From the NCBI RefSeq assembly GCF_026000115.1, contig NZ_AP026867.1, forward strand, positions 5,134,001-5,198,000: 64,000 bases of DNA. The letters run 5' to 3'. The translations under genes were made by a program, and so were the position numbers. Position 1 is the stretch's first letter, and each line of letters opens with the position of its first letter. This document shows, in pieces, positions 1 through 64,000 of the stretch. The notes below the pieces were generated by a model. That model had not been told where the DNA came from. It ran no database searches and was given only the letters and a program-made list of their open reading frames with translations. This DNA is from Aureispira anguillae. Lineage in GTDB: Bacteria > Bacteroidota > Bacteroidia > Chitinophagales > Saprospiraceae.

Positions 1-73
1 CCCCAATACCTACACCATCAATTTTTCTACTCAAAATACCAGTCCACCAACTTATTTTGATTGGAATCCTTAG
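1..73 (+). CDS. 3' end of an unidentified gene (partial)
   Basis: An open frame enters from the left edge (first full codon at 2-4) and stops with TAG at 71-73, encoding only 23 residues that end TYFDWNP. The tail is rich in Thr, Pro and aromatic residues, which would suit the C-terminus of a secreted or surface protein, but this is too short to name. The convergent hairpin just downstream supports a real gene end here. Confidence 0.45.
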   Translation, partial: PNTYTINFSTQNTSPPTYFDWNP

Positions 74-105
74 TAACTGCCCTATTCTTTATCTAAAAGT
101 GTAGC

Positions 106-160
106 AATTTGAAAAATTTGAAAATGTGTAACAATTATCACATTTTCAAATTTTCAAATT
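106..160. terminator. Bidirectional terminator hairpin
   Basis: Arms at 106-128 and 139-160 pair over 22 bp with one bulged A and a 10-nt loop (TAACAATTAT). It lies between the gene ending at 73 on the plus strand and the hydrolase ending at 201 on the minus strand. The A/T-rich arms give T-runs on both strands, so it can serve both. Confidence 0.6.
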
Positions 161-200
161 AAAGGATCATCTATTTATTTTGCACTTGTACACGGCATAT

Positions 201-1586
201 TTACAAGCTTTTCATCCAATCCAAGATGAGCTTCATTGCCTCAGGTGAAAAAGTTTCTTCAATTTTTACATATTCTTCAACAGCACCTGTTTCGGAAGTT
301 TGAAACAAATGATTAAGATTGGGCAACAATGCCGTTTTTACCTTCTTATTTTTAGCTAATGCGGCACGAATTCCATCCAAATTTTGTTCCCCTGCTACCT
401 GAATATCTTTATCTCCATTAATCGCTAAGACAGGACATTTAACCTTTTTGAGATAATCAGCAGGATTAGAATTAATAAAATAGAACATCCAAGGGCTTCT
501 TAAAGCTGCGATACTCTGTCTTAAGGTAACTTCATCCCCTCCAATTTCTTTTTTATCTTCTTCGCTCAAGCTGCTAAGGTCTGGTTTTACCAACTCTAAT
601 AATTCATTGGTTCCCAATTTATTATTTTTATCATTTATAATAGCCTCGTACAATTTACCTCCTATCTTATTGGCCGTTTTTAGTAGTTTTTCATCTGTTC
701 CTTTCTGCACCATAATATCATAGCTTTGTTTCAGCAACAATTCATTTCCAGGTACTCCAGGACCTGCCAATAATACAATAAAAGCAATCTTCTTATCTTT
801 ACTAGCAACAATAGGCGCAATTAATCCTCCTTCACTGTGCCCCATCAAACCAATACGTTTAGGATCAATATTAGGATGTTTTTTCAGAAAATCAACCCCC
901 GCCATTACATCTGTAGCAAAATCAGCACTTGTTGCTTTCGAAAAGTCACCTCCAGAAGCCCCAACTCCTCGATCATCAAAACGCAATACAGCAAAACCAT
1001 TTCGAGTTAAGTAATCTGCCAACACCCAAAATGGTTTATGTTTTAGAATGGTTTCGTCTCTATCTTGTGGTCCAGAGCCTGAAATCAAAATTACAACAGG
1101 ATGTTTGCCTTCACCTTCTGGTAAAGTAAGGGTACCTGCTAAGTCAAATTTTTCTTTTTTATTTTCATACGTTACCTCTTCTATTGTATAAGGAAAAGGC
1201 GCTTGAGGTTCTTGCGGACGCTTATGGCTTTTTTTCTCTGCTCTTGTCAATTCTAAGGGCAAAGGCACTCCCTGTACCCAATTTCCTTTTATTGAAGTTT
1301 TATCCTCATTTAGAGTCCCTACATATTGAGCATGTGCAGCCGTTAAACTCATTGTAATTTCGTTGTTCTTAATCGTAACATCGTCCATCTTGAGGTCATA
1401 AGCCATCTGATCAGGGCTATCCATTGTTGCCTGCCAATCCCCTGCTGCATTCTTTTCAAGGTGAAAAATGATTTTTAGTTCTTGGGTACCTGCATTTAAC
1501 ATCCCTTCCCAAGTTCCCGTCCAGTCCTGCGCTCCGATTGTACTAGTCATCAGAATGACCAATAAACTGCTGATAAAATAATTCAT
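201..1586 (-). CDS. Secreted alpha/beta hydrolase (serine aminopeptidase/esterase-like)
   Basis: A 461-residue protein if started at the ATG at 1586, which gives a clean signal peptide (MNYFISSLLVILMTSTIGAQ); the longer frame to 1628 would bury that signal. After an N-terminal beta-rich domain of about 115 residues comes an alpha/beta hydrolase fold: an oxyanion-type ISGSGPQDRDE segment, the nucleophile elbow GHSEGG, an acid in NGDKDIQV, and the base in PNLNHLFQ near the end. This is the layout of Bacteroidota periplasmic S9/'alpha/beta hydrolase family' proteins, probably peptidases or esterases. Substrate unknown. The gene stands alone, converging on the gene at the left edge. Confidence 0.8.
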   Translation of the reverse strand: MNYFISSLLVILMTSTIGAQDWTGTWEGMLNAGTQELKIIFHLEKNAAGDWQATMDSPDQMAYDLKMDDVTIKNNEITMSLTAAHAQYVGTLNEDKTSIKGNWVQGVPLPLELTRAEKKSHKRPQEPQAPFPYTIEEVTYENKKEKFDLAGTLTLPEGEGKHPVVILISGSGPQDRDETILKHKPFWVLADYLTRNGFAVLRFDDRGVGASGGDFSKATSADFATDVMAGVDFLKKHPNIDPKRIGLMGHSEGGLIAPIVASKDKKIAFIVLLAGPGVPGNELLLKQSYDIMVQKGTDEKLLKTANKIGGKLYEAIINDKNNKLGTNELLELVKPDLSSLSEEDKKEIGGDEVTLRQSIAALRSPWMFYFINSNPADYLKKVKCPVLAINGDKDIQVAGEQNLDGIRAALAKNKKVKTALLPNLNHLFQTSETGAVEEYVKIEETFSPEAMKLILDWMKSL

Positions 1587-1697
1587 TTTGTATGGTATTA
1601 ATTGATTTAATAAAAAACATTTAGACATTTATCTAAATATATAACCTTAACGCCAGAAAAAGAAAGAAAGTTCTTGAATTTGTATTTTATGAGTTAA

Positions 1698-2000
1698 TAC
1701 TCCGTTGATTAGTTCGTGCGCTTTGCCTATGATCGCTTCACTCATTATTCCCTGCGGTCATGAGCGCTGCGCTTAGTTGTTCACTGCGTTCATGGATAAC
1801 ATTGGTTATCAGTTTTTTAATATTTTAAGCTACAAAAACATCTGATACTAATAATCAACTTGATGTGATTAGCTTCGCTGCTAGGTTAGCTCGTTATCAC
1901 TCGTGAGCCAGCAAGCTGGGTTCTGCGTGGTTACTGCGTGAGCCTTGTTACTCACTCTGTTCGTGAGGTCGCAAGCTCTGTTCGGGTTTTTAACGGAGTA
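1698..2000. repeat. Palindrome-rich repeat island A (TACTCCGTT ends)
   Basis: The 512-bp gap between the hydrolase and the kinase contains no convincing gene. A 303-bp block is bounded by TACTCCGTT (1698-1706) and its exact inverse AACGGAGTA (1992-2000). Inside are many short palindromes and a 54-bp stretch (1877-1930) that recurs with about two mismatches at 49740-49793. The same end pair bounds island B (24400-24768). No transposase is encoded, so this resembles a MITE or REP-type mosaic. Confidence 0.6.
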
Positions 2001-2098
2001 ATGATGAGTACAAGTGATAAAAAAAGATTAATATGATTGTAAGGATCAATTAAAATATTAATTTAGTATCACCCATTAGCCCTGTATATCGTATAAGC

Positions 2099-4225
2099 AT
2101 GAAAGTTTGGATACAACATCACAATAATACTCCACTACCAATTTTATTGGAAGAATCCCCCATAGCAAGTGGCGGAGAGGGCAGTTTATACAAAATTAAG
2201 TCCCCTAGTTCTCATCAGCATTTGGTTGCAAAAATATACCACCCTAACCGTAGAACAAAGCTTCGACATGAAAAGATTCTTTATTTACAAGCAACTCCCC
2301 CTAAAGGTTTTAGAAAGAAAACAGCCATTACTTTAGTTTGGCCTCAAGCCTTAGTTTCAGACAAAGAAGGGCACTTTATGGGCTTTTTGATGCCTTGGGT
2401 AGCAGGCGAAAAATTAGAATTGTTATGCCTTCCGAACCTTCCTAAAAAACACAGCAAAACATGGCATGACTTTGACTTTAATGTTGATGTAAATTTACAA
2501 AATCGCTTAGATCTATGTTATAAAATAGCTTTGGCCATTCAACACATTCACGATACCGAACGCTATATACTAATCGATCTAAAACCTGATAATATCATGG
2601 TTAGCCCTGAAGGCAACGTTGCCTTAGTCGATTTAGATTCTGTAGAAGTCGTAGAAGAAGGAATTACTCGCTATGATGCGCCTGTAGCAACACCAGAATA
2701 CACGCCACCCGATAGTTATTTGAACAACAACTTGGTTGATCCAACACAAGAAACGCCTTGGGATTGCTTTGGAATGGCAGTTATTTTTTATAAAATGCTA
2801 TTGGGTGTTCATCCTTATGCTGCTTCTGCCTTAGCTCCTTACGATCAATATAATAGCTTGTATGAAAAAATTGAACAGGGGCTATTTGTACACAACCCTA
2901 TCCTAAAAGGGCAGTTTGCCGTTATTCCCGAACTACACGACCGTTATCACAAACTTCCGTCTAGCATACAACAATTGTTTGAGCGCTGTTTTATCAAAGG
3001 GCATCACCAGCCTTTTGCCCGACCTAGCGCAGAGGAATGGGTGCAAGTACTTCGAGCCTATAACAAAGATCGAATAGTGGATGAATCTAAACTAAAAATT
3101 CCTCCTCTTGCCCTACATAAAATCCCCCATGATCTAGACTTGGAGCAGCTATTCACGCTTCCCATGATTTCCAAAATAAGTCAAGCGCCTAAAATTCAGC
3201 TAAAAAAGCCATTGGAAAAACAAGAGTTGCAAAATCGTCAACTTCCTATTGCCATACAGAACCCTGAAGTCATTCGCTCTCAGCGTTTTTTCAACTTTAT
3301 TGTCTTATTATTAATTATGGTCACGGCTACTGCTTTATCTATTATAATGCCTTGGTACCTAAGTCTTATTATCGGCAGTCTTGCCTATTTAGGCTTTAAC
3401 TACTCCACCTATAAAACTCGAAAATCAGCAGATCAAAAAGAAACAGTGGTTGGTATTTTAAACAAACAGCTAGGACAGTTTAAAGAATTAATTCAAATCG
3501 CTGAAGATTATGAAGCAAAAATTTCAGATTATGTAGAACGTATAAAACGTATACAGGAAAATAATCCTATTCCTTTAATCTCCAATTTACTAAAAAATCG
3601 GGGTATTATCCAGGAAAAAATAGATCGATTCTTTCAAACGATTAGAGTTGAAAAACAAAAACTAGTACGCCTAAAACGAACAGAAAAAGCTCGTTTTCAA
3701 GAACTTACAGCCTATTATCAAAAAAAAATCCAAACAGAAACCAAATTTTTATCCATTCAATCTTCTACACTGCGTCAAACGATCGCTTTACTAAAACGCC
3801 AATATCGTTTAGGATCGCTTAGTCGAGAAGAACAGACTCATTATAAGGATAATTTACACACCTTAGAAGCCTTGTTGATTCAGCAGGAGTTAGAACAAAT
3901 TGAGCAGGAAGAGCAATATTGGGAAAAAACTCAGGATATTATTTATCGTTGCCAAGAAGAACATCAAAAATTGATCGATGACATTCAACACTATCACCAA
4001 TCTATTAGTTCTAAAGAAGAAGCAGAAGTTAATTTTTTCATTGAAAAACAGCGCATTAATCGCTCTGAATTAAAACGATTACAATACGATTTGCAGCAGC
4101 TTGAAAAACCACTCCATGACCAAGTTGCGATCTGTCGTCAGGCCCAACAAAATGCAGAGTTGTACAAAAAAATTAATTATGGTCGACATTTACTAGAAAT
4201 GGTTGGGCTAGTCAAACCATTTTAA
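2099..4225 (+). CDS. Membrane-tethered serine/threonine protein kinase with coiled-coil tail
   Basis: This 708-residue protein begins with a eukaryotic-like kinase domain (about 15-340): glycine loop SGGEGSLYKI (24-33), lysine in VAKIY (K45), catalytic loop IDLKPDN (159-165) and metal site VDLDS (177-181). The usual HRD is LID and DFG is DLD, so the catalytic Asp, Asn and metal Asp remain but the preceding residues are altered. Two hydrophobic segments follow (about 398-436), then a long Lys/Glu/Gln-rich coiled coil to the C-terminus. The layout resembles YegI-like kinases, which often partner with vWA proteins and PP2C phosphatases; no such partner lies in this window. The small gene 25 bp downstream is probably co-transcribed. 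Confidence 0.8.
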   Translation: MKVWIQHHNNTPLPILLEESPIASGGEGSLYKIKSPSSHQHLVAKIYHPNRRTKLRHEKILYLQATPPKGFRKKTAITLVWPQALVSDKEGHFMGFLMPWVAGEKLELLCLPNLPKKHSKTWHDFDFNVDVNLQNRLDLCYKIALAIQHIHDTERYILIDLKPDNIMVSPEGNVALVDLDSVEVVEEGITRYDAPVATPEYTPPDSYLNNNLVDPTQETPWDCFGMAVIFYKMLLGVHPYAASALAPYDQYNSLYEKIEQGLFVHNPILKGQFAVIPELHDRYHKLPSSIQQLFERCFIKGHHQPFARPSAEEWVQVLRAYNKDRIVDESKLKIPPLALHKIPHDLDLEQLFTLPMISKISQAPKIQLKKPLEKQELQNRQLPIAIQNPEVIRSQRFFNFIVLLLIMVTATALSIIMPWYLSLIIGSLAYLGFNYSTYKTRKSADQKETVVGILNKQLGQFKELIQIAEDYEAKISDYVERIKRIQENNPIPLISNLLKNRGIIQEKIDRFFQTIRVEKQKLVRLKRTEKARFQELTAYYQKKIQTETKFLSIQSSTLRQTIALLKRQYRLGSLSREEQTHYKDNLHTLEALLIQQELEQIEQEEQYWEKTQDIIYRCQEEHQKLIDDIQHYHQSISSKEEAEVNFFIEKQRINRSELKRLQYDLQQLEKPLHDQVAICRQAQQNAELYKKINYGRHLLEMVGLVKPF

Positions 4226-4250
4226 CCCTCCTCTATCTAAATCAAATCAG

Positions 4251-4733
4251 ATGAACAGTAAAAACCTCCTTAAATTTATTCTCTATAGCATTGCGTTAAT
4301 ACTCCTTTCCTCTGGATTGACCTATTGGATGAGCAGTCATCAAGTAATTGCCCCTGCATCTATAGAGGTTTCCAATCCAGAAAACAATTGTGATATTCGG
4401 ACATGGTATAATTTCCAAGTTATTGCCATCGATCAGATGAATGAATATTGGATTCATCAAGGATTGGACTTAGAAACTCGTGCTCAAAAAGCATTTCTAT
4501 TGCGTCACAACGCTAGAAAATATGCTCGGTTTATGATGAAAGACAAAACAGAAGTTGCCAGCTTAGAACAACGAGATTTCAATAAATATGGCAATCCTGA
4601 TGGTCCGTCTTTTGAGTATTTACTCGAAAAAAATCAAACCAAAGGGCTTACAATCTCTGAATCCTACGAACAAATTATAAAAAGTGCGAGTCAAACCAAT
4701 CGCCGTCAGAATGCAGTTTGCCACACACACTAA
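4251..4733 (+). CDS. Small membrane-anchored protein, function unknown
   Basis: A 160-residue protein with one N-terminal transmembrane or uncleaved signal segment (about 9-26, LKFILYSIALILLSSGL) and a soluble, presumably periplasmic part with two cysteines (in NNCDIR and AVCHTH). I recognise no family. It follows the kinase by 25 bp with no terminator between and is closed by a strong hairpin, so the two form a likely two-gene operon; it may be a partner or target of the kinase, which is an inference from position only. Confidence 0.65.
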   Translation: MNSKNLLKFILYSIALILLSSGLTYWMSSHQVIAPASIEVSNPENNCDIRTWYNFQVIAIDQMNEYWIHQGLDLETRAQKAFLLRHNARKYARFMMKDKTEVASLEQRDFNKYGNPDGPSFEYLLEKNQTKGLTISESYEQIIKSASQTNRRQNAVCHTH

Positions 4734-4740
4734 CATTAGA

Positions 4741-4778
4741 TTAGAGCAAAGGTGCTACACTTAGAACCTTTGCTCTAA
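4741..4778. terminator. Hairpin between convergent genes
   Basis: TTAGAGCAAAGGT (4741-4753) pairs perfectly with ACCTTTGCTCTAA (4766-4778) across a 12-nt loop. It lies between the plus-strand kinase pair and the minus-strand TonB receptor. U-tracts are weak on both sides, so the terminator call rests on stem quality and place. Confidence 0.6.
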
Positions 4779-4793
4779 TAATTCTAATGAGTA

Positions 4794-7430
4794 CTAATTA
4801 ATTTCTCCTCCTTCTCCACCATCACCATTGCTGCTACCACTTCGTAAACGGCTGGCATTTTTAGAGCGTCCATCCCGAACATTAACTTTACCAAAACGAT
4901 ATGAAAAACGCAGTTCAAAAACAGGCGACTCCCATTGATGTTTCCCTGATTGCGAAAAGGAGCGCCCATCAGAAGTCTCAAATTGATACTGCCCGCCCAA
5001 TATTGGGTTCCGAACACTTAGTGTTACTGTTCCTTTGTTTTTAAGTACCTTTTGGCTAACAGAAAATGAATTCCAAGTGTAACCACCAGTCCAGCCCTGT
5101 GCTACTTTGGTTGGAATAGAATACCAAGCATAGAGCGAAATACGCATGCCAAATTTAAAGACAAAATTCATGTTTACATTCACATTTCCAGCAATTGCAT
5201 TAACAGAATAATCTTCATTTACATTGGTTCCATCTTGAATATTTTGGTACACAGACCCCGTAAGTCCAAAGTTCCACCATTTAAAAGGCACAAAGCGAGT
5301 CACCAATTCACCTCCCCACATATGGCTCGTACTAAAGTTGTAATGGGTAAGTACAGAAACGCCATCTTGACGTAAAGTTCTTAGTCGTACGATTTGGTCT
5401 GTATTGTACTTATAAAAAGCCGTTAACATAATTGTATTCCCTCCTTTCCAATAATTGACATAGCTTAATTCAACTGCATTGGTGTATTGTGGCAATAAAT
5501 AAGGGTTTCCATATCTCAAATTCAACGGATCACTATAGCTTGGAAAAGGGTTTAATGCCCAAGTAGATGGGCGTTGTATTCTTCGGCTAAAGCCCAATTG
5601 TACTTGTTGATTTTTGGGCAATTCGTACGATAGATGTACCGAAGGAAATATACTGGGATAGTTGTTTCTAAAGGTAGAATCAGTTGGATAAACCAAACGA
5701 GAATCTGCCAAAGTATATTCACCTCTTAATCCTAATTTGTAGCGAAATTTACCAATTTGCTGTGCAAAAGTTGCATAGACCGCATGGACCTGTTCTTGGT
5801 ATTGAAAATTATTGGTTCGTCCTGTATCGTTCAACATTTGCATTTGGTTATAATCAAAGGATTCAGAACTAAAATCATTGCCTAACCAACGAATATTGCC
5901 CTTATAACCAACCTCTAATTTCATTTTTTTATTAAAGGGGTGGGTATAATCAATGCGCATGGTTCCTTGGTGCATTTTGTTGTAATTGGTGGTATATTGA
6001 GAATCAGGCGTGCTGTTTGCCTCTGTCCAATCGGGTAAATACAATTGCTCTGAAAAGGTTTCAAATTCCGAATTGTTATTCATAGAATACTGCAAATCAA
6101 TCACCAGTTCTTGTTTGTCTCCCATTGTTCCTGAACGTCCCCCTGCACGACCATCTCCGCCACCATGCCAACGTCTTCGTCCCTTTCCATAAGAATCTTT
6201 AGAATTGTCACGGCGAGTCACTTCCTCTTGATTATTTTTATCTTTTTTCTTTTGTTTAAAAACTTTAGCATAAACGAGATTATACGTCATACTAAAACGG
6301 TTCCGACTACCATCATTTATACGCTCACTAATGGACATTTTTAGTTGATTGGCATCTAAATAGTCATACTGTATGTTACTACTATTCCCACCGCCACTTG
6401 GTCGAAGACGGGCTGCAATGGTTAAGGTATTATAGTCATCAAAATAATAATCCATTCCTATGCGAGCCATAGCTCCATTTCGAATTCTTTTTCTATCTGT
6501 AAACTGTTCTAAAAAGGAAGTATCTGTGGGTAAGGTAGTGGCTCTATAGTTATAATTTCGGCTATAGCTTTCTCTATAATTATAACTAAAGTTAGAAAAG
6601 ATATTGATTTTGTTGTTTCTAAAATTTAAACTCAAACCACCTCTATACTTTCCAAAGGGCACCCAAGTAGAGGTTCCAATAGAAACATTGGCAGACCCTG
6701 TGAAGCCCTCTAAAACATTCTTTTTTAGTACAATATTAATAATTCCAGAGGCACCTTCTGGATCATATTTGGCAGATGGGCTGGTAATTAATTCTACTTT
6801 TTTTACTGTATTGGCAGGCAATTGATCCAATATTTCTGCTTGGCTATCTCCTGTTAATCCTGTCGGTTTTCCATTGATATAAACCTGCACAGCAGCACCC
6901 CGAATTTTGACAGCACCATCAAAGTCAACTTCTACCGTTGGTGTATTGCGTAATATTTCCGTTGCATTCTCACTATCGCCCAAGTTCGTTTTATCTACAT
7001 TAAAAACTCTTTTATCTAATCCCAATTGAAAAACTGCTTTGTCTGCTGTAACCTCTGCTGTTTTTAGGGTAGCTTCTGTTGGAGCAACATAAATTTTTTC
7101 TAAATCAACAGTAGGCTGATTCGGAAATATCTTTAGCATTGGGACGGTATACGTACTGTAGCCCATATAACTAATGGTCACTCGATGTCTGCCAATTGGC
7201 AATTGATCAATTTCAAACTTTCCTTTCTCATCGGTTATCATTCCCCCCACCAAAGCAGAATCACGCATTCTAAAAACAGAAACAGTAGCAAATTCTAAGG
7301 GCTTCTGGCTAATAGAGTCATAAACGGTTCCACTAAGCTTTCCTATTTTGGGCATTTCTCGTCCCCCAGGCTGTGCCTGACCAATAACTATTAATGAGAT
7401 GAATAATAAAGTAGTAAATAAAGATTTCAT
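4794..7430 (-). CDS. TonB-dependent receptor (outer-membrane beta-barrel family)
   Basis: An 878-residue outer-membrane protein: signal peptide (1-19, ending GQAQ), a carboxypeptidase-regulatory-like domain (about 30-110, LSGTVYDSISQKPLEFATV), a plug with RGAAVQVYINGKPTG, and a C-terminal barrel of the OMP_b-brl_3 type. Two oddities are an Arg/Gly/Lys-rich insert (about 395-440, RRDNSKDSYGKGRRRWHGGG) and a Gly/Asn/Ser-rich tail after the last strand. It is the last gene of the minus-strand run holding the RiPP-like locus, 167 bp downstream of the HExxH-like gene, so it could handle that product; this is inference. The ligand cannot be told from sequence. Confidence 0.85.
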   Translation of the reverse strand: MKSLFTTLLFISLIVIGQAQPGGREMPKIGKLSGTVYDSISQKPLEFATVSVFRMRDSALVGGMITDEKGKFEIDQLPIGRHRVTISYMGYSTYTVPMLKIFPNQPTVDLEKIYVAPTEATLKTAEVTADKAVFQLGLDKRVFNVDKTNLGDSENATEILRNTPTVEVDFDGAVKIRGAAVQVYINGKPTGLTGDSQAEILDQLPANTVKKVELITSPSAKYDPEGASGIINIVLKKNVLEGFTGSANVSIGTSTWVPFGKYRGGLSLNFRNNKINIFSNFSYNYRESYSRNYNYRATTLPTDTSFLEQFTDRKRIRNGAMARIGMDYYFDDYNTLTIAARLRPSGGGNSSNIQYDYLDANQLKMSISERINDGSRNRFSMTYNLVYAKVFKQKKKDKNNQEEVTRRDNSKDSYGKGRRRWHGGGDGRAGGRSGTMGDKQELVIDLQYSMNNNSEFETFSEQLYLPDWTEANSTPDSQYTTNYNKMHQGTMRIDYTHPFNKKMKLEVGYKGNIRWLGNDFSSESFDYNQMQMLNDTGRTNNFQYQEQVHAVYATFAQQIGKFRYKLGLRGEYTLADSRLVYPTDSTFRNNYPSIFPSVHLSYELPKNQQVQLGFSRRIQRPSTWALNPFPSYSDPLNLRYGNPYLLPQYTNAVELSYVNYWKGGNTIMLTAFYKYNTDQIVRLRTLRQDGVSVLTHYNFSTSHMWGGELVTRFVPFKWWNFGLTGSVYQNIQDGTNVNEDYSVNAIAGNVNVNMNFVFKFGMRISLYAWYSIPTKVAQGWTGGYTWNSFSVSQKVLKNKGTVTLSVRNPILGGQYQFETSDGRSFSQSGKHQWESPVFELRFSYRFGKVNVRDGRSKNASRLRSGSSNGDGGEGGEIN

Positions 7431-7597
7431 GATTTATCCTATTGATAATATTTGTAATGTTCTTGGGTGCTGCCCCAAGTGTGAATAAATGACTGCGTCA
7501 TTTAAGACAGCAATAGGATTACTTGGTTTAATTTAATAATAGGATAAAGGACAAAGTGTTCTATTTAATAGATAAACCATCTAATTTTATCGATTGA

Positions 7598-8794
7598 TTA
7601 ACTCCATTTTAATTCACCTAAAGGGTTATCTCGTTTAAATTTTTGATAGTTAAATACCACAGGATGAGATGCCATATCAAAGTCAAAAAATGAAGGATTA
7701 TTCTTAATGTTATTGTCCAATTTTTGGTAATAATGGGAAAAAAGAGCCTGCCCTTTAGGCGTAAAAACGGTTGTCAAGGGAATTTGCTCTAAGCCAATAT
7801 TATGGCGATTCTTATTGATTGCAATTCTGCCCTTTAATTCGTGCAAAATCTCTGGGTCAAATCCTGGGTTTTTCTTTATTATTTCCAAAAATGAATCAAC
7901 AATCTGCCCCGTAGTATAAATCCCATGCAAGGCACTATATAAGGTTCTATCGTCCTCATTGTTCAAATAGTTGCCAATTGTCTCGTTATGATTCACCAAA
8001 AAGAATTCTTCTATATTGCACGTCATTGCATTAAAGACAATATGGGAACATTGATGGATCAATTCCTCTAGGAAAAAGGTGACATTGCTGTTTTCATTTA
8101 CATTTAAATAAGTTGTTCCATGTGCCTCACGAGTAGCAAAATTCCTAAGTTCAGAAGAGGAAAAAAGAATAATCTTTCGAGTACTTAAGGCATATTTCTC
8201 AAATTCATTGGGCAAATGTTCTTTTAGCAAGGCTAATGCCTGCTCCAAAGCGATTTGAAACGGTTCAACAGCGATGGGGGCAGTAGATAATAATTCGTTG
8301 ATGAGCGTTGCTTTGGCATTGGGCCAAGCATAAAACAAATCTTCAGAATGTGGATCAATCGAACTACTCAACTCTATAGAAGGGATTGTTGTTAAATAAT
8401 TGATGGGTAAAAAATCAAATACCACACGTTCCTCCCCCTGTTTTAGTACAATTGTATTGCGTTCTGGTTGATAATTTAATTCAAAAAAAGTGCTTGGCTT
8501 CTCCGTTTTTAGGTAACCATAATTGGGCAAATAAACCACCCCATTTTGATTTGAAAACACCTTAAATTGCAAGGGCTTATGTTCTAATTCAGCATAACCA
8601 AATAAGATCTGCTGATTCGTCATTTTTGGATTTTTTCTGCCACAGTAGCCAAATAATAAAGGCTCTAGAAAGATTTTATCGTCGTAAAAATCTAGCCGTT
8701 CAAAAATAGTGGAATCTTCTTGATACAAAGCAGTTTTAATGATGTCACAAAAACTTCCTTGCCCATCTATTAACAATTTTCTTTCGTTATCCAT
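7598..8794 (-). CDS. HExxH-type peptide hydroxylase-like protein (variant HQCSH motif)
   Basis: A 398-residue protein with a helical core around EELIHQCSHIVFNAM (H247, H251), followed by NHNE and DDRTLYSALHGIYT (about 281-294). The spacing and the later 'DxR...LHGxY' segment match what I recall of the HEXXH-containing peptide-modification family (alpha-ketoglutarate-HExxH beta-hydroxylases), here with Gln in place of the Glu. In that family the two histidines would bind iron. The gene starts 7 bp after the methyltransferase-like gene ends, so they are co-transcribed. Predicted role: modification of the precursor peptides encoded at 13984-14870. Because of the E-to-Q change and remote similarity, activity is uncertain; it could be an inactive scaffold. 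Confidence 0.5.
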   Translation of the reverse strand: MDNERKLLIDGQGSFCDIIKTALYQEDSTIFERLDFYDDKIFLEPLLFGYCGRKNPKMTNQQILFGYAELEHKPLQFKVFSNQNGVVYLPNYGYLKTEKPSTFFELNYQPERNTIVLKQGEERVVFDFLPINYLTTIPSIELSSSIDPHSEDLFYAWPNAKATLINELLSTAPIAVEPFQIALEQALALLKEHLPNEFEKYALSTRKIILFSSSELRNFATREAHGTTYLNVNENSNVTFFLEELIHQCSHIVFNAMTCNIEEFFLVNHNETIGNYLNNEDDRTLYSALHGIYTTGQIVDSFLEIIKKNPGFDPEILHELKGRIAINKNRHNIGLEQIPLTTVFTPKGQALFSHYYQKLDNNIKNNPSFFDFDMASHPVVFNYQKFKRDNPLGELKWS

Positions 8795-8801
8795 GGTTTA
8801 T

Positions 8802-10076
8802 TTATTTTAATGCTATAAAATTGGACTCCAATAGCTCTTGTAAAATCGCAAGGAGTTGCTCCTTCTCTTCCTCTATTATATCAGAAATTTCTAACTGCCA
8901 AAGGATCTGTTCTAAGGTAGTTTTGCCATCTATCTTCAACATCAGCTCGTAAATAATTTCAGGAAGATCGTATGCTTTCTGATGGAAACTTGCAGCATAG
9001 CTCGCCTCCATGCATTTACCATCCTTTGCCCGCCTTGTTACCCTTAACTCAACCGCATTATTAACCACTAGAACATCCGAAAGCGTAAGTCTTGCTTGAG
9101 CATCCCCCTTCTGAGCAACAAAAAACCAGTTATCATACATGCGATAACGCATACTGTTAGGGTTAAATAGATGCCTAGTTGCCAAAAATTCATTGGCTAG
9201 AATACGATAGCCCTTTTTTTGAAAAAACAACGCTACCTCTTCCGCAGATAGCATTTCTAATTCTGTATTAAAGAAATATTCCAAGGGACCAAAATGAATA
9301 AACAATCCATTGGCTGCCAGTAAACGATCCAACTCTCCAAACAAGACATTCAAGGGCAATACATCTGTAAAATAAATAGAATAGATGTGATTAATAGCCC
9401 CCTGATCTAATGGAATATTGGAAGCTTGAGCAATAAAAAAGTTAACTTTTTCGTCAATGGTTCTAACTTGTTCCTCCGTCATTTTCAAAGTGACTCGTTG
9501 TATCGTATCCTCTATTGTTCGACAGTTTCGCAACACTTTTTGTACCACCTCCCAAGTTCTCACCTTTTTTAGATGATTAATACTCCATATCATAAACAAA
9601 GAAGCATCAAAAGCATCTACTTGATTATATCTATACGCTAGATCCACTGCATACCGCCCTGTTCCACAGCCTAGGAAAAGCGCACTAGGTGCTGCTGAAA
9701 CATTCATTGCTTGTAATTTTTCTTCTAAGAAGGAATGAATTATACCATATTGGTCATAAGTGGAGTTATGCCCCCAATCCCTAATCAAATAACCAAAGGA
9801 AAAAGGCGTGGCAGATTCGTAAGAAAAAGACTGCACTTCCTTGGTAAGCAGTGTTTCTTTTGCAACCAAAGGGTACAGTTCATCTTTTATTTTAGTATAA
9901 ATATTTTTATAAAATAAATTCGCCTCTTCTATCAAAGCAATTCTTCTCGCACTTATGCCATTATCAATTGCTAGATGCTCTTTTTGCGGTACAGTTTGAC
10001 CGTGCAAGCCCTCCATCCTAACAAGATAATTGAGCCAATACGCCTTTTCATCATCTGTTAAATTGTCAAAAACCAT
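8802..10076 (-). CDS. Carnosine N-methyltransferase-like (N2227) enzyme with PqqD-like C-terminal domain
   Basis: This 424-residue protein has two parts. Residues 90-320 show a class I SAM fold with GCGTGR (136-141) as motif I. Around it lie signatures of the N2227/CARNMT1 family: GYLIRDWGHNSTYDQYGII (95-113; family form QFVRDWS...ER...YxPI), ASLFMIWSINHL (158-169; family GNEWSFFMLFSSN) and FIHFGPLEYFF (259-269; family INLGPLLYHF). Known members methylate histidine imidazoles of carnosine or of proteins. Residues about 340-424 (ELRVTRRA ... YELMLKIDGKTTLEQIL) look like a PqqD-type winged helix, the RiPP recognition element that binds leader peptides. Position between the exporter and the HExxH-like gene fits modification of CHDH-core peptides. 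The fold is confident; the histidine target is inferred. Confidence 0.7.
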   Translation of the reverse strand: MVFDNLTDDEKAYWLNYLVRMEGLHGQTVPQKEHLAIDNGISARRIALIEEANLFYKNIYTKIKDELYPLVAKETLLTKEVQSFSYESATPFSFGYLIRDWGHNSTYDQYGIIHSFLEEKLQAMNVSAAPSALFLGCGTGRYAVDLAYRYNQVDAFDASLFMIWSINHLKKVRTWEVVQKVLRNCRTIEDTIQRVTLKMTEEQVRTIDEKVNFFIAQASNIPLDQGAINHIYSIYFTDVLPLNVLFGELDRLLAANGLFIHFGPLEYFFNTELEMLSAEEVALFFQKKGYRILANEFLATRHLFNPNSMRYRMYDNWFFVAQKGDAQARLTLSDVLVVNNAVELRVTRRAKDGKCMEASYAASFHQKAYDLPEIIYELMLKIDGKTTLEQILWQLEISDIIEEEKEQLLAILQELLESNFIALK

Positions 10077-10119
10077 TGTTATTTTTATTATAAGATTGAT
10101 TCTTTGAATTCGGAATCGC

Positions 10120-11409
10120 TTAATTCTTTAAAAAATTAAACATTCTCCCCAACAAAGAAAGGTTCTCTGTTATTACTTCTGCCACCCCTATTAGCTCCTG
10201 TTTTTGTTCTAATTCCTGCCCAGAGCTAGTGAGCAATTGGTCGGGCAATTCAACTTTTAGTAAATAAGTCCCATCTTTGGGAACGTTGGTGATCGACAAA
10301 ACTCGTCCCTTTAATGTTCCAAATTCATGATAAGGGTAGTTGGCTAATTTAATAATGACCGATTGATCGACCTTAACTTTTCCTGAATTTCCAATTGGCA
10401 TTTTCACCCAAGCAAAATAAGTTTGTTTTCCACTAGGACTAATCGTAAAAACGTGTTGTTCTTTGGTCAAAAATTGTCTTTTAGATCGAATATCGTACAT
10501 ATTCAAAATACCATCTACAGGAGCCACTAATACATTGGTTTGTGTCCACTCTCTCAATAAAAAAAGCAGGCGATTAAAACTACTTAAGATATTATTCCTC
10601 AACAATAAGTATTGGTCTGACTGCTCAATTACCAAAGAAGAATTTTCTTTATTAATTACCTCTTGTTGGAGTTGAGCTTTTAGCATAGCACTATTGAGTT
10701 CTTCTATTTGGCTTTTGAGCGCCAACCATTGTCGTTCCTTTTGTTCTACTTCAATTTTGGCAGAAGCTTTATTTTTGAAGAGTTCTTTTGTCCTTAGATA
10801 AGCACTATAAACCAACTCCTGTTCTTGCTCCAACAATTCTTTTTGCTTTGCTAAGTTCAATAAGATTTTATCCAAGTTTTTGGTTCGATTGTTATTGATA
10901 CCAATTTGCAAAAATTGAGGATTTAGCTTTTTAAACAATTGGTACTCGCTAATATTCCGAATTAAATTTAAGTACTCATCGTTCAGGGTACCTAGCCGCA
11001 AATGGTCATCCAATTGAATGGCATTAATTTTCTCCCAAAAATCAGTTCCATCTAATTTTTCCACCAAATCCATTAAGGCTAAGATACTCTTGTATTCTGC
11101 ACTATTATTCAAGACCAAAATCCAATCGTCCTTTTTAACAAGCTCTTTATCCTGTTTGAGTATGTGTGCAATTTGACCGCTACTTTCACTATACACATCA
11201 ATAGATGGATCTTCTGTCAAAACAGTAGCTTCAGAAATAATCACATCTGGGTATTCAATTGCCCATAAGCCCAAGAGCAACAAAACAAAAATTATAAAAA
11301 AGAGCGTATTTCCCCAGCTAACAATCCAAGAAGGTGTTTTTTCTAGAATGTCTTGAAAAAAATAACTCTTATCTTCTATTCTCAGTATTTTATCTTTATC
11401 AATTGCCAA
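10120..11409 (-). CDS. HlyD-family periplasmic adaptor of the peptide exporter
   Basis: 429 residues: short cytosolic N-terminus, one transmembrane segment (about 32-50, NTLFFIIFVLLLLGLWAI), a biotinyl-lipoyl-like segment (SSGQIAHILKQDKELVKKDDWI), long alpha-hairpin coiled coils (about 170-255), the returning lipoyl half (VLVAPVDGILNMYDI) and a beta-barrel domain (LKGRVLSITNVPKDGTYLL). This is the membrane-fusion adaptor of type I peptide export. Its first codons overlap the last 11 bp of the C39 ABC transporter, so the two are translationally coupled. An outer-membrane TolC partner is not in the window. Confidence 0.85.
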   Translation of the reverse strand: MAIDKDKILRIEDKSYFFQDILEKTPSWIVSWGNTLFFIIFVLLLLGLWAIEYPDVIISEATVLTEDPSIDVYSESSGQIAHILKQDKELVKKDDWILVLNNSAEYKSILALMDLVEKLDGTDFWEKINAIQLDDHLRLGTLNDEYLNLIRNISEYQLFKKLNPQFLQIGINNNRTKNLDKILLNLAKQKELLEQEQELVYSAYLRTKELFKNKASAKIEVEQKERQWLALKSQIEELNSAMLKAQLQQEVINKENSSLVIEQSDQYLLLRNNILSSFNRLLFLLREWTQTNVLVAPVDGILNMYDIRSKRQFLTKEQHVFTISPSGKQTYFAWVKMPIGNSGKVKVDQSVIIKLANYPYHEFGTLKGRVLSITNVPKDGTYLLKVELPDQLLTSSGQELEQKQELIGVAEVITENLSLLGRMFNFLKN

Positions 11410-13645
11410 GTTCTAGTTGATTTTTTATAAGTTGATAATAAGATCCTCTTTTGTCAATTAGTTCATCATGTGTTCCAACCTCTTTGATGGTTCCCTGATC
11501 CAAGACTACAATTTGATCTGCGTTTTTGACCGTACTCAGCCTATGCGCAATAACCACTACCGTCTTCCCTTTACAAAACTCATCCAAATTATCAATAATA
11601 GTTCGCTCATTATTGGCATCCAAAGCACTAGTAGCCTCATCAAAAAATAAAAATTCTGGATTTTTATACACCGCTCTTGCAATCAAAAGCCGCTGTCGCT
11701 GTCCACCACTCAATGTACGCCCACTAGACCCAGCAGGACCAATCATTGAATTAAATCCCGAAGGCAAGCTATTAATCAGTTCTTCGATGTTCGCCACCCT
11801 TACCGCTTCTAGCAGTCGATCTGTATTGATCACATCATTGGGTGCGGATTCTGTAATATTATTCGTTACATTATCTGAAAAAATATACCCTTCTTGTAAA
11901 ACGGTGCCACACAAAGCCCTCCAATTGTTGGTATCAATATGGTTAAGGTTGGTATTGCCTATCCTCAAAGCGCCTTCTGTTGGCAAGTATAATTTTAGCA
12001 ACAACTTAATTAAGGTCGTCTTTCCACCACCACTATTGCCAACAATAGCCGTTGTCTTTCCTTTGGGTATATGTAGGTTAATATCTTTTAATACTAAGTT
12101 CCCCATATCTCCTTCATAAGAGAAGTTGACATTTTCAAGCACAATATCTTGCGCCTCCTTTGGCAAAGTCAGTAAGTTTTGCTCGTTCAATAATTTTTCT
12201 TCAGGATTAATAAAGTCTATTTCGCCAAAACGCTCAACACTTAATTTAGCATCCTGAACCAACCTAAAAAAACCCACCAAATTCCACAGAGGAACATTTA
12301 CCTGCCCAACAATATACTGTATCGCCAACATGGTTCCCAGTGTAATCTGCCCCTGAATCACCAATAAAGCAGCCGCAAAAGTAATAGAAATGTTTTTGAG
12401 TTGATTGATAATATCGCCCCCTATAGATTGAAACAGCCCCACTTTGAGGGTAGAAATAGCCGTTTTATAATAACGTACCCGATTCTTTTCCCAACTCCAA
12501 GTATGTCTGGTCTCGGCTCCATTTACTTTTACTTCTTGTATCCCATTAACAGTCTGAATGAGGGTAGAATTGATATTAGAAGAAGCATCAAAACGTTTAA
12601 AATCTAGTTCTTCCCGTTTTTTCATAAAAAACCAAACCCACCAAACATAGGCGATGATTCCCACAATAAAAATTCCTAAGATCAAGAGGCTATAATAAGC
12701 TAGAATGACCAAAAAAATCAAGGCATTGATATAAGAAAATATCTGCCAAGGTGCCTCATTCAAAAAATCTTCTAAACGCTTGGACTCATTAATACGCTGT
12801 AAAATATCGCCTGGTGTTTTGCTATCAAAAAAAGAAACTGGTTTTTTGAGCAATTTGGTCAAATAATCGGAGGTGACTAACATACTTGTTCTAGAACCAA
12901 TGTACAAAAGCAACCAACTTCTAATGATATTTAGGAAAGAAGAACTTAGAAAAAGAACTAGCTGTGCTAACAATAAAACATAGACAAAATTTAGATCGCC
13001 ATAATTAATCCCCTTATCCACCAATGCTTGCGTAACAAAAGGTATAATCAGTTGTACGATCATCCCAATAAAAACGCCAATAAAAACCTGTATTAGGTAC
13101 TTTTTATGGCTATTTAAGTAAGGCAAAATAATATTCAGCCCACTTGGCTTTTTATCATCTTCTTGCTCATAAAACTTAGCAGTAGGCTCCAATAAGATGG
13201 TCATTCCTCCTTGGCTATCATCTACTCTATTGTTATTTTGCCAAGCTTTTACAAACTCTTCTTTGGTATAGGTAATCAGACCATAAATAGGATCTGCTAC
13301 GTACACTTTGTTTCGCTTAATTTTATGTACAATGACAAAGTGCCGATCTCTCCAGTAAACAATACAAGGCAAAGGCGCTTCTACCGCTAAGGTTTCAAAA
13401 TCAATCAAAGCTGGTATAATATGAAAGCCTAAATCTTCTCCTGCTGCAATTAGATTTTTGGCAGATACCCCATCTGGACCAATTTTGCATTTGTACCGAA
13501 GGTGTTCCATACTTAAGTTTTTTCCATAAAACTTAGCTAACATCCTTAGACAAGTTGGCCCACAATCAAATCGATCTGTTTGTATAAATACAGGAAATTT
13601 ATTGGGAAATAACAGTTGTTTTATCTTTTTTGAAACGGAATACAT
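11399..13645 (-). CDS. Peptidase-containing ABC exporter (C39 PCAT)
   Basis: A 748-residue bacteriocin-type processing exporter. The C39 cysteine protease occupies about 15-140: catalytic Cys in DRFDCGPTCL (C28), His in WRDRHFVIVH and Asp in VADPIYG. Six transmembrane helices follow (about 175-450), then the ATPase: Walker A GNSGGGKTT, signature LSGGQRQR, Walker B FLFFDEATSALD and switch His in VIAHRLS. Such proteins cut leader peptides after a double-glycine-type motif and export the core. All catalytic residues are present. It lies directly downstream of four precursor genes whose leaders end in VLGD, and upstream of the HlyD adaptor, so it is the expected maturation and export engine of this locus. 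Confidence 0.9.
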   Translation of the reverse strand: MYSVSKKIKQLLFPNKFPVFIQTDRFDCGPTCLRMLAKFYGKNLSMEHLRYKCKIGPDGVSAKNLIAAGEDLGFHIIPALIDFETLAVEAPLPCIVYWRDRHFVIVHKIKRNKVYVADPIYGLITYTKEEFVKAWQNNNRVDDSQGGMTILLEPTAKFYEQEDDKKPSGLNIILPYLNSHKKYLIQVFIGVFIGMIVQLIIPFVTQALVDKGINYGDLNFVYVLLLAQLVLFLSSSFLNIIRSWLLLYIGSRTSMLVTSDYLTKLLKKPVSFFDSKTPGDILQRINESKRLEDFLNEAPWQIFSYINALIFLVILAYYSLLILGIFIVGIIAYVWWVWFFMKKREELDFKRFDASSNINSTLIQTVNGIQEVKVNGAETRHTWSWEKNRVRYYKTAISTLKVGLFQSIGGDIINQLKNISITFAAALLVIQGQITLGTMLAIQYIVGQVNVPLWNLVGFFRLVQDAKLSVERFGEIDFINPEEKLLNEQNLLTLPKEAQDIVLENVNFSYEGDMGNLVLKDINLHIPKGKTTAIVGNSGGGKTTLIKLLLKLYLPTEGALRIGNTNLNHIDTNNWRALCGTVLQEGYIFSDNVTNNITESAPNDVINTDRLLEAVRVANIEELINSLPSGFNSMIGPAGSSGRTLSGGQRQRLLIARAVYKNPEFLFFDEATSALDANNERTIIDNLDEFCKGKTVVVIAHRLSTVKNADQIVVLDQGTIKEVGTHDELIDKRGSYYQLIKNQLELGN

Positions 13646-13983
13646 AAAGTAAGGTTAAGCCTCTTTTGGGATATGGGACATGTACGAATAAACAGTATGG
13701 AAAAACGTTGGGCACGAATACTCACAAGCACTAAAGTCTTTGTTACACAATGCCTTTATCAAAAGTATTTCGAATATACTATAAATATTAATACTTCAAT
13801 GCTTTTTGACAAAACATATACTAAAAATCAAGTTTAGATGCTTTTGATAAACATTCTTGTAACGTTTTTGCTCAATTGCTATGATCCTATCATAAAACAC
13901 GACTTCTGTTCTATGAGAAACCTTCTCGTATAGCCCTAAAGCCATAACAAGAAGGTGCTCTATCTTCAGTAAAAGGGAGAATT
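13646..13983 (-). other. 338-bp gap between precursor array and exporter, with a long hairpin
   Basis: No gene was found. An imperfect hairpin spans 13915-13960: GAGAAACCTTCTCGTATAGC pairs with GCCATAACAAGAAGGTGCTC with a few mismatches. It has no T-run on the minus strand, so rather than a plain terminator it may be a 3' stabiliser or partial stop that lets the precursor genes be expressed above the exporter genes, as is common in peptide loci. No TAnnTTTG promoter for the exporter was noticed in the gap. Confidence 0.35.
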
Positions 13984-14118
13984 TTATCTAGCAAAATCTA
14001 CTTGAACTTTGTGATCGTGGCAATCTCCTAGTACCTGTCCTAGTAGTTTGTCGGTTGCAGCTTGATCGTCTTTTTTCAAATTCTTTGACTTGAAGTCATC
14101 CAATTTTAATCGTTTCAT
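13984..14118 (-). CDS. RiPP precursor peptide, copy 1
   Basis: A 44-residue peptide missed by length cut-offs. It starts MKRLKLDDFKSKNLKK, continues to TDKLLGQVLGD, and ends with the predicted core CHDHKVQVDFAR. The start resembles the Lys/Leu-rich leaders (MKKLxLxxL) of Bacteroidota RiPP precursors. L25 and V29 sit at -7 and -4 relative to a G-D pair where C39 substrates usually have G-G. Copies 1 and 3 differ by one residue, V40 versus A40. It is the last of four tandem copies, on the strand of the exporter and modifying enzymes, 338 bp before the exporter. Confidence 0.85.
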   Translation of the reverse strand: MKRLKLDDFKSKNLKKDDQAATDKLLGQVLGDCHDHKVQVDFAR

Positions 14119-14172
14119 TGTTTAAATTTTAATTGCGATGCTTACTCTTTTTAGGATTTTCAGCTTGCTCCT
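14119..14172 (-). repeat. Conserved upstream segment of precursor copy 1
   Basis: About 55 bp directly 5' of the start codon, reading GGAGCAAGCTG...AAAATTTAAACA on the minus strand, recur nearly unchanged before copies 2 and 3 (14364-14420, 14622-14680) but not before copy 4. This shows that copies 1-3 arose by duplication of a unit containing gene plus leader. A translation or transcription role is possible; no TAnnTTTG box was seen in it. Confidence 0.55.
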
Positions 14173-14234
14173 GTTTTAATCTGTACTTGGTTGTTAAAAG
14201 CTATCCCCCTCTCTAATAGAAGGGGATAAACCTA

Positions 14235-14363
14235 TTACTCTGCAATTGCAGCTTTGTGATCATGGCAATCTCCTAGTACTTGTCCTAGTAATTTGTCAGT
14301 TGCGGCTTGATCGTCTTTTTTCAAATTCTTTGACTTGAAGTCATCCAATTTTAATCGTTTCAT
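14235..14363 (-). CDS. RiPP precursor peptide, copy 2
   Basis: A 42-residue peptide with the same first 37 residues as copy 1 (MKRLKLDDFKSKNLKK ... VLGDCHDHK) but a different tail, giving the predicted core CHDHKAAIAE. The near-total leader conservation, including many synonymous sites, against a changed C-terminus is the classic sign of a leader/core precursor. The start codon is fixed by alignment with the other copies and the conserved 57-bp upstream segment. The gap to copy 1 is 116 bp. Confidence 0.85.
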   Translation of the reverse strand: MKRLKLDDFKSKNLKKDDQAATDKLLGQVLGDCHDHKAAIAE

Positions 14364-14420
14364 TGTTTAAAATTTTAATTGTGATGCCTACTCTTTTCAG
14401 GATTTTCGGCTTACTCCTTT
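14364..14420 (-). repeat. Conserved upstream segment of precursor copy 2
   Basis: Same segment as before copies 1 and 3, with one or two base changes (GTAGGCATCACAATTAAAAT next to the start codon). It carries GGAGTAAGCC at its far end, which is too distant from the ATG to act as its ribosome-binding site. Confidence 0.55.
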
Positions 14421-14486
14421 TCAATTTTCCACTGTTTTGAATAATTCGTAGGTATCCTCTGTTTTAACAGAAGGACAAAAACCTAT

Positions 14487-14621
14487 TTATCTAGCAAAAT
14501 CTGCTTGAACTTTGTGATCGTGGCAATCTCCTAGTACCTGTCCTAGTAGTTTGTCGGTTGCGGCTTGATCGTCTTTTTTCAAATTCTTTGACTTAAAGTC
14601 ATCCAATTTTAATCGTTTCAT
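14487..14621 (-). CDS. RiPP precursor peptide, copy 3
   Basis: A 44-residue peptide, leader as in copies 1 and 2, predicted core CHDHKVQADFAR (one substitution from copy 1). The pair shows that the array is evolving by tandem duplication and small core changes. One Cys and two His are kept in the core. It sits 123 bp upstream of copy 2. Confidence 0.85.
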   Translation of the reverse strand: MKRLKLDDFKSKNLKKDDQAATDKLLGQVLGDCHDHKVQADFAR

Positions 14622-14680
14622 TGTTTAAAATTTTAATTGTGATGCCTACTCTTTTTAGGATTTTCGGCTTACTCCTTTTA
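14622..14680 (-). repeat. Conserved upstream segment of precursor copy 3
   Basis: Third copy of the roughly 57-bp segment that precedes copies 1 and 2; nearly identical to the one before copy 2. Confidence 0.55.
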
Positions 14681-14711
14681 TTATGATTCGCTTAGCGAAA
14701 GAATTATTAGA

Positions 14712-14870
14712 TTATCGAATATTCTGAATTGAAGCTTTAGCAGAGCCCTCCCGTGTATGTATATGGTCGTGACAATCTCCTAAGACTTGCCCTAGTAATT
14801 TGTCGGTTGTTGTCTGGTTCTCTTTTTTCAAATTCTTTGACTTAAAATCATCTAATTTTAATCGTTTCAT
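14712..14870 (-). CDS. RiPP precursor peptide, copy 4 (most diverged)
   Basis: A 52-residue peptide, first in transcription order. Its leader differs at a few sites (KKENQTTTDKLL instead of KKDDQAATDKLL), and the predicted core is longer: CHDHIHTREGSAKASIQNIR, with three His. Its upstream DNA is unlike that of copies 1-3, so it is probably the founder or an older copy. It begins 118 bp after the aldo/keto reductase stop. Retention of CHDH in all four copies, while everything after it varies, marks these four residues as the functional or modified site. Confidence 0.85.
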   Translation of the reverse strand: MKRLKLDDFKSKNLKKENQTTTDKLLGQVLGDCHDHIHTREGSAKASIQNIR

Positions 14871-14988
14871 CGTTTTAATTTTAATATTGAAATTGTAAAG
14901 CTAGTTGTGTTTAGGGCACAAGCATCCCTTGGATTAATTGTACTTACAATCAATAACCAATACGTCAAACTTTTTTAAAAACAAACCA

Positions 14989-16278
14989 TCAAGACATTGA
15001 CATTACCCTATTAAATTCTCCATTTAACGCTAACACATACGCTGGTTTTCGCAAGCCTACCAAGACATGATCCAACAAAGATTCATTTAGATAAGCATGA
15101 CAAGCTGTCAAAACGCTATTTTCTTTTATTGAAGTGCCCTCCTCTTCTAAAGCAGCTAAAAACTGCCTTGTTTTATTCGTTTGTGCCTGCAAAGCATATA
15201 GAACCGTATACCTATGTAGTTCATTTAGCATCGGTTCAAATTGTTGCCAGTCTTCTTCAAAAATAGTCGTTAGAAAAGGATTCATTTGTGCTGCAAAAAA
15301 AGCATCAACAGCTCCTTTAGATTTAAAATTAGTATAGTATTTTTCTAGTAACTGAATGGGTTCAAAATCACTGCCTTTGCTCTCCCCATTGGTTAATTTA
15401 GCAACTCGCTGGTTAACCTCTTTCAAAAACAGTTCTATGCAAGCCTTAGCGGCTATAGCATTCAGATCCGATAATTCTTTTTCATGGGTAACCAACCTGA
15501 ATTCAAATCCATTTTCATTCATATTTAAAGGTCGATTACCAATTGTAATCAATCCATTATCTTTGGCAAATGCTAAAAGCGATTGCTTATCATAATGCAT
15601 TTCTAAGGCCATTTTTTCTTTAAAATTGAAAGGAAATTGAATGAATTTAAAATGATGTTTATTGCGGATTGATGCTGCAATCTCTAGCAATCGGGCACAA
15701 TCAATTGCCCCCTTTGCCTGAGGATTAAACATACAATTCGAACTAACACCATAATATCGGATTTTACCTTCCTCAACTTTTTCTTCCAACAACTCAAAAG
15801 CCTTTGTTATAGACTGATAGAGTTGAGTTGGGCTATTTAAATTTTTGCTCTGCAAGTAACGTTCAGGATTATGCAATAAATAAACATCTATGTACTCCCG
15901 ATTTAACTTTCTTAAGCTATTTTCTAACTGATAAGCAATAAAATTAGGATCCAAAGAATACTCAAAATCGTTTTCAATAACGGCAATTTCAGCAACATTT
16001 TGTTCCAAAAAACCAGCAAAGGCTTTTGTTTGTAAATTTTTGCTTGGGATATAGCCCGCTTTTGATACAATAAATAATTGTTTGCTGTATTCGGGGTACT
16101 GTTGTATAAATTGCCCAATTAATACCTCCGACTCTCCCCTAGAATAATTAGTTGCTGTATCAATTAAGTTATACCCATGTTTGACCGCAGTATGCAAAGC
16201 ATCAAAATGTATGCGATCCTCTATACCCATCCGATAAGTTCCAATTCCGACTGAAGACAAATTAGTTATTTCAACCAT
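14989..16278 (-). CDS. Aldo/keto reductase at head of RiPP-like locus
   Basis: 429 residues, longer than the usual 320-350. The AKR tetrad is intact: D40 (IDTATNY), Y45, K73 (VSKAGY) and H136 (LLHNPER), so it should reduce a carbonyl with NADPH. The extra length is a C-terminal helical part (about 300-429). It precedes the precursor array on the same strand without a visible terminator and has a good promoter about 280 bp upstream, so it may be the first gene of the transcript. It could act on the peptide or on a small molecule joined to it, or be an unrelated neighbour; the sequence does not decide. Confidence 0.75.
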   Translation of the reverse strand: MVEITNLSSVGIGTYRMGIEDRIHFDALHTAVKHGYNLIDTATNYSRGESEVLIGQFIQQYPEYSKQLFIVSKAGYIPSKNLQTKAFAGFLEQNVAEIAVIENDFEYSLDPNFIAYQLENSLRKLNREYIDVYLLHNPERYLQSKNLNSPTQLYQSITKAFELLEEKVEEGKIRYYGVSSNCMFNPQAKGAIDCARLLEIAASIRNKHHFKFIQFPFNFKEKMALEMHYDKQSLLAFAKDNGLITIGNRPLNMNENGFEFRLVTHEKELSDLNAIAAKACIELFLKEVNQRVAKLTNGESKGSDFEPIQLLEKYYTNFKSKGAVDAFFAAQMNPFLTTIFEEDWQQFEPMLNELHRYTVLYALQAQTNKTRQFLAALEEEGTSIKENSVLTACHAYLNESLLDHVLVGLRKPAYVLALNGEFNRVMSMS

Positions 16279-16793
16279 GTACTATACGCTGTTGTTTCAA
16301 TTGTATTATTACTGTTTGTGAGATCGCTATTGTTTAGTTGAGGCAATACACTGCCTATACATCAAACTGATGATTAACCTAGGATTACACTTCCTTAATT
16401 CATTATTATCGTAAAAGAAATTGATAGGACTTCAGGTTCTTTTACCTGTTCTACTTTATAACTTATTTTGCGTCCCTAGTTATAAACAAATGAAAACTAA
16501 CTGGCTTCAAATTATTTAAAATCGTATAATTTAGAATACACATTATTAACTTTCGTATCCAAATATAAATGGAAAATATAATTATTGCAAGCCCCAATAG
16601 CTCCTTTAAGTTTTTAGCAACTTTTTCAACTATTTATTAGTTCTTCAAAATCAGCATTTTAAGCCAATAACATTGTTTAAAATAATATTTATATTATGAA
16701 ATATTTAACAAAACACCTATTTATATAACCCTATATAATAGGTTATCAGATTGTGTTTTTACTTCTTTTTCTAAGGAGCAAAAAAGCAAACGA
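16279..16793 (-). other. 515-bp intergenic region with candidate locus promoter
   Basis: No gene was found between the SixA-like gene and the aldo/keto reductase. The stretch is very A/T-rich and holds the candidate promoter at 16560-16590, leaving a leader of roughly 280 nt before the reductase start. No known riboswitch pattern was recognised in that leader. Confidence 0.4.
16560..16590 (-). promoter_or_regulatory. Candidate Bacteroidota promoter for the RiPP-like locus
   Basis: On the minus strand, TTG (16590-16588) lies 20 bp before TATATTTG (16567-16560), matching the -33 TTG / -7 TAnnTTTG pattern. It is the only exact TAnnTTTG box noticed in the gap upstream of the aldo/keto reductase. 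Confidence 0.5.
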
Positions 16794-17291
16794 TTAAGGA
16801 AAGTATTGTCGAGGATATTCAAAAAAGTGTAGTTGTCCATTTTTGGGAGTGACAGCCGCCCAAGTATCAACAGGAAACTGAATAGCAACAACGGCTCCCG
16901 TTGGCACATTATCAAGTTCAGGAATTGCATAAAAATTGGTAAAAACCGTATAGGAAGGATTATGCCCAAATAACATCACCTCTTGCCATTGATCATCAAG
17001 ATGCTGTACTATATTCACCAAGTCATAGGCACTCGCCTCATAAATAGTAGCAAGTACTTGAGTATTATCCCACTGATAACCTAACTGGAGGGCAAACTCC
17101 TTTGCAGTAAGTTGGGCTCGTTTGGCAGGGCTTGTAATAATCTTATCAGGAAAAATTCCCTTTCGATGCATTAATTTACCCATAAATGGAGCATCTCGCA
17201 TTCCTCGCTTATTCAATGGACGATCTATATCCTTTAGGCTAAGATCTTTCCAGCTAGATTTGGCATGTCGTACAAGATATAGTGTTTTCAT
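16794..17291 (-). CDS. SixA-like histidine phosphatase
   Basis: 165 residues of the histidine-phosphatase (phosphoglycerate-mutase-like) superfamily: N-terminal LYLVRHAKSSW with catalytic RH at 8-9, IITSPAKRAQLTA with the second Arg, and LFGHNPSY carrying the second catalytic His. Length and motifs match SixA, which dephosphorylates phosphohistidine on signalling domains. It lacks a signal peptide. It lies on the same strand as the RiPP-like locus but more than 500 bp upstream of it, so a link is not assumed. Confidence 0.8.
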   Translation of the reverse strand: MKTLYLVRHAKSSWKDLSLKDIDRPLNKRGMRDAPFMGKLMHRKGIFPDKIITSPAKRAQLTAKEFALQLGYQWDNTQVLATIYEASAYDLVNIVQHLDDQWQEVMLFGHNPSYTVFTNFYAIPELDNVPTGAVVAIQFPVDTWAAVTPKNGQLHFFEYPRQYFP

Positions 17292-17420
17292 AAAAAAGCG
17301 ATTTACGTTACAAATGGGGCAACTAAATGCAATAAATACATTATTAAGTCGCCTCCCCTTTTATTATGTTGGGTCAATAATAAATTCACTTTAACAAGTT
17401 AATCATTTTTGTCGAAAGGC

Positions 17421-19883
17421 TTAAAAATCAACCCTAAAACTTACTGCTGGTAAAATACCGCTGTGGTATCTAGGAACAAGTTGGTTCTGTTTAATATCAT
17501 ATAAATATTCTTTGATATTTTTAGCATCGGTTAAATTCTGGAAATCCAAAGCAATTGTATAGGACCATTTGGTGTGGCTTTTAATATAAGCAATACGAGC
17601 ATCAAAACGATAATAAACGCCATAAGCATCTTCTGCATAGCTCCCTTCAAACGCTCTAGATTCATCCAAGACCAAACCACCCGCAACCTTAGACGCAGCT
17701 TCGTCAATTGGAGTGTAACGATTACTACCATTCAGAAAGAACTTTAACCCAAGTTGCAAAATTCCTCCCTTCTTAAAGGTAAATTCTTTGGCTCCCATCA
17801 AACTAAGACTATACAAACCATCCATTCTCGTACGTCTCCATTCATTAGATAGAGTTTTATAATTAGAGCTATATAAAGATCCTGAACACAGCAAAAACCA
17901 CCCCTTATTAAATGCTTTTTCAACCGTCAAGTCAATTCCATAATTTCGTCCTTTCCCCTCCGAAACCATCGCTCTATCCCCATAGCCAAAACGTTCATTA
18001 TAAAACCAATACGTACTATTAGAATCTGGGCTAATGGGCAAATCAAATAAATGTTGGTAGTATAACTCCAAACCAATCCTCAAACTTTTCCCAACAATTT
18101 GTTCCCCTCCTATTATAATATGATGAGATTTTGCCATTTTAAGATTTCTATTTTTTTCTCCTCCATCAATATTCAATAAATAGACACCAATAGGAAGCAT
18201 TTTAGCGTGCAAGCCATAAGCGGCAGTAAGCGTGGTCTTTTTAGAAATAGCATATTTTGCGGAAAACCGTGGCTCTATAGAATAACTATTGTTTAATCCT
18301 AGAAAAGATCCTGCTACACCAATATTGAGCGTTAGTTTAGGAGTTGGTCTATAATTTCCTTGAACATAAGCTTGTATCAAAGGGCTTATTCCTTGTATTT
18401 TATTTAATAGGGTTTCATAACCACGAACAGAATCTCGATACAAACCTTTGTGTAAATAATAAAACATGGCATGTCCCGATATGCCCGTTTTTAGCCGAAA
18501 ACGATTGCTGATCTTTCGGCTATAGGTTCCTTGTACACTATAGCGCCCATAAACATATTCATGGGTATTTATTCGAGTACTATCAGGGGTTACATAATCG
18601 GTAGGAGTTCTTGTTATTTTATTTTTCTTCTTAATGTAAGAATTGATTTGGTTCGCATCTCCCAAGCCTGGCAACGCCCAATTGGCATTATCTTCATTAT
18701 CGGAGATTTGATACACTTGTACGCCTGAAACAATAGTTAAGAAAGATTGATCGTCTAGCAAATAGGTATAATTCAGTCCTAAAATCCCCATATTCGTCTT
18801 AAAATTTTTGCGAACATAGTCCAAACGAGTAACCCAATCTGCCGTATCTTTAATCTGCCATTGCTCGCTAGAAACACCACCTAAACCAAAAAACTTGAGA
18901 TGATGCTTATTATCCTTAGATACAATATTCAAATTAAACGAAAGATCCTGAAAATCATTTAATACATTTTCACGCACGACATAGATTCCCATCGCTCCCA
19001 TTATTCCCAAAGTAGAATAACGATAATTAAACAAAAAGGAACTCTTTCCTTTTTTGATGGGTCCCTCTACCGAAAGGTCAATTCCCAAGACTCCTATACG
19101 AGCCATAAAATCAAAATCCTGCATATTCCCTTTGCGGAAACGCAAATCAAAAACACCAGAATAGGCATTCCCATACTCTGCTGAAAACGCCCCTGTAGAA
19201 AAATCAGATTGTCCCAAAACCGCTACACTTAAGGCTGAGATTCCTCCCCCACTAGAACCAGGATGTGTAAAATGGCTTGTATTTTCTATAGCTAACCCTT
19301 GCAGACGCCATGCCATTGCCATCGCCGAATTTCCTCTAATTACAATATCATTCTCGTCATCTTGGCTTGCCTGAACGCCTGAGAAAGCCATCGCCATACG
19401 ACCAGGATCATCCAAAGACCCAGCATAACGTTGTGTCTGTTCAGCCGAAAAGGATCGAGTGCTTACGACAGATAATTCATTGAGTGCTCTATTTCCTATC
19501 CCATTCGATTCCGAGGCCCTTACAACAACTTCTTCTGTTGTTTCTACCGATTCTGCCATCGCAATCTCTAAATAGGGTTCTTTGGCTGTTGTCACAATAA
19601 TACCATCACTCACATAAGTTACATATCCCAAATATTGAACCTCTATCACCTGTCGTCCTACTGGCACATTTTCTAATACAAAATTGCCATCCACATCTGT
19701 TGTTGTTGCTAGAGCAGGCTCTATTCCTTGAACAAAAACAGTAGCACTAATTAAAGTCTGCTGAGTCGTCTTATCAAATACTTTTCCTCTAAACTTTTGG
19801 GTTCGATTATTCTTGTCGTCACCCTGTGCCATCACAATAATATTTGTTGCGAACAACAATAAAAAGAGATATACTATTTTCAT
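17421..19883 (-). CDS. TonB-dependent receptor
   Basis: An 820-residue outer-membrane receptor. The ATG at 19883 (MKIVYLFLLLFATNIIVMAQ) gives a full signal peptide; a GTG two codons earlier is also open. Order: signal peptide, CarboxypepD_reg-like domain (about 30-115, FRGKVFDKTTQQTLISATVF), plug (DPGRMAMAFSGVQASQDDENDIVIRGNSAMAM), and a long barrel ending in ILPAVSFRVDF with terminal Phe. The substrate is unknown. A promoter lies at 19951-19980. It heads the minus-strand run that includes the RiPP-like locus and could import or sense its product, by position only. Confidence 0.85.
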   Translation of the reverse strand: MKIVYLFLLLFATNIIVMAQGDDKNNRTQKFRGKVFDKTTQQTLISATVFVQGIEPALATTTDVDGNFVLENVPVGRQVIEVQYLGYVTYVSDGIIVTTAKEPYLEIAMAESVETTEEVVVRASESNGIGNRALNELSVVSTRSFSAEQTQRYAGSLDDPGRMAMAFSGVQASQDDENDIVIRGNSAMAMAWRLQGLAIENTSHFTHPGSSGGGISALSVAVLGQSDFSTGAFSAEYGNAYSGVFDLRFRKGNMQDFDFMARIGVLGIDLSVEGPIKKGKSSFLFNYRYSTLGIMGAMGIYVVRENVLNDFQDLSFNLNIVSKDNKHHLKFFGLGGVSSEQWQIKDTADWVTRLDYVRKNFKTNMGILGLNYTYLLDDQSFLTIVSGVQVYQISDNEDNANWALPGLGDANQINSYIKKKNKITRTPTDYVTPDSTRINTHEYVYGRYSVQGTYSRKISNRFRLKTGISGHAMFYYLHKGLYRDSVRGYETLLNKIQGISPLIQAYVQGNYRPTPKLTLNIGVAGSFLGLNNSYSIEPRFSAKYAISKKTTLTAAYGLHAKMLPIGVYLLNIDGGEKNRNLKMAKSHHIIIGGEQIVGKSLRIGLELYYQHLFDLPISPDSNSTYWFYNERFGYGDRAMVSEGKGRNYGIDLTVEKAFNKGWFLLCSGSLYSSNYKTLSNEWRRTRMDGLYSLSLMGAKEFTFKKGGILQLGLKFFLNGSNRYTPIDEAASKVAGGLVLDESRAFEGSYAEDAYGVYYRFDARIAYIKSHTKWSYTIALDFQNLTDAKNIKEYLYDIKQNQLVPRYHSGILPAVSFRVDF

Positions 19884-19950
19884 AATCACATCAAAATTTG
19901 GTTAACAATCCTATTACTTACTAGTAATCAACAATTAAACATTATTAATA

Positions 19951-19980
19951 CAAAGCTATTTAAATAAATTAAACATTCAA
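19951..19980 (-). promoter_or_regulatory. Promoter of the TonB receptor
   Basis: On the minus strand TTG (19980-19978) precedes TAGCTTTG (19958-19951) by 19 bp, fitting the Bacteroidota -33/-7 pattern. The start codon follows about 68 bp after the -7 box. Confidence 0.55.
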
Positions 19981-20048
19981 ACAATTTTCTTTTTTTTTAA
20001 TTTCCCCACTCTTAAAACAATATTGGTTTTGGCTTGTTAAGAAATATT

Positions 20049-20092
20049 ACTATAAAAATAGTTGTATTACTACAAAAATAGTTATACCTTTG
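20049..20092 (+). promoter_or_regulatory. Promoter with tandem dyads (possible repressor operators)
   Basis: TTG (20062-20064) and TACCTTTG (20085-20092) form a -33/-7 pair with 20-bp spacing. Two dyads, ACTAT-AAAA-ATAGT (20049-20062) and ACTAC-AAAA-ATAGT (20069-20082), sit exactly 20 bp apart, over and within the promoter. Their shape and place suggest binding of a dimeric repressor. BlaI/MecI-type repressors commonly pair with M56 peptidases such as the one encoded downstream, but no repressor gene is in the window. Confidence 0.5.
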
Positions 20093-20136
20093 AGTTATGA
20101 AAGAATAAAACCACTGAAGGGCCAACAATAGGCGGT

Positions 20137-20178
20137 CTTAAGAGGCATTGGATAATGCTTCTTAAGGTGTCATTTTTT
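20137..20178 (+). terminator. Leader hairpin followed by T-run (possible attenuator)
   Basis: CTTAAGAGGCATT (20137-20149) pairs with AATGCTTCTTAAG (20154-20166) through a GGAT loop with one G-T wobble, and a T6 run follows at 20173-20178. It lies between the promoter and the start of the M56 fusion gene, so it could end most transcripts early or shape the leader. A three-codon ORF (MKE, start 20098) precedes it. Confidence 0.45.
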
Positions 20179-20225
20179 AATTTGTGTCAAATAACGAAGC
20201 AAAAGACAATCAAAACAAGCAGAAG

Positions 20226-22019
20226 ATGAATCCAATCAGATGTATGGTAGTTTCTGTATTTACGTTGAGTACATTGATGTTATTGTATCGCTTAGTGATA
20301 CAAAACAAAGCATCTTTTGGTACAAGAAGGATAGCCTTGTTATTGATTTTGTTGTGCTCTATTGCCTTGCCATTCTTAGAAATTGAATCGCCTATGAACA
20401 ACTGGCAATCAATAATTTCTCCCCCTTCTTTTTTAGCAAAAAAAAACCAGACCTATACGCTAAAAGAGGCAGATATGTTGCATGAAGCAGTTCAAGTTGT
20501 GGATCTCTTTTCGCCCGTTAATGTAGAACAACAAACTATAGAGGAAACAAGTATTCCTCTTTCAAAATATTCAAAAAACACTAATTTTTTTGACAAACAA
20601 TACTTGCTTATTGTTTATTTACTGGGGTTTTTACTCCTAGGAATCCGACTATTATTACAATTAGGACAGTTTTTCCTTGCTATCTTTTATCATAAAAACA
20701 TTGTAAAAGATGGTTATCGGTATGTCCTTATGAATCATCCCAACATTGCATCTTCTTTTATGAATTACATTCTAATAAGTAAAGATATTTGGGAATCTGA
20801 CGACCAATTACTCATTGTTGAACATGAATGCATGCATGTTCGACTATGGCACAGTTTAGATCGACTTTGTACTGAGATTTTATGCGTTTTTCAGTGGTTT
20901 AATCCTTTCATCTATTGGTTTCGAAAAGATTTGATTGCGGTACATGAGTACCAAGTAGACCAAGCACTTATCGCTAATGGTGTTGACAGCATTCTCTATC
21001 AACAACTCATTGCTAAATATGCTTCACCTACCCATTCATTTAACTTTGGAAATCATTTTAACCATTCACTAACTTTAAATCGTATAAAAATGATTGCTCA
21101 ACATAAAACATTTACCAAACGCAATACTTATCGTATCCTTTTGCTATTTCCTATGGTTATGATATTGTCTTGTATTTTTGCTTTTCAATCGCCTAAAACC
21201 AAGCCTGCCACAACCAGTAGCATTTCTGGAGGAATTACGATTCCATCCATACCCAGCGAGATAGATTTTGCAGGGGAAGCCTTGCCTATGGATAATTTTG
21301 ATGCCAAAGAACGCTTTGATCGAGAGTTAATTTCCAATTGTTTTCGCCATTCTGCAACCGTGTTATTTTTGAAGAGAGCCAATCGTTATTTTCCTATTAT
21401 TGAGCCTATTTTAGCCCAACATGGTATTCCTGATGACATCAAGTACTTAGCAGTAGCCGAGTCTGCTCTGGCGAATGCCGTTTCACCAATGGGTGCAAAA
21501 GGTTTTTGGCAATTTATGCCTAGAAGCGCTCAAGAAAAGGGGCTGGAAATATCTACCGAAATTGATGAACGCTATCACTTAGAAAAAGCAACCGTCGCCG
21601 CTTGTCAATACCTAAAAGAGGCCTATCAAAAATTGGGTTCTTGGACTTTGGCAGCAGCAGCATATAATATGGGGCGTGCTGGACTTCAGAAAAAAATGAC
21701 TGAACAAGGAGGAAAGAATTATTTTGATTTGCATCTGAATACAGAGACAGCACGTTATGTCCTTCGGATTATGGCGATCAAGGAAATTATGCAACACCCT
21801 GCATCTTACGGCTTTAATTTGGAAGAAAAAGACCTCTACCCTCCTATGCCAACATTTAAGGTTGTTGTAGAACGCAATGCTGTTCCCAATTTAGCAGATT
21901 ATGCCAAAAAACACCACATATCCTACCGTATGCTTAAGCTTTATAACCCTTGGTTGCTAGGTACTTCCCTAAAAAACCCAAACCATAAAGCGTATTCAAT
22001 TAAGATACCTGTGAGTTAG
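20226..22019 (+). CDS. M56 (BlaR1-like) peptidase fused to a lytic transglycosylase
   Basis: 597 residues from the ATG at 20226 (a GTG at 20184 adds 14 polar residues). The first half is an M56 membrane peptidase: hydrophobic helices (about 5-45 and 130-150), zinc motif EHECMH (H200-H204) and WFNPFIYWFRKDL. A further transmembrane helix near 300-320 precedes a signalling-free periplasmic half with an SLT domain: catalytic Glu in VAESALANAVSPMGAKGFWQF (E412), then YNMGRAG. The C-terminus (FKVVVERNAVPNLADYAKKH) resembles a LysM-like unit, as in MltD. BlaR1/MecR1 relatives normally carry a penicillin-binding sensor or a TonB domain here. The protein may couple proteolytic derepression to murein cleavage; that is inference. 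Confidence 0.8.
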   Translation: MNPIRCMVVSVFTLSTLMLLYRLVIQNKASFGTRRIALLLILLCSIALPFLEIESPMNNWQSIISPPSFLAKKNQTYTLKEADMLHEAVQVVDLFSPVNVEQQTIEETSIPLSKYSKNTNFFDKQYLLIVYLLGFLLLGIRLLLQLGQFFLAIFYHKNIVKDGYRYVLMNHPNIASSFMNYILISKDIWESDDQLLIVEHECMHVRLWHSLDRLCTEILCVFQWFNPFIYWFRKDLIAVHEYQVDQALIANGVDSILYQQLIAKYASPTHSFNFGNHFNHSLTLNRIKMIAQHKTFTKRNTYRILLLFPMVMILSCIFAFQSPKTKPATTSSISGGITIPSIPSEIDFAGEALPMDNFDAKERFDRELISNCFRHSATVLFLKRANRYFPIIEPILAQHGIPDDIKYLAVAESALANAVSPMGAKGFWQFMPRSAQEKGLEISTEIDERYHLEKATVAACQYLKEAYQKLGSWTLAAAAYNMGRAGLQKKMTEQGGKNYFDLHLNTETARYVLRIMAIKEIMQHPASYGFNLEEKDLYPPMPTFKVVVERNAVPNLADYAKKHHISYRMLKLYNPWLLGTSLKNPNHKAYSIKIPVS

Positions 22020-22053
22020 TAGGCATTCAAAAAGGTTAATGAGCATAGCTTAA

Positions 22054-22092
22054 AAGCATGAATCATCCCCAACGAGAAGATGATTCATGCTT
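22054..22092. terminator. Bidirectional terminator
   Basis: AAGCATGAATCATC (22054-22067) and GATGATTCATGCTT (22079-22092) form a perfect 14-bp stem with an 11-nt loop; T-rich sequence follows on the plus strand. It separates the convergent M56 fusion and tex genes. Confidence 0.75.
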
Positions 22093-22113
22093 ATTTTATT
22101 CTAAAGTAACGGA

Positions 22114-24222
22114 TTAATCAACCAAAGATAGCTGGATACGCTTCCGCTGCAAATCTACATCCAGAACCGTTACCTCTAACTCCTCTCCCAACTTAAGTAC
22201 AGTAGCAGGGTCGTCTACAAATTTATGACTCATTTTGGATTTGTGAATTAAGCCGTTTTCTTTGATTCCAATATCAACAAAAGCTCCAAATGCTGTAATG
22301 TTGGTTACCACAGCAGGCAATTTCATTCCAGCACTCAATTCCTCTATGCTGCTAATATTAGCAAATGAAAAGACCTGACGAGTAGAACGAGGATCACGAC
22401 CAGGTTTCTCCAACTCCCCCATAATATCTTTTAGAGTTGGTAAACCAACTTTGTTAGATGTATAAACATTCAGATCAATCTGTTTGCGCAACTCAGCATT
22501 GGCAATTAAATCTTCTACCTGACAATTTAGATCCTTGGCCATTTGCTCAACAATAGAATAAACCTCAGGGTGTACAGCTGTGTTATCCAAAGGGTTTTTA
22601 GCATTTTTGACTCTCAAAAAACCAGCAGCTTGTTCATAAGCCTTGGCTCCCAAACGAGGGACATCTAACAACTCTTTTCGGCTATTAAAAGACCCATTTG
22701 CCTTTCTGTAAGCTACAATATTTCGAGCAATGCTATAGCCCAAACCAGAGACATAGGTTAACAAATGTTCACTGGCTGTATTGAGGTCTACCCCAACAGC
22801 ATTTACGCAACTTTCAACAACAGCATCTAGTTTAAGTTGCAACTTCTTTTGATCCACATCGTGCTGATACTGCCCAACACCAATTGATTTAGGATCAATT
22901 TTCACCAATTCAGCCAAGGGATCTGCCAAACGCCGACCAATAGAAACTGAACCTCTAACCGTAATATCTTCATCGGGAAATTCTTTGCGGGCAATATCTG
23001 AAGCTGAGTAAATAGAAGCACCACTTTCATTGACCAAGAAGATGTCTACCTTGTGCTTAAATTTAAGGCCTCTTACAAAAGCCTCCGTTTCTCTGCCTGC
23101 TGTTCCATTGCCAATTGCAATGGCCTCTATGTTGTATTTCTGAACCAAACGTGTCAAAATGCGTTCTGCCTCTGCGGTTTTATTGCGAGGAGCAGTAGGA
23201 TAAATAACCGTATGCTCTTTTAGGTCGCCCGTGTCCGAAAGACAAACCACCTTACAACCCGTTGCAAAACCTGGATCAATAGCCAAGATTCGTTTCTGCC
23301 CCAATGGTGAAGCTAACAACAATTGACGAAGGTTTGTAGCAAAGATGTTGATGGAATAATCGTCTGCTTTTTCCTTCGATTTATTTCTAAATTCCGTACT
23401 GATAGAAGGCTTTAACAAACGCTTATAAGCATCTGTGATCGCATCGGCCATTACATCTTCTGCCTCATTTTTTCCCTTTAGGTAAATACGATCTAAACTC
23501 TCCAAAGGACGAAACTCTTCTGGTTCAATGTTGACCCTCAAAAATCCCTCCTTTTCAGCTCGAAGAATAGCCAATAATTGATGCGGTTGTACCTTATCTA
23601 AGGCTTTTTCAAATTCAAAATAATCTTTGTATTTAATCGCCTCTTCTTCTTTTGATTTAACCAATTTGGCAGTTCCTCTAGCAAAACGTTCAAATTGGCG
23701 ACGAACAGCATTTCTCGCTCGTTCATCTTCATTGATCCACTCAGCAATAATATCTCTAGCTCCTTGCAGTGCATCTGCAACATCAACCACTTCTCCCTTA
23801 ACAAAACGCTGTGCCTCTCGTTCCACATCATTGGTTCGTTGTGCCATAATCAACTTTGCCAAACCTTCTAAACCTTTGGCTCTTGCTTTGGCCGCTCTTG
23901 TTTGACGTTTCTTTTTATAGGGCAAGTAAATATCTTCTAACTTGGTTAAATCAAAGGTTGTTTCTATTCTTGTTTTGAGTTCGGGCGTCAATTTGTCTTG
24001 CCCCTCAATTGCTTTTAAGATAGCTTCTTGTCGTTTTAGAATGTCTTTTTGGGATTCCCATTGTTCAAATATGTTCATAATTTGAACCTCATCTAAACTT
24101 CCTGTCGCTTCTTTCCGATACCGTGCAATAAAAGGGATGGTTGCACCATCTTCCAACAATTCGATTACATTTTCTATTGACTTGGGGCTTAAATTCAGTG
24201 CTTGGGCGATTCTATTTATCAT
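22114..24222 (-). CDS. tex: Tex-family RNA-binding transcription accessory protein
   Basis: 702 residues with the Tex order: N-terminal helical domain (IEDVIELLEDGATIPFIARYRKE-type segment near 17-38), a YqgF-like domain (ILAIDPGFATGCKVVCLSDTG), helix-hairpin-helix (VGVDLNTASEHLLTYVSGLG and SRKELLDVPRLGAKAYEQAAGFLR), and a C-terminal S1 domain (GMKLPAVVTNITAFGAFVDIG ... LVD). It is slightly shorter than the roughly 770 residues of E. coli Tex because the tail after S1 is absent. It acts in the cytoplasm on RNA/transcription complexes. Single gene with its own promoter (24353-24383). Confidence 0.92.
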   Translation of the reverse strand: MINRIAQALNLSPKSIENVIELLEDGATIPFIARYRKEATGSLDEVQIMNIFEQWESQKDILKRQEAILKAIEGQDKLTPELKTRIETTFDLTKLEDIYLPYKKKRQTRAAKARAKGLEGLAKLIMAQRTNDVEREAQRFVKGEVVDVADALQGARDIIAEWINEDERARNAVRRQFERFARGTAKLVKSKEEEAIKYKDYFEFEKALDKVQPHQLLAILRAEKEGFLRVNIEPEEFRPLESLDRIYLKGKNEAEDVMADAITDAYKRLLKPSISTEFRNKSKEKADDYSINIFATNLRQLLLASPLGQKRILAIDPGFATGCKVVCLSDTGDLKEHTVIYPTAPRNKTAEAERILTRLVQKYNIEAIAIGNGTAGRETEAFVRGLKFKHKVDIFLVNESGASIYSASDIARKEFPDEDITVRGSVSIGRRLADPLAELVKIDPKSIGVGQYQHDVDQKKLQLKLDAVVESCVNAVGVDLNTASEHLLTYVSGLGYSIARNIVAYRKANGSFNSRKELLDVPRLGAKAYEQAAGFLRVKNAKNPLDNTAVHPEVYSIVEQMAKDLNCQVEDLIANAELRKQIDLNVYTSNKVGLPTLKDIMGELEKPGRDPRSTRQVFSFANISSIEELSAGMKLPAVVTNITAFGAFVDIGIKENGLIHKSKMSHKFVDDPATVLKLGEELEVTVLDVDLQRKRIQLSLVD

Positions 24223-24352
24223 ACCTTAATATCTTGTTTTTATAACAAACACTTACTGCTTAAAATGAAAGTAAGTGCATTTTTTTATAACAATCCTTTC
24301 AAAGAAAAAAGGGGTCAAAAATAAGTATTTTGATGCTAATAATCAAATGAAT

Positions 24353-24383
24353 CAAAGGTAATAATACTTGTCAATTTAAGCAA
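24353..24383 (-). promoter_or_regulatory. Promoter of tex
   Basis: On the minus strand TTG (24383-24381) is followed after 20 bp by TACCTTTG (24360-24353), an exact -7 box. The tex start is about 130 bp downstream. Confidence 0.55.
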
Positions 24384-24399
24384 TATTATAATATACCAC

Positions 24400-24768
24400 T
24401 ACTCCGTTAAAAAACCGTATTCAACTGATTATAAAAATGATGCAATTTCATCATTCAAAATACTAGTTACTTGATAACCTAGCTTTGCTAGCTCATGTAA
24501 TAATCAATCGAATACATGAGCAAAGCGAACCGAGTCCTGCGAGTTCACGAGTGATAATGAACTATAAGTGAAACGCTCACGACCTCAGGGAGCTCATAAG
24601 CGCTAGCGCACTAACTAACCTAGCACCGTAGGTAAAGGTAAAGCCCGTTAGCGTACTAACTGCGCTAGTTTATAGCTAAAGCTATAAAGGAAAAAAATAT
24701 CTCACGAGTGTAACGAACCGACCTCAGGGAGCTCATAAGCGCTAGCGCACTAACTAATCAACGGAGTA
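24400..24768. repeat. Palindrome-rich repeat island B (TACTCCGTT ends)
   Basis: The 619-bp gap between tex and the LRR gene holds no gene. A 369-bp block is bounded by TACTCCGTT (24400-24408) and AACGGAGTA (24760-24768), as in island A. Inside, a segment beginning CGACCTCAGGGAGCTCATAA occurs twice (about 24585 and 24719), and the palindrome TTTATAGCT/AGCTATAAA lies near 24670. No transposase. The block looks like a non-autonomous element or a mosaic of REP-like units. Confidence 0.6.
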
Positions 24769-24782
24769 TTAAACATACATAA

Positions 24783-24810
24783 AGAGCCTTCTAAAAAATT
24801 AGAAAGCTCT
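24783..24810 (-). terminator. Terminator of the LRR gene at 24842
   Basis: AGAGCCTTCTAA (24783-24794) pairs with TTAGAAAGCTCT (24799-24810), one mismatch, short A-rich loop. The same hairpin ends the paralogous gene at 33487-33515. Confidence 0.6.
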
Positions 24811-24841
24811 CTATACGCCAAAATTGGAGAATTTATGGTTT

Positions 24842-27565
24842 TTACTTTACTATAATTTTTCCTGTATTTAAGAGGACGCTATCGCCTCGAAGTTGATAGA
24901 TATAAACGCCTGCCTGTAAACTCCCTCTTGAGAGTTGAATTTGATTATTATACCAATTTCGATGGACTGCTACCTGTCGCCCAGTAACATCAAACACCAT
25001 TAACTCCAATTCTTGATATTCCTTTCCTTCAATTTTTAATGTTGTGGATTGTTCAAAAGGATTTGGAAAAACAGTAACTTTTATAGCTTCTTCATAAATA
25101 CGGTCAATAGACACTGTAGAGATAACAAAATTTTCGCCAATGGTATGGAACGTTGTATTTGTAAAAATAGGCGGGTTATAATCAAAATAAATTGCCGCTT
25201 GGTTTTCAATCACTGCCCCTATAGCATTATTGGATTTTTGGTCAATTCTATAGCGAAAAAAGCCATGCGACAACGGTTCATTGGTATTACTGTCTACCAA
25301 TAAAACATTTGGAAAACTCACTTTCAATACATTACCACTATCTAGCGTCCAATGGTAAGCATGGCTACTTGCCCCCATTTGTAAACTGGTCACCTCTAAT
25401 AAATTCGACAAGGTGTCTAAGATTACGATATTAAAAGCGGTATCTGTCCCTGTATTTTGGAAACGTATTTTATAATCTATGGCTGTATTCTGTTCTATAT
25501 AATGAGCTATTCCATAGCCTTCAGGTTGGGCGGATTTGTCATTAGGGTCATAAGAAGCTCTATTTTGTTGGCAATCTATAGCTAAAAATGGGGCACTATG
25601 TCCGTTGGAGAATTGAGTAACAAATCCCGTGTTAAAACTACCATCTGCAAATGGATTACACCCTTCTATTACTCTAGAAAAAACAGCATCTCCTAAAGCT
25701 GCTGGATAACCTGCCAATTGATTCACTTCTATTCGATAAGTACGCCCTGCCACTGCTGCTTGTGTGATAGTTGTTGCTTGTCCTGCTCCCAATTGAACCG
25801 TTCCTACACGCATTGCTATATTATCTTCAAAAATGGTATAGGGCTGCCCCTGAGCCATAGCCGCTCCTTGGTTTTCAATCCTAAACCAAACCGTATCATT
25901 TTGGCAATCCACTGTTCCGTCAACTCTAGGACCACCCCATGTAGGATCGCAAATACTATCTGGATAAATATGGGCTTCGGTACAGTGTGTTTGCTGGAAC
26001 TGGGCACTGGTATCTACTACAACCTGAATATTAATACTTCCACAAGCGCCAACATTTACATTTCCAAGATTAAAGGTGTAAAGCGTTCCATTCTGATTGG
26101 CAACAGGTACAGATGCATTTACAAATATTAGAGCAGGGTCTAAATCTACCTCTACATAAGCATTTTGCGCCACGACCGTTCCATTGTTACAATAAGATAC
26201 CGTATAATAACTTCCCCCTCCTGTTGTTCTCAAAAAAGGAGCAGCTATATCAACTTCTAAAATAGGGCAAAATATCAAGGGCTGTAACGTCCAATCTACC
26301 CTTTGAATCGTATAATTGGTATCTACAGTAACAGATTGACTTGTAGGACAAACCGACCAATACGTGTTGCTAGGAATTACCGTAACCGTATACGTTCCAG
26401 TATCCAAATAAGCTACATAATTGCCCAATGAATCATAAGTAACAAAATAAGCAGTGGTTGTATCTGTTGTTTTTTCAAATTTGATAAATTGCCCAGCTAA
26501 ACCTACTTCTGCACTGTCTATGGTGCAATTGAGATTCTGATCAACAATTACCCGACCAGTTACCGCTTTAGAATAACAACGCTCTAAATATACCGCAGAC
26601 AAATCCTTGAAATAATTGGGGTTGGTACTAACAGCCTGTACATTGGGTACACAAATTCTAAGATATGGAACATTGTTTATACAGGTGAAATAATTTAAGG
26701 CTAAATTATTCGTCAAATCTAAAGTACTTAAATTATTAAAACCACAACTTAGGTGTTCCAAAGCCGTATGATTGGTCACATCTAAGATACTTAAATTATT
26801 CCGATGACATCTTACATATTCCAAAAGCAGATTATTCACCAAATCTAAGGTACTTAAATTATTATTGCTACAATTTATATGTGTCAAAGCCGTATTATTG
26901 GACAAATCCAACTCCAACAAATCATTGTCAAGACAGTACAAATATTTCAGTATTATATTATTGCTTAAATCTAAACTATTGATAGAACTATGATAACAAA
27001 TCAACGTTTCTAACGCTGTATTATGACTTAAATCCAACGTATCAAAGGTATTATTGCTACACTCCAAGCGCCTCAATAAAATATTAGTGCGTACATCTAA
27101 TGTGCTTAAGCCACTATTAAAACAGGATAAAGAAGTTAAAAGGGAATCATTGGTTAAATCAACACCATTCACTAAACCATTATTGTCACAATCCACATAC
27201 GCTAGAAGCGGAAGGTTGGAAACGTTTAAATGTTTCATAGAATTTTGACTACAATCCAAGTACTTTAAGGCTGTATTGTGGGTCAAATCTAGACTATCTA
27301 TAGCATTCAGTTTACAATTTAATGTGTCTAGGTTTAGAAAAGCCTCAATCCCTGTTAAATCCGTAATTCCGAAACCAGCAACATACAAATTAGTCACAGT
27401 AAGCGCATCACTGTCCAATATTAATCCATTGATCAATCCATCTGAATCAATTCCCAAGTTAATCAATCGCTGCTCAAAAATAGCATCAGGAATAGCGGTC
27501 GTTTGAGCATTGGATTTTGGAATTAAATAAAAAGCACAAAGAATAAGAATAAGTATGTTTTTCAT
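24842..27565 (-). CDS. Secreted leucine-rich-repeat protein with T9SS sorting tail (paralog 1)
   Basis: 907 residues: signal peptide (1-20, ending SNAQ); about a dozen LRR units of roughly 21 residues (60-310; consensus LDLSNNTALxxLxCxxN, with Asn and Cys at fixed places); a region with repeated beta-sandwich-like modules (about 340-800), including SYDPNDKSAQPEG typical of conserved Bacteroidota surface proteins; and a Por-secretion C-terminal tail (VFPNPFEQSTTLKIEG ... GKIIVK). It should be exported by the type IX system and held on the surface. The LRR face may bind other proteins or glycans. Paralog of 33546-36089, and divergent from the helical protein at 27690. Confidence 0.85.
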   Translation of the reverse strand: MKNILILILCAFYLIPKSNAQTTAIPDAIFEQRLINLGIDSDGLINGLILDSDALTVTNLYVAGFGITDLTGIEAFLNLDTLNCKLNAIDSLDLTHNTALKYLDCSQNSMKHLNVSNLPLLAYVDCDNNGLVNGVDLTNDSLLTSLSCFNSGLSTLDVRTNILLRRLECSNNTFDTLDLSHNTALETLICYHSSINSLDLSNNIILKYLYCLDNDLLELDLSNNTALTHINCSNNNLSTLDLVNNLLLEYVRCHRNNLSILDVTNHTALEHLSCGFNNLSTLDLTNNLALNYFTCINNVPYLRICVPNVQAVSTNPNYFKDLSAVYLERCYSKAVTGRVIVDQNLNCTIDSAEVGLAGQFIKFEKTTDTTTAYFVTYDSLGNYVAYLDTGTYTVTVIPSNTYWSVCPTSQSVTVDTNYTIQRVDWTLQPLIFCPILEVDIAAPFLRTTGGGSYYTVSYCNNGTVVAQNAYVEVDLDPALIFVNASVPVANQNGTLYTFNLGNVNVGACGSINIQVVVDTSAQFQQTHCTEAHIYPDSICDPTWGGPRVDGTVDCQNDTVWFRIENQGAAMAQGQPYTIFEDNIAMRVGTVQLGAGQATTITQAAVAGRTYRIEVNQLAGYPAALGDAVFSRVIEGCNPFADGSFNTGFVTQFSNGHSAPFLAIDCQQNRASYDPNDKSAQPEGYGIAHYIEQNTAIDYKIRFQNTGTDTAFNIVILDTLSNLLEVTSLQMGASSHAYHWTLDSGNVLKVSFPNVLLVDSNTNEPLSHGFFRYRIDQKSNNAIGAVIENQAAIYFDYNPPIFTNTTFHTIGENFVISTVSIDRIYEEAIKVTVFPNPFEQSTTLKIEGKEYQELELMVFDVTGRQVAVHRNWYNNQIQLSRGSLQAGVYIYQLRGDSVLLNTGKIIVK

Positions 27566-27604
27566 AAAAGAATTATTGTTTTCGAGAGGTTTTCATCAAT
27601 ACTG

Positions 27605-27636
27605 CAAACATAATACATCTACGAAACGCCTACAAA
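27605..27636 (-). promoter_or_regulatory. Promoter of LRR paralog 1
   Basis: On the minus strand TTTG (27636-27633) lies 20 bp before TATGTTTG (27612-27605), an exact Bacteroidota promoter pattern, 40 bp ahead of the start codon. Confidence 0.6.
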
Positions 27637-27677
27637 GACAAAAAAAACCTATTATCCATTTTTTATGTAAAAAATAC

Positions 27678-27685
27678 TATCTTTA
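27678..27685 (+). promoter_or_regulatory. -7 element almost touching the start codon (likely leaderless)
   Basis: TATCTTTA at 27678-27685 matches TAnnTTTG except for the last base, and the ATG starts 5 nt later. The paralog at 36214 has TATCTTTG in the same place. With transcription usually starting a few bases after this box, the mRNA would have no or almost no leader. Confidence 0.45.
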
Positions 27686-27689
27686 AACC

Positions 27690-29096
27690 ATGTATAACAG
27701 CAAACTTATCCACATTCTAAAAGTTTTCCATTCTGAGGAAAAAGAACGACTCAAAAAATGGGTCAATTCTCCTGCTCATAACCATCGATCCGATCGAAAA
27801 AAGTTGCTCTTATACTTAATTTCCAAACGAAATCTAAGCAAAAGAACAACGGATCGATATAAGGTTTATCAACATATTTATCCAGCTCAACCTTACCAAG
27901 ATGCCAAGTTAAAACGATTGATGAATTTAGCGGTTCAATTACTGGAGCAATTTATTCACTTTTCATCGCAATTAGAGGATCCTTTTTCGCAGCAAAAATC
28001 ATTGATTGAGTTTTTTAGAAAGCACAATTTGGACAAATATGCCGAGCAATATATTTACAAAACAGTACAGTTACAACAACAAAACTCTATAGAGAACAGT
28101 GCTCATTTTCAGCGTCAATATCAGTTAGAAACACTCATTTTTGAGCAACAAAATGCAACCGTTAACCGTGGAAAAACCAACCTACAAGCTGTTTTTGATC
28201 AGCATTATCTCACTTTTATCTTAAATACCCTTCAATACGCTTGCGAAGCCATTACCCATCAACGCTTGTATAAGTCTACTTACTCCATTCCTTTATTAGA
28301 GCAAATTCTTGCAGATATTGAAACGGGTAACTACGATTCTGTCCCAGCCATCCAGATGTATTACCACAGCTATATGGCCTTAAAATACCCTCATAAAGAA
28401 GAGCATTTTGAACTGCTTCAAGCACTAATGATTAAGCATTATGCTATACTCCCTCCTAAGGAAATCAAAAGCATTTATCTGATTGCTATTAACTATTGTG
28501 TGCAACAACTGAACAATGGAGTCGAAAAATACGTCCGTGCTGTGTTTGAATTGTATCAATATGGCTTAAAACACACCATCTTGATTGAAAAGGGAATTCT
28601 AAGTCGGTTTACTTACAAAAATATAGTTGCTGCTGCTATTCGGCTAGAAGAATATACTTGGGTACTCCAATTTATAACCCAGTACACGACCTATCTAGAA
28701 GAGCACTACCAGAAACCCTATGCCCTATATGGCAATGCTAAGTTGCTTTTTGCTCAGGGGCAATTTGATGCTACCTTACAACTCTTAACACAGGTAGAAT
28801 TTGATAATATATTTTTGAGTATGGATGCCAAAACAATGCTCTTAAAAATTTACTATGAACAAGAACATTTTGATGCATTAGATGCTTTACTAGTTAGTTT
28901 TAGGCGTTTTTTACAACGAAAATCAGTTCTGGCGTATCAAAAGAAAATCCATGAAAATATGATTAATCTAACCACCAAATTGTTAAACACTCCAACCTAT
29001 AACAAAAGCAAATTACAGGCACTTCGCCAAGAAATTATGGCCACCAACCCCTTAACAGAAAAACCTTGGCTATTAGCCCAAATTGATAAATTATAA
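27690..29096 (+). CDS. All-helical protein of unknown function (paralog 1)
   Basis: 468 residues, predicted almost wholly helical, without signal peptide or membrane segment. The most conserved stretch shared with the gene at 36214 is PKEIKSIYLIAINYCVQQLN followed by NGVEKYVRAVFELYQYG; both also end with NPLTEKPWLLAQ. The repeated helices resemble TPR-like scaffolds, but no named family is recognised. The gene is divergent from an LRR/T9SS gene 124 bp away in both copies, so a shared role is likely. It probably works in the cytoplasm. Confidence 0.7.
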   Translation: MYNSKLIHILKVFHSEEKERLKKWVNSPAHNHRSDRKKLLLYLISKRNLSKRTTDRYKVYQHIYPAQPYQDAKLKRLMNLAVQLLEQFIHFSSQLEDPFSQQKSLIEFFRKHNLDKYAEQYIYKTVQLQQQNSIENSAHFQRQYQLETLIFEQQNATVNRGKTNLQAVFDQHYLTFILNTLQYACEAITHQRLYKSTYSIPLLEQILADIETGNYDSVPAIQMYYHSYMALKYPHKEEHFELLQALMIKHYAILPPKEIKSIYLIAINYCVQQLNNGVEKYVRAVFELYQYGLKHTILIEKGILSRFTYKNIVAAAIRLEEYTWVLQFITQYTTYLEEHYQKPYALYGNAKLLFAQGQFDATLQLLTQVEFDNIFLSMDAKTMLLKIYYEQEHFDALDALLVSFRRFLQRKSVLAYQKKIHENMINLTTKLLNTPTYNKSKLQALRQEIMATNPLTEKPWLLAQIDKL

Positions 29097-29225
29097 AAAA
29101 AAGCTTCCCCCTTCAGGAAAGCTCTTCTAGTATTCGATCAGATCCCAAACACCAACCATTGGGTTATGTTTTTTCTGTATTTAACAACAGTTGCTGTTTT
29201 TAAGACCCCTTAAAATCCATTAAAC

Positions 29226-29960
29226 TTAAAAGAAACAAGTACGTTCTTTTAGTTTCTTTATCAATGCCATTTTTAATTCATTAATTTCTAGAGATGGTTC
29301 TTGACGTTCATAATAATCCATCAATAGCTTAGCATAGTTAATAAAGACATCGTTAGAAGGCATAGCACAAGGTTCAAAATCATAAATCTTATCTGCTGGC
29401 AAATTAAAGAATGCCCCACCAGTAGTGTGATTTACTCTATCAAACTCTAATTCATAATTTTTAGCATCTGCGGTAATATCGCCCTCTTTTTCATTACTTC
29501 CATAAATATGTAATGTCATATACTTGCCAGTAGAAGGATTCCCCATTTGATGAATGGTTGCATTCACAACCTTTGTAATTTCACCAGATGTCAAAATCTC
29601 TTTTTTGGCAAAGGTCAATGCGTTATCTTTATTTCGGTAAATAAAATGGTGTGCATTTCCAAAAACCTGCACTACCCCCCATTGCGTATAGCCATGGTTG
29701 TGAATAGAAGAATAATGTCCTGGATTCCAAGACATCGCCATTATTTCGAAGCTTCCCCCATCATAGACCATCTTTCGTCCATAGTTGTCTTCAACAGGGT
29801 GATCAAAATCGGCATAAGGCATTAAATCCTCTTCTGTTACTTGTGCTCGTTCCACTAATTTTTTAACTTGCTCAGCAGTGATTTTTCCGCCATCATTAAT
29901 CGTGCTAATAATAAGCTTCTTGAGTCTCTCTAATGATCTCGGTATCGTTTCTACTAACAT
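29226..29960 (-). CDS. Cysteine-dioxygenase-like cupin enzyme
   Basis: 244 residues with a cupin core holding the three iron ligands expected of thiol dioxygenases: H87 and H89 in SSIHNHG and H137 in ATIHQMGN. This matches type I cysteine dioxygenases (His 86, 88, 140 in the mammalian enzyme), which oxidise cysteine thiol to sulfinate with O2; 3-mercaptopropionate is another possible substrate. The protein has an extra N-terminal helical part. It is the last gene of a four-gene operon, 25 bp after the acetyltransferase, suggesting the operon's amino acid may be a sulfur-containing one. Confidence 0.75.
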   Translation of the reverse strand: MLVETIPRSLERLKKLIISTINDGGKITAEQVKKLVERAQVTEEDLMPYADFDHPVEDNYGRKMVYDGGSFEIMAMSWNPGHYSSIHNHGYTQWGVVQVFGNAHHFIYRNKDNALTFAKKEILTSGEITKVVNATIHQMGNPSTGKYMTLHIYGSNEKEGDITADAKNYELEFDRVNHTTGGAFFNLPADKIYDFEPCAMPSNDVFINYAKLLMDYYERQEPSLEINELKMALIKKLKERTCFF

Positions 29961-29985
29961 TTTTTGCTCGTTTTATAGTTAATAA

Positions 29986-30486
29986 TTAATCTATTATATA
30001 TTGCATAATAACAACATCTTGCCATCGATCATTTTTAAAGCCAATTTGCTGTTGAGTTCCAACAATCGTATAGCCCAAATTTAGGTTATAAGCAATACTG
30101 CCTTTGTTATTGGCAAAAATTTTGGCGATAAGATGTTTATAATTCAGTTTTTTACAGCTTGCAATCAGGTGTTTTTTCATCATGGTACCATATCCTTTGC
30201 CCACTTGGCTAGCAGTAATATAGACTGCTGTTTCACAGGCAAAACGGTATCCTTCTCTATCGCTATACCGTTTAATGATTCCCCAGCCAATGGTTGTATC
30301 CTCTTCTTTGAGGACGTATAATTTTTCACGATCGTGAAATTTTTGACACCATCCCGCAATATCATCAGCCGTTTTTAGCGTTTCATCCATGGTTGCAGTA
30401 CCCAATGCAATGAACTCATTATAGATCATAGCAATGGCATGAAAATCCGCCGATGTTGCTTCTATTATTTCTACTTTATTTTTCAT
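29986..30486 (-). CDS. GNAT N-acetyltransferase (PAT-like)
   Basis: 166 residues of the GNAT fold, closest in look to phosphinothricin/amino-acid N-acetyltransferases: IYNEFIALGTATMDETLKT near the N-terminus, acetyl-CoA loop SQVGKGYGTMMKKHLI (V/QxxGxG) and NKGSIAYNLNLGYTIVGT. It would acylate the amino group of an amino acid or analog. It starts 1 bp after the D-aminoacylase-like gene and precedes the thiol dioxygenase, so it belongs to the same operon, in which N-acyl amino acids are the common theme. Confidence 0.8.
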   Translation of the reverse strand: MKNKVEIIEATSADFHAIAMIYNEFIALGTATMDETLKTADDIAGWCQKFHDREKLYVLKEEDTTIGWGIIKRYSDREGYRFACETAVYITASQVGKGYGTMMKKHLIASCKKLNYKHLIAKIFANNKGSIAYNLNLGYTIVGTQQQIGFKNDRWQDVVIMQYIID

Positions 30487-30487
30487 T

Positions 30488-32059
30488 CTAATTGTTTAAG
30501 GTTAATACTTTTCCTGGGCTACAATCTTGCATTTCTCCCTGTTGAATGATATGCCCTCCATTCACCCACAAATGTTTAACACCTGAGGAGAGTACACGAG
30601 GAGCAAGATAGGTTGCATTCGCTTTCACCTCATTAGGATCTAACAGCACCAAATCTGCGAAATAACCTTCTTCAATGAGACCTCTATCCTTTAATTGGAA
30701 AAACTCAGCAGGCAGGTAAGTAATTTTGTGAATGGCCTCTTCCCAACCCAACATTTTTTCATTAATAACATAACGCTCTAAGTATTCCGTAAATGCCCCA
30801 TAAGACCTTGGATGAGGCTGCCCAATACTTTCTGGAGCATTGATTGGATAGCTCCAAGAATCAGTACAAATCATCGCCTTTGACCACATAACCGCAGCAT
30901 CTATATCCGCTTGATCAATACAATGGTAAACAACCCAAGTTTCTGTACTAGCTTCTAAGACTCTAGCAATCGCTACTGCTTCTGTAATTGCATATTCTTT
31001 AGCAATTTCGGCGATGGTTTTATTGTAGTATAGTTTTAAATCATCTGAAATGATTAACATCCGAGAAAGATCATAATCTTTCTTTCTGATCCATTCTGCA
31101 ATAGCTTCCACATTGGCAGGATCTTTCATTTTTTCTGCTACCGCAGGAATTCCATCTTGTAATAGTGGTTTAGGAATGAAAGCACGAAGTTTAGTGGACA
31201 CAGCTGTATATGGATATACATCACAAGCTGCTTGTAATTCATTAATACTATTAAACGCCTCTATTTGTTTCAATACCTTAGTCATTTTACCCCAATTTTC
31301 TTTTTCAGCAGCTTTGACATGACTGATCAAAACACGAGCCCCTGCCTTTTTTCCAATGCTTAAGGCCTCTTCAACCGCTTCTTCAACCTTATCTCTTTCA
31401 TTTCGAATATGAGAAGCGTACACTCCCCCCTTTTGAGCAACAACTTTAACCAATTCTACGATTTCATCCATTTCTGCAAAACAACCAGGTGCATAAATTA
31501 GCCCTGTTGACAGGCCCAATGCTCCTTCGTCAATGGCTTGCGCAAGTTCTGTTTTCATCTGCTCCAATTGCGTTGGCGTTAAATGGTGCCAATCTTCCAT
31601 ATTACCAGCCCTAAGCGTACTATGTCCTACTAAAGTCGCAATATTAAATTGTAGATTGTCCTTTATCTGATCAAAATACTCGGAAGTTGTCCTCCACTCA
31701 AATGGAAATCCGATTTCATTCGACAACCGATCCATTGTTTTGTTTAAATGCTTACCGATTGGAGCAGGTGATGTGCCACAGTTGCCAAATATTTCCGTTG
31801 TAATTCCTTGATATAATTTATGGTCGGCAGCTTTAGGAAAGAAAAAACCAAAGCCTGTAGAAGCGTGAGGGTCAATAAAACCAGGCGTTAACAACAATCC
31901 ATCTGCTTCTATTATTTCGTTGGCTTCAGGAATGATAAAATCATCGTCCGTATAATGAATGCAAACAATTCTATCGTCTTTAATGCCTACATTTCCTTTT
32001 TGGGCGGTTTCTTTTCGTCCAGTGCAAATTGTCGCATTTTTTATATAAAAATCTAACAT
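30488..32059 (-). CDS. N-acyl-D-amino-acid deacylase-like amidohydrolase
   Basis: 523 residues of the amidohydrolase superfamily, D-aminoacylase branch. Visible marks: GFIDPHAS, the family's EIFGNCGTSPAP with the metal-binding Cys, GHSTLRAGNM, LSTGLIYAPGCFA, ASHIRNERD and LISHVKAAEKENWGK with the His ligands, and CTDSWS with the catalytic Asp. These enzymes release a D-amino acid from its N-acyl form. It lies between an N-acylamino-acid racemase-like gene (12 bp upstream) and a GNAT acyltransferase, so racemisation and deacylation of N-acyl amino acids are probably linked. Confidence 0.82.
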   Translation of the reverse strand: MLDFYIKNATICTGRKETAQKGNVGIKDDRIVCIHYTDDDFIIPEANEIIEADGLLLTPGFIDPHASTGFGFFFPKAADHKLYQGITTEIFGNCGTSPAPIGKHLNKTMDRLSNEIGFPFEWRTTSEYFDQIKDNLQFNIATLVGHSTLRAGNMEDWHHLTPTQLEQMKTELAQAIDEGALGLSTGLIYAPGCFAEMDEIVELVKVVAQKGGVYASHIRNERDKVEEAVEEALSIGKKAGARVLISHVKAAEKENWGKMTKVLKQIEAFNSINELQAACDVYPYTAVSTKLRAFIPKPLLQDGIPAVAEKMKDPANVEAIAEWIRKKDYDLSRMLIISDDLKLYYNKTIAEIAKEYAITEAVAIARVLEASTETWVVYHCIDQADIDAAVMWSKAMICTDSWSYPINAPESIGQPHPRSYGAFTEYLERYVINEKMLGWEEAIHKITYLPAEFFQLKDRGLIEEGYFADLVLLDPNEVKANATYLAPRVLSSGVKHLWVNGGHIIQQGEMQDCSPGKVLTLNN

Positions 32060-32071
32060 TGTTTATTCTTT

Positions 32072-33214
32072 TTAAATCGTCAATAGATGTTTAGCAATGG
32101 TATATTTATCGACCAAGTCCATATTAATTTCACAATCCTTTAGGCTTGCCATTACTACTTTTCCATCCTTCATTTGAACTTTAGGCTCAATAATATCTTC
32201 TAAAAAATATCGATCAGAAGGACTCAAATCGTGTGCTCTTGCCAAAGGAAGGTAAGCCGCCATCCTTAAGTTAAGTATGCGCCCTATTCCTGTTTCAAAC
32301 ATACCACCAATCCAACATGGGATATTGTGCGTTGCGCAATATTGGATAATCTCCAAACTATTTAAAATTCCTCCTACACGTCCTACCTTTAGGTTAACTT
32401 CATCTAATACACCCAATTGATGTAATTTAATAAGATCCCCTATTGATTTTAGTTCTTCATCAAAACACATAAATAGAGAAGGAAACTTCTCCTTGCCTTT
32501 GAGTAAAGTATCGAACTTGCTTGGAGCAAAAGGTTGCTCTATCATAGAGTCATAGGTATTCACAAAATACCCCAAGGTGTCTAAATCCTGTTCGCCAAAA
32601 CTTCCATTGGCATCAAAACTAATGTAAGTATCTGCTTCAAACAATAAAGGGTTAACGGCCTCAAAAAAGTCCGTTCTTACATGGGGAGATATTTTAAATT
32701 TTAATCTTCTATAACCTGTTTCTAAGGCTCCTTTTACAGCCTCTTCCATCTGATCTAGCTCAGTATATAAACCGAGCGAAATACCAACAGGAACCTCTTT
32801 CATTGGTTCGCTCTCCATTAGGTCAAAGGGAGATATTCCTGAGTTTTTTTCAATCACTTGTAAGGCCGCAGCCTCAATCGCAGCTTTTGTAAAATTCCAG
32901 CCTCTTATCTTGTTCAGCAAGCGAAAAACCTCTTCAAATGTTTGTGTTTTTTTCAGAAATGGAATAATAAATTTCTTAACAAGACTAATTGCCCCTTCTG
33001 TAAATTCATCTGAATAATAGGGATCGGGTCTACAGGAGCACTCACCATATCCCTTAACACCATTTTGATCTTCCCAAACAACAATTAATGCCTCTCTAGA
33101 TTTACGCACACCAATTCCAGATGTAAACTGTTGTTTTTGAGGCAAATCAATTTGTATTAAATGTATTGCCTTTAGCGAAATATCTTGTTTAAATAGCTCT
33201 TGTCTCAAATTCAT
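32072..33214 (-). CDS. Enolase-superfamily N-acylamino-acid racemase / OSBS-like enzyme
   Basis: 380 residues of the muconate-lactonising subgroup. The acid-base pair and metal ligands are all present: K172xK174 (LKFKISP), D201 (DANGSF), E226 (IEQP), D252 (CFDEEL) and K276 (NLKVGRVGG), plus WIGGMFETGIGR at the C-terminal side. This set is that of o-succinylbenzoate synthases and N-succinyl/acyl-amino acid racemases. As no menaquinone genes are near and the next genes are a deacylase and an N-acyltransferase, the racemase role is favoured. First gene of the four-gene operon. Confidence 0.75.
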   Translation of the reverse strand: MNLRQELFKQDISLKAIHLIQIDLPQKQQFTSGIGVRKSREALIVVWEDQNGVKGYGECSCRPDPYYSDEFTEGAISLVKKFIIPFLKKTQTFEEVFRLLNKIRGWNFTKAAIEAAALQVIEKNSGISPFDLMESEPMKEVPVGISLGLYTELDQMEEAVKGALETGYRRLKFKISPHVRTDFFEAVNPLLFEADTYISFDANGSFGEQDLDTLGYFVNTYDSMIEQPFAPSKFDTLLKGKEKFPSLFMCFDEELKSIGDLIKLHQLGVLDEVNLKVGRVGGILNSLEIIQYCATHNIPCWIGGMFETGIGRILNLRMAAYLPLARAHDLSPSDRYFLEDIIEPKVQMKDGKVVMASLKDCEINMDLVDKYTIAKHLLTI

Positions 33215-33545
33215 ATTTTTTTCATTACATATTATGATAGCTTACTAAGTATATAGCATACTCAGTTTTTGATCTTTACAAAAAAGTAAGTTCACCTACT
33301 AAAAAAGTTGGAGCACGGTTCTTAAACTGAAGCCCTTCAATATTTGTTATTGATGCATATTGAAGGGCAAAAATAACATTTTACAATTTAACAATTGCAA
33401 AAAAGTTAAAATACCGATAAAGTTTATTGCTGCTCTCCCTTTCTAAAAATTTATATTTTTCTTTTGACGATTCCATTCAAAAAAAAAGAGCCTTCTAAAT
33501 CAATTAGAAAGCTCTCAAAAAAGTTAAGTTGGGGAGTTTGCCCAT
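33215..33545. other. 331-bp gap upstream of the racemase operon
   Basis: No gene. It holds the terminator of the LRR gene (33487-33515) and a perfect 12-bp hairpin, GCCCTTCAATAT (33332-33343) with ATATTGAAGGGC (33357-33368). That hairpin has no T-run and lies about 120 bp before the racemase start, so it could be an operator or leader structure. No exact TAnnTTTG box for the operon was found. Confidence 0.4.
33487..33515 (-). terminator. Terminator of LRR paralog 2
   Basis: AGAGCCTTCTAA (33487-33498) pairs with TTAGAAAGCTCT (33504-33515); on the minus strand a run of nine T follows. It is the same hairpin as at 24783-24810. Confidence 0.75.
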
Positions 33546-36089
33546 TTACTGCACAACAATTTTTCCTGTATTCAGTAGTTTCCCATCTCCTTTAAGTTGA
33601 TAAAAATAAACCCCTGTTGGTAGATTTCCCTTGGATAGTTGAACTTGATTATTAAATTTTCTTTGATTTACCGTCATATTGCGCCCTGCTAGATCAAAAA
33701 CTTCCAATGTTAGTTGTTGGTATTCTTTCCCTTTTACCTTTAGTGTTGTGAATTCAGAAAAAGGATTTGGAAAAACGCTGACCTCTACTTCGGCTTCATA
33801 GATATTATCGACAGAAACGACAATAGAAGTAACAAAATTTTCACCAATGGTATGGAAGGTCGTATTGGTGTATATAGGTGGATTATAATCAAAATAAATA
33901 GCCGCTTGATTTTCTATAATAGCTCCCAATGGGTTATTGTTTTTTTGCTCAATTCTATAACGGAAAAAACCGTGCGACAAGGGTTCATTGGCATTGCTAT
34001 CTACCAGTAAAATATTTGGAAAGCTCACCTTCAACACATTTCCATCCTCTATTGCCCAATTGTAGGCGTGACTACTTGCTCCCATCTGCAAACTGCCAAT
34101 ATCTACTAAGTTAGATAAGGTATCCAATATAACAATATTAAAAGCGGTATCTGTGCCTGTATTTTGGAAACGTATTTTATAATCTATTGCTATATTTTGC
34201 TCGATATAGTGATCCGTTCCGTACCCTTCTGGTTGGGCTGCCTTGTCATTTGGGTCATAAGAGGCAATATTCTCTTGGCAATCTATCGCCTTAAAAGGCG
34301 AGCTGCTCCCATTTGAAAACTGCGTAACAAAACCTGTATTAAAACTACCATCTGCAAAGGGATTACAACCTTCTACTACCGTAGAAAAAATAGCATCTCC
34401 TAGGATCGGAGGATAGCCTGCTAATTGATTCACTTCTATTCTATAAGTACTTCCTTCTACGGCCACTTGCGAGATAATAGTTGATTGCCCTGCCCCCAAC
34501 TGTACGGTACCAACCCGCATAGCAATATCATCCTGAATAATTGTATAATCCTGCGGTTGCGCCATCGCCGCTCCTTGATTGTGTATCTCAAAAAAAACGG
34601 TATCATTTTGACAACTGGATACTCCCCCCAAACGAGGGCCAGACCAAATAGGAGTGCAAACGCTATCGGGATAAATATGAACTCTAGTACAGTGGGTTTG
34701 TTCAAATTGGGCAGCAGTATCTACGACAACCTGCATGGTAAAATCTCCACATTGCCCTACTCCCACGGTTCCTAAATCGAAGGTATAGACTGTTCCTACT
34801 TGGCTAAAAATAGGAAGGCTTGTATTGGTAACATTCAAATCCGCATCAACATCTACCTCTACATAAGCATTCTGAGCATCAATAGACCCATTGTTACAAT
34901 AAGAAACGGTATAAGCGCTCCCCCCTCCTGTCATTCTCAAAAAAGGGGCTGAAATATCAACTTCTAACATTGGGCAAGCGACCAGTTCTTGTAAGGTCCA
35001 ATCCAATGTTTGAAGCTGGTAATTGGTATCTATGGTTACGGTTTGACTCAGCGGGCAAGCCTGCCAATAAGGACCACTAGGAATCAAGGTTACCAAATAA
35101 GTTCCAGTATCTAGATAAGCAAGGTAATTGCCTAAATTATCATAACTTAACGTATATACCTCTGTGGTATCCGATAGTCTCTCAAATTTTAAGTACTGTA
35201 AAGCCAGTCCTTGTTCTAATGAATCTGCTATACAATTGAAGTTATCATCTATTGCCACTCTCCCCTCTACTGCTAGCGGAAAACAATCTTCTGAATACCT
35301 AGCAGAAGGATCTTTCCCGCCCCAAAAGCCATTGGCAACTGCCAAATCCCAGACACAAATTCTAAGATAATGTAGGTTTCCTGTGCAATTAAAATTAAGC
35401 AAGGCGGTATTATTGCTAATATCAAGTAGTCCCAAATTATTATCGTGACAATAAAGCATTGTCAAAGCAGTATTGTTGGTCACCTCTAAAACGGCTAGGT
35501 CATTAGCACTACAATCCAATTTATCCAATAAGGTATTATTAGAAAGATCTATTGTGCTAAGGTGATTGTTTGTACAATACAAACGTTTCAAAGCGTTGTG
35601 GTTGGTCAGATCAAGCTCCCTCAAATTGTTATTATTACAATGCAAACGCTCCAAAGCGAGGTTATTGGAAATATCTATGCTATCAAAATCATTCCCTGAA
35701 CAATCCAAACGAAGCAAGCCTGTATTCAGGGACAAATCCAATTCCTTTAAGTTATTATTAGCACAAAACAAATAGGCTAAGTTCAGATTACCCGAAACAT
35801 CAATGCTATCCAAATCGTTATTTTGACAATACAAATCCACCAAATCTACAAAAGTACCAATCCCTGTTAGATCCGTTATTTTCGGAGTACCTGTTGTATT
35901 ATTTAACTGCAAAGTTGTAATTCCTGAGGCATCGCTCTTTAGGATTTGACCATTCACCAATCCATCGGAATCAATCCCTAATTGTATGAGCCTTTGTTCA
36001 AAAACGGTATCAGGTATGGCTGCAGTTTGTGCCTTTGTATGGTTTACAAATAGTATAAGACAAGCAATAAAAAATAGTCCTGTTTTCAT
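33546..36089 (-). CDS. Secreted leucine-rich-repeat protein with T9SS sorting tail (paralog 2)
   Basis: 847 residues from the ATG at 36089 (MKTGLFFIACLILFV, signal ending TKAQ); an in-frame start 7 codons earlier would spoil the signal. Layout as in the paralog at 24842: Cys/Asn-containing LRR units (about 55-240, fewer than in paralog 1), the repeated beta modules with SYDPNDKAAQPEG, and a Por tail (VFPNPFSEFTTLKVKG ... GKIVVQ). The C-terminal two thirds are much more alike between the paralogs than the LRR part, so the LRR number and face are what has diverged. Surface location by T9SS is expected. Confidence 0.85.
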   Translation of the reverse strand: MKTGLFFIACLILFVNHTKAQTAAIPDTVFEQRLIQLGIDSDGLVNGQILKSDASGITTLQLNNTTGTPKITDLTGIGTFVDLVDLYCQNNDLDSIDVSGNLNLAYLFCANNNLKELDLSLNTGLLRLDCSGNDFDSIDISNNLALERLHCNNNNLRELDLTNHNALKRLYCTNNHLSTIDLSNNTLLDKLDCSANDLAVLEVTNNTALTMLYCHDNNLGLLDISNNTALLNFNCTGNLHYLRICVWDLAVANGFWGGKDPSARYSEDCFPLAVEGRVAIDDNFNCIADSLEQGLALQYLKFERLSDTTEVYTLSYDNLGNYLAYLDTGTYLVTLIPSGPYWQACPLSQTVTIDTNYQLQTLDWTLQELVACPMLEVDISAPFLRMTGGGSAYTVSYCNNGSIDAQNAYVEVDVDADLNVTNTSLPIFSQVGTVYTFDLGTVGVGQCGDFTMQVVVDTAAQFEQTHCTRVHIYPDSVCTPIWSGPRLGGVSSCQNDTVFFEIHNQGAAMAQPQDYTIIQDDIAMRVGTVQLGAGQSTIISQVAVEGSTYRIEVNQLAGYPPILGDAIFSTVVEGCNPFADGSFNTGFVTQFSNGSSSPFKAIDCQENIASYDPNDKAAQPEGYGTDHYIEQNIAIDYKIRFQNTGTDTAFNIVILDTLSNLVDIGSLQMGASSHAYNWAIEDGNVLKVSFPNILLVDSNANEPLSHGFFRYRIEQKNNNPLGAIIENQAAIYFDYNPPIYTNTTFHTIGENFVTSIVVSVDNIYEAEVEVSVFPNPFSEFTTLKVKGKEYQQLTLEVFDLAGRNMTVNQRKFNNQVQLSKGNLPTGVYFYQLKGDGKLLNTGKIVVQ

Positions 36090-36201
36090 AAAAAGTATTG
36101 TCATTTGCAATAGAGTGTAATAATTGACACAATTATATTCTAAAATGCGATAATTTTCAACGACAAAAAATAAAGTTTATCAGAAAATTATGTATTTATA
36201 C

Positions 36202-36209
36202 TATCTTTG
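36202..36209 (+). promoter_or_regulatory. -7 element 5 nt before the start codon (likely leaderless)
   Basis: TATCTTTG is an exact TAnnTTTG box at 36202-36209; the ATG at 36214 follows after 4 nt. It parallels 27678-27685 and argues for the start at 36214 over the in-frame ATG at 36190, which would lie upstream of the box. Confidence 0.5.
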
Positions 36210-36213
36210 TTTT

Positions 36214-37620
36214 ATGTATAGAAGCAAATTAATAGATCTACTTCAAATCTTAGATCGGCAAGAAAAAGAGGCATTCAAAAAATGGATCAACTCTCCCATC
36301 CACAATCAGCACCAAAAAAGCAAAGAACTTTTGTTACTACTGCTTTCTAAACGTTCTTTAACTCCAAGAACAACCCATAGAAAAAAGGTATATGCACAGC
36401 TTTACCCCAATGAAATATATCAGGATGCAAAACTCAAACACATCATGAGTTACTGTGTGCAATTGTTAGAAAATTTTATCGAGTTTTTAATGCAAAAAAA
36501 ATCAACTTTTTCGAACAAAAAGATGTTGATTGAATTTCTGGAAAAACGAAAATTAAACAAATATGCCAAGCAAAATATTCTAAAACTTCAACAGGCACAA
36601 CAAAATCAATTGGTACAAGATAGTAACTATCACTATCATCAATTCCAATTAGAAAAGATAATTTTTGAACATCAAAATACGGCCAGCCGAACTCGAAAAA
36701 CAAATCTACAACCATTATTAGATCATCATTATCTGGCTTTTGTATTAGAAACACTAAATTATGCCTGTGAAACCATTATGCACCAACGCCTATACAAATC
36801 TGTTTATGAAGTTCCTTTACTAACTGCGGTATTAGGCGAAATAGAAAGTGGGCGATTTGATACAATTCCTGCCGTACAGCTCTATTTTTATAGCTATATG
36901 TCTTTACAACACCCTAATAAAGAAAATTATTTTCAGGTACTACAACGCTTATTGATAAAACACCATGATGCCTTATCGCCAAAGGAACTCAAAAGTATTT
37001 ATTTGATTGCCATTAATTATTGCGTAAGACAATTAAACAATGGTGTAGAAAAATACGTTCGCTCTGTTTTCGAACTCTATCAATACGGCTTAGAACATGC
37101 TATTTTGATAGAAAATAATCAATTGAGTCAATTTACCCATAAAAACATCATCACAGCGGCCATCCGACTCAAAGAATACGATTGGGCTCGTCAATTTATA
37201 ACCGACTATACCCCTTTGTTAGAACCCACTTATCAAGAAAATTATGCCTATTATGCCAACGCAAAACTACTCTTTGCTCAACACCAATACGATGCTTGTA
37301 TGCAATTGCTTGTTCAGGTAGAATTTGATGATTTATTCCTTAATATGAGTGCAAAAGTAATGTTGCTCAAGATTTATTATGAACGCCAATATATAGATGC
37401 ACTCATGGCATTATTAATGAGCTTCAAACGTTTTCTGCAACGAAAATCTATTGTTGCCTATCATCGAGAGATTTACAAAAACATGATTTATCTGACCGAA
37501 AAAATGCTGGCGATTCCTCCTAATGATGCAACCAAACGAGAAGAGTTAAGGCAAGAAATAGAACAAACGAATCCGCTTACTGAAAAACCGTGGTTGTTGG
37601 CTCAATTGAAACAGTTATAA
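36214..37620 (+). CDS. All-helical protein of unknown function (paralog 2)
   Basis: 468 residues when started at 36214 (MYRSKLIDLLQI), the same length as the paralog at 27690 (MYNSKLIHILKV). No signal peptide, membrane segment or known motif is seen; the whole chain is predicted helical, with conserved SPKELKSIYLIAINYCVRQL and the same C-terminal NPLTEKPWLLAQ. Divergent from LRR paralog 2 across 124 bp. Its stop codon overlaps the stop of the convergent transglutaminase-like gene (TTATAA, 37615-37620). Confidence 0.7.
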   Translation: MYRSKLIDLLQILDRQEKEAFKKWINSPIHNQHQKSKELLLLLLSKRSLTPRTTHRKKVYAQLYPNEIYQDAKLKHIMSYCVQLLENFIEFLMQKKSTFSNKKMLIEFLEKRKLNKYAKQNILKLQQAQQNQLVQDSNYHYHQFQLEKIIFEHQNTASRTRKTNLQPLLDHHYLAFVLETLNYACETIMHQRLYKSVYEVPLLTAVLGEIESGRFDTIPAVQLYFYSYMSLQHPNKENYFQVLQRLLIKHHDALSPKELKSIYLIAINYCVRQLNNGVEKYVRSVFELYQYGLEHAILIENNQLSQFTHKNIITAAIRLKEYDWARQFITDYTPLLEPTYQENYAYYANAKLLFAQHQYDACMQLLVQVEFDDLFLNMSAKVMLLKIYYERQYIDALMALLMSFKRFLQRKSIVAYHREIYKNMIYLTEKMLAIPPNDATKREELRQEIEQTNPLTEKPWLLAQLKQL

Positions 37621-38385
37621 CAAAGCGCTCTTTGGCAAAAAAGGCTTAGCATTACGAATGTTTTGGACATTTTTATTCATCTTGTGTCTAATAATATGCT
37701 GAAACATCCATGCTTTTATTCTTCCTAATTTTTGCTGGTGTTGGGCATAAAATTCGTCAGGGTTGTCAAATAAACCAAAATCTTGGTTGATTCCTTTCTC
37801 CTGAATATAGGTATGATTTAAATTCCAATCAATGGCTGGATTTTGAAAATTATCGGTATAAGCACCATAACCACAAAAAGTCGTTTTACAAGCACTATTC
37901 TGTGTTTGGAGGGCAGTAAGATAAGGCTTATCCAAAATGACTCCTTCCAAAAAATACCAATTCCCATCCACATAAACTTCGACCCAACTGTGAAGAATAT
38001 TTTTAGGCGCCAATAGATACCATATTCCAGTAATTGCCCCTTTTTGCAAGGCCTTGTCAATCGTAAAACCATGAATTCTATTTGGAACGCCTACTGCTCT
38101 TAACAAAGCCATTAGTAAACTTGATTTAGTGTTGCATTGACCATAACCATCTGCTAAAACTTGAGTAGCTGAAATGCTATCACTACGATTGTATCCAAAT
38201 AAGATTTCGTCTCGCACATAGTTATAAATTGCCTTTACTTTGGCGACAGTATCTAGTTTCCTCCAATTTTTTTGATGGATTAGGTTTTGAATAAGAGGAT
38301 TTGAAAAGTTAAGAATTTGGGTTTCTGCTAGATAATTTTCGCTCTCATTTTCAGGGCGATCTGTTTTGTTTTTAGTGGCTAACAT
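37615..38385 (-). CDS. Transglutaminase-like cysteine protease-fold protein
   Basis: 256 residues from the ATG at 38385; the longer frame to 38529 would run into the AraC gene. The papain-like/transglutaminase core shows Cys in DGYGQCNTKSSLLMALLRA, His in NILHSWVEVYVDG and Asp in EGVILDK. No signal peptide, so cytoplasmic. Such proteins may be amidases or cross-link hydrolases; the substrate is unknown. It is the last gene of the minus-strand set GH1-GH1-AraC-transglutaminase, 82 bp after the AraC stop. Confidence 0.75.
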   Translation of the reverse strand: MLATKNKTDRPENESENYLAETQILNFSNPLIQNLIHQKNWRKLDTVAKVKAIYNYVRDEILFGYNRSDSISATQVLADGYGQCNTKSSLLMALLRAVGVPNRIHGFTIDKALQKGAITGIWYLLAPKNILHSWVEVYVDGNWYFLEGVILDKPYLTALQTQNSACKTTFCGYGAYTDNFQNPAIDWNLNHTYIQEKGINQDFGLFDNPDEFYAQHQQKLGRIKAWMFQHIIRHKMNKNVQNIRNAKPFLPKSALL

Positions 38386-38467
38386 TGTTCTTTTTTTAGG
38401 TAAACAATCAATTACCTTGCAAATATCCGAAGGATTAAAAGAACAAACATGTATAAACTGGCTATTC

Positions 38468-39208
38468 TTATTTGAGCAACTTAGGAGGCAAACCAAAATT
38501 TTGTTTAAAGACTTTGGAATAGTGGGCACTATCTGAAAAACCGAATTGATAAGCCGTTTCGGTAATGGTATGATGTTGAAGAAAGGGAAACGAATGCTGT
38601 ATTTTTATCCATAACTGCGCCCTTCTATACGTTATGCCTAATTCCTGCTTAAATAAATGCAAAAAACGACTGGGCGATAGATGGCAAACTTTGGCAATTT
38701 CAACCAAAGGAACCACACGATCCCGCTGCTCAGCCAAGTACAACAAGGCCTTTAGGATCCGTTTATCTTTAAAATGACGTTCGTCTTCGCAGGTACAACT
38801 TAGCGCCACCAATTGCGCTTCAACGTTGACTAAAAATGCTTGAAAAGTATCTTCATGCTGAGCTAAACGCTTTAAGGCTGCTTTTAGTGGTAAAACAAAA
38901 TCATGTTGCACCTCTTCTATAGGATTGGTATTGAGTTGAGATAAAAAATGACCTATTGAACCAATAGGATTAAACAGCAGCAACAAATGTTTTTTCTCGC
39001 AGGCTAAACGATGTTTTACATTGCTTTTAATCAAAACCGCTTCAAATTCACGCTCTTTATCATTGCTTGTACCAACTCGAATAGGCGCATCACAAGAAAT
39101 ACTCAATTGAATCGCATAATGTCTATGCTCCACATTAGCCCTAAATGTTCCCCAAAACAATCCCCAATCTTGCCCTATATATAATTCATGTTGACCTACT
39201 TTTTCCAT
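38468..39208 (-). CDS. AraC-family transcriptional regulator
   Basis: 246 residues. The C-terminal third has the two helix-turn-helix units of AraC/XylS regulators: LVEIAKVCHLSPSRFLHLFKQELG and TITETAYQFGFSDSAHYSKVFKQNFG. The N-terminal 140 residues are a beta-rich sensor without a clear named domain. It starts 12 bp after the GH1 gene at 39221 ends, so it is probably co-transcribed with the two glucosidases and may control them in response to a glycoside or sugar. Confidence 0.85.
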   Translation of the reverse strand: MEKVGQHELYIGQDWGLFWGTFRANVEHRHYAIQLSISCDAPIRVGTSNDKEREFEAVLIKSNVKHRLACEKKHLLLLFNPIGSIGHFLSQLNTNPIEEVQHDFVLPLKAALKRLAQHEDTFQAFLVNVEAQLVALSCTCEDERHFKDKRILKALLYLAEQRDRVVPLVEIAKVCHLSPSRFLHLFKQELGITYRRAQLWIKIQHSFPFLQHHTITETAYQFGFSDSAHYSKVFKQNFGLPPKLLK

Positions 39209-39220
39209 GTCAACCGCCCC

Positions 39221-40657
39221 TTAATCCTTCAAAAAGTTCTTGAACCAAAGCCCCGAATCTTTAATGGTACGTTTTTGCGTTTTCCAATCCACATGTACCA
39301 ATCCAAATCGAGGATCAAAGCCCTCAGCCCATTCAAAATTGTCCATAATTGTCCACGCAAAATAACCACGAATATCTACCCCTTCTCGCTTTGCTTTCAA
39401 CACTTGTTTCATGTAGCTTTGATAAAAATCAATGCGCCGTTGGTCATGCACCTTCCCATCTTCAAGCTTATCAGGCATAGCACAGCCATTTTCTGTAATC
39501 ATGATTGGAGGCAGATTTTCATAAGCCGCATACTGTTTGATGATATTATACATTCCTTCGGGGCAAACCTCCCACCCCATTTCGGTAATCATTTCAGGGG
39601 GAATGCCTCTATTTTTAGGTTTTTGTTCAAAGGCCCAGACACAAGGCAACAAAGCATGTCTAGCAACAAATTGTGTATAATTCTGCAAGCCAACAAAATC
39701 AAAATCAAATTTTAATTTTTCAAGATCTCCAGCTTGGACATAACGATGAATTTTATCTAGAAAAGGAAAACGCTCTGTTGGATAGCCCATTCCCAAATGA
39801 GGTTCAATACAAAGACGATTTAGAATAATGTCCATTCGGTGTGCTGCTTCTAAATGTCGTTTCTTTTGGTTTTTGGGACGCACATAAGCACAAGACAACG
39901 CTGCGCCAACTTGCCCATCGGGCACATTTTCTTTCATAATTCGCCCAGCAGAAGCTTGGCACATCAAGGCATGATGTATTGCCTTTAGGAATTTTTGAGG
40001 CGCAAAATAACCAGGGGCGTGATACATTGCTAAATAGCCCCCCAAAGTAAAACCAATTGGTTCGTTTTGAGCAAACCATGTTTTTACCTTATCCCCATAT
40101 TCGGTCGTAACTTTGTGTGTATATTCGTCAAACCAATTAATCATATCTCGGTTTGCCCAGCCTCCCTTATCTTCTAGTGCTTGAGGCAAGTCAAAATGAT
40201 ACATCAAAGCCCAAGGCTCTATCCCTAATTCTAAACAACGATCAATCACCCGATGATAAAAATCAATGCCCTTTTGATTTACTCTCCCAATTCCTTCTGG
40301 AAAAATTCTAGACCAAGAAAAAGAAAATCGAAACACCTCAAAATTGAGTTCTTTTATTAAGGCAATATCTTCTTTGTAATTGTGATAAAAATCATAGGAA
40401 ACATCTGAGTTATGCCTATTTTTTATTTTATGGGGCTTATTATGCGTAAAGGTATCCCAAATAGAGGGACCTTTGCCATCTTCATTCCATGCACCTTCTA
40501 TTTGATAAGCAGAAGCCGCTATTCCCCATTTAAAATCAGGTCCAAAATCTGCCTTTGTAAAATCAGGTGTATTCATAGCCAATACGTCTAAAGGATTAGC
40601 GACCAAGGCAGCACCTAAGGCGCTAGAGGATAATTTTATAAAATTTCTACGATTCAT
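39221..40657 (-). CDS. Tat-exported GH1 beta-glucosidase (copy 1)
   Basis: 478 residues from the ATG at 40657, which places the twin-arginine signal MNRRNFIKLSSSALGAALV at the N-terminus; the frame open to 40720 is longer but non-functional as a signal. The GH1 barrel carries the acid/base in AQNEP and the nucleophile in ITENGCA, plus DFGPDFKWGIAASAYQIEG at the start of the barrel. It retains aryl-glycoside-hydrolysing residues. Tat export implies a folded, perhaps cofactor-free periplasmic enzyme, which is unusual for GH1 enzymes. Tandem paralog of 40722-42158. Confidence 0.88.
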   Translation of the reverse strand: MNRRNFIKLSSSALGAALVANPLDVLAMNTPDFTKADFGPDFKWGIAASAYQIEGAWNEDGKGPSIWDTFTHNKPHKIKNRHNSDVSYDFYHNYKEDIALIKELNFEVFRFSFSWSRIFPEGIGRVNQKGIDFYHRVIDRCLELGIEPWALMYHFDLPQALEDKGGWANRDMINWFDEYTHKVTTEYGDKVKTWFAQNEPIGFTLGGYLAMYHAPGYFAPQKFLKAIHHALMCQASAGRIMKENVPDGQVGAALSCAYVRPKNQKKRHLEAAHRMDIILNRLCIEPHLGMGYPTERFPFLDKIHRYVQAGDLEKLKFDFDFVGLQNYTQFVARHALLPCVWAFEQKPKNRGIPPEMITEMGWEVCPEGMYNIIKQYAAYENLPPIMITENGCAMPDKLEDGKVHDQRRIDFYQSYMKQVLKAKREGVDIRGYFAWTIMDNFEWAEGFDPRFGLVHVDWKTQKRTIKDSGLWFKNFLKD

Positions 40658-40721
40658 AAATATAGGATTTACTGGATGATAAACAACCCCATTGCAAAGC
40701 CAAATATCAAGCCATATCAAA

Positions 40722-42158
40722 TTATTTTGCCAAAAACTCCTTAAACCAAAGCCCCGAATCTTTTATTGTTCTTTTTTGTGTTTGATAATCAACATGCACC
40801 AAACCAAATCGAGGGGCATAGCCCTCTGCCCACTCAAAATTATCCATAAACGTCCAAGCAAAATAACCTCTAATGTCAATACCTTCCTGTTTTGCTTTTA
40901 ATACATTTTGCAGATAATTTTGATAAAATTCTACCCGTTGGACATCGTGTACTCGGTTTCCTTCTACAGTATCTTTGAATGCTGCACCGTTTTCAGTAAT
41001 AATGATTGGCGGAAGTTTTTTGTATGCTGAAAACTGCTTTAGAATTTTATAAATGCCCTCAGGATACACCTCCCACCCCATTTCGGTTATTTGGTTAGCA
41101 GGCACTTTTCGCTTTTCAGCCTTTTCTTCCAACAACCAAACATAAGGCAAGATGTATTTTTTGACCACCATTTGGGTGTAATTCTGTAAACCAATAAAGT
41201 CAAAATCAAACTGTACCAAATCCATATCCCCTTCTTTGATGTACTTTTGAATGCCTTTGATAAACTGAAAGCCATCTGTTGGGTAGCCCATGCCTAACAA
41301 AGGTTCTATAAACAAACGATTGAGTAATATATTGGCTCGATGGGCTGCTTTTTCATGTGCTTTTTTATTGCCTTTGGCTCGAACAGGAGAACAAGAAAGT
41401 GTTGTACCAATATTAGCATCGGGGACATTTTTGCGAATAATTCGCCCTCCTTCTGCCTGTACAATAGTGGTGTGATGCACTGCTTTTAAAAATTTTTGAG
41501 GGGCAATGTACCCAGGAGCATGCACCCCTGCAAAGTAACCAACCGCCGTAAAAGCCATTGGCTCATTTAGTACCATCCAATTTTTGACTTTAGCACCATA
41601 TTCTTTGGTTATAAAATCTGCAAATTCACTGAACCATTGGATAATCTCCCGATTTGCCCAGCCGCCCTTATCCTCCAATGCTTGGGGCAAATCCCAGTGG
41701 TAAATCGTAATCCAAGGTTCGATTCCTAATTCCAAACAACGATCAATTACTCGATGATAAAAATCAACTCCTTTTTGATTGGGCGTACCAGTCCCTTTTG
41801 GAAAAATTCGTGTCCAAGCAATAGAAAACCGAAATACGTCAAAATTCATTGTTTTGATAAGTGGAATATCCTCCTGATAACGATGATAAAAATCACAACT
41901 TACATCACCATTTTCCTTTCCTTTTATTTTGTGCGGCTTATGGTGCGTCATATGATCCCAAACAGAAGGACCTTTGCCATCTTCATCCCAGGCTCCTTCT
42001 ATCTGATAAGCAGCAGTTGCTACCCCCCACTTAAAATCGGGTCCAAAATCTGCTTTGGTAAAATTAGGTTCCTTCATTCCCAATATTTCTAAAGGGTTTA
42101 AGAACAGAGAAGCTCCCAAGGTTGTTGTTGAAAACTGAATAAATTTTCTGCGATTCAT
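40722..42158 (-). CDS. Tat-exported GH1 beta-glucosidase (copy 2)
   Basis: 478 residues, same length and plan as its neighbour: Tat signal MNRRKFIQFSTTTLGASLF, opening DFGPDFKWGVATAAYQIEG, acid/base in VLNEP, nucleophile in ITENGAA. The two genes are a tandem duplication separated by 64 bp and read in the same direction, with the AraC gene after them. Differences cluster away from the catalytic loops, so they may take related but distinct beta-glycosides. First gene of the likely operon. Confidence 0.88.
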   Translation of the reverse strand: MNRRKFIQFSTTTLGASLFLNPLEILGMKEPNFTKADFGPDFKWGVATAAYQIEGAWDEDGKGPSVWDHMTHHKPHKIKGKENGDVSCDFYHRYQEDIPLIKTMNFDVFRFSIAWTRIFPKGTGTPNQKGVDFYHRVIDRCLELGIEPWITIYHWDLPQALEDKGGWANREIIQWFSEFADFITKEYGAKVKNWMVLNEPMAFTAVGYFAGVHAPGYIAPQKFLKAVHHTTIVQAEGGRIIRKNVPDANIGTTLSCSPVRAKGNKKAHEKAAHRANILLNRLFIEPLLGMGYPTDGFQFIKGIQKYIKEGDMDLVQFDFDFIGLQNYTQMVVKKYILPYVWLLEEKAEKRKVPANQITEMGWEVYPEGIYKILKQFSAYKKLPPIIITENGAAFKDTVEGNRVHDVQRVEFYQNYLQNVLKAKQEGIDIRGYFAWTFMDNFEWAEGYAPRFGLVHVDYQTQKRTIKDSGLWFKEFLAK

Positions 42159-42182
42159 TATAGTAAGTCTAAATTTTCCATA

Positions 42183-42391
42183 GAAGTTGTTTAAAAATGG
42201 AGTTTTGTTGATAATGAGTACTAATTTTTAGATAAACAAGGCATGAGCATAGCGAACTGCGCAGGCTTATAGCTAGAGCTATAATCGTTAAGCATATTTT
42301 CTTCATAGCAGCGCTATGGAGCAAATTTTTAACGCAGAGTAGCTAGAAATTAGCTTTCATTAGTGATTTAAGGCTATTCTTAAACAACTTC
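42183..42391. repeat. Inverted-repeat-bounded island C
   Basis: The 413-bp gap between GH1 copy 2 and the DUF3857 gene has no gene. GAAGTTGTTTAA (42183-42194) and TTAAACAACTTC (42380-42391) are exact inverse ends of a 209-bp block. Inside is the palindrome TTATAGCT-AG-AGCTATAA (42267-42284), whose core recurs in island B. No protein is encoded. Confidence 0.5.
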
Positions 42392-42509
42392 ATATTATTA
42401 GTACTCCTAATAATATGGAATTAATACGGAATTGAATAATCTCTGTGGTAATAAATACCGTTTTCAAAGCTTGATTTATTGTCAATTGAAGAAGCTCCCC
42501 CTCTCGAAC

Positions 42510-42547
42510 AAAAAAACCTTTTCTATCAAATAGATAGAAAAGGTTTT
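42510..42547 (-). terminator. Terminator of the DUF3857 gene
   Basis: AAAACCTTTTCTATC (42513-42527) and GATAGAAAAGGTTTT (42533-42547) form a perfect 15-bp stem with a 5-nt loop, followed by T7 on the minus strand. Confidence 0.8.
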
Positions 42548-42571
42548 CATTTTTTCAGCAACACAAATTGC

Positions 42572-44635
42572 TTAAGCGGAAGTAGTAAAGATAAATTTAG
42601 AATCTCTAATTTTTTTATAAACTTCATTCACCTTGTCCAACTCTTTGACCTTATCCTTTGTAATAAATAATTTTTTGACTTGATAAGTAGATTGTATGCG
42701 GATCATATTGGGCTTCATTTGTGTAACCTTCATCTCATAAGAAGCATACTCATTGTCTATTTTTTGTGTCAATTCTTCTGCATTCTCTAAGCTGACATCT
42801 TGATCAAATACCAAGAAATATTCTTCTTTATCGGTTCCTAAATAAGGCACGTGATAATCTAAGGTTCTCTTTTCAGCATTGACCACATTGCGAATGGCAT
42901 GTCCCAAAAATTCATCGGCATCGACGCTATATTTTTGTCCCTCTTGCTTGATTAAATTATCAATCGCAACATCATAACTAAACTTAAACATAAATTTAGC
43001 CAATGGAGAAGTTTCAAATTTATCTACTTTAGCATTACTTACAGTAGCTTTAATCTTGTCATAGGCACGGAAATTATAATCAAAAGATCGTTGAAGTGTT
43101 TTTTGTAAAGTATCTGCTTTATGACCATTTACGATTCCACCTCTACTGCCTCTAGCATAAAGCCCAGAGTAGGTATTGGATACTTTTTGTGTAATATTGT
43201 TCTTGCTAAGATTAACTTGAACCTGAGCACGAGTAGAACGTTTGTTGGTCTTAAGATCTGTCAAAGGAGCATCACCAAAGTTAATTTTTTGCAACTTAGC
43301 TTCTCGATCTGTTATATCTCTCATATAACAGTCTGTATTGTAATAACTCCAAGGCAACTCATTTAAACCACCCATTCCATTGATGGATAAAAAGCTATCT
43401 CCATTCTTAAAAATAAAGAAATATTCACTGATTTGAGCTCTAGAAACAAACTTTAAGTCCAAAGGACCGCTAAAGCGATTTTTTCCAATTGCTACATAAT
43501 AAGGAATTTCAAAACGCTCGAAGAAATCTCGGTAAATTCTATTCAAGTTACGACGATCGGTTCTTCCATTTAACAAGAAGTATTCGATCCCCTCGCTTTT
43601 TTCAAAATCTTCTAACTCTTCATTAATTATCTTTACCTTTTTGGTAATATGTTCATTGAGTAAATATACTTTTTCGACCGCTTGTAGTTCTTCTACTTTT
43701 TTGCCAAACATCTTAGCCCCATCGGCAAACATTTGCTCATAAAAATCTTCTAATTTTTTCTTTTTTCGAACACGAACTTTTAAGAAATCCTCAGAGTATT
43801 GTAAAATTTGATCGGCATAATTTACTACTTTAAAAGACAATTGATCTTGGCGAAAAGCGTCAAAATTTAATTCATAAATAAAGCACTCCAAATCATTTTG
43901 AAAGATGGTTCCGCTCGAATTTGCTTCTGGCATAGCCTTTAGGTTCTTCATTTCCCAACTGTAAACTCGATTGGTGGATGTTGTTCGAACATTAGGGCTT
44001 GGCATTCCATTGTAAATACTCCCCTTTAGTTGTACCTTTAAAGGAACTGAAATGGTATAAGAAGCAGATAATGTTGGATATTGACCATACAAGTTGACCG
44101 TTCGTCCTCCATCTGGGTATTTGTATTCAATTACGGTTACCGTTTCTAGCTCATCTCCCACCTCTAAATCAGAGATTTCATAAATAAACAAGTCGTCTTT
44201 GCTATCATACAAATCATCTTCTTGGGTCAATTTAGCTTGCGACAAATCTCTAACATGGTAATCTTTAACTTCTCCACTGGCTTTACGAATACGCAAATCA
44301 ACTGATTTGTACTGAACATAATCCGCAATAATTCCTTTAAATCGTTGAAGAATAATTCGATTATAATCCTCTAAAGCCTCCTCTTTTTGGATTTTCACAT
44401 GCACTTGCGTTCTAAACGTTGTCAATTGCTCAATGTAAGGAAACGTCCCCGAAAAAGCGCCTCTACTATAGGTTTCATTACGAATGACTACAGCATCAGC
44501 ATCGGCATACTCAGCAGGAATTTCTGGCGTGGGTGCCATCTCGTTTTTCCATTGATAATCACCAAAACTTTGAGCAGTTACTTGCCAATACGACACGCTC
44601 CATAACAGAGCAATTAAGAAACAATTTTTTTTCAT
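42572..44635 (-). CDS. Secreted DUF3857 / transglutaminase-superfamily protein
   Basis: 687 residues from the ATG at 44635, giving signal MKKNCFLIALLWSVSYWQVTAQ. The first half is the DUF3857 beta domain (about 60-260, with YSRGAFSGTFPYIEQLTTFRT near its start and VIEYKYPDGGR inside); the second is a degenerate transglutaminase-like region with no clear Cys-His-Asp set that I could find. It is probably periplasmic or surface-exposed. The function of this family is not known. It stands alone, ending in a strong terminator. Confidence 0.7.
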   Translation of the reverse strand: MKKNCFLIALLWSVSYWQVTAQSFGDYQWKNEMAPTPEIPAEYADADAVVIRNETYSRGAFSGTFPYIEQLTTFRTQVHVKIQKEEALEDYNRIILQRFKGIIADYVQYKSVDLRIRKASGEVKDYHVRDLSQAKLTQEDDLYDSKDDLFIYEISDLEVGDELETVTVIEYKYPDGGRTVNLYGQYPTLSASYTISVPLKVQLKGSIYNGMPSPNVRTTSTNRVYSWEMKNLKAMPEANSSGTIFQNDLECFIYELNFDAFRQDQLSFKVVNYADQILQYSEDFLKVRVRKKKKLEDFYEQMFADGAKMFGKKVEELQAVEKVYLLNEHITKKVKIINEELEDFEKSEGIEYFLLNGRTDRRNLNRIYRDFFERFEIPYYVAIGKNRFSGPLDLKFVSRAQISEYFFIFKNGDSFLSINGMGGLNELPWSYYNTDCYMRDITDREAKLQKINFGDAPLTDLKTNKRSTRAQVQVNLSKNNITQKVSNTYSGLYARGSRGGIVNGHKADTLQKTLQRSFDYNFRAYDKIKATVSNAKVDKFETSPLAKFMFKFSYDVAIDNLIKQEGQKYSVDADEFLGHAIRNVVNAEKRTLDYHVPYLGTDKEEYFLVFDQDVSLENAEELTQKIDNEYASYEMKVTQMKPNMIRIQSTYQVKKLFITKDKVKELDKVNEVYKKIRDSKFIFTTSA

Positions 44636-45169
44636 AGTGAATTTTAATTTAAAGTCATGTTTATCATTACTCCATGAAAAAGCACGAAGTAACAGCATAG
44701 CGAATCAATCCATAGAATAGTTGTTGATCGTTCGCCTAAGATAATTCTTTCGTAGCGTAAAAATACGTTGGAGCAACGTTTATTATACCTAAATAAAGTT
44801 AATTAACGTTAAAATTGAAACGCAAACATTTTGAATAACAATAGCTTATTTAATGGCATCTTATCCCCAATTTATACCTTCAAAATAAACATTTAAAAAC
44901 AAAAAAGATTCCACAAATCTAAATTAACATTAATTAATTCGACAAAAATAAATAGTTCTACGATAAAACAAAGAACCTATTTTTGGATATAATACATAAA
45001 TTGTATCTTTACCCATACAAATTTTAATGGAGAAGTATCATTTTGTTGATTTTACTAAATTAGTACACATTGTGTTGTGTAGAGTTTTTTATTTTCTCTC
45101 CTCAATAACCTACTAATCAATCAATAACAATAAAATTAACAACTGGGTAGACAAATTCAAGATATAGCA
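44636..45169. other. 534-bp gap between DUF3857 gene and parB
   Basis: No gene. A candidate parB promoter is listed separately. No parS-like 16-bp palindrome (TGTTTCACGTGAAACA type) was noticed here or elsewhere in the window. Confidence 0.4.
44982..45011 (+). promoter_or_regulatory. Candidate promoter of parB
   Basis: TTTG (44982-44985) and TATCTTTA (45004-45011) with 18-bp spacing resemble the -33/-7 pattern, with the last base of the -7 box off. It lies about 160 bp before parB. Confidence 0.35.
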
Positions 45170-46063
45170 ATGGCAAAACGTAAAAACAAAGGATTGGGAA
45201 TTAGTGCTCTATTGGGCAATATTGATGCGGATATAGAGTCATCCAAAAAGAAACAGGAAGTTGTTAACGATTTATCCAATACAGTTGCTTTTATTCCATT
45301 GACTAGTATTGAAGTAAACCCTTTTCAACCAAGGGTTGATTTTGAGCCTACGGCTCTTAAAGAATTGTCCGACTCTATTGCTGTTCATGGACTTATCCAA
45401 CCCATCACAGTACGTCATCTTGGCAACGATAAATTTCAATTGATCTCAGGAGAACGTCGTTTGCGTGCTTCTAAAATGGCTCAATTGACGGAAATTCCTG
45501 CTTTTGTTAGGCTTGCGAACGATCAAGAAATGATTGAAATGGCCTTAATTGAAAATATTCAACGCCAACAACTCAATCCGATAGAAGTCGCCATCACTTA
45601 TGGTCGTTTAATGAAAGAGTGTAAGTTGACGCATAAACAACTTGCTGAACGTGTTGGAAAAGGACGTACGACCGTTACTAACTTTACCCGTTTGCTCACG
45701 TTGCCTGAAACCATTCAAAAAGGGCTTAAAGAAAATCAAATTTCTATGGGTCATGCCAAAGCTTTGTTGGGAACGGATGACTACGCCTTTCAAATTGCTA
45801 CTTTTAAAAGCATTATAGACAAACAGCTTTCGGTTCGTCAGACCGAAGATTTAGTCAAGCTGCATAAAAATGGTGCTACTCCTTCAAAAGCAAAAAGCAA
45901 CAAATCTCTGCCTCCTGCTTATCAGAAAGTTCAATCCGATCTTGCTTCTAAATTAAGTGCCAAAGTAAATCTAAAAACGGATTCAAAAGGAAAGGGACAA
46001 ATTGTTATTAATTTCTTGAATACTGAAGATCTCAATAGAATTTTGGGATTGATTGAAGATTAA
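45170..46063 (+). CDS. parB: ParB/Spo0J chromosome-partition protein
   Basis: 297 residues: Lys-rich start (MAKRKNKGLGISALLG), ParB N-terminal nuclease-like/CTPase domain with IEVNPFQPR, HGLIQPITVR and GERRLRASK (the CTP-binding signature), the LIENIQRQQLNPIE helix, an HTH that reads parS (KLTHKQLAERVGKGRTTVTNFTRLL), and a short C-terminal dimerisation part. It loads on parS and helps segregate the origin region. parA is not next to it, unlike the usual pair. A terminator hairpin follows at 46138-46176. Confidence 0.93.
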   Translation: MAKRKNKGLGISALLGNIDADIESSKKKQEVVNDLSNTVAFIPLTSIEVNPFQPRVDFEPTALKELSDSIAVHGLIQPITVRHLGNDKFQLISGERRLRASKMAQLTEIPAFVRLANDQEMIEMALIENIQRQQLNPIEVAITYGRLMKECKLTHKQLAERVGKGRTTVTNFTRLLTLPETIQKGLKENQISMGHAKALLGTDDYAFQIATFKSIIDKQLSVRQTEDLVKLHKNGATPSKAKSNKSLPPAYQKVQSDLASKLSAKVNLKTDSKGKGQIVINFLNTEDLNRILGLIED

Positions 46064-46137
46064 GCCAGTTGCCTATTCCAAAGACTTCGCTTATTCCAAT
46101 AGAGAAGAAAAAATAAATTGAAATAAAATAACGTTAT

Positions 46138-46176
46138 AAAAGCAGTATGAATTGATCATGCTGCTTTTATTTTTTC
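46138..46176 (+). terminator. Terminator after parB
   Basis: AAAAGCAGTATGA (46138-46150) pairs with TCATGCTGCTTTT (46156-46168), one G-T wobble, then ATTTTTT. It overlaps the most upstream possible start of the next gene, so that start (46152) is unlikely. Confidence 0.75.
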
Positions 46177-46190
46177 AGTTTCTTATTGTT

Positions 46191-46802
46191 ATGCTAAGAT
46201 TATCAACAACCTTTTGTTTGTTTCACTCCGTCATTTTTTTCTTCTTTTTTAGTACCGTAAGTGCTCAAAACCAACTAAACGTACAACTCCAAAAAGGAAT
46301 TACTGCTTTTAAAAAAGGGAATTTCCCTAAAGCAGAACGAATCTTTGACAAATTGATTGCCTCAGAATCCAGCTATGCTGAAGCCTATCTCTGGAAGGGC
46401 AAATGCCTACAAGAATTTGAAGAATACCAAGCCGCTTATGAGGCATTTTTCACTGCTTGCAATTTAGCGCCAGATCATGCCCCTTATTGGCTCGAATTGG
46501 GCAACTTCAAATACACCTTAGGCATTACAAGCATCCGAAAACCAGAGGCTTGTGGCGAATGCGGCAAATTTTTATTGCCAGACACAGAATCAACCTTAAA
46601 TCCAACGGTCTACTACAAAAGCGCCTTAAAAGATTATCAAAAGGCACTGCAATTGGATCCTCAATATGCCGAAGCCCACTATCAACTAGGAATGGTTTAC
46701 AAAGTATTGGGAGATTTGAACAATGCTTGTTTACAAGTTCAAAAGGCACAAGCATTAAAACACCCCAAAGCAAAACAATACTCTGCTGAAATTTGCCCAT
46801 AA
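46191..46802 (+). CDS. Secreted TPR-repeat protein
   Basis: 203 residues from the ATG at 46191, chosen because the frame's first ATG (46152) lies inside the parB terminator and because 46191 gives a standard signal peptide (MLRLSTTFCLFHSVIF ... VSAQ). Three or more TPR units follow (LQKGITAFKKGNFPKAERIF; YLWKGKCLQEFEEYQAAYEAF; DPQYAEAHYQLGMVYKVLGD). A CxxC pair (EACGECGKF) sits between repeats and could form a disulfide or bind metal. A protein-binding role in the periplasm is likely. Confidence 0.75.
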   Translation: MLRLSTTFCLFHSVIFFFFFSTVSAQNQLNVQLQKGITAFKKGNFPKAERIFDKLIASESSYAEAYLWKGKCLQEFEEYQAAYEAFFTACNLAPDHAPYWLELGNFKYTLGITSIRKPEACGECGKFLLPDTESTLNPTVYYKSALKDYQKALQLDPQYAEAHYQLGMVYKVLGDLNNACLQVQKAQALKHPKAKQYSAEICP

Positions 46803-46985
46803 TCCCCTTCCTTTTCCAAATTATTTGCCGATATTCGTAACGATTATTATAGAATAGAAAATATAATGGTTCTTTGTCTACTCGTATGACGAACGCTAAC
46901 GGAGTGTACGCTTTTTACTATTCTGTTAGAAAAAGAGTGATAACAAAACACGGGGGAGCAAAGAACAAGCACAATTAAAAACACA

Positions 46986-48779
46986 ATGGAAAAGGCACCC
47001 GTAATTATTGTTGGAGCAGGTTTAGCAGGTTCTCTAATGGCTATTTATTTAGCCAAAAAAGGTTTATTGGTAGAAATTTTTGAAAGTCGTCCAGATATGC
47101 GTGCTACAGAAATTAGTGCAGGGCGTTCTATTAATTTGGCTCTATCGGATAGAGGTATCTTAGCCTTAGAAGAAGTTGGCGTTATTGACAAAGTAATGGC
47201 AGAAGCTGTAAAAATGCCTGGACGTATGCTTCATGCTAAAGATGGAGCATTAAAATTTGCCCCTTATGGCAAGGATAGTTCACAATATATTAATTCTATT
47301 TCTAGAGGAGGTCTGAATCAGCTCTTAATGACAGAGGCAGAATCTTATCAGAATGTCTCCATCCATTTCAATCAAAAATGTGTTGATGTTAATTTTGAAA
47401 CTAGCAGCATTATTGTTGAAGATTACGAAACCCAACAACAACGAACCGTACAAGGCTGCACCATCATTGGTGGAGATGGTGCCAATTCTGCTGTCCGAAA
47501 TGCCATGGAAAACCAGATGGATGGCTATCAATCTAGTGTGGATTGGTTAGAACATGGCTACAAAGAGTTGTCTATTCCCCCTATGGAAAATGCAACTTTT
47601 GCCTTAGAGAAAAATGCCTTGCATATATGGCCAAGAGGCAATTATATGTTAATTGCATTGCCCAATGCAGATGGTAGCTTTACCTGTACTTTATTTTTTC
47701 CTCATACGGGACCTGTTAGTTTTGAAAGTTTGGATACCCCTCAAAAAGTCCAAGCGTTTTTTGAAGAACAATTTGGCGATGCCGTTCCTTACTTGGTCAA
47801 CCTTCAAGAAGAATTTGCCAACAACCCTGTAGGAAAACTAGGTACTCTAAAATGCTATCCTTGGATTCACAGCGAAAAAGCAGTTCTGATTGGAGATGCA
47901 GCTCATGCAGTTGTTCCTTTTTATGGGCAGGGTATGAATGCTTCTTTTGAAGATTGTAGAATATTAAATGCCTGTATTGATGAGCATGGTGTAGGCAACT
48001 GGTCTGCGGCCTACAATGCTTACCAACAATTACGCAAAGTTAACGGGGATGCTATTGGAGATTTAGCCGTAGAAAATTTCTACGAAATGAGAGACCACGT
48101 TGCTAATCCTATTTTTAGAAAGAAACGCACCTTGGAGCATTTATTAGAGAATACTTATGAGGATTACCACTCTAAATATTCCTTGGTAACCTTCCAACCT
48201 CAAATTCCTTATTCTATAGCCAAAAACTTAGGCAATCAACAAGATGCCTTATTAATGAAACTTTGTAAGGAGGTAACACAAATAGAGGATTTAGATTTAG
48301 CAACTGTTTACGCACAGCTAAAAGCACTAAAAGATGAACTACCGCTTCAAAAAAAATTTATGAAAGCAGCCATTGATGAAGCCAAAAAAGGGCGTGATGC
48401 AGGGGGCATTCCTATTGGTTCTGTTTTAGTTAAAAATGGGGAAATCATTGGTGCTGGGCACAACCAAAGAGTACAGCAAAACGACCCGATGGCACATGCT
48501 GAAATCGATTGTCTAAAACAAGCTGGTCGGGTTGGTTCTTACCATGATATGGTCTTGTATTCTACACTAATGCCTTGTTATTTATGTGCTGGTGCGGTTG
48601 TTCAATTTGGCATCAAAAAAGTCATTGTAGGTGAAAATACAACCTTCTCTGGCGCAGAACAATTTATGAAAGAGCATGGTGTAGAAGTTATTAACCTAAA
48701 CAACCAAGAATGTATTGATTTAATGACTACTTTTATTCATCAACATCCCAAGCTTTGGAATGAAGATATAGGAGAGTAA
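46986..48779 (+). CDS. Kynurenine 3-monooxygenase fused to a cytosine-deaminase-like domain
   Basis: 597 residues. Residues 1-458 are an FAD hydroxylase of the KMO type: GAGLAGS (11-17), SAGRSINLALSDRG, RGGLNQLLM, IGGDGANSAVRNAM, and GDAAHAVVPFYGQGMNASFED. KMO makes 3-hydroxykynurenine in tryptophan breakdown. Residues 459-597 are a zinc deaminase: HAEID (H504, E506) and PCYLC (C531, C534). The tail, ending WNEDIGE, matches the end of yeast cytosine deaminase (WFEDIGE), as does GIPIGSVLVKNG. The junction lies at an A8 run directly before an ATG; a one-base loss would end KMO at a TGA overlapping that ATG. So it is either a true fusion, or two coupled genes split by a homopolymer change or error. 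Other KMO-neighbour genes are absent. Confidence 0.85.
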   Translation: MEKAPVIIVGAGLAGSLMAIYLAKKGLLVEIFESRPDMRATEISAGRSINLALSDRGILALEEVGVIDKVMAEAVKMPGRMLHAKDGALKFAPYGKDSSQYINSISRGGLNQLLMTEAESYQNVSIHFNQKCVDVNFETSSIIVEDYETQQQRTVQGCTIIGGDGANSAVRNAMENQMDGYQSSVDWLEHGYKELSIPPMENATFALEKNALHIWPRGNYMLIALPNADGSFTCTLFFPHTGPVSFESLDTPQKVQAFFEEQFGDAVPYLVNLQEEFANNPVGKLGTLKCYPWIHSEKAVLIGDAAHAVVPFYGQGMNASFEDCRILNACIDEHGVGNWSAAYNAYQQLRKVNGDAIGDLAVENFYEMRDHVANPIFRKKRTLEHLLENTYEDYHSKYSLVTFQPQIPYSIAKNLGNQQDALLMKLCKEVTQIEDLDLATVYAQLKALKDELPLQKKFMKAAIDEAKKGRDAGGIPIGSVLVKNGEIIGAGHNQRVQQNDPMAHAEIDCLKQAGRVGSYHDMVLYSTLMPCYLCAGAVVQFGIKKVIVGENTTFSGAEQFMKEHGVEVINLNNQECIDLMTTFIHQHPKLWNEDIGE

Positions 48780-48814
48780 TTAGCATTTAACACTGACCGT
48801 CAATAAATTATATT

Positions 48815-48855
48815 GCCAATATGTTTTTTTTATAAGCATATTGGCTTTCTTTTTT
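48815..48855 (+). terminator. Terminator after the KMO fusion gene
   Basis: GCCAATATG (48815-48823) and CATATTGGC (48837-48845) form a 9-bp stem followed by TTTCTTTTTT. It sits 36 bp after the stop. Confidence 0.75.
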
Positions 48856-49056
48856 AAGAAAAAAATCGTACCTTAAATAAACTTAAACTTTTTAACACAA
48901 ATGGTAACAAATAGCAATTTTTTATCATAAATACATATGGTAGTGTTACTTTACACATTTTAATAAAGTCCCTTTTATTGCTTTGTGTACATTACCTATA
49001 ACCTTTAGTAAATCAAATAAAAACACAGCCTAAAATTTTAGGAAAAAATAGAAAAG

Positions 49057-49497
49057 ATGAATTTTTTAAGAATGATCCCCCTAGTGTTCTTTATCTTCTT
49101 CGTTTCGAAGGCTAGTGGTCAAGCAAGCAATAAAATCCCTCAGATTTCTACTTTACCCAAGGGGATTGTAAAGGTTCGGGTGAATGCCCCTAGTAATCGA
49201 GTCCAAATCTTTAAGACTAAAGGTACACGCATTTCGATTGAAACCTCTATTCGAATTAATGCAGGTAGTCTCCCCTTGTTAGATTATCTAGCCAAAAATG
49301 GTCGTTACGAGCTAAATTCAACCGTAGACCTTCAAACCAATACCCTTACCCTCACTCCCAAAAAAAATCAAAAAACACTGTTAGTAAAAGGAGAAGAGTG
49401 TCAAGAAGTGATTACGTACAAAATCCATATTCCTGAATCGGTAAAGTTTGTAGAAACATTAAACATTGCGGAAGAAAATTTTGTAGTACATCAATAA
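49057..49497 (+). CDS. Small secreted protein of unknown function
   Basis: 146 residues: signal peptide MNFLRMIPLVFFIFFVSKAS (cleavage after SGQ likely) and a beta-rich mature part with short strands (IVKVRVNAPSNRVQIFKTKG, TRISIETSIRINAG). It resembles the adhesin-like or DUF4097-type beta-solenoid proteins of Bacteroidota only in general character. No family named. Single gene with a long upstream gap; an island of repeats follows. Confidence 0.6.
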   Translation: MNFLRMIPLVFFIFFVSKASGQASNKIPQISTLPKGIVKVRVNAPSNRVQIFKTKGTRISIETSIRINAGSLPLLDYLAKNGRYELNSTVDLQTNTLTLTPKKNQKTLLVKGEECQEVITYKIHIPESVKFVETLNIAEENFVVHQ

Positions 49498-49517
49498 ACA
49501 ATTCGTTATAATGTTTC

Positions 49518-49816
49518 GTTCTTTGACAACTCTTGTAGAATAGAAAATTATTTTGCCTGCTTATTACTACTTTTGTTATAAATTATAGGTCGTAAGTCGT
49601 CTGCTTAGTTCCTGTAAATACAGGACTTACGACTTACTTTACTATATATAACTTTCTTCTAAAAAAATAGTAGCAGCGAAGCTAAAATAGTTGAAAGCTT
49701 ACCCTTTTTTAGCATTTACCACACGATTTACTTAGCTGTGCTGCTAGGTTAGCTTGTTATCACTCGTGAGCCAGCAAGCTGGGTTCTCCGTGGTCGTGAT
49801 AGAGTTGTCAAAGAGC
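49518..49816. repeat. TIR-bounded element D
   Basis: GTTCTTTGACAACTC (49518-49532) and GAGTTGTCAAAGAGC (49802-49816) are inverse with one mismatch, bounding 299 bp. Inside are TCGTAAGTCGT hairpin sequence also found in element E2, AGCAGCGAAGCTAAAA, and the 54-bp segment shared with island A (49740-49793). No transposase is encoded, so it looks like a MITE or remnant. It fills the gap between the small secreted protein gene and the first initiator tRNA. Confidence 0.6.
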
Positions 49817-49853
49817 GTAATGTTTAATAATTTTCTAAAAAAAACAACAATAA

Positions 49854-49885
49854 TTTGCATTTATAAAAAAAGCATCGTACATTTG
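49854..49885 (+). promoter_or_regulatory. Promoter of initiator tRNA copy 1
   Basis: TTTG (49854-49857), 20-bp spacer, TACATTTG (49878-49885): both boxes match the Bacteroidota consensus exactly. The tRNA starts 12 bp downstream. Confidence 0.75.
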
Positions 49886-49896
49886 TACTCACAAAA

Positions 49897-49968
49897 CGCA
49901 GAGTGGAGCAGCGGTAGCTCGGCGGGCTCATAACCCGTAGGTCGTAGGTTCGAGTCCTACCTCTGCAA
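49897..49968 (+). tRNA. Initiator tRNA-Met(CAT), copy 1
   Basis: A cloverleaf of 72 nt folds with anticodon loop CTCATAA (CAT). Two marks make it the initiator: position 1 C faces A72 (unpaired C1xA72) at the acceptor end, and the anticodon stem has the three G-C pairs (GGG/CCC) that let it enter the ribosomal P site. The discriminator base is A; CCA is not encoded. It carries its own promoter and terminator. Confidence 0.93.
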
Positions 49969-49973
49969 CTATT

Positions 49974-50008
49974 AAGCTTCAAAACAGTAATTGTTTTGAA
50001 GCTTTTTT
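49974..50008 (+). terminator. Terminator of initiator tRNA copy 1
   Basis: AAGCTTCAAAACA (49974-49986) pairs perfectly with TGTTTTGAAGCTT (49992-50004), followed by T-rich sequence. Confidence 0.85.
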
Positions 50009-50045
50009 CTTTTTTTAAGAATTTTTTATTTTTTAAGTGCAATAA

Positions 50046-50077
50046 TTTGCATTATAAAAAAAAGCATCGTACATTTG
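50046..50077 (+). promoter_or_regulatory. Promoter of initiator tRNA copy 2
   Basis: TTTG (50046-50049), 20-bp spacer, TACATTTG (50070-50077); same as copy 1. Confidence 0.75.
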
Positions 50078-50088
50078 TATTCACAAAA

Positions 50089-50160
50089 CGCAGAGTGGAG
50101 CAGCGGTAGCTCGGCGGGCTCATAACCCGTAGGTCGTAGGTTCGAGTCCTACCTCTGCAA
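50089..50160 (+). tRNA. Initiator tRNA-Met(CAT), copy 2
   Basis: Identical in sequence to copy 1, starting 192 bp downstream, with the same C1xA72 mismatch and GGG/CCC anticodon stem. Promoter, tRNA and terminator are duplicated together with few changes, so this is a recent tandem duplication of a whole transcription unit. Confidence 0.93.
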
Positions 50161-50165
50161 CTATT

Positions 50166-50200
50166 AAGCTTCAAAACAGTAATTGTTTTGAAGCTTTTTT
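50166..50200 (+). terminator. Terminator of initiator tRNA copy 2
   Basis: AAGCTTCAAAACA (50166-50178) with TGTTTTGAAGCTT (50184-50196) and a T-run. Confidence 0.85.
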
Positions 50201-50218
50201 CTTTTATAGCGATTCGTT

Positions 50219-50659
50219 CTAGTGAGAATCACCTCCAAAATGCTTTTCCTCTAGTATATCAGCTACTTCTGCAACCTCCCAAAGGATATATAAAAATTGC
50301 TCTTTAGAAAGATGTTCATGGACTGGACTAGCTTGAACAACAACTGTTTCACAAGGATTCCCTTCTTTGTCTTTATCCGATACAATTGTTACCGTAGTAT
50401 AGATTCCATAGCCCGATTCTCGTATTAATTGGTATAAATTAACATTGGGGGTATAAGCTCCTGCCCTACTTGTAAAATAAACACAATCCTTTCCTTTTCC
50501 CCTATTAGGAGAAATCCAAATCCACACAAATTGATAGCGAAAACTGCCATCTTTTAGCTTCATGGCAATATCAATGCTAAATTTGCCGCCATCTAATTCT
50601 CTTAGTTTATAGTTCTTATGCTCTGCATATTCTGTCAATACTTCTTTTAGGTTAATCAT
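50219..50659 (-). CDS. Small cytoplasmic protein of unknown function
   Basis: 146 residues without signal or membrane segment, mixed alpha/beta, mildly acidic. The N-terminal MINLKEVLTEYAEHKNYKL is helical, the middle has aromatic strands (QFVWIWISPNRGKG), and the C-terminal helix carries EQFLYILWEVAEVADILEEK. General character is like YbjN or type III chaperone-like folds, but no motif allows a name. It lies convergent to the tRNA pair and between TIR elements, so it could have moved in as part of a repeat-rich block. Confidence 0.6.
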   Translation of the reverse strand: MINLKEVLTEYAEHKNYKLRELDGGKFSIDIAMKLKDGSFRYQFVWIWISPNRGKGKDCVYFTSRAGAYTPNVNLYQLIRESGYGIYTTVTIVSDKDKEGNPCETVVVQASPVHEHLSKEQFLYILWEVAEVADILEEKHFGGDSH

Positions 50660-50674
50660 AGAGCAATTTTTTAT

Positions 50675-50806
50675 GGTTCTTTGACAACTCTTCTGTTGGT
50701 ATAGTAGACATTCCTTCTTCGTTCCTCTTGGAAATTTACCATACTTAAGTTTAATGAAGTTCCAATTACTTTCAGTAACGTTGTGAATAGAGTTATCAAA
50801 TAGCCT
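50675..50806. repeat. TIR-bounded element E1 (short)
   Basis: GGTTCTTTGACAACTC (50675-50690) and GAGTTATCAAATAGCC (50791-50806) are inverse with 3 mismatches in 16, bounding 132 bp. It shares end sequences with D and E2 but is shorter, like an internal deletion derivative. Confidence 0.5.
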
Positions 50807-50822
50807 TTTATTAAAAAATAAT

Positions 50823-51088
50823 GGTTCTTTGACAAATTATGTGGAGTCGTAAACACCTTGCCTGCTTATTACTACTTTTGTTATAAGTTATAGGTCGTAA
50901 GTCGTATGTCCTGTATTTACAGGAAATAAGCATACGACTTACGACCTATAACTTTCTTCTAAACCACATAAACGTAGTGCACGAGCAGTTTGGTATGGTG
51001 TAGCAACGGGGATACCTAGCAGCGAAGCTAAAAAGTAATTAAAAGCTTACCCTTTTTTAGTGTTTACCACACGATTTGTCAAAGAACC
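50823..51088. repeat. TIR-bounded element E2
   Basis: GGTTCTTTGACAAAT (50823-50837) and ATTTGTCAAAGAACC (51074-51088) are perfect inverse ends of a 266-bp block. Its left part shares about 48 nearly identical bases with element D, and its right part the AGCAGCGAAGCTAAAA and TTTACCACACGATTT segments. No gene. E1 and E2 together fill the 494-bp gap before the DUF2851 gene. Confidence 0.65.
50887..50952. repeat. 22-bp perfect hairpin/cruciform inside element E2
   Basis: GTTATAGGTCGTAAGTCGTATG (22 bases, split here as 50887-50908) is exactly inverse to 50931-50952. Inside its loop, CCTGTA-TT-TACAGG (50910-50923) forms a second stem. A shortened form lies in element D near 49585-49640. Confidence 0.75.
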
Positions 51089-51153
51089 AAAAATAATTTG
51101 GTACTGTATCCAACCTAATATACAATTATTCGAATAACTGGGCAAATAAAAAC

Positions 51154-52458
51154 TTAATCTACTCGCAAAATTTTATGCCCAATTGAACAGCTAAAACATC
51201 GCTTATGCTCACAATAATTATTTTTTAGCTGTAACAATCCCTGCGTTTCATAAGCGGATTGGGCGACAAATCCCAAACGTTCCCAGTTTGCAATAATTGA
51301 GTTTTGCTCTGGTTGGATTGCTTGCAACAATTCAAGCGCTCGTTCTTTATATTGGACGAGTCCTTTCTTTTCACCAAAAAGAAACAAAAACGGAACAACC
51401 GTATTAATGAGAATCAAATCCACTGTTTTGCTTCCTAAAGACTTCTTTCGTTTTGATGAAGATTCTCCCAACTTATAATGAGCACTCCAATACCCCTTTA
51501 ATTCTATGGCAAACATTTTTCGCAGTTTTGCAACGTTAGTTTCTTCCAAAATTTTGGAAAACAAATGCCTAGATTGATGCACTAGAACGGCGAACTGTGC
51601 CAATCGGATAGTCGGAAAATTAGCAGGTCTCATACGCCCAAATTTCCAACTAGAAGCCTTTAAGGGAATTAATTGATATTTGTGTGCTAAGAATTGATAT
51701 TCTTTACAAATCATTTTTAAATAAGTATCCTCTTTATCAATAGACGTTAAATCTGCTAAAAATCCAGCTTGTCCCAACAAAAGTGCTTCTAGCTGTAGTA
51801 AGTTATCTTTGTGTTTAGAAAGAATCAATAACGGCAATGACTTTGCTAATGCTTCAAAGGGGGCTATATTCTGTTTGACACCAAAACTGCTGGCTAAAAA
51901 ATGATAAAAGCTCACTTCCCAATTATTCTGATTTAGTACCAAATCCTGTTCGATTTCTTTTGTTTTAAGCTCTAAACGTTCAAGCACCAAACGATTCAAC
52001 CATAGCTGTTCCATTCTTTTTGAAGTACATACGATTTGCGCTTCGCAGGCAATCCAATTTTTGCTATTCAATAGCAGCCAATAACGCCGTATATATTGGG
52101 GATTAATTCTAGTTTTTAATTCTAATGTTGGAATGGCTTCACCTGAAGATCTATAAATCACTTGATCGTGTTCATAAACGACATGCAAAATAGTATTGTT
52201 ATACGCTGCGTCATGCTGATGCCCATGTTTTAACCAATCGGAAGATTTTTTATGCAGTTCGACACTTCCTGCCCATAAAGTATCCTCAATACGAATACGA
52301 GCATTACTAAAATCAGGTCCTGCATGGTGATTGTGTACCCCAACATTTAGCAAACGTATTGCTTTATTATCGCTTGTTTTTAAATCCTTAAAATTAAATA
52401 ATTTTAACTTCCAAATATAATGTAAAAAGGTCTCTGGGAATGAGGTGAGATTGGGCAT
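51154..52458 (-). CDS. DUF2851 family protein
   Basis: 434 residues matching the DUF2851 family common in Bacteroidota: the start FPETFLHYIWKLKLFN, then LLNVGVHNHHAGPDFSNARI, WAGSVELHKKSSDWLKHGH and VVYEHDQVIYRSSGEAIPTLEL, a set shared by the family. The C-terminus has a Cys-rich end (YCEHKRCFSCSIGHKIL) that could bind metal. The enzymatic role is unknown. No signal peptide. Single gene. Confidence 0.8.
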   Translation of the reverse strand: MPNLTSFPETFLHYIWKLKLFNFKDLKTSDNKAIRLLNVGVHNHHAGPDFSNARIRIEDTLWAGSVELHKKSSDWLKHGHQHDAAYNNTILHVVYEHDQVIYRSSGEAIPTLELKTRINPQYIRRYWLLLNSKNWIACEAQIVCTSKRMEQLWLNRLVLERLELKTKEIEQDLVLNQNNWEVSFYHFLASSFGVKQNIAPFEALAKSLPLLILSKHKDNLLQLEALLLGQAGFLADLTSIDKEDTYLKMICKEYQFLAHKYQLIPLKASSWKFGRMRPANFPTIRLAQFAVLVHQSRHLFSKILEETNVAKLRKMFAIELKGYWSAHYKLGESSSKRKKSLGSKTVDLILINTVVPFLFLFGEKKGLVQYKERALELLQAIQPEQNSIIANWERLGFVAQSAYETQGLLQLKNNYCEHKRCFSCSIGHKILRVD

Positions 52459-52771
52459 ACTAATTCGTTTTTGTGACTTTTTATGATTCGAATTAGCTCA
52501 AACGGGAAAGTGATTTAGAATGTTTCAAAAAATAAAAACAAAGCCCTATGATAAGTAAATGAGCCTTAACTATTAAGACCAAGTTAGAACCTTTTTTTGA
52601 AGGATTACTGAAATTGTTTAAGCCGCCTCCTGGATGTCCCTAATTATATGGAATAAAAGTTGAACTTTTATTCAACATTACTCCGTTAATTCAAAACACA
52701 AAACTAGAGCTTTCCAAAACGAACCTTTCTAGACGATCTCTTCAAGAACCTTCTTTTGCTAAAACTAACAC
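52459..52771. other. 313-bp gap with solo TACTCCGTT end
   Basis: No gene. It holds a near-perfect palindrome, GAATAAAAGTT (52651-52661) with AACTTTTATTC (52663-52673), and one TACTCCGTT copy (52679-52687) with no inverse partner found nearby, which may be a remnant of the island A/B family. Confidence 0.4.
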
Positions 52772-53920
52772 TTAATTTGCTGTCTTTTTTTTCAAAATTT
52801 CTTGAAAAAGTTGGTACTCTTTTAAGGAAGAATATTCAATGAGGTATTTTTCTGCTTCTTTTCTTCCTACTCGTCCATATTCAGCAGCTTTTTTTCGATC
52901 TGAAACAAGACTAAGCATGCATTCTGCTAGTTCATCCTCTCCTTTAGAATAAATCAAGCCATTTTTATTGTGCTGAACCAATTCAGGTGTTGCTCCTCCA
53001 TTAAAACCAATAACAGGATTGCCAAAAATCATCCCTTCTATGGTTACACGCCCCATTCCTTCGCTTTTAGAACACATTAAGACGCAATCTGCTTGTTCGT
53101 GATATTTGTAAGGTTCTTTGGTGTAACCTACAAAATTCGCAGCATTCTCTAGTCCATTCTTCTTGATATAATTTTTTATTTTTTTAGTATAAAGTCGTCT
53201 TCCCTTTCCTACAATTAACAATTTTGTATTAGGGTTTTTCATGTGAACCTTATGAAAAGCACGCAAAGCCACTAATTGCCTTTTTGTTGGATGAATTAGA
53301 CCTATGATTAAAAAGACAAATGGATCTTTATCATGACAGCTATTAGGGCGAATGCTATCCAATTCTTTTCGGTTTATAATCCCATCGAAAATGACATATT
53401 TAGGAGCTGAAACTTCTGTTAGCGTTTCTTTTTCAATTGCTTTTGAAATGGTAGTAATTGCAGCCGATTTATTCGCCCATTTATTAAACATTTGACGACC
53501 TCCCCAAAAAGAAACACCATAATCTTTTTCCCCAAACTCTCTAATGCGCCAAATATGAGGAATCGTTAAATAATCAGCGAGTTGAGCACCAATTCCAATA
53601 ATGGAAGAATTACTATAGATAAGATCAAAATTTAAATCCCTTACCTTTTCTGCGATTGCTTTTAAGTGGGTTTGATTTTGTTTCTGCCTAATATTATTCA
53701 GCCAATATCCCTTAGAGATATATTTTGTAAAAGCCCAATTGTAATAAAAAGCCTTAATATAAGGAATACCCTTTTTGGTCAAATATTCAGAAAGCTCTCC
53801 GTCCTCTGGTATCAATAGGACACTCTCCACATCATACGCTTGAAGCCCCATTATCAAATCTAGCAAGCTCTTATTGGCTCCCATCATATCTGCACCATGC
53901 GTGACATATAATACTTTCAT
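52772..53920 (-). CDS. GT4-family glycosyltransferase
   Basis: 382 residues with the GT-B fold of family 4: N-terminal VTHGADMMGANKSLLDLI acceptor half and C-terminal half with VFLIIGLIHPTKRQLVALRAF, LLIVGKGRRL, and the nucleotide-sugar motif SKSEGMGRVTIEGMIFGNPVIG followed by ELVQHNKNGLIY. It transfers a sugar from a nucleotide donor in the cytoplasm. It lies directly downstream of the capsule-type gene (45-bp gap), so it likely builds the same surface polysaccharide. Confidence 0.88.
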   Translation of the reverse strand: MKVLYVTHGADMMGANKSLLDLIMGLQAYDVESVLLIPEDGELSEYLTKKGIPYIKAFYYNWAFTKYISKGYWLNNIRQKQNQTHLKAIAEKVRDLNFDLIYSNSSIIGIGAQLADYLTIPHIWRIREFGEKDYGVSFWGGRQMFNKWANKSAAITTISKAIEKETLTEVSAPKYVIFDGIINRKELDSIRPNSCHDKDPFVFLIIGLIHPTKRQLVALRAFHKVHMKNPNTKLLIVGKGRRLYTKKIKNYIKKNGLENAANFVGYTKEPYKYHEQADCVLMCSKSEGMGRVTIEGMIFGNPVIGFNGGATPELVQHNKNGLIYSKGEDELAECMLSLVSDRKKAAEYGRVGRKEAEKYLIEYSSLKEYQLFQEILKKKTAN

Positions 53921-53965
53921 AAATTCTATAAACTAAATTGAGTTAATTGGCATGAAAAACAGCTT

Positions 53966-55426
53966 CTAATTGTACCTAAAATAATGCTTTCTCACCCATT
54001 GCAATTTTTCAAAAAAACGAGTCAAGGGTAGCGCAGAACAAGCATCGTCTAAGTTGACCCCTTTAAACTTACCTTTAGATAAGCCCTCTGACTCATAATA
54101 CTTGCATAAAATACCATAATACTTACGATAATAACCATAAATATAGGCTCCCTCTTTGTCCAAAGGAGGTAAGTCTTTTACTTTATTTAATAAACTGATC
54201 ACTTCTTCTTGGCTCTTAGGTGCATAGGTTCCCCCTAAATCACTATACATTGCATTCCCCACTACAATAGCTATTTTTCCCCTAAAAGCAGCTTCAATTC
54301 CTACTGTAGAAATAAAAGTAATTACAGCTGTTGCCTTATCAATTAACTCATAGGTACTAGTAGGGTCTTTAGGACCAAGAATCGTCAGGTTGGGTGCTGT
54401 AATTTGATAGAGTTCTTCTAATATTTTCTTATTGGCATTGCGTAGATTGGGATGAATTCTAAGGTAAATATGATAGTCCTCATTATCTTTAAGCCCCTCC
54501 ACCATTTTTTGTATTCCTACCAACTGCGAAGGATAAACCCCCATACTTCGTTTACTAGCAATTGCCGCAAATTCATCTTCAGAAGAATTAAATATAACTA
54601 GATTCGTTTTTGAAGCATCCCAGTTGCTAGGCAAAGCGTTTTTTTTCTGATCTTTGACATGATGAAAAGACTTGTCTCTAGCCCTCCCCGTTGCTTGATC
54701 TTCATAAAATGAAGCGCCCATCTTTACTCTTTCATTCTTGTCTGCACTTTCCCAAAACTCACGGATTAATTCTCTTCGTTTGGTAAAATTATGAGGCATC
54801 ATATTTTTGTATATGGCATATTTGTTGCGACTCGCTCCAGCTTCATGCGTATAATAATCAATGCCTTTTTCCTCTGCCACCCTTAAAGCTGGACGTAGAT
54901 GCGCTAGCCGACCATTAAAAATATGGATCGCATCAATCTTTTCATCTTCTACATATCGCTTTAAACTTAAATAAACTTTAATAGAAGATTCAATATAGTT
55001 CCTAATTAGCCTTTTGTTTCTTTTTACATCAAAATATGGATTCCGAAAATGGGTGATTAAACTAGAGGCAACCCCCATCCCCAAATCAAAGTCTCTAAAT
55101 TTGATCTTTTTTAACTCTTCAACATTATTAAATACTACCTTCTGAATATATTCGTCTACGATTACTTGTTCTTCTGGGGTAATAATAATGCTATTGTTGA
55201 TTTTTACTTTTTTGGAAAGTAATGAAATTCCCTTATCACAACGTTCTACACAACTTTTACAAATAGCCGAAGAATGAAATAGGTTGTTATCACAAGCAGA
55301 AAATTCTGCATTACAGCCTACAAAAAACACTTCATTCCCTTTGTCCAGATGAACCTGTATCTGTTCTAAGCAGTATTCAAAATGTGGACTATGCCTTGTG
55401 TAAGGCTCAAAAAACATTATTTTCAT
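53966..55426 (-). CDS. Capsule/surface polysaccharide biosynthesis protein
   Basis: 486 residues with a GT-B-like, KpsS/capsule-synthase-like layout: an N-terminal half with LGMGVASSLITHFRNPYFDV and HIFNGRLAHLRPALRVAEEKGIDYYTHEAGA, and a C-terminal half with YHIYLRIHPNLRN, DPTSTYELIDKATAVITFISTVGIEAAFRG and VVGNAMYSDLGGTYAP, which resemble the HP...TSTVG...EA pattern of such transferases. An early Cys cluster (CDNNLFHSSAICKSCVERC, about 45-63) is unusual and could hold a metal. It leads the GT4 gene. Confidence 0.72.
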   Translation of the reverse strand: MKIMFFEPYTRHSPHFEYCLEQIQVHLDKGNEVFFVGCNAEFSACDNNLFHSSAICKSCVERCDKGISLLSKKVKINNSIIITPEEQVIVDEYIQKVVFNNVEELKKIKFRDFDLGMGVASSLITHFRNPYFDVKRNKRLIRNYIESSIKVYLSLKRYVEDEKIDAIHIFNGRLAHLRPALRVAEEKGIDYYTHEAGASRNKYAIYKNMMPHNFTKRRELIREFWESADKNERVKMGASFYEDQATGRARDKSFHHVKDQKKNALPSNWDASKTNLVIFNSSEDEFAAIASKRSMGVYPSQLVGIQKMVEGLKDNEDYHIYLRIHPNLRNANKKILEELYQITAPNLTILGPKDPTSTYELIDKATAVITFISTVGIEAAFRGKIAIVVGNAMYSDLGGTYAPKSQEEVISLLNKVKDLPPLDKEGAYIYGYYRKYYGILCKYYESEGLSKGKFKGVNLDDACSALPLTRFFEKLQWVRKHYFRYN

Positions 55427-55635
55427 AAAAAAAAATTATGGTTCTTTCACAACTTCATTATGAGAACATTGTCAAAAAACGAACATTATAATAACAAGTA
55501 AAACTAAATTATACAACTGATATAGGAAAGCTCGTCCTTATATCCCCGCTCAAAAGACCACTGCCTAATGGCATAACTGGCTCTATGAGCCCTTATTCGT
55601 AAAACATTTTAAGACAGGAACAGTAGACAACTTAC

Positions 55636-58245
55636 CTAGCTTAGATGTTCTTCTTTAGTTTTTTTGTAGGCAAAAAAAGTGGCTCCTCCAAGCAAGCCTA
55701 TAATCAATATTGATACTAAGCTTCCGACGGTAGCACCTATACTAATAGAAACTGGCTCAAAAACCATCTTTATTTCATGTTTCCCAGCAGGAACTTTCAA
55801 TCCACGTAAGACATAATTTACCTTAACAAAAGGATCTACTTTTTTTCCATCTATATAAACATTCCATCCTTTTGATGGCGGGTAATACATTTCTGAGAAA
55901 ATGGCAAAGCGATCTTTTGAGGTTTCGGATTGGTATATCATCGTATCAGGGTGATACTTTTTCAAGAATATTTTATCACCAGCCACATAATCAGTATTCA
56001 ACCCTTCTACATAAGGAGCATACTTTTCTTGTACTACAGCATTCAATACAGGGTCTAGATTATCAAGTGCGGCCAATTCTTCATCTGCATTTTTAACCAC
56101 ATCAATATTTTGAACAAACCAAGCATTTCCTAAAGCAGTTGGGTTATCCATAAATCGTTCTTGGCTAAGAATAATATACTTCACATTAAGCATATTCATC
56201 AAATTGCTGTGCTGCTTCAAGGCTACATTCCCATTATCTAGTTGATAATGCCCCCAAAATTCTTGATAAAGTAAAGGTTTTGCTGCAAAATAGCCCCCCA
56301 TACTTTTGTGGAAATAACAAGCTTGTGCATTCTGACTAGGATAGCCTCTAGAATAATCAACCACATGATAGATTGATTGATCCTTCATAATATCTCGATC
56401 GGCTTTGGTTGGTGCTGCTTTGTCTGCTTTTTCTATATAATCTAGGTCTGTGTAGCTATCTTTATTGACATATTCATTATTAACAAGCAACAAATCGACA
56501 CAAGCAACAACCGCCAACAATACAATTACAATTTCTTTTTTTAATATACTCTTGGTATACAACAAAAGTAATCCCATTGCAATTATTATAAAGATCAATG
56601 CTTTAGATATATCCGCTTTGGCAAGTGCAGCTCTATCCAATTCTAGAGCAGCAACCAAACTAGGACTGATGACAGCTAGTTCAGCATCTTTGGGAGCAGA
56701 TAAAGGCGTTACAGAAAGATATAAATAAGTTAGTATGCAAATTCCTATTGCAATAGCTCCTGCCAAAACAACATAGCCCTGCTTAGAAACCGTTTGTTTT
56801 AATTTGGGTAGTAATTTTGCAGACCAAGTGTTGGTATAATCTTCTGCCTTAAAGTGAAACAAACGAACAAGACCAGCACCTATTCCTAAAATTACTAAAG
56901 GTTGAGCAACAAGCATGGTCATCTTAGTGTCTCTAAATTTGTTATACAACGGGAAATAGCTATACATTAAGTCACTAACCAAAGGAAAATGTTGCCCCCA
57001 AGCTAAAATAATAAAAAATGCTAGTGTGCTGATAATCCCCCATTTTAAAGCTCCCTGCAATAGCAATAAGGCTAAAATAAACAAAAAGCAAACAACCACA
57101 CCATAATAGATAGGTCCTCCACACATCGTTTGGCTACCCCGATATTGTCGAGTATATTGCATGGCGACTTGGTTCATAAATTGGTTCACATCTTGTGCAT
57201 TTGCTCGTTTGGCTGCCGCAACAATTTCTTGCTGCACTCTAGGGCTTCTAAACGCTGCCTGAGTCTCCGAACCTTCATTGCTAACAAACAATTTGCCTTG
57301 CGTTCCTCCATAAAAATTAGGAAACATTAACATGCCGATTTCAGATTTCTCTAGACTCAATCCAAAAATATAATCTTTTGCCAAACCACTTTTATGATCT
57401 ACTTTTGTTAACTCTGTTGTACCACGAGTGGATTCTTGTCCATATTCATAATTGGGCCACAATGCCCCCAAATTAGATATAACGCCCAATAAAACAGCAA
57501 ATACCATGGCACCTGCAAACTTATAAAAATTAGCCAACTTCTTTTCCTTGATGGCTTCATACATTAGAAATAGCCCTATAATCCCTAATGCAAAAAAGGT
57601 ATAATAAGTAATCTGAACATGATTCCTAGAGAGACTATAACTGAATCCAAATGCAAAAATCATGGATCCCAATAGTGCATTTTTTTTATACGCATAAACT
57701 AATGCTCCAATCATAACAGGAGTCAGTGCCAAAACATTCATTTTTCCAGTATGCCCAGCGGCAATAAAGAGCGTATTGGATGTAAAAAAGCCCAGTATAA
57801 CCGAAAGGGCTACACTCAAGACAAAACCAAGCCCCAATAAACGCAACCCTATATAACAACTAATTAGAATCATAAATAGATTCACCCATTCATTATAACC
57901 TTGAAAAAAGAGCAATGGGCGAACCACTTTACTATTAATATAGTTGGGGCTATGGCTAGCGATTATCGTTGTTGGCATTCCACCAAAAAAATTGTTGGTC
58001 CACTTAATTTGTTTTCCTGTACTCTTTTTATATTGTCTAATTTCCGTTTGCATCGCCAAAGCCTGTACATTATCGTGTTGTTGTAGCGACTTGCCATCAA
58101 ATGCAACAGGCTTAAAGTACAACATAGCAACAATCAATAAAATAAGGTAGGCTCCTATATGTTTCATCCATTGCTGTAATGGCGAATCTGGACGTAGTTC
58201 TGTTTCAGCTCCTATTTTTTCTTTTTTTTCTTTACTTGCACTCAT
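55636..58245 (-). CDS. YfhO-family multi-pass membrane protein
   Basis: 869 residues with about a dozen transmembrane helices and a soluble C-terminal domain. The N-terminal half shows WTNNFFGGMPTT after the first helix, typical of YfhO; YfhO proteins help attach sugars to wall or lipoteichoic polymers in Firmicutes and have unclear roles in Bacteroidota. The C-terminal part includes the family's FSEMYYPPSKGWNVYIDGK segment and ends in a last helix (VGSLVSILIIGLLGG). It lies 5' of the polysaccharide genes on the same strand, with a 209-bp gap. Confidence 0.82.
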   Translation of the reverse strand: MSASKEKKEKIGAETELRPDSPLQQWMKHIGAYLILLIVAMLYFKPVAFDGKSLQQHDNVQALAMQTEIRQYKKSTGKQIKWTNNFFGGMPTTIIASHSPNYINSKVVRPLLFFQGYNEWVNLFMILISCYIGLRLLGLGFVLSVALSVILGFFTSNTLFIAAGHTGKMNVLALTPVMIGALVYAYKKNALLGSMIFAFGFSYSLSRNHVQITYYTFFALGIIGLFLMYEAIKEKKLANFYKFAGAMVFAVLLGVISNLGALWPNYEYGQESTRGTTELTKVDHKSGLAKDYIFGLSLEKSEIGMLMFPNFYGGTQGKLFVSNEGSETQAAFRSPRVQQEIVAAAKRANAQDVNQFMNQVAMQYTRQYRGSQTMCGGPIYYGVVVCFLFILALLLLQGALKWGIISTLAFFIILAWGQHFPLVSDLMYSYFPLYNKFRDTKMTMLVAQPLVILGIGAGLVRLFHFKAEDYTNTWSAKLLPKLKQTVSKQGYVVLAGAIAIGICILTYLYLSVTPLSAPKDAELAVISPSLVAALELDRAALAKADISKALIFIIIAMGLLLLYTKSILKKEIVIVLLAVVACVDLLLVNNEYVNKDSYTDLDYIEKADKAAPTKADRDIMKDQSIYHVVDYSRGYPSQNAQACYFHKSMGGYFAAKPLLYQEFWGHYQLDNGNVALKQHSNLMNMLNVKYIILSQERFMDNPTALGNAWFVQNIDVVKNADEELAALDNLDPVLNAVVQEKYAPYVEGLNTDYVAGDKIFLKKYHPDTMIYQSETSKDRFAIFSEMYYPPSKGWNVYIDGKKVDPFVKVNYVLRGLKVPAGKHEIKMVFEPVSISIGATVGSLVSILIIGLLGGATFFAYKKTKEEHLS

Positions 58246-58483
58246 TGTTGGTCAAATGTTGTGAGAAATATCGTTTATTGTGATTCCGTTATAATCTTAA
58301 TTTTTTAATGCTAATTTTACCAAACTAACCATCAAATCGTAATAGCAAAAAGCTACTTAAACTGTTGAATAAAACACTTGATTCAACACTTTATTCTCTA
58401 AACGAAAAAAAACGCTAAAGTTTTGGTATAATTACCACCCAAAATATAATTTTTTTGTGTAAACATCAAAAATCTTATTCTTT

Positions 58484-59128
58484 ATGCAACCACATCAAAT
58501 TAAATTCCCTCGTACAGCGCATTATTATACATTAGGTCACCCCTCTCCTAAGATCAAAAAATTCTTTTTAGTCTTTCATGGCTATGGGCAATTGGCCAGT
58601 CGTTTTATTCATAAGTTTGATGACTTGGGAGAAGACTGTTTGATTGTTGCGCCAGAGGGCTTTTCTCGTTTTTACTGGAATGAAGCGAAAGGAATTGTTG
58701 GGGCATCTTGGATGACCAAAGCAGATCGTTTGTCCGAAATCGAGGATTATTGTAATTATATAGAGCATCTCTATTTTCATTACAAAAACCAACTGTCTGA
58801 AGAAGTAGAAATTAATATTTTGGGGTTTTCTCAAGGAGGTGCTACTGCTCTGCGATGGATTGAGCGCAACCGTCCTCAATTTGACAACCTTATTCTATGG
58901 GGAGCAGGCTTTCCTACAGACCTAACGTATTTGCCAATGGAGAAATACTTAGCCCATAAAAAACTCTATGTTGTCTATGGGCGGCAAGATGAATACCTAA
59001 GTTCTAAACGCCTTCAAGAGCAACAAGCATTTACAAAAGCACAAAAGCTTAATTTTAAAATGATCTGGTTTGAGGGGAAACATGTAATCAATAGAACCGT
59101 TCTACAGGATCTTGTCGATCAACTTTAG
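58484..59128 (+). CDS. Small alpha/beta hydrolase (carboxylesterase-like)
   Basis: 214 residues, no signal. The fold of phospholipase/carboxylesterases (YpfH/EstB type) is seen in FLVFHGYGQLASRF (oxyanion), nucleophile elbow LGFSQGGATAL, acid in YGRQDEYLS and base in FEGKHVINR. A short-chain acyl ester or thioester substrate is likely. Divergent from the YfhO gene; ends at a bidirectional hairpin. Confidence 0.8.
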   Translation: MQPHQIKFPRTAHYYTLGHPSPKIKKFFLVFHGYGQLASRFIHKFDDLGEDCLIVAPEGFSRFYWNEAKGIVGASWMTKADRLSEIEDYCNYIEHLYFHYKNQLSEEVEINILGFSQGGATALRWIERNRPQFDNLILWGAGFPTDLTYLPMEKYLAHKKLYVVYGRQDEYLSSKRLQEQQAFTKAQKLNFKMIWFEGKHVINRTVLQDLVDQL

Positions 59129-59145
59129 CTCGTAAATTTTAATTC

Positions 59146-59196
59146 GTTTGATAATTTGAAGATAGGACAACAAAGCCCATCCTCAAATTATCAACG
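59146..59196. terminator. Bidirectional terminator
   Basis: CGTTTGATAATTTGA and TCAAATTATCAACG flank a GAT/ATC-containing inner stem (59146-59196), pairing over most of their length. It lies between the convergent esterase and M42 peptidase genes. Confidence 0.55.
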
Positions 59197-59208
59197 ATTA
59201 AATTCAGT

Positions 59209-60270
59209 CTATTTAAAACTCCAGTCGTATTGATCAATCTCTAAGAGACAGGTTTTGAGCAAATCAATCCCATTCCGAATATCCGTTTTGTCTGACATTT
59301 CAATAACCTGATGTACATTTCGACAAGGAATAGAAATACAGCCTGCAATAGCACCATCTGTTCCTCTACGCTGAATACCTGCGGTATCGGTCCCACCTCC
59401 AGTCAACACCTCTGGCTGCCATTTAATGTCGTGTTTATCAGCAGTTGCTTTCATAAAGTTCACCATTCTATAATCACAAATTGTTGAACTATCCATAATT
59501 TTAATGGCACAACCTTTTCCTAAAGAAGTAATACGCTCATGGGCTTGCGAACCAGGAACATCAAAAGCAATGGTAACATCTATCCCCAAACCAAAAGCAG
59601 GATTAACCTGTTGAGCAGCAACACTAGCCCCTCTAATTCCAACTTCCTCCTGAACGGTAAAAACACCATACACATCATAAGGTACAGGTTGGTCTTTTAA
59701 TTCTCTCAACGTTTCAAAAAGCATATAAACAGCCAGTCTATTGTCAAGTGATTTAGAATTAACACAGTTTCCCATCTCAATCAACTCTCGCTCTCTTGTG
59801 ATAGGATCACCAACACTAATAATGCGTTCTACCTCTTCTTGAGTCATTCCTGTATCAATAAAATAATCCTTGATACCCAATGGTTTTCCTCTTTCTGCAG
59901 GAGTCAATAAATGAATAGGTTTGCAGCCCATACAACCAACAACGTCTTCTTTTCCATGTATAATTACTCGTTGAGCCGTTAAGGTCTTGGGGTCAAAACC
60001 ACCTAGGGTATGGAAACGAATAAAACCGCCTTCTTCGATGTGCGTTACAATAAAGCCAATCTCATCCATGTGCGCTCCAATCATTACTTTGTTGGTATCG
60101 GCATCTTGTTGAGTTCCTTTTTTAACTGCATATACATTACCCATTGCATCGGTATAAACATCATCGACCAAAGGGGCAACCATTTCCATTATTACAGCAC
60201 GCAAGCGCTGTTCAAATCCAGGAGCAGCAGGAATTCTACAAAACTTACTGAGCAAAGCAATATCAATCAT
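59209..60270 (-). CDS. M42-family aminopeptidase
   Basis: 353 residues of the M42 (glutamyl/deblocking aminopeptidase, FrvX-like) family: PAAPGFEQRLR near the start, the metal ligands in IGAHMDEIGFIV and SLDNRLAVYML, the catalytic Glu-Glu in VFTVQEEVGIRGA, FDVPGS, and the final His in CRNVHQVIEMS. These form large dodecameric di-metal peptidases that trim N-terminal residues of peptides in the cytoplasm. The length is normal. Confidence 0.9.
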   Translation of the reverse strand: MIDIALLSKFCRIPAAPGFEQRLRAVIMEMVAPLVDDVYTDAMGNVYAVKKGTQQDADTNKVMIGAHMDEIGFIVTHIEEGGFIRFHTLGGFDPKTLTAQRVIIHGKEDVVGCMGCKPIHLLTPAERGKPLGIKDYFIDTGMTQEEVERIISVGDPITRERELIEMGNCVNSKSLDNRLAVYMLFETLRELKDQPVPYDVYGVFTVQEEVGIRGASVAAQQVNPAFGLGIDVTIAFDVPGSQAHERITSLGKGCAIKIMDSSTICDYRMVNFMKATADKHDIKWQPEVLTGGGTDTAGIQRRGTDGAIAGCISIPCRNVHQVIEMSDKTDIRNGIDLLKTCLLEIDQYDWSFK

Positions 60271-60485
60271 TTTTTCTCTCTTTTATATCTAAAATATGCA
60301 GTAGTAGCTTTAAATTTTGGACTAAATCCCTTTTTATAAAAGTACTACTATCAAAGTATTTATAATTTGGACAAATTAACTAAAAAAAGAACGCTCCAAC
60401 GAATCCTAATTCGTCTCTTTTGTTTTTATTTCGTTAAAATTAAGTTTTTAAAATCTTAAAATAGGCTTAAATATGAGTAGATTGC

Positions 60486-61406
60486 CTAATCTCCTGTGGC
60501 AGCCTTTACACCATCTCCTGTCGTAACGGCTCGTCTAGTTGGGTAAGCAAAGTCCATATCTATATTATCAGGATGATTAAATTCATCCAAAATTTTCTCC
60601 CAAAGAAAGCTCGTTGTATTTCTGCGTTTTTTGGGCTCACAAAGATAACGTAAGGTTAACAATACGCCACTATCTTCTACACTCGTGTAAACAATTGGAG
60701 TTACCTTATGATAATAAATAAGATATTTTCCCGAAGCAGATTGAAGTTCTTTTTTGGCATGTTCACTTACTTTGGGCGCATGTACATTCAAGGTGTTCTC
60801 CAAGACCTCCTTGCATTTTTTCCAATTGCTCTCAAAGGTCACCAGAACTTTTATTTCATTCCAAATATAATCCAAGCCTTCGTTATAATTCGCCAGTGGT
60901 GTTTTAAAAATTTTGGAATTAGGAATATGAATAATTCTCCCCGTGCTTTGTTCGTCTCCAACCCAATTTCCTACTTCTACAATAGAAAATTGAAACAGAT
61001 TAATGTCTACTACATCTCCAATTTGGTTATCAACTTGAATCCGATCTCCTACCTTAAATGGTTTTTGAAGCAAAATAAAATACCAACCTGCCATATTAAC
61101 AATGGGGTCTTGAAAAGCAATCGCCAGACCTGCCGATAACAAACCAAGGTAGGTTGCAAAATCGCCAAAATGATTTGCCCAAACCAAAGCTATTGCTACA
61201 ATTCCAATTAAGTACACTCCATAAGTAAGGCTCTTACGCCAAGTGTACCGTATGGCTAAATCGTTCTGTAACTTCATGATAGAGCGTACCATTAGGCGTT
61301 GAAACAACCATAATAGTAACACAATTATAAAGGTAGTTAAGCCTTTGCTCTCCGTTTCTGTTAGTCCATCCGAAAATTGATGAAACCATTCTAATATTAC
61401 ATCCAT
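60486..61406 (-). CDS. MscS-family small-conductance mechanosensitive channel
   Basis: 306 residues: three N-terminal transmembrane segments (about 20-40, 62-82, 88-108), the pore helix and turn LLSAGLAIAFQDPIVNMAGWYF, the beta domain GDRIQVDNQIGDVVDINLF and HIPNSKIFKTPLANYNEG, then a cytoplasmic vestibule. It opens under membrane tension to release solutes after osmotic downshock. It starts 8 bp after the DUF4258 gene ends, so the two are one operon. Confidence 0.88.
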   Translation of the reverse strand: MDVILEWFHQFSDGLTETESKGLTTFIIVLLLWLFQRLMVRSIMKLQNDLAIRYTWRKSLTYGVYLIGIVAIALVWANHFGDFATYLGLLSAGLAIAFQDPIVNMAGWYFILLQKPFKVGDRIQVDNQIGDVVDINLFQFSIVEVGNWVGDEQSTGRIIHIPNSKIFKTPLANYNEGLDYIWNEIKVLVTFESNWKKCKEVLENTLNVHAPKVSEHAKKELQSASGKYLIYYHKVTPIVYTSVEDSGVLLTLRYLCEPKKRRNTTSFLWEKILDEFNHPDNIDMDFAYPTRRAVTTGDGVKAATGD

Positions 61407-61414
61407 TTTTATAC

Positions 61415-61939
61415 TTAATCACAGGTACAATGATACTTATTGCCTAAGTCAATCACTGTAATAATAATAGGGTCATTCTCACAATCTCCCACAATTACAC
61501 GCACATTTTGGTTGTCTCTAGTCATTCCTTCATAAGCAATGGTAGGACACTTGCCAGGTTTTGCAGGTCTTGTTTTTTTATAATTAATAGTATTCTTATC
61601 AATAACTTCTTGAATTTCGAAAGCGTCAATTTTTCGACAATCCATACGGCAACGAGCATGATGTGTTAAGGCAATTCGGTTGCCTTTAAATTCTAAATCT
61701 CGTTCTGTAAATTCTTTGGGAGCAACAGGCTCTGTGGGTGCATCTTGGCTAGTGGTGGTTCCCCCTGGTCTTTCCTGATTTTTAGCTCCCGAAGGCTTTT
61801 CATTTTGGGTAGTTGTTACTGAATTCCCATGCTCTGGACCATATTCACAACTATTCAACAATAACAGTACGATAATCGCAACCATTATTATTCTAAAATA
61901 AGGATGAAACAAAATACCTAACATACTTTTATTTTCCAT
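61415..61939 (-). CDS. DUF4258 lipoprotein
   Basis: 174 residues from the ATG at 61939; other in-frame starts at 61972 and 61885 are open, the last giving the shortest signal (MVAIIVLLLLNSCEYG). The LLNSC lipobox suggests a lipid-anchored protein. A Pro/Thr/Gln-rich linker precedes a C-terminal DUF4258 domain (LTHHARCRMDCRKIDAFEIQEVI and NVRVIVGDCENDPIIITVI), which resembles RelE/BrnT-like small folds. It ends in a Cys-rich YHCTCD. The start is uncertain. Confidence 0.72.
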   Translation of the reverse strand: MENKSMLGILFHPYFRIIMVAIIVLLLLNSCEYGPEHGNSVTTTQNEKPSGAKNQERPGGTTTSQDAPTEPVAPKEFTERDLEFKGNRIALTHHARCRMDCRKIDAFEIQEVIDKNTINYKKTRPAKPGKCPTIAYEGMTRDNQNVRVIVGDCENDPIIITVIDLGNKYHCTCD

Positions 61940-62291
61940 TTGAACGCTATCTAAACAAACAATATATTTCACTAAAAATCAACATTTTAACCTAAATCCA
62001 TTTTACTTAAATGAATTAATTTGTAAATTTACATTACTCCGTTAAAAAATTGTATTCAATTTAATAATCCTCCCCTAAATTCTTAAGGCATAATCATTGC
62101 TAAGCATAATTGAACGGTTAAGCTTGTTAAGTATAAACCTTAAATTTATGCTAGATTAAACAATCTATCAAAGATAATAAAATAAATGAGGTGCTTTTCT
62201 ATTCCTTTGTTCCTTAATTTGTAATATCACTTGTTTTAATCCCTACAAAATTGTATACTTGTTGTTAAGTTAAAATTAAATTCTATACTCT
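61940..62291. other. 352-bp gap with solo TACTCCGTT end
   Basis: No gene. TACTCCGTT at 62035-62043 is followed by sequence (AAAAAATTGTATTCAATT) close to that at the left end of island B, without an inverse partner nearby. It is probably a truncated member of the same repeat family. No clear promoter for the gene at 62292 was seen. Confidence 0.45.
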
Positions 62292-63212
62292 ATGTCCTTT
62301 AAACTAAAAAAGAAGATTCCAGAAATCCTTGCTATGGATTTTGAATCTTATGCCAAATTCCTCAAAAAAGAAATCCAACGTGCTGCCAAATTTGGAGAAT
62401 TGGATGCTGTTATTTGTGGCAATCATTCTTTCTCTGATGGAAAAGAATCAGCGTTGATTCTAATGGGGGTCTATGTCGGAGATTTAGCCAATTTTTTCAA
62501 GCAAAATAAAGCGGAGATGCATTTTGCCAAAGGCAAATGTTTTTTTGAATCTACAGAACAAGGAATCAAAATGCATATTGCAATCAATGCTGGTAAAGGC
62601 AAACCTGACAAAATAACCAAAGCAGGTAAACGCCTGTGGTCCAAGGCTGCTATTACTCCAGAATTCCACAAAGATAAACTGCCATTTTTGGACGCCGCAC
62701 TAGACCAAGTTAATGTCGGAGAAGCTGAGCTATTAAAAGTAGCCGATTCAGAAAATGATCATCAGGCTATCAAACTGGTAAAAAACAACTATCTAAAGGC
62801 AAAAAAAGCGCTACAAGATCGAGTTGTACCGCTAATTAGCAATAAAGATACACTGGATTCAGCCTATACTGTTCAACATTTTAATATTGCCAAAATTGCC
62901 TTAAAAAATGGAGCTAGCTTCTTAAATAAACTAGAAGAAGTAGACAAAAAAACAAAAGTTGCTTACCAAAAAGATGCAACTACTGCTCTGGCTGACTACC
63001 CCAAACTTAAACGTATTGCAGCCAAAATAAAACAAGCTTTAATGGCAAGCAATGCAGTAGATATTGAACTGAATAAGACAATGGATCATACTGCCCAAGA
63101 AAAGGGAATAAAAACAGCTTTAGATTTGCTTGAAAAAGAGTTTGAAACACTACGTCATCTAGAAACACAAGCTAAAGAAGCTCTAAAATATCTCGATACT
63201 TTGCTACAATAA
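62292..63212 (+). CDS. Helical protein of unknown function
   Basis: 306 residues, Lys/Ala/Leu-rich, without signal peptide. The N-terminal third (about 1-110) looks mixed alpha/beta (FGELDAVICGNHSFSDGKESALILMGVYVG); the rest is predicted helical with a coiled-coil end (EKEFETLRHLETQAKEALKYL). No family recognised. It is followed after 18 bp by another unknown gene and is probably co-transcribed with it. Confidence 0.65.
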   Translation: MSFKLKKKIPEILAMDFESYAKFLKKEIQRAAKFGELDAVICGNHSFSDGKESALILMGVYVGDLANFFKQNKAEMHFAKGKCFFESTEQGIKMHIAINAGKGKPDKITKAGKRLWSKAAITPEFHKDKLPFLDAALDQVNVGEAELLKVADSENDHQAIKLVKNNYLKAKKALQDRVVPLISNKDTLDSAYTVQHFNIAKIALKNGASFLNKLEEVDKKTKVAYQKDATTALADYPKLKRIAAKIKQALMASNAVDIELNKTMDHTAQEKGIKTALDLLEKEFETLRHLETQAKEALKYLDTLLQ

Positions 63213-63230
63213 CCCTCCAATCCTATAAAC

Positions 63231-64000
63231 ATGAATAAGCAAAAAATCATAGCCATTTACCAAGAAATGCTCGCCAGCATTCATAAGATAAAAAACAGTG
63301 GTCAACCGCTAACTGAAGGGCAAAAAATTCAATTAACTCAATTAGAAACAATTGCCAACCAACTCAAAAGCAAAGCGGAAGCTGCTGGTTTTGGAGAGGA
63401 ATTGGTTGCCGATCCTACGATTGCGGTTAATTCAGCCGATGATTTGTTCCAATTGATCGACACTTCTGTTTGCAGTGCTGACATTCGTCAAAAATTAGCC
63501 ACAGTTGTTGGCAAAAATTATGTCGCAGATGGGTTAAGTCGAAAAAAACTTTGGGATGCCTTACAAATTTTTGATAAATACTACATCGCCAATGTAGATA
63601 AGATTTCTGCCGTTACGGTAAATAGCAGAATGAAAGGAGAATGGGAAAAAATATTTGGAACGGATAAGTACGATTTACAATTATTGGCTACTGCTTATCA
63701 GAATTCTGCAAAAGAAGCACTCCTAAAAGAAATTGACCGCCTATCTCCCAACAACTGGGTTACTAAACCTGCCAACTTGGATCAGAGTTTTAAGGCTTTT
63801 TTTAAAGGTAAAAAATCATGGCTAGATTCTGCCAATGATATTGCTTATGCCGCAACTCAATTAAAAATTGATGCCTATGAATTTCCATTAATTCCCGATC
63901 GTTTTGATACCAAATATTTTAAATTTACCAATGGAAAAACTCAAGTTAGCGGTAAGTTGGCTTTTGGTAGCCCTGTCTTAATCAACAATCAGGAAAAAGC
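63231..64000 (+). CDS. Unknown protein, cut off by the window end (partial)
   Basis: An open frame from ATG 63231 (MNKQKIIAIYQEMLASIHKI) runs at least 256 codons to the edge without a stop. The start follows the previous stop by 18 bp. The first 110 residues are helical (LTQLETIANQLKSKAEAAGF); later parts have WGKIF-type and SPNNWVTKP segments and more beta character near the edge. No known motif. It shares Lys-rich helical style with its upstream neighbour, so the two may act together. Confidence 0.65.
   Translation, partial: MNKQKIIAIYQEMLASIHKIKNSGQPLTEGQKIQLTQLETIANQLKSKAEAAGFGEELVADPTIAVNSADDLFQLIDTSVCSADIRQKLATVVGKNYVADGLSRKKLWDALQIFDKYYIANVDKISAVTVNSRMKGEWEKIFGTDKYDLQLLATAYQNSAKEALLKEIDRLSPNNWVTKPANLDQSFKAFFKGKKSWLDSANDIAYAATQLKIDAYEFPLIPDRFDTKYFKFTNGKTQVSGKLAFGSPVLINNQEK

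Follow-up and report, generated by a model that had tools for sequence, protein, structure and literature searches.

We investigated a gene cluster at positions 7598–16278 of a 64,000-nucleotide stretch of the Aureispira anguillae genome (the window), in which all genes lie on the minus strand. The cluster and its immediate neighborhood comprise the following features.

4794..7430, minus strand: outer-membrane beta-barrel protein OMP_b-brl_3, adjoining the cluster (PF14905, E 2.9e-100)
7598..8794, minus strand: HEX, an alphaKG-HExxH-type oxygenase-like protein of 398 aa with the motif H247-Q-C-S-H251 (sub-cut-off TIGR04267 match, AF2 model, Foldseek)
8802..10076, minus strand: MT1, a CARNMT1-type SAM methyltransferase (~residues 1–323) with a C-terminal RRE-like tail (324–424) (PF07942, PDB profile matches, Foldseek)
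8802..9107, minus strand: tentative RRE/PqqD-like leader-binding tail of MT1 (predicted secondary-structure order; AlbA E 0.024)
10120..11409, minus strand: HlyD-type periplasmic adaptor (PF13437, E 5.4e-12)
11399..13645, minus strand: C39 peptidase-ABC exporter, with leader removal and peptide export as its predicted roles (PF03412 (Peptidase_C39), E 2.3e-31; PF00664; PF00005)
13984..14118, minus strand: precursor 1, motif GQVLGDCH, tail DHKVQVDFAR
14205..14226, minus strand: weak terminator-like hairpin directly 3' of precursor 2 (hairpin scan)
14235..14363, minus strand: precursor 2, motif GQVLGDCH, tail DHKAAIAE
14487..14621, minus strand: precursor 3, motif GQVLGDCH, tail DHKVQADFAR
14712..14870, minus strand: precursor 4, motif GQVLGDCH, tail DHIHTREGSAKASIQNIR
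14989..16278, minus strand: aldo/keto reductase (PF00248, E 2.9e-31)

The initial annotation had placed the precursors, the C39 exporter, the HlyD adaptor, the methyltransferase and an HExxH-like protein on one strand, and our gene calls bore out both this layout and its coordinates. The HlyD and ABC genes share an 11-base overlap. The aldo/keto reductase gene (14989–16278) lies inside the range first noted and had gone unnamed there. A hairpin scan of 7400–16700 returned 10 terminator-like hairpins (shuffle mean 5.8, sd 2.6), and a promoter scan was uninformative (39 found versus 33.2 expected). By looking at the sequences, we also noted a beta-barrel counterpart of similar size and with a similar start in the corresponding position of two congeners (L042 and L043); the barrel may be either a cluster partner or conserved synteny.

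The four precursor genes encode peptides of 42–52 residues in which a conserved leader precedes a variable C-terminal part, beside genes for modifying enzymes, as is characteristic of a RiPP system. NCBIfam models gave no useful match to these peptides. Between copies, the codons of GQVLGDCHDH vary at third positions and at one Leu first position with the residues unchanged, and the tails diverge; such synonymous-only variation indicates that the window precursors are under amino-acid constraint.

One question raised at the outset was whether any other genome pairs these genes. Thirteen further Bacteroidota loci pair MT1, HEX, C39 and HlyD with Cys-His peptides, and the four genes occur together in 14/14 distinct Bacteroidota MT1 loci, window included (the count leaves out L018, from a Legionella MAG without the gene set, and L004, which is the same locus as L017). 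Given that gene set and motif recur in all 14 loci, the arrangement in the window is not a matter of chance. That the cluster is a degenerate or chance assembly with no peptide product is extremely improbable: although the window precursors carry Gln where most have Gly, and a decaying copy exists elsewhere (L025, with a HEX remnant covering 48/385 positions), the window frames are all open and tightly packed, the motif codons differ synonymously between copies, and homologous loci with open frames lie in 13 other places.

In all 14 loci the precursors share the form Gly-[Gly/Gln/Ala]...Cys-His, followed by a variable tail. A pattern built from these positive loci retrieved 32 ORFs in 14/14 loci, and a leader-only model, from which the motif columns had been removed, retrieved 33 ORFs across the 14 loci, 32 of them with Cys-His; the sole exception is a weak match (E 0.035) without a GG site. 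Among 34 precursors, conservation ends directly after Cys-His and the tails have no shared residue. The residue preceding Cys is Ala in 21, Asp in 12 and Thr in one, which leaves Cys and His as the constant candidate targets of HEX. Gly-Gly stands at the aligned site in 23/34 precursors, with one more offset by one residue (L008), and Gly-Gln in 10/34, including all four window copies. Numbered from this site, Leu is found at –4 in 32/34 and at –7 in 22/34 precursors, as is usual for the end of a C39 leader. The P1 residue in the window would be Gln, not Gly, and Gln at P1 is unusual for C39.

We considered whether the Cys-His end might be mainly leader, recognized by HEX, MT1 or the exporter, with the real substrates in the variable tails. 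The abrupt break in conservation after Cys-His and the further Cys, His or Asp in many tails would fit such an arrangement; it is, however, decidedly unlikely, as the Leu positions put Cys-His in the mature part, the tails share no residue and some offer few targets (for example, DHKAAIAE), and the MT1 fold class works on imidazoles. It is also quite unlikely that the products are metal-binding, metallophore-like peptides whose ligand set is tuned by His N-methylation. Cys-His together with extra His, Cys or Asp in several tails (CHDHIH in the window; CHHDHD and CHCC in L015) is consistent with this idea, as is the outer-membrane barrel gene adjoining the cluster in the genus, but several other tails hold no further His or Cys (for example, L013 and L016), and the barrel adjacency, seen in the genus only, may be plain synteny.

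The association of the motif with the enzymes was assessed in control loci, using all small ORFs. The Cys-His pattern occurred in 0/1652 small ORFs of 20 LanB loci without HEX/MT1 (20 of 21 LanB loci; contig ends truncate three of these, and the one not used as a control, L024, carries HEX), and in 0/322 small ORFs of five grasp-with-spasm stretches, where three precursor-like ORFs were recognized (L074–L076), two of them near-identical. A leader filter applied to the 20 LanB controls kept 16 ORFs in 8 loci, none with Cys-His, one of which (in L115) is not leader-like. As a positive control, the HEX, MT1 and aldo/keto reductase models found 15, 14 and 8 of 16 loci, and 0/20 in the controls. 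Two genomes with full TIGR04193 SPASM proteins (G682 and G687) have LLGQVLGDCH precursors where grasp-with-spasm genes lie beside MT1/HEX, and none at their other grasp-with-spasm loci. Similarly, of the LanB loci in G166, the one with HEX encodes GGLMADCH, and the three others lack any such ORF. We therefore rejected Cys-His as a general trait of LanB or grasp-with-spasm precursors; judged by sequence, the controls show it to be a short, searchable motif marking clusters of the MT1/HEX kind. Locus L024 has HEX and a Cys-His precursor with LanB/LanC and without MT1, hence the conservation of Cys-His is not attributable to MT1 alone. In L037, GGIMHACH lies beside LanB-like and grasp-with-spasm genes, HEX/MT1 are absent from the 20 kb read, and the same genome has HEX/MT1 at another site (L005). 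Separately, a precursor match in G265 was dropped as chance, as it stops before Cys-His and no RiPP genes were seen around it.

The initial proposal that no common RiPP class fits holds for the window and fails for some of its relatives. A search for LanB dehydratase (PF04738), which detected LanB in 15/198 genomes, gave no match in the window genome (G000), and for TIGR04193 this genome has no full-length protein, only a lone 44-position sub-cut-off match far from the cluster. By contrast, MT1/HEX and Cys-His are coupled to LanB/LanC in L008 and to grasp-with-spasm genes in L042 and L043. Bacteroidota class I lanthipeptides and grasp-with-spasm systems do share GG-type leaders with the MT1/HEX loci, but the window genome is without their LanB or full-length SPASM_w_grasp protein, and their control loci are without Cys-His precursors.

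Next, we examined the two modifying enzymes. MT1 matched PF07942 CARME (E 1.9e-14, 54.1 bits, cut-off 27), and a PDB profile search matched CARNMT1 and OvoM/OvsM. When the MT1 model was compared with the PDB by Foldseek, ranks 1–19 were all carnosine N-methyltransferase, OvoA, OvoM or OvsM, histidine-methylating proteins of the carnosine, ovothiol or ovoselenol type, each containing an imidazole N-methyltransferase; the predicted fold agrees with the imidazole N-methylation inferred earlier. The likeness to the CARNMT1/N2227 and OvoA/OvoM enzymes extends to the histidine-contacting Asp: CARNMT1 D316 hydrogen-bonds histidine N3 (PMC6971037), and the aligned D238 of MT1 is invariant (12/12). The residue aligned with CARNMT1 H347, which fixes ring orientation for N1 selectivity, is Phe268 in MT1, and the alignment therefore does not imply N1 specificity for MT1. 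MT1 further differs from these enzymes in its place in a RiPP operon, its extra RRE-like tail, and its presumed peptide substrate rather than a dipeptide or amino acid.

The suggestion that MT1 ends in a PqqD-like domain survived in part. The predicted order of the tail (E335–338, E344–351, E354–364, H372–381, H388–394, H402–417) and its AF2 model (blocks pLDDT 68–85) have the three-strand, three-helix order of a winged helix. The tail gave no match to Pfam PqqD (PF05402), however, and is missing in 6/14 loci. Sub-threshold matches to RRE-bearing families were found for 4/7 tails (AlbA E 0.024), and hhalign with small alignments gave P 0.16 for a LanB match on the RRE region and 0.34 for PqqD, both within the range of four control proteins (0.13 to 0.6). 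The leader-binding tail is thus putative, weakly supported and optional.

HEX matched TIGR04267 at E 0.0043 (17.1 bits, under the 40-bit curated cut-off), and relatives reached 9.2e-6 and 1.6e-6, both also under the cut-off. On five of the 15 HEX proteins, this model gave four matches below the cut-off (best 28.3 bits) and no match for L009; the HEX profile had no match among PDB sequences. In a Foldseek search of the PDB with the AF2 model of HEX (pLDDT 87.9), only 22ob SjiH (E 6.0e-10) and four chains of 8s5f ChlB HExxH (E 4.0e-7 to 1.7e-6) fell below E 0.001, with moderate TM-scores (0.47–0.58) and high rmsd (7.8–11.1). The predicted fold agrees with the alphaKG-HExxH oxygenase chemistry inferred earlier. 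Of the HExxH-like motif first reported, both His residues are present in 15/15 proteins, and the Glu is replaced by Gln in 10/15, window included (HQCSH). We set aside a protease function for HEX on account of this substitution and of the oxygenase-type character of the significant fold matches. HEX resembles the alphaKG-HExxH RiPP hydroxylases (TIGR04267/IPR026337; ChlB, BpmH, PflC/PosC and PesO) in predicted fold, His-x3-His, and adjacent short precursors and exporter. It differs in its sub-threshold scores, the Gln, its CARNMT1-type partner and Cys-His precursors, and in that no radical SAM fusion or MNIO gene was seen in the window cluster. Known targets of the HExxH family are His, Asp, Phe, Gln and Pro (PMC13060819).

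The aldo/keto reductase, as called from sequence, is part of the gene set in at least 8/14 loci, and none was seen in 6/14 as fetched. Residues D40, Y45, K73 and H136 are invariant in seven sequences and presumably form the usual catalytic tetrad.

Collectively, our results suggest that the locus is probably a RiPP cluster with a new enzyme combination, in which MT1 would N-methylate, and HEX beta-hydroxylate, the His of Cys-His ahead of C39 cleavage and export. A short double-glycine-type leader would deliver the precursor to the enzymes, probably partly via the RRE-like tail of MT1. MT1 would then N-methylate the imidazole of the constant histidine, and HEX, as an Fe/alphaKG HExxH-type enzyme, would oxidize the Cys-His unit, with His beta-hydroxylation the most likely outcome. 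The gene set, its recurrence, the tie between motif and enzymes and the predicted enzyme folds are shown here, whereas the target residue, the order of steps, the cut site and any product activity are what we infer. The reductase may adjust a carbonyl group, either of the peptide or of an intermediate, which is the least certain step. After modification, C39-ABC/HlyD would cut at Gly-Gly (Gly-Gln in the window) and export a product whose [V/I]-L-G-x-Cys-His* cap is constant and whose tail varies.

A different use of the unit, in which HEX links Cys to His (or to the backbone) or cuts the backbone by oxidation at Cys-His, is unlikely. The unit would then be a processing site, the tail being released or re-ended and the reductase reducing the resulting carbonyl. 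The HExxH relatives PflC/PosC oxidatively cut the backbone at a C-terminal ARMD motif, and an alphaKG enzyme is able to crosslink Cys with Tyr (PMC12636437); conservation stopping directly after Cys-His, and a reductase that requires a carbonyl substrate, are in line with such chemistry. On the other hand, the tails of L008 and L024, which hold Ser/Thr and Cys beside LanB/LanC, resemble retained cores, and a ring between adjacent Cys and His would presumably be strained.

The His modification proposed here has a precedent. Thioamitides contain a bis-N-methyl, beta-hydroxy His, and thiostreptamide S4 is a RiPP with His both N-methylated and beta-hydroxylated, as proposed for the window (PMC8153245). 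The thioamitide enzymes for this residue are unrelated (TsaG, PF06325; TsaJ, PF05721), thioamitides also have YcaO/TfuA thioamidation and an AviMeCys ring, and no such genes are in the window cluster. With lanthipeptide or grasp-with-spasm enzymes added in certain relatives, the picture is one of a modular cap chemistry, not an isolated class. It is conceivable, and we put it forward only tentatively, that a dedicated MT1/HEX(/reductase) set places an N-methyl, beta-hydroxy-His cap, [V/I]-L-G-x-Cys-His*, on many cargo peptides, and that enzymes of the lanthionine, grasp-with-spasm, halogenase or other kinds then act further on some of them; that its His is the thioamitide residue, arrived at convergently through unrelated enzymes; and that the cap serves the various peptides as a common head for recognition or metal binding.

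The pairing of MT1 with HEX had no description in the literature searched, and bis-methylated His was, according to PMC8153245, as of 2021 known from thioamitides only. The window, whose genome gave neither a LanB match nor a full-length SPASM protein, holds the simplest version seen, which makes the chemistry approachable with three enzymes and a 42–52 residue peptide. If our reading is true, these loci would add to the RiPPs a family whose single Cys-His unit is the target of both an imidazole methyltransferase of the carnosine type and an HExxH oxygenase, and would offer an enzymatic means of methylating and hydroxylating histidine within peptides.

The cluster lies on the minus strand of the window between positions 7598 and 16278, and its genes are listed here in the order of transcription.

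14989-16278, minus strand: aldo/keto reductase (AKR; Pfam PF00248)
13984-14870, minus strand: four precursors
11399-13645, minus strand: C39-ABC exporter (Pfam PF03412, PF00664 and PF00005)
10120-11409, minus strand: HlyD adaptor (Pfam PF13437)
8802-10076, minus strand: CARNMT1-type SAM methyltransferase, MT1 (Pfam PF07942, carnosine N-methyltransferase)
7598-8794, minus strand: HExxH-like protein, HEX (no Pfam match)

The ABC and HlyD genes overlap by 11 bases, and gaps of 43 and 7 bases separate HlyD from MT1 and MT1 from HEX, respectively. The initial annotation had described a tightly spaced or overlapping gene set on a single strand, as is indeed observed. Its inventory of precursors, C39, HlyD, MT1 and HEX also stands, but the AKR within the same range had to be added.

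Three further features of the window were noted. Two tRNA-Met(CAT) genes lie inside a 192-base tandem repeat (49848-50205; 98% matches, 1.9 copies). Two long proteins, at 24842-27565 and 33546-36110, begin in a similar way (AIPD..FEQRLI.LGIDSDGL). Each adjoins a divergent gene of ~470 aa, and these two genes (27690-29096 and 36190-37620) likewise start alike, an arrangement resembling a duplicated gene pair. Lastly, two neighboring genes at 39221-42158, beta-glucosidase-like by eye, have similar starts (NRR.FI....LGA / PDFKWG.A..AYQIEGAW) and look like a tandem duplication.

MT1 recurs outside the window: it was present in 3 of 395 genomes of the phylum, in one of 299 genomes of the family of G304 (G304 itself), and in 3 of 40 relatives, namely the window's genome and two of the eight same-genus relatives searched. 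A conserved-peptide scan of 84,980 species genomes yielded at least 11 loci. We counted 14 distinct Bacteroidota loci (the window, L005, L008-L017, and the congener loci L042 and L043); L018, from a Legionella MAG, and L004, a duplicate, were excluded. A check for pairing of these genes in other genomes had been proposed, and MT1, HEX, C39-ABC, HlyD and Cys-His peptides occur together in all 14 (exporter and HlyD by sequence look in L042 and L043). AKR was found in eight, and in the remaining six it may be absent or lie beyond the fetched stretch; a second methyltransferase occurs in ten, with none in the window or L008 and none seen in L042 or L043. Per-gene percent identities co-vary across loci (r = 0.76-0.94; 12 loci, 7 for AKR), the pattern expected for genes that move as a unit. 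We also noted a small protein matching L011:5712-6218, either about 170 aa long or part of a fusion, in 10 of 12 compared loci (L005, L008-L011 and L013-L017), and a TPR protein near the cluster in 8 of 12. L024 seems to have both, and neither was found in the window; they are possibly immunity or accessory proteins.

The precursors share a constant Cys-His pair behind a Gly-[Gly/Gln/Ala] site. A pattern search for G[GAQ]-x(2-5)-Cys-His, derived from the same 14 loci, found it in 32 small ORFs of these loci. Because the pattern came from positive loci, we built a second, leader-only model with the last six columns dropped. This model matched 33 ORFs across the 14 loci, 32 of them with Cys-His; the other, in L009 (E = 0.035, no GG site), is probably a chance match. 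When 34 distinct precursors, including those of L071, L024 and L037, were aligned on Cys-His, the residue directly ahead of Cys was Ala (21), Asp (12) or Thr (1), preceded by Gly in 31 of 34 and, a further residue upstream, by Leu (31) or Met (3); no conservation was seen past the His. With the Gly-Gly/Gly-Gln site as reference, Leu occupies position -4 in 32 of 34 precursors and position -7 in 22 of 34, positions that mark the classical C39 leader end. At this site the window and its two congeners carry Leu-Leu-Gly-Gln.

As controls, we used 20 LanB (PF04738) loci from 15 genomes and five grasp-with-spasm stretches. Models of HEX, MT1 and cluster-type AKR, which recovered 15, 14 and 8 of 16 positive-side loci, found none in the LanB loci. 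The Cys-His pattern was absent from all 1652 small ORFs of the LanB loci and all 322 of the grasp-with-spasm stretches; the leader-only model matched one ORF in the former (L106, E = 0.027, without Cys-His) and none in the latter. Within genome G166, the LanB locus with HEX (L024) has a GGLMADCH precursor, and the motif is absent from its three LanB loci without HEX. In the congener genomes G682 and G687, the grasp-with-spasm genes adjoining MT1/HEX have LLGQVLGDCH precursors; in their other grasp-with-spasm loci, precursors were recognized in three (MKIQESKFGQFEAFKV...), all without Cys-His. Collectively, the control and within-genome counts argue that Cys-His goes with HEX, and usually with MT1, rather than with other RiPP enzymes. 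There are three exceptions. L024 has HEX and Cys-His without MT1. L037 (genome G316) has GGIMHACH beside grasp-with-spasm genes and a gene that is LanB-like by sequence look, with no HEX or MT1 within the 20 kb read, and G316 holds both elsewhere. In L025 (genome G170) the HEX locus has decayed: by sequence look, positions 6838-8824 contain a degraded copy of the cluster with a HEX remnant, a truncated HlyD-like frame and a short Cys-His ORF.

A PDB profile search with three MT1s matched CARNMT1 (5yf0, E = 1.8e-6), 5x62 (carnosine N-methyltransferase), OvoM and OvsM, as well as one hypothetical protein (1ve3, 0.0048). For the AF2 model (mean pLDDT 80, pTM 0.70), the 19 top Foldseek matches were solely carnosine N-methyltransferases (5yf0-2, 5x62), OvoA, OvoM and OvsM, each a protein that methylates the imidazole ring of histidine or of one of its derivatives; varied methyltransferases followed among the best 50 of 1642 matches. 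OvoA is bifunctional, and presumably its methyltransferase part is what MT1 matches. For CARNMT1 numbering we assumed an offset of 47, taken from the length of human CARNMT1. In CARNMT1, according to passages of PMC6971037, Asp316 forms a hydrogen bond to N3 of the histidine, and His347 restricts flipping of the ring. In the profile-search alignment Asp316 corresponds to MT1 D238, invariant in 12 of 12 MT1s, and His347 with F268. The modeled fold and the conserved D238 therefore make histidine a well-supported candidate target; this support does not extend to the ring position of methylation.

The end of MT1 had been read as a PqqD-like domain. In keeping with this, the tail forms three strands and then three helices in the AF2 model, and four of seven tails gave sub-threshold matches to RRE-bearing families: AlbA (window, 0.024), PqqD (L012, 0.0071; L009, 0.044) and LanB (L015, 0.028). 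Against it, Pfam PqqD did not match the tail, and these roughly 100 extra residues are present on 8 of 14 MT1s and missing from six. The other three tails had either no match or matches of similar E-value to unrelated families; weak unrelated matches were also seen for the L009 and window tails. We consider the tail a likely RRE. Separately, the Legionella contig L018 (5715-9219) carries an MT1-like methyltransferase (BLAST E = 3.6e-27) flanked on one side by a PqqD gene (PF05402, E = 4.8e-15) and on the other by a gene that, by sequence look only, resembles asparagine synthetase. Given these lasso-peptide-like surroundings, RiPP pathways may have recruited such methyltransferases on more than one occasion.

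For HEX, the HExxH-like label is sustained by both His of HxxxH, invariant in all 15 sequences read, and by fold matches, but the second motif position is occupied by Gln in 10 sequences and by Glu in five. Its match to the NCBIfam alphaKG-HExxH peptide hydroxylases (E = 0.0043) lay below threshold. Five PDB matches to the AF2 model (pLDDT 87.9, pTM 0.88) had E < 0.001, with moderate TM-scores (0.47-0.58) and high rmsd (7.8-11.1): four chains of the HExxH alphaKG oxygenase ChlB (8s5f), and SjiH (22ob), known by its entry title alone, for which an open-access search by name gave unrelated papers. Passages of PMC13060819 and PMC12636437 ascribe to this family hydroxylation of His, Asp, Phe, Gln and Pro, and oxidative backbone cleavage, respectively. 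As the residue ahead of Cys is variable, the constant candidate targets of HEX are Cys and His.

From the cluster genes and the observed linkage of motif and enzymes, we infer the modified residue, the order of steps and the product as follows. The precursor leader would be recognized, MT1 would N-methylate the histidine of Cys-His, HEX would oxidize the Cys-His unit, AKR would reduce some carbonyl, and the precursor would then be cleaved and exported. Thioamitides contain a histidine with bis-N-methylation and beta-hydroxylation, methylation coming first (passages of PMC8153245). Their enzymes, TsaG (PF06325) and TsaJ (PF05721), belong to families other than those of MT1 and HEX, hence a methylated and hydroxylated histidine here would represent convergence.

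The initial annotation was correct in its observation, and its interpretation holds up once amended on three points: the domain at the MT1 tail, the AKR, and how the cluster relates to other RiPP classes. It had held that no common class fits. The window's genome lacks any LanB match and any full-length SPASM_w_grasp protein, and the window is therefore a bare version of the cluster; elsewhere, however, class I lanthipeptide genes (LanB and LanC in L008, LanB in L024) or grasp-with-spasm genes (G682/G687) are added. No description of the MT1/HEX combination, nor of a carnosine N-methyltransferase together with RiPP and histidine, was found among the paper listings and passages covered in an open-access library, which leaves most subscription journals outside; the available passages of PMC9993889, on Chryseobacterium lanthipeptides, do not mention MT1/HEX-type enzymes. 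In the Crocinitomicaceae locus L008 (MT1 42% identical), the GGALLAACH of the precursor leads into a Ser-, Thr- and Cys-rich tail. A tryptophan halogenase is encoded in L012 and a DUF6734 protein in L011, the latter with relatives in L005 and L014. Given these extra enzymes, the MT1/HEX set can be seen as a cap chemistry joined to diverse tail chemistries, and the cluster, with its predicted chemistry, would be a variant new within RiPPs.
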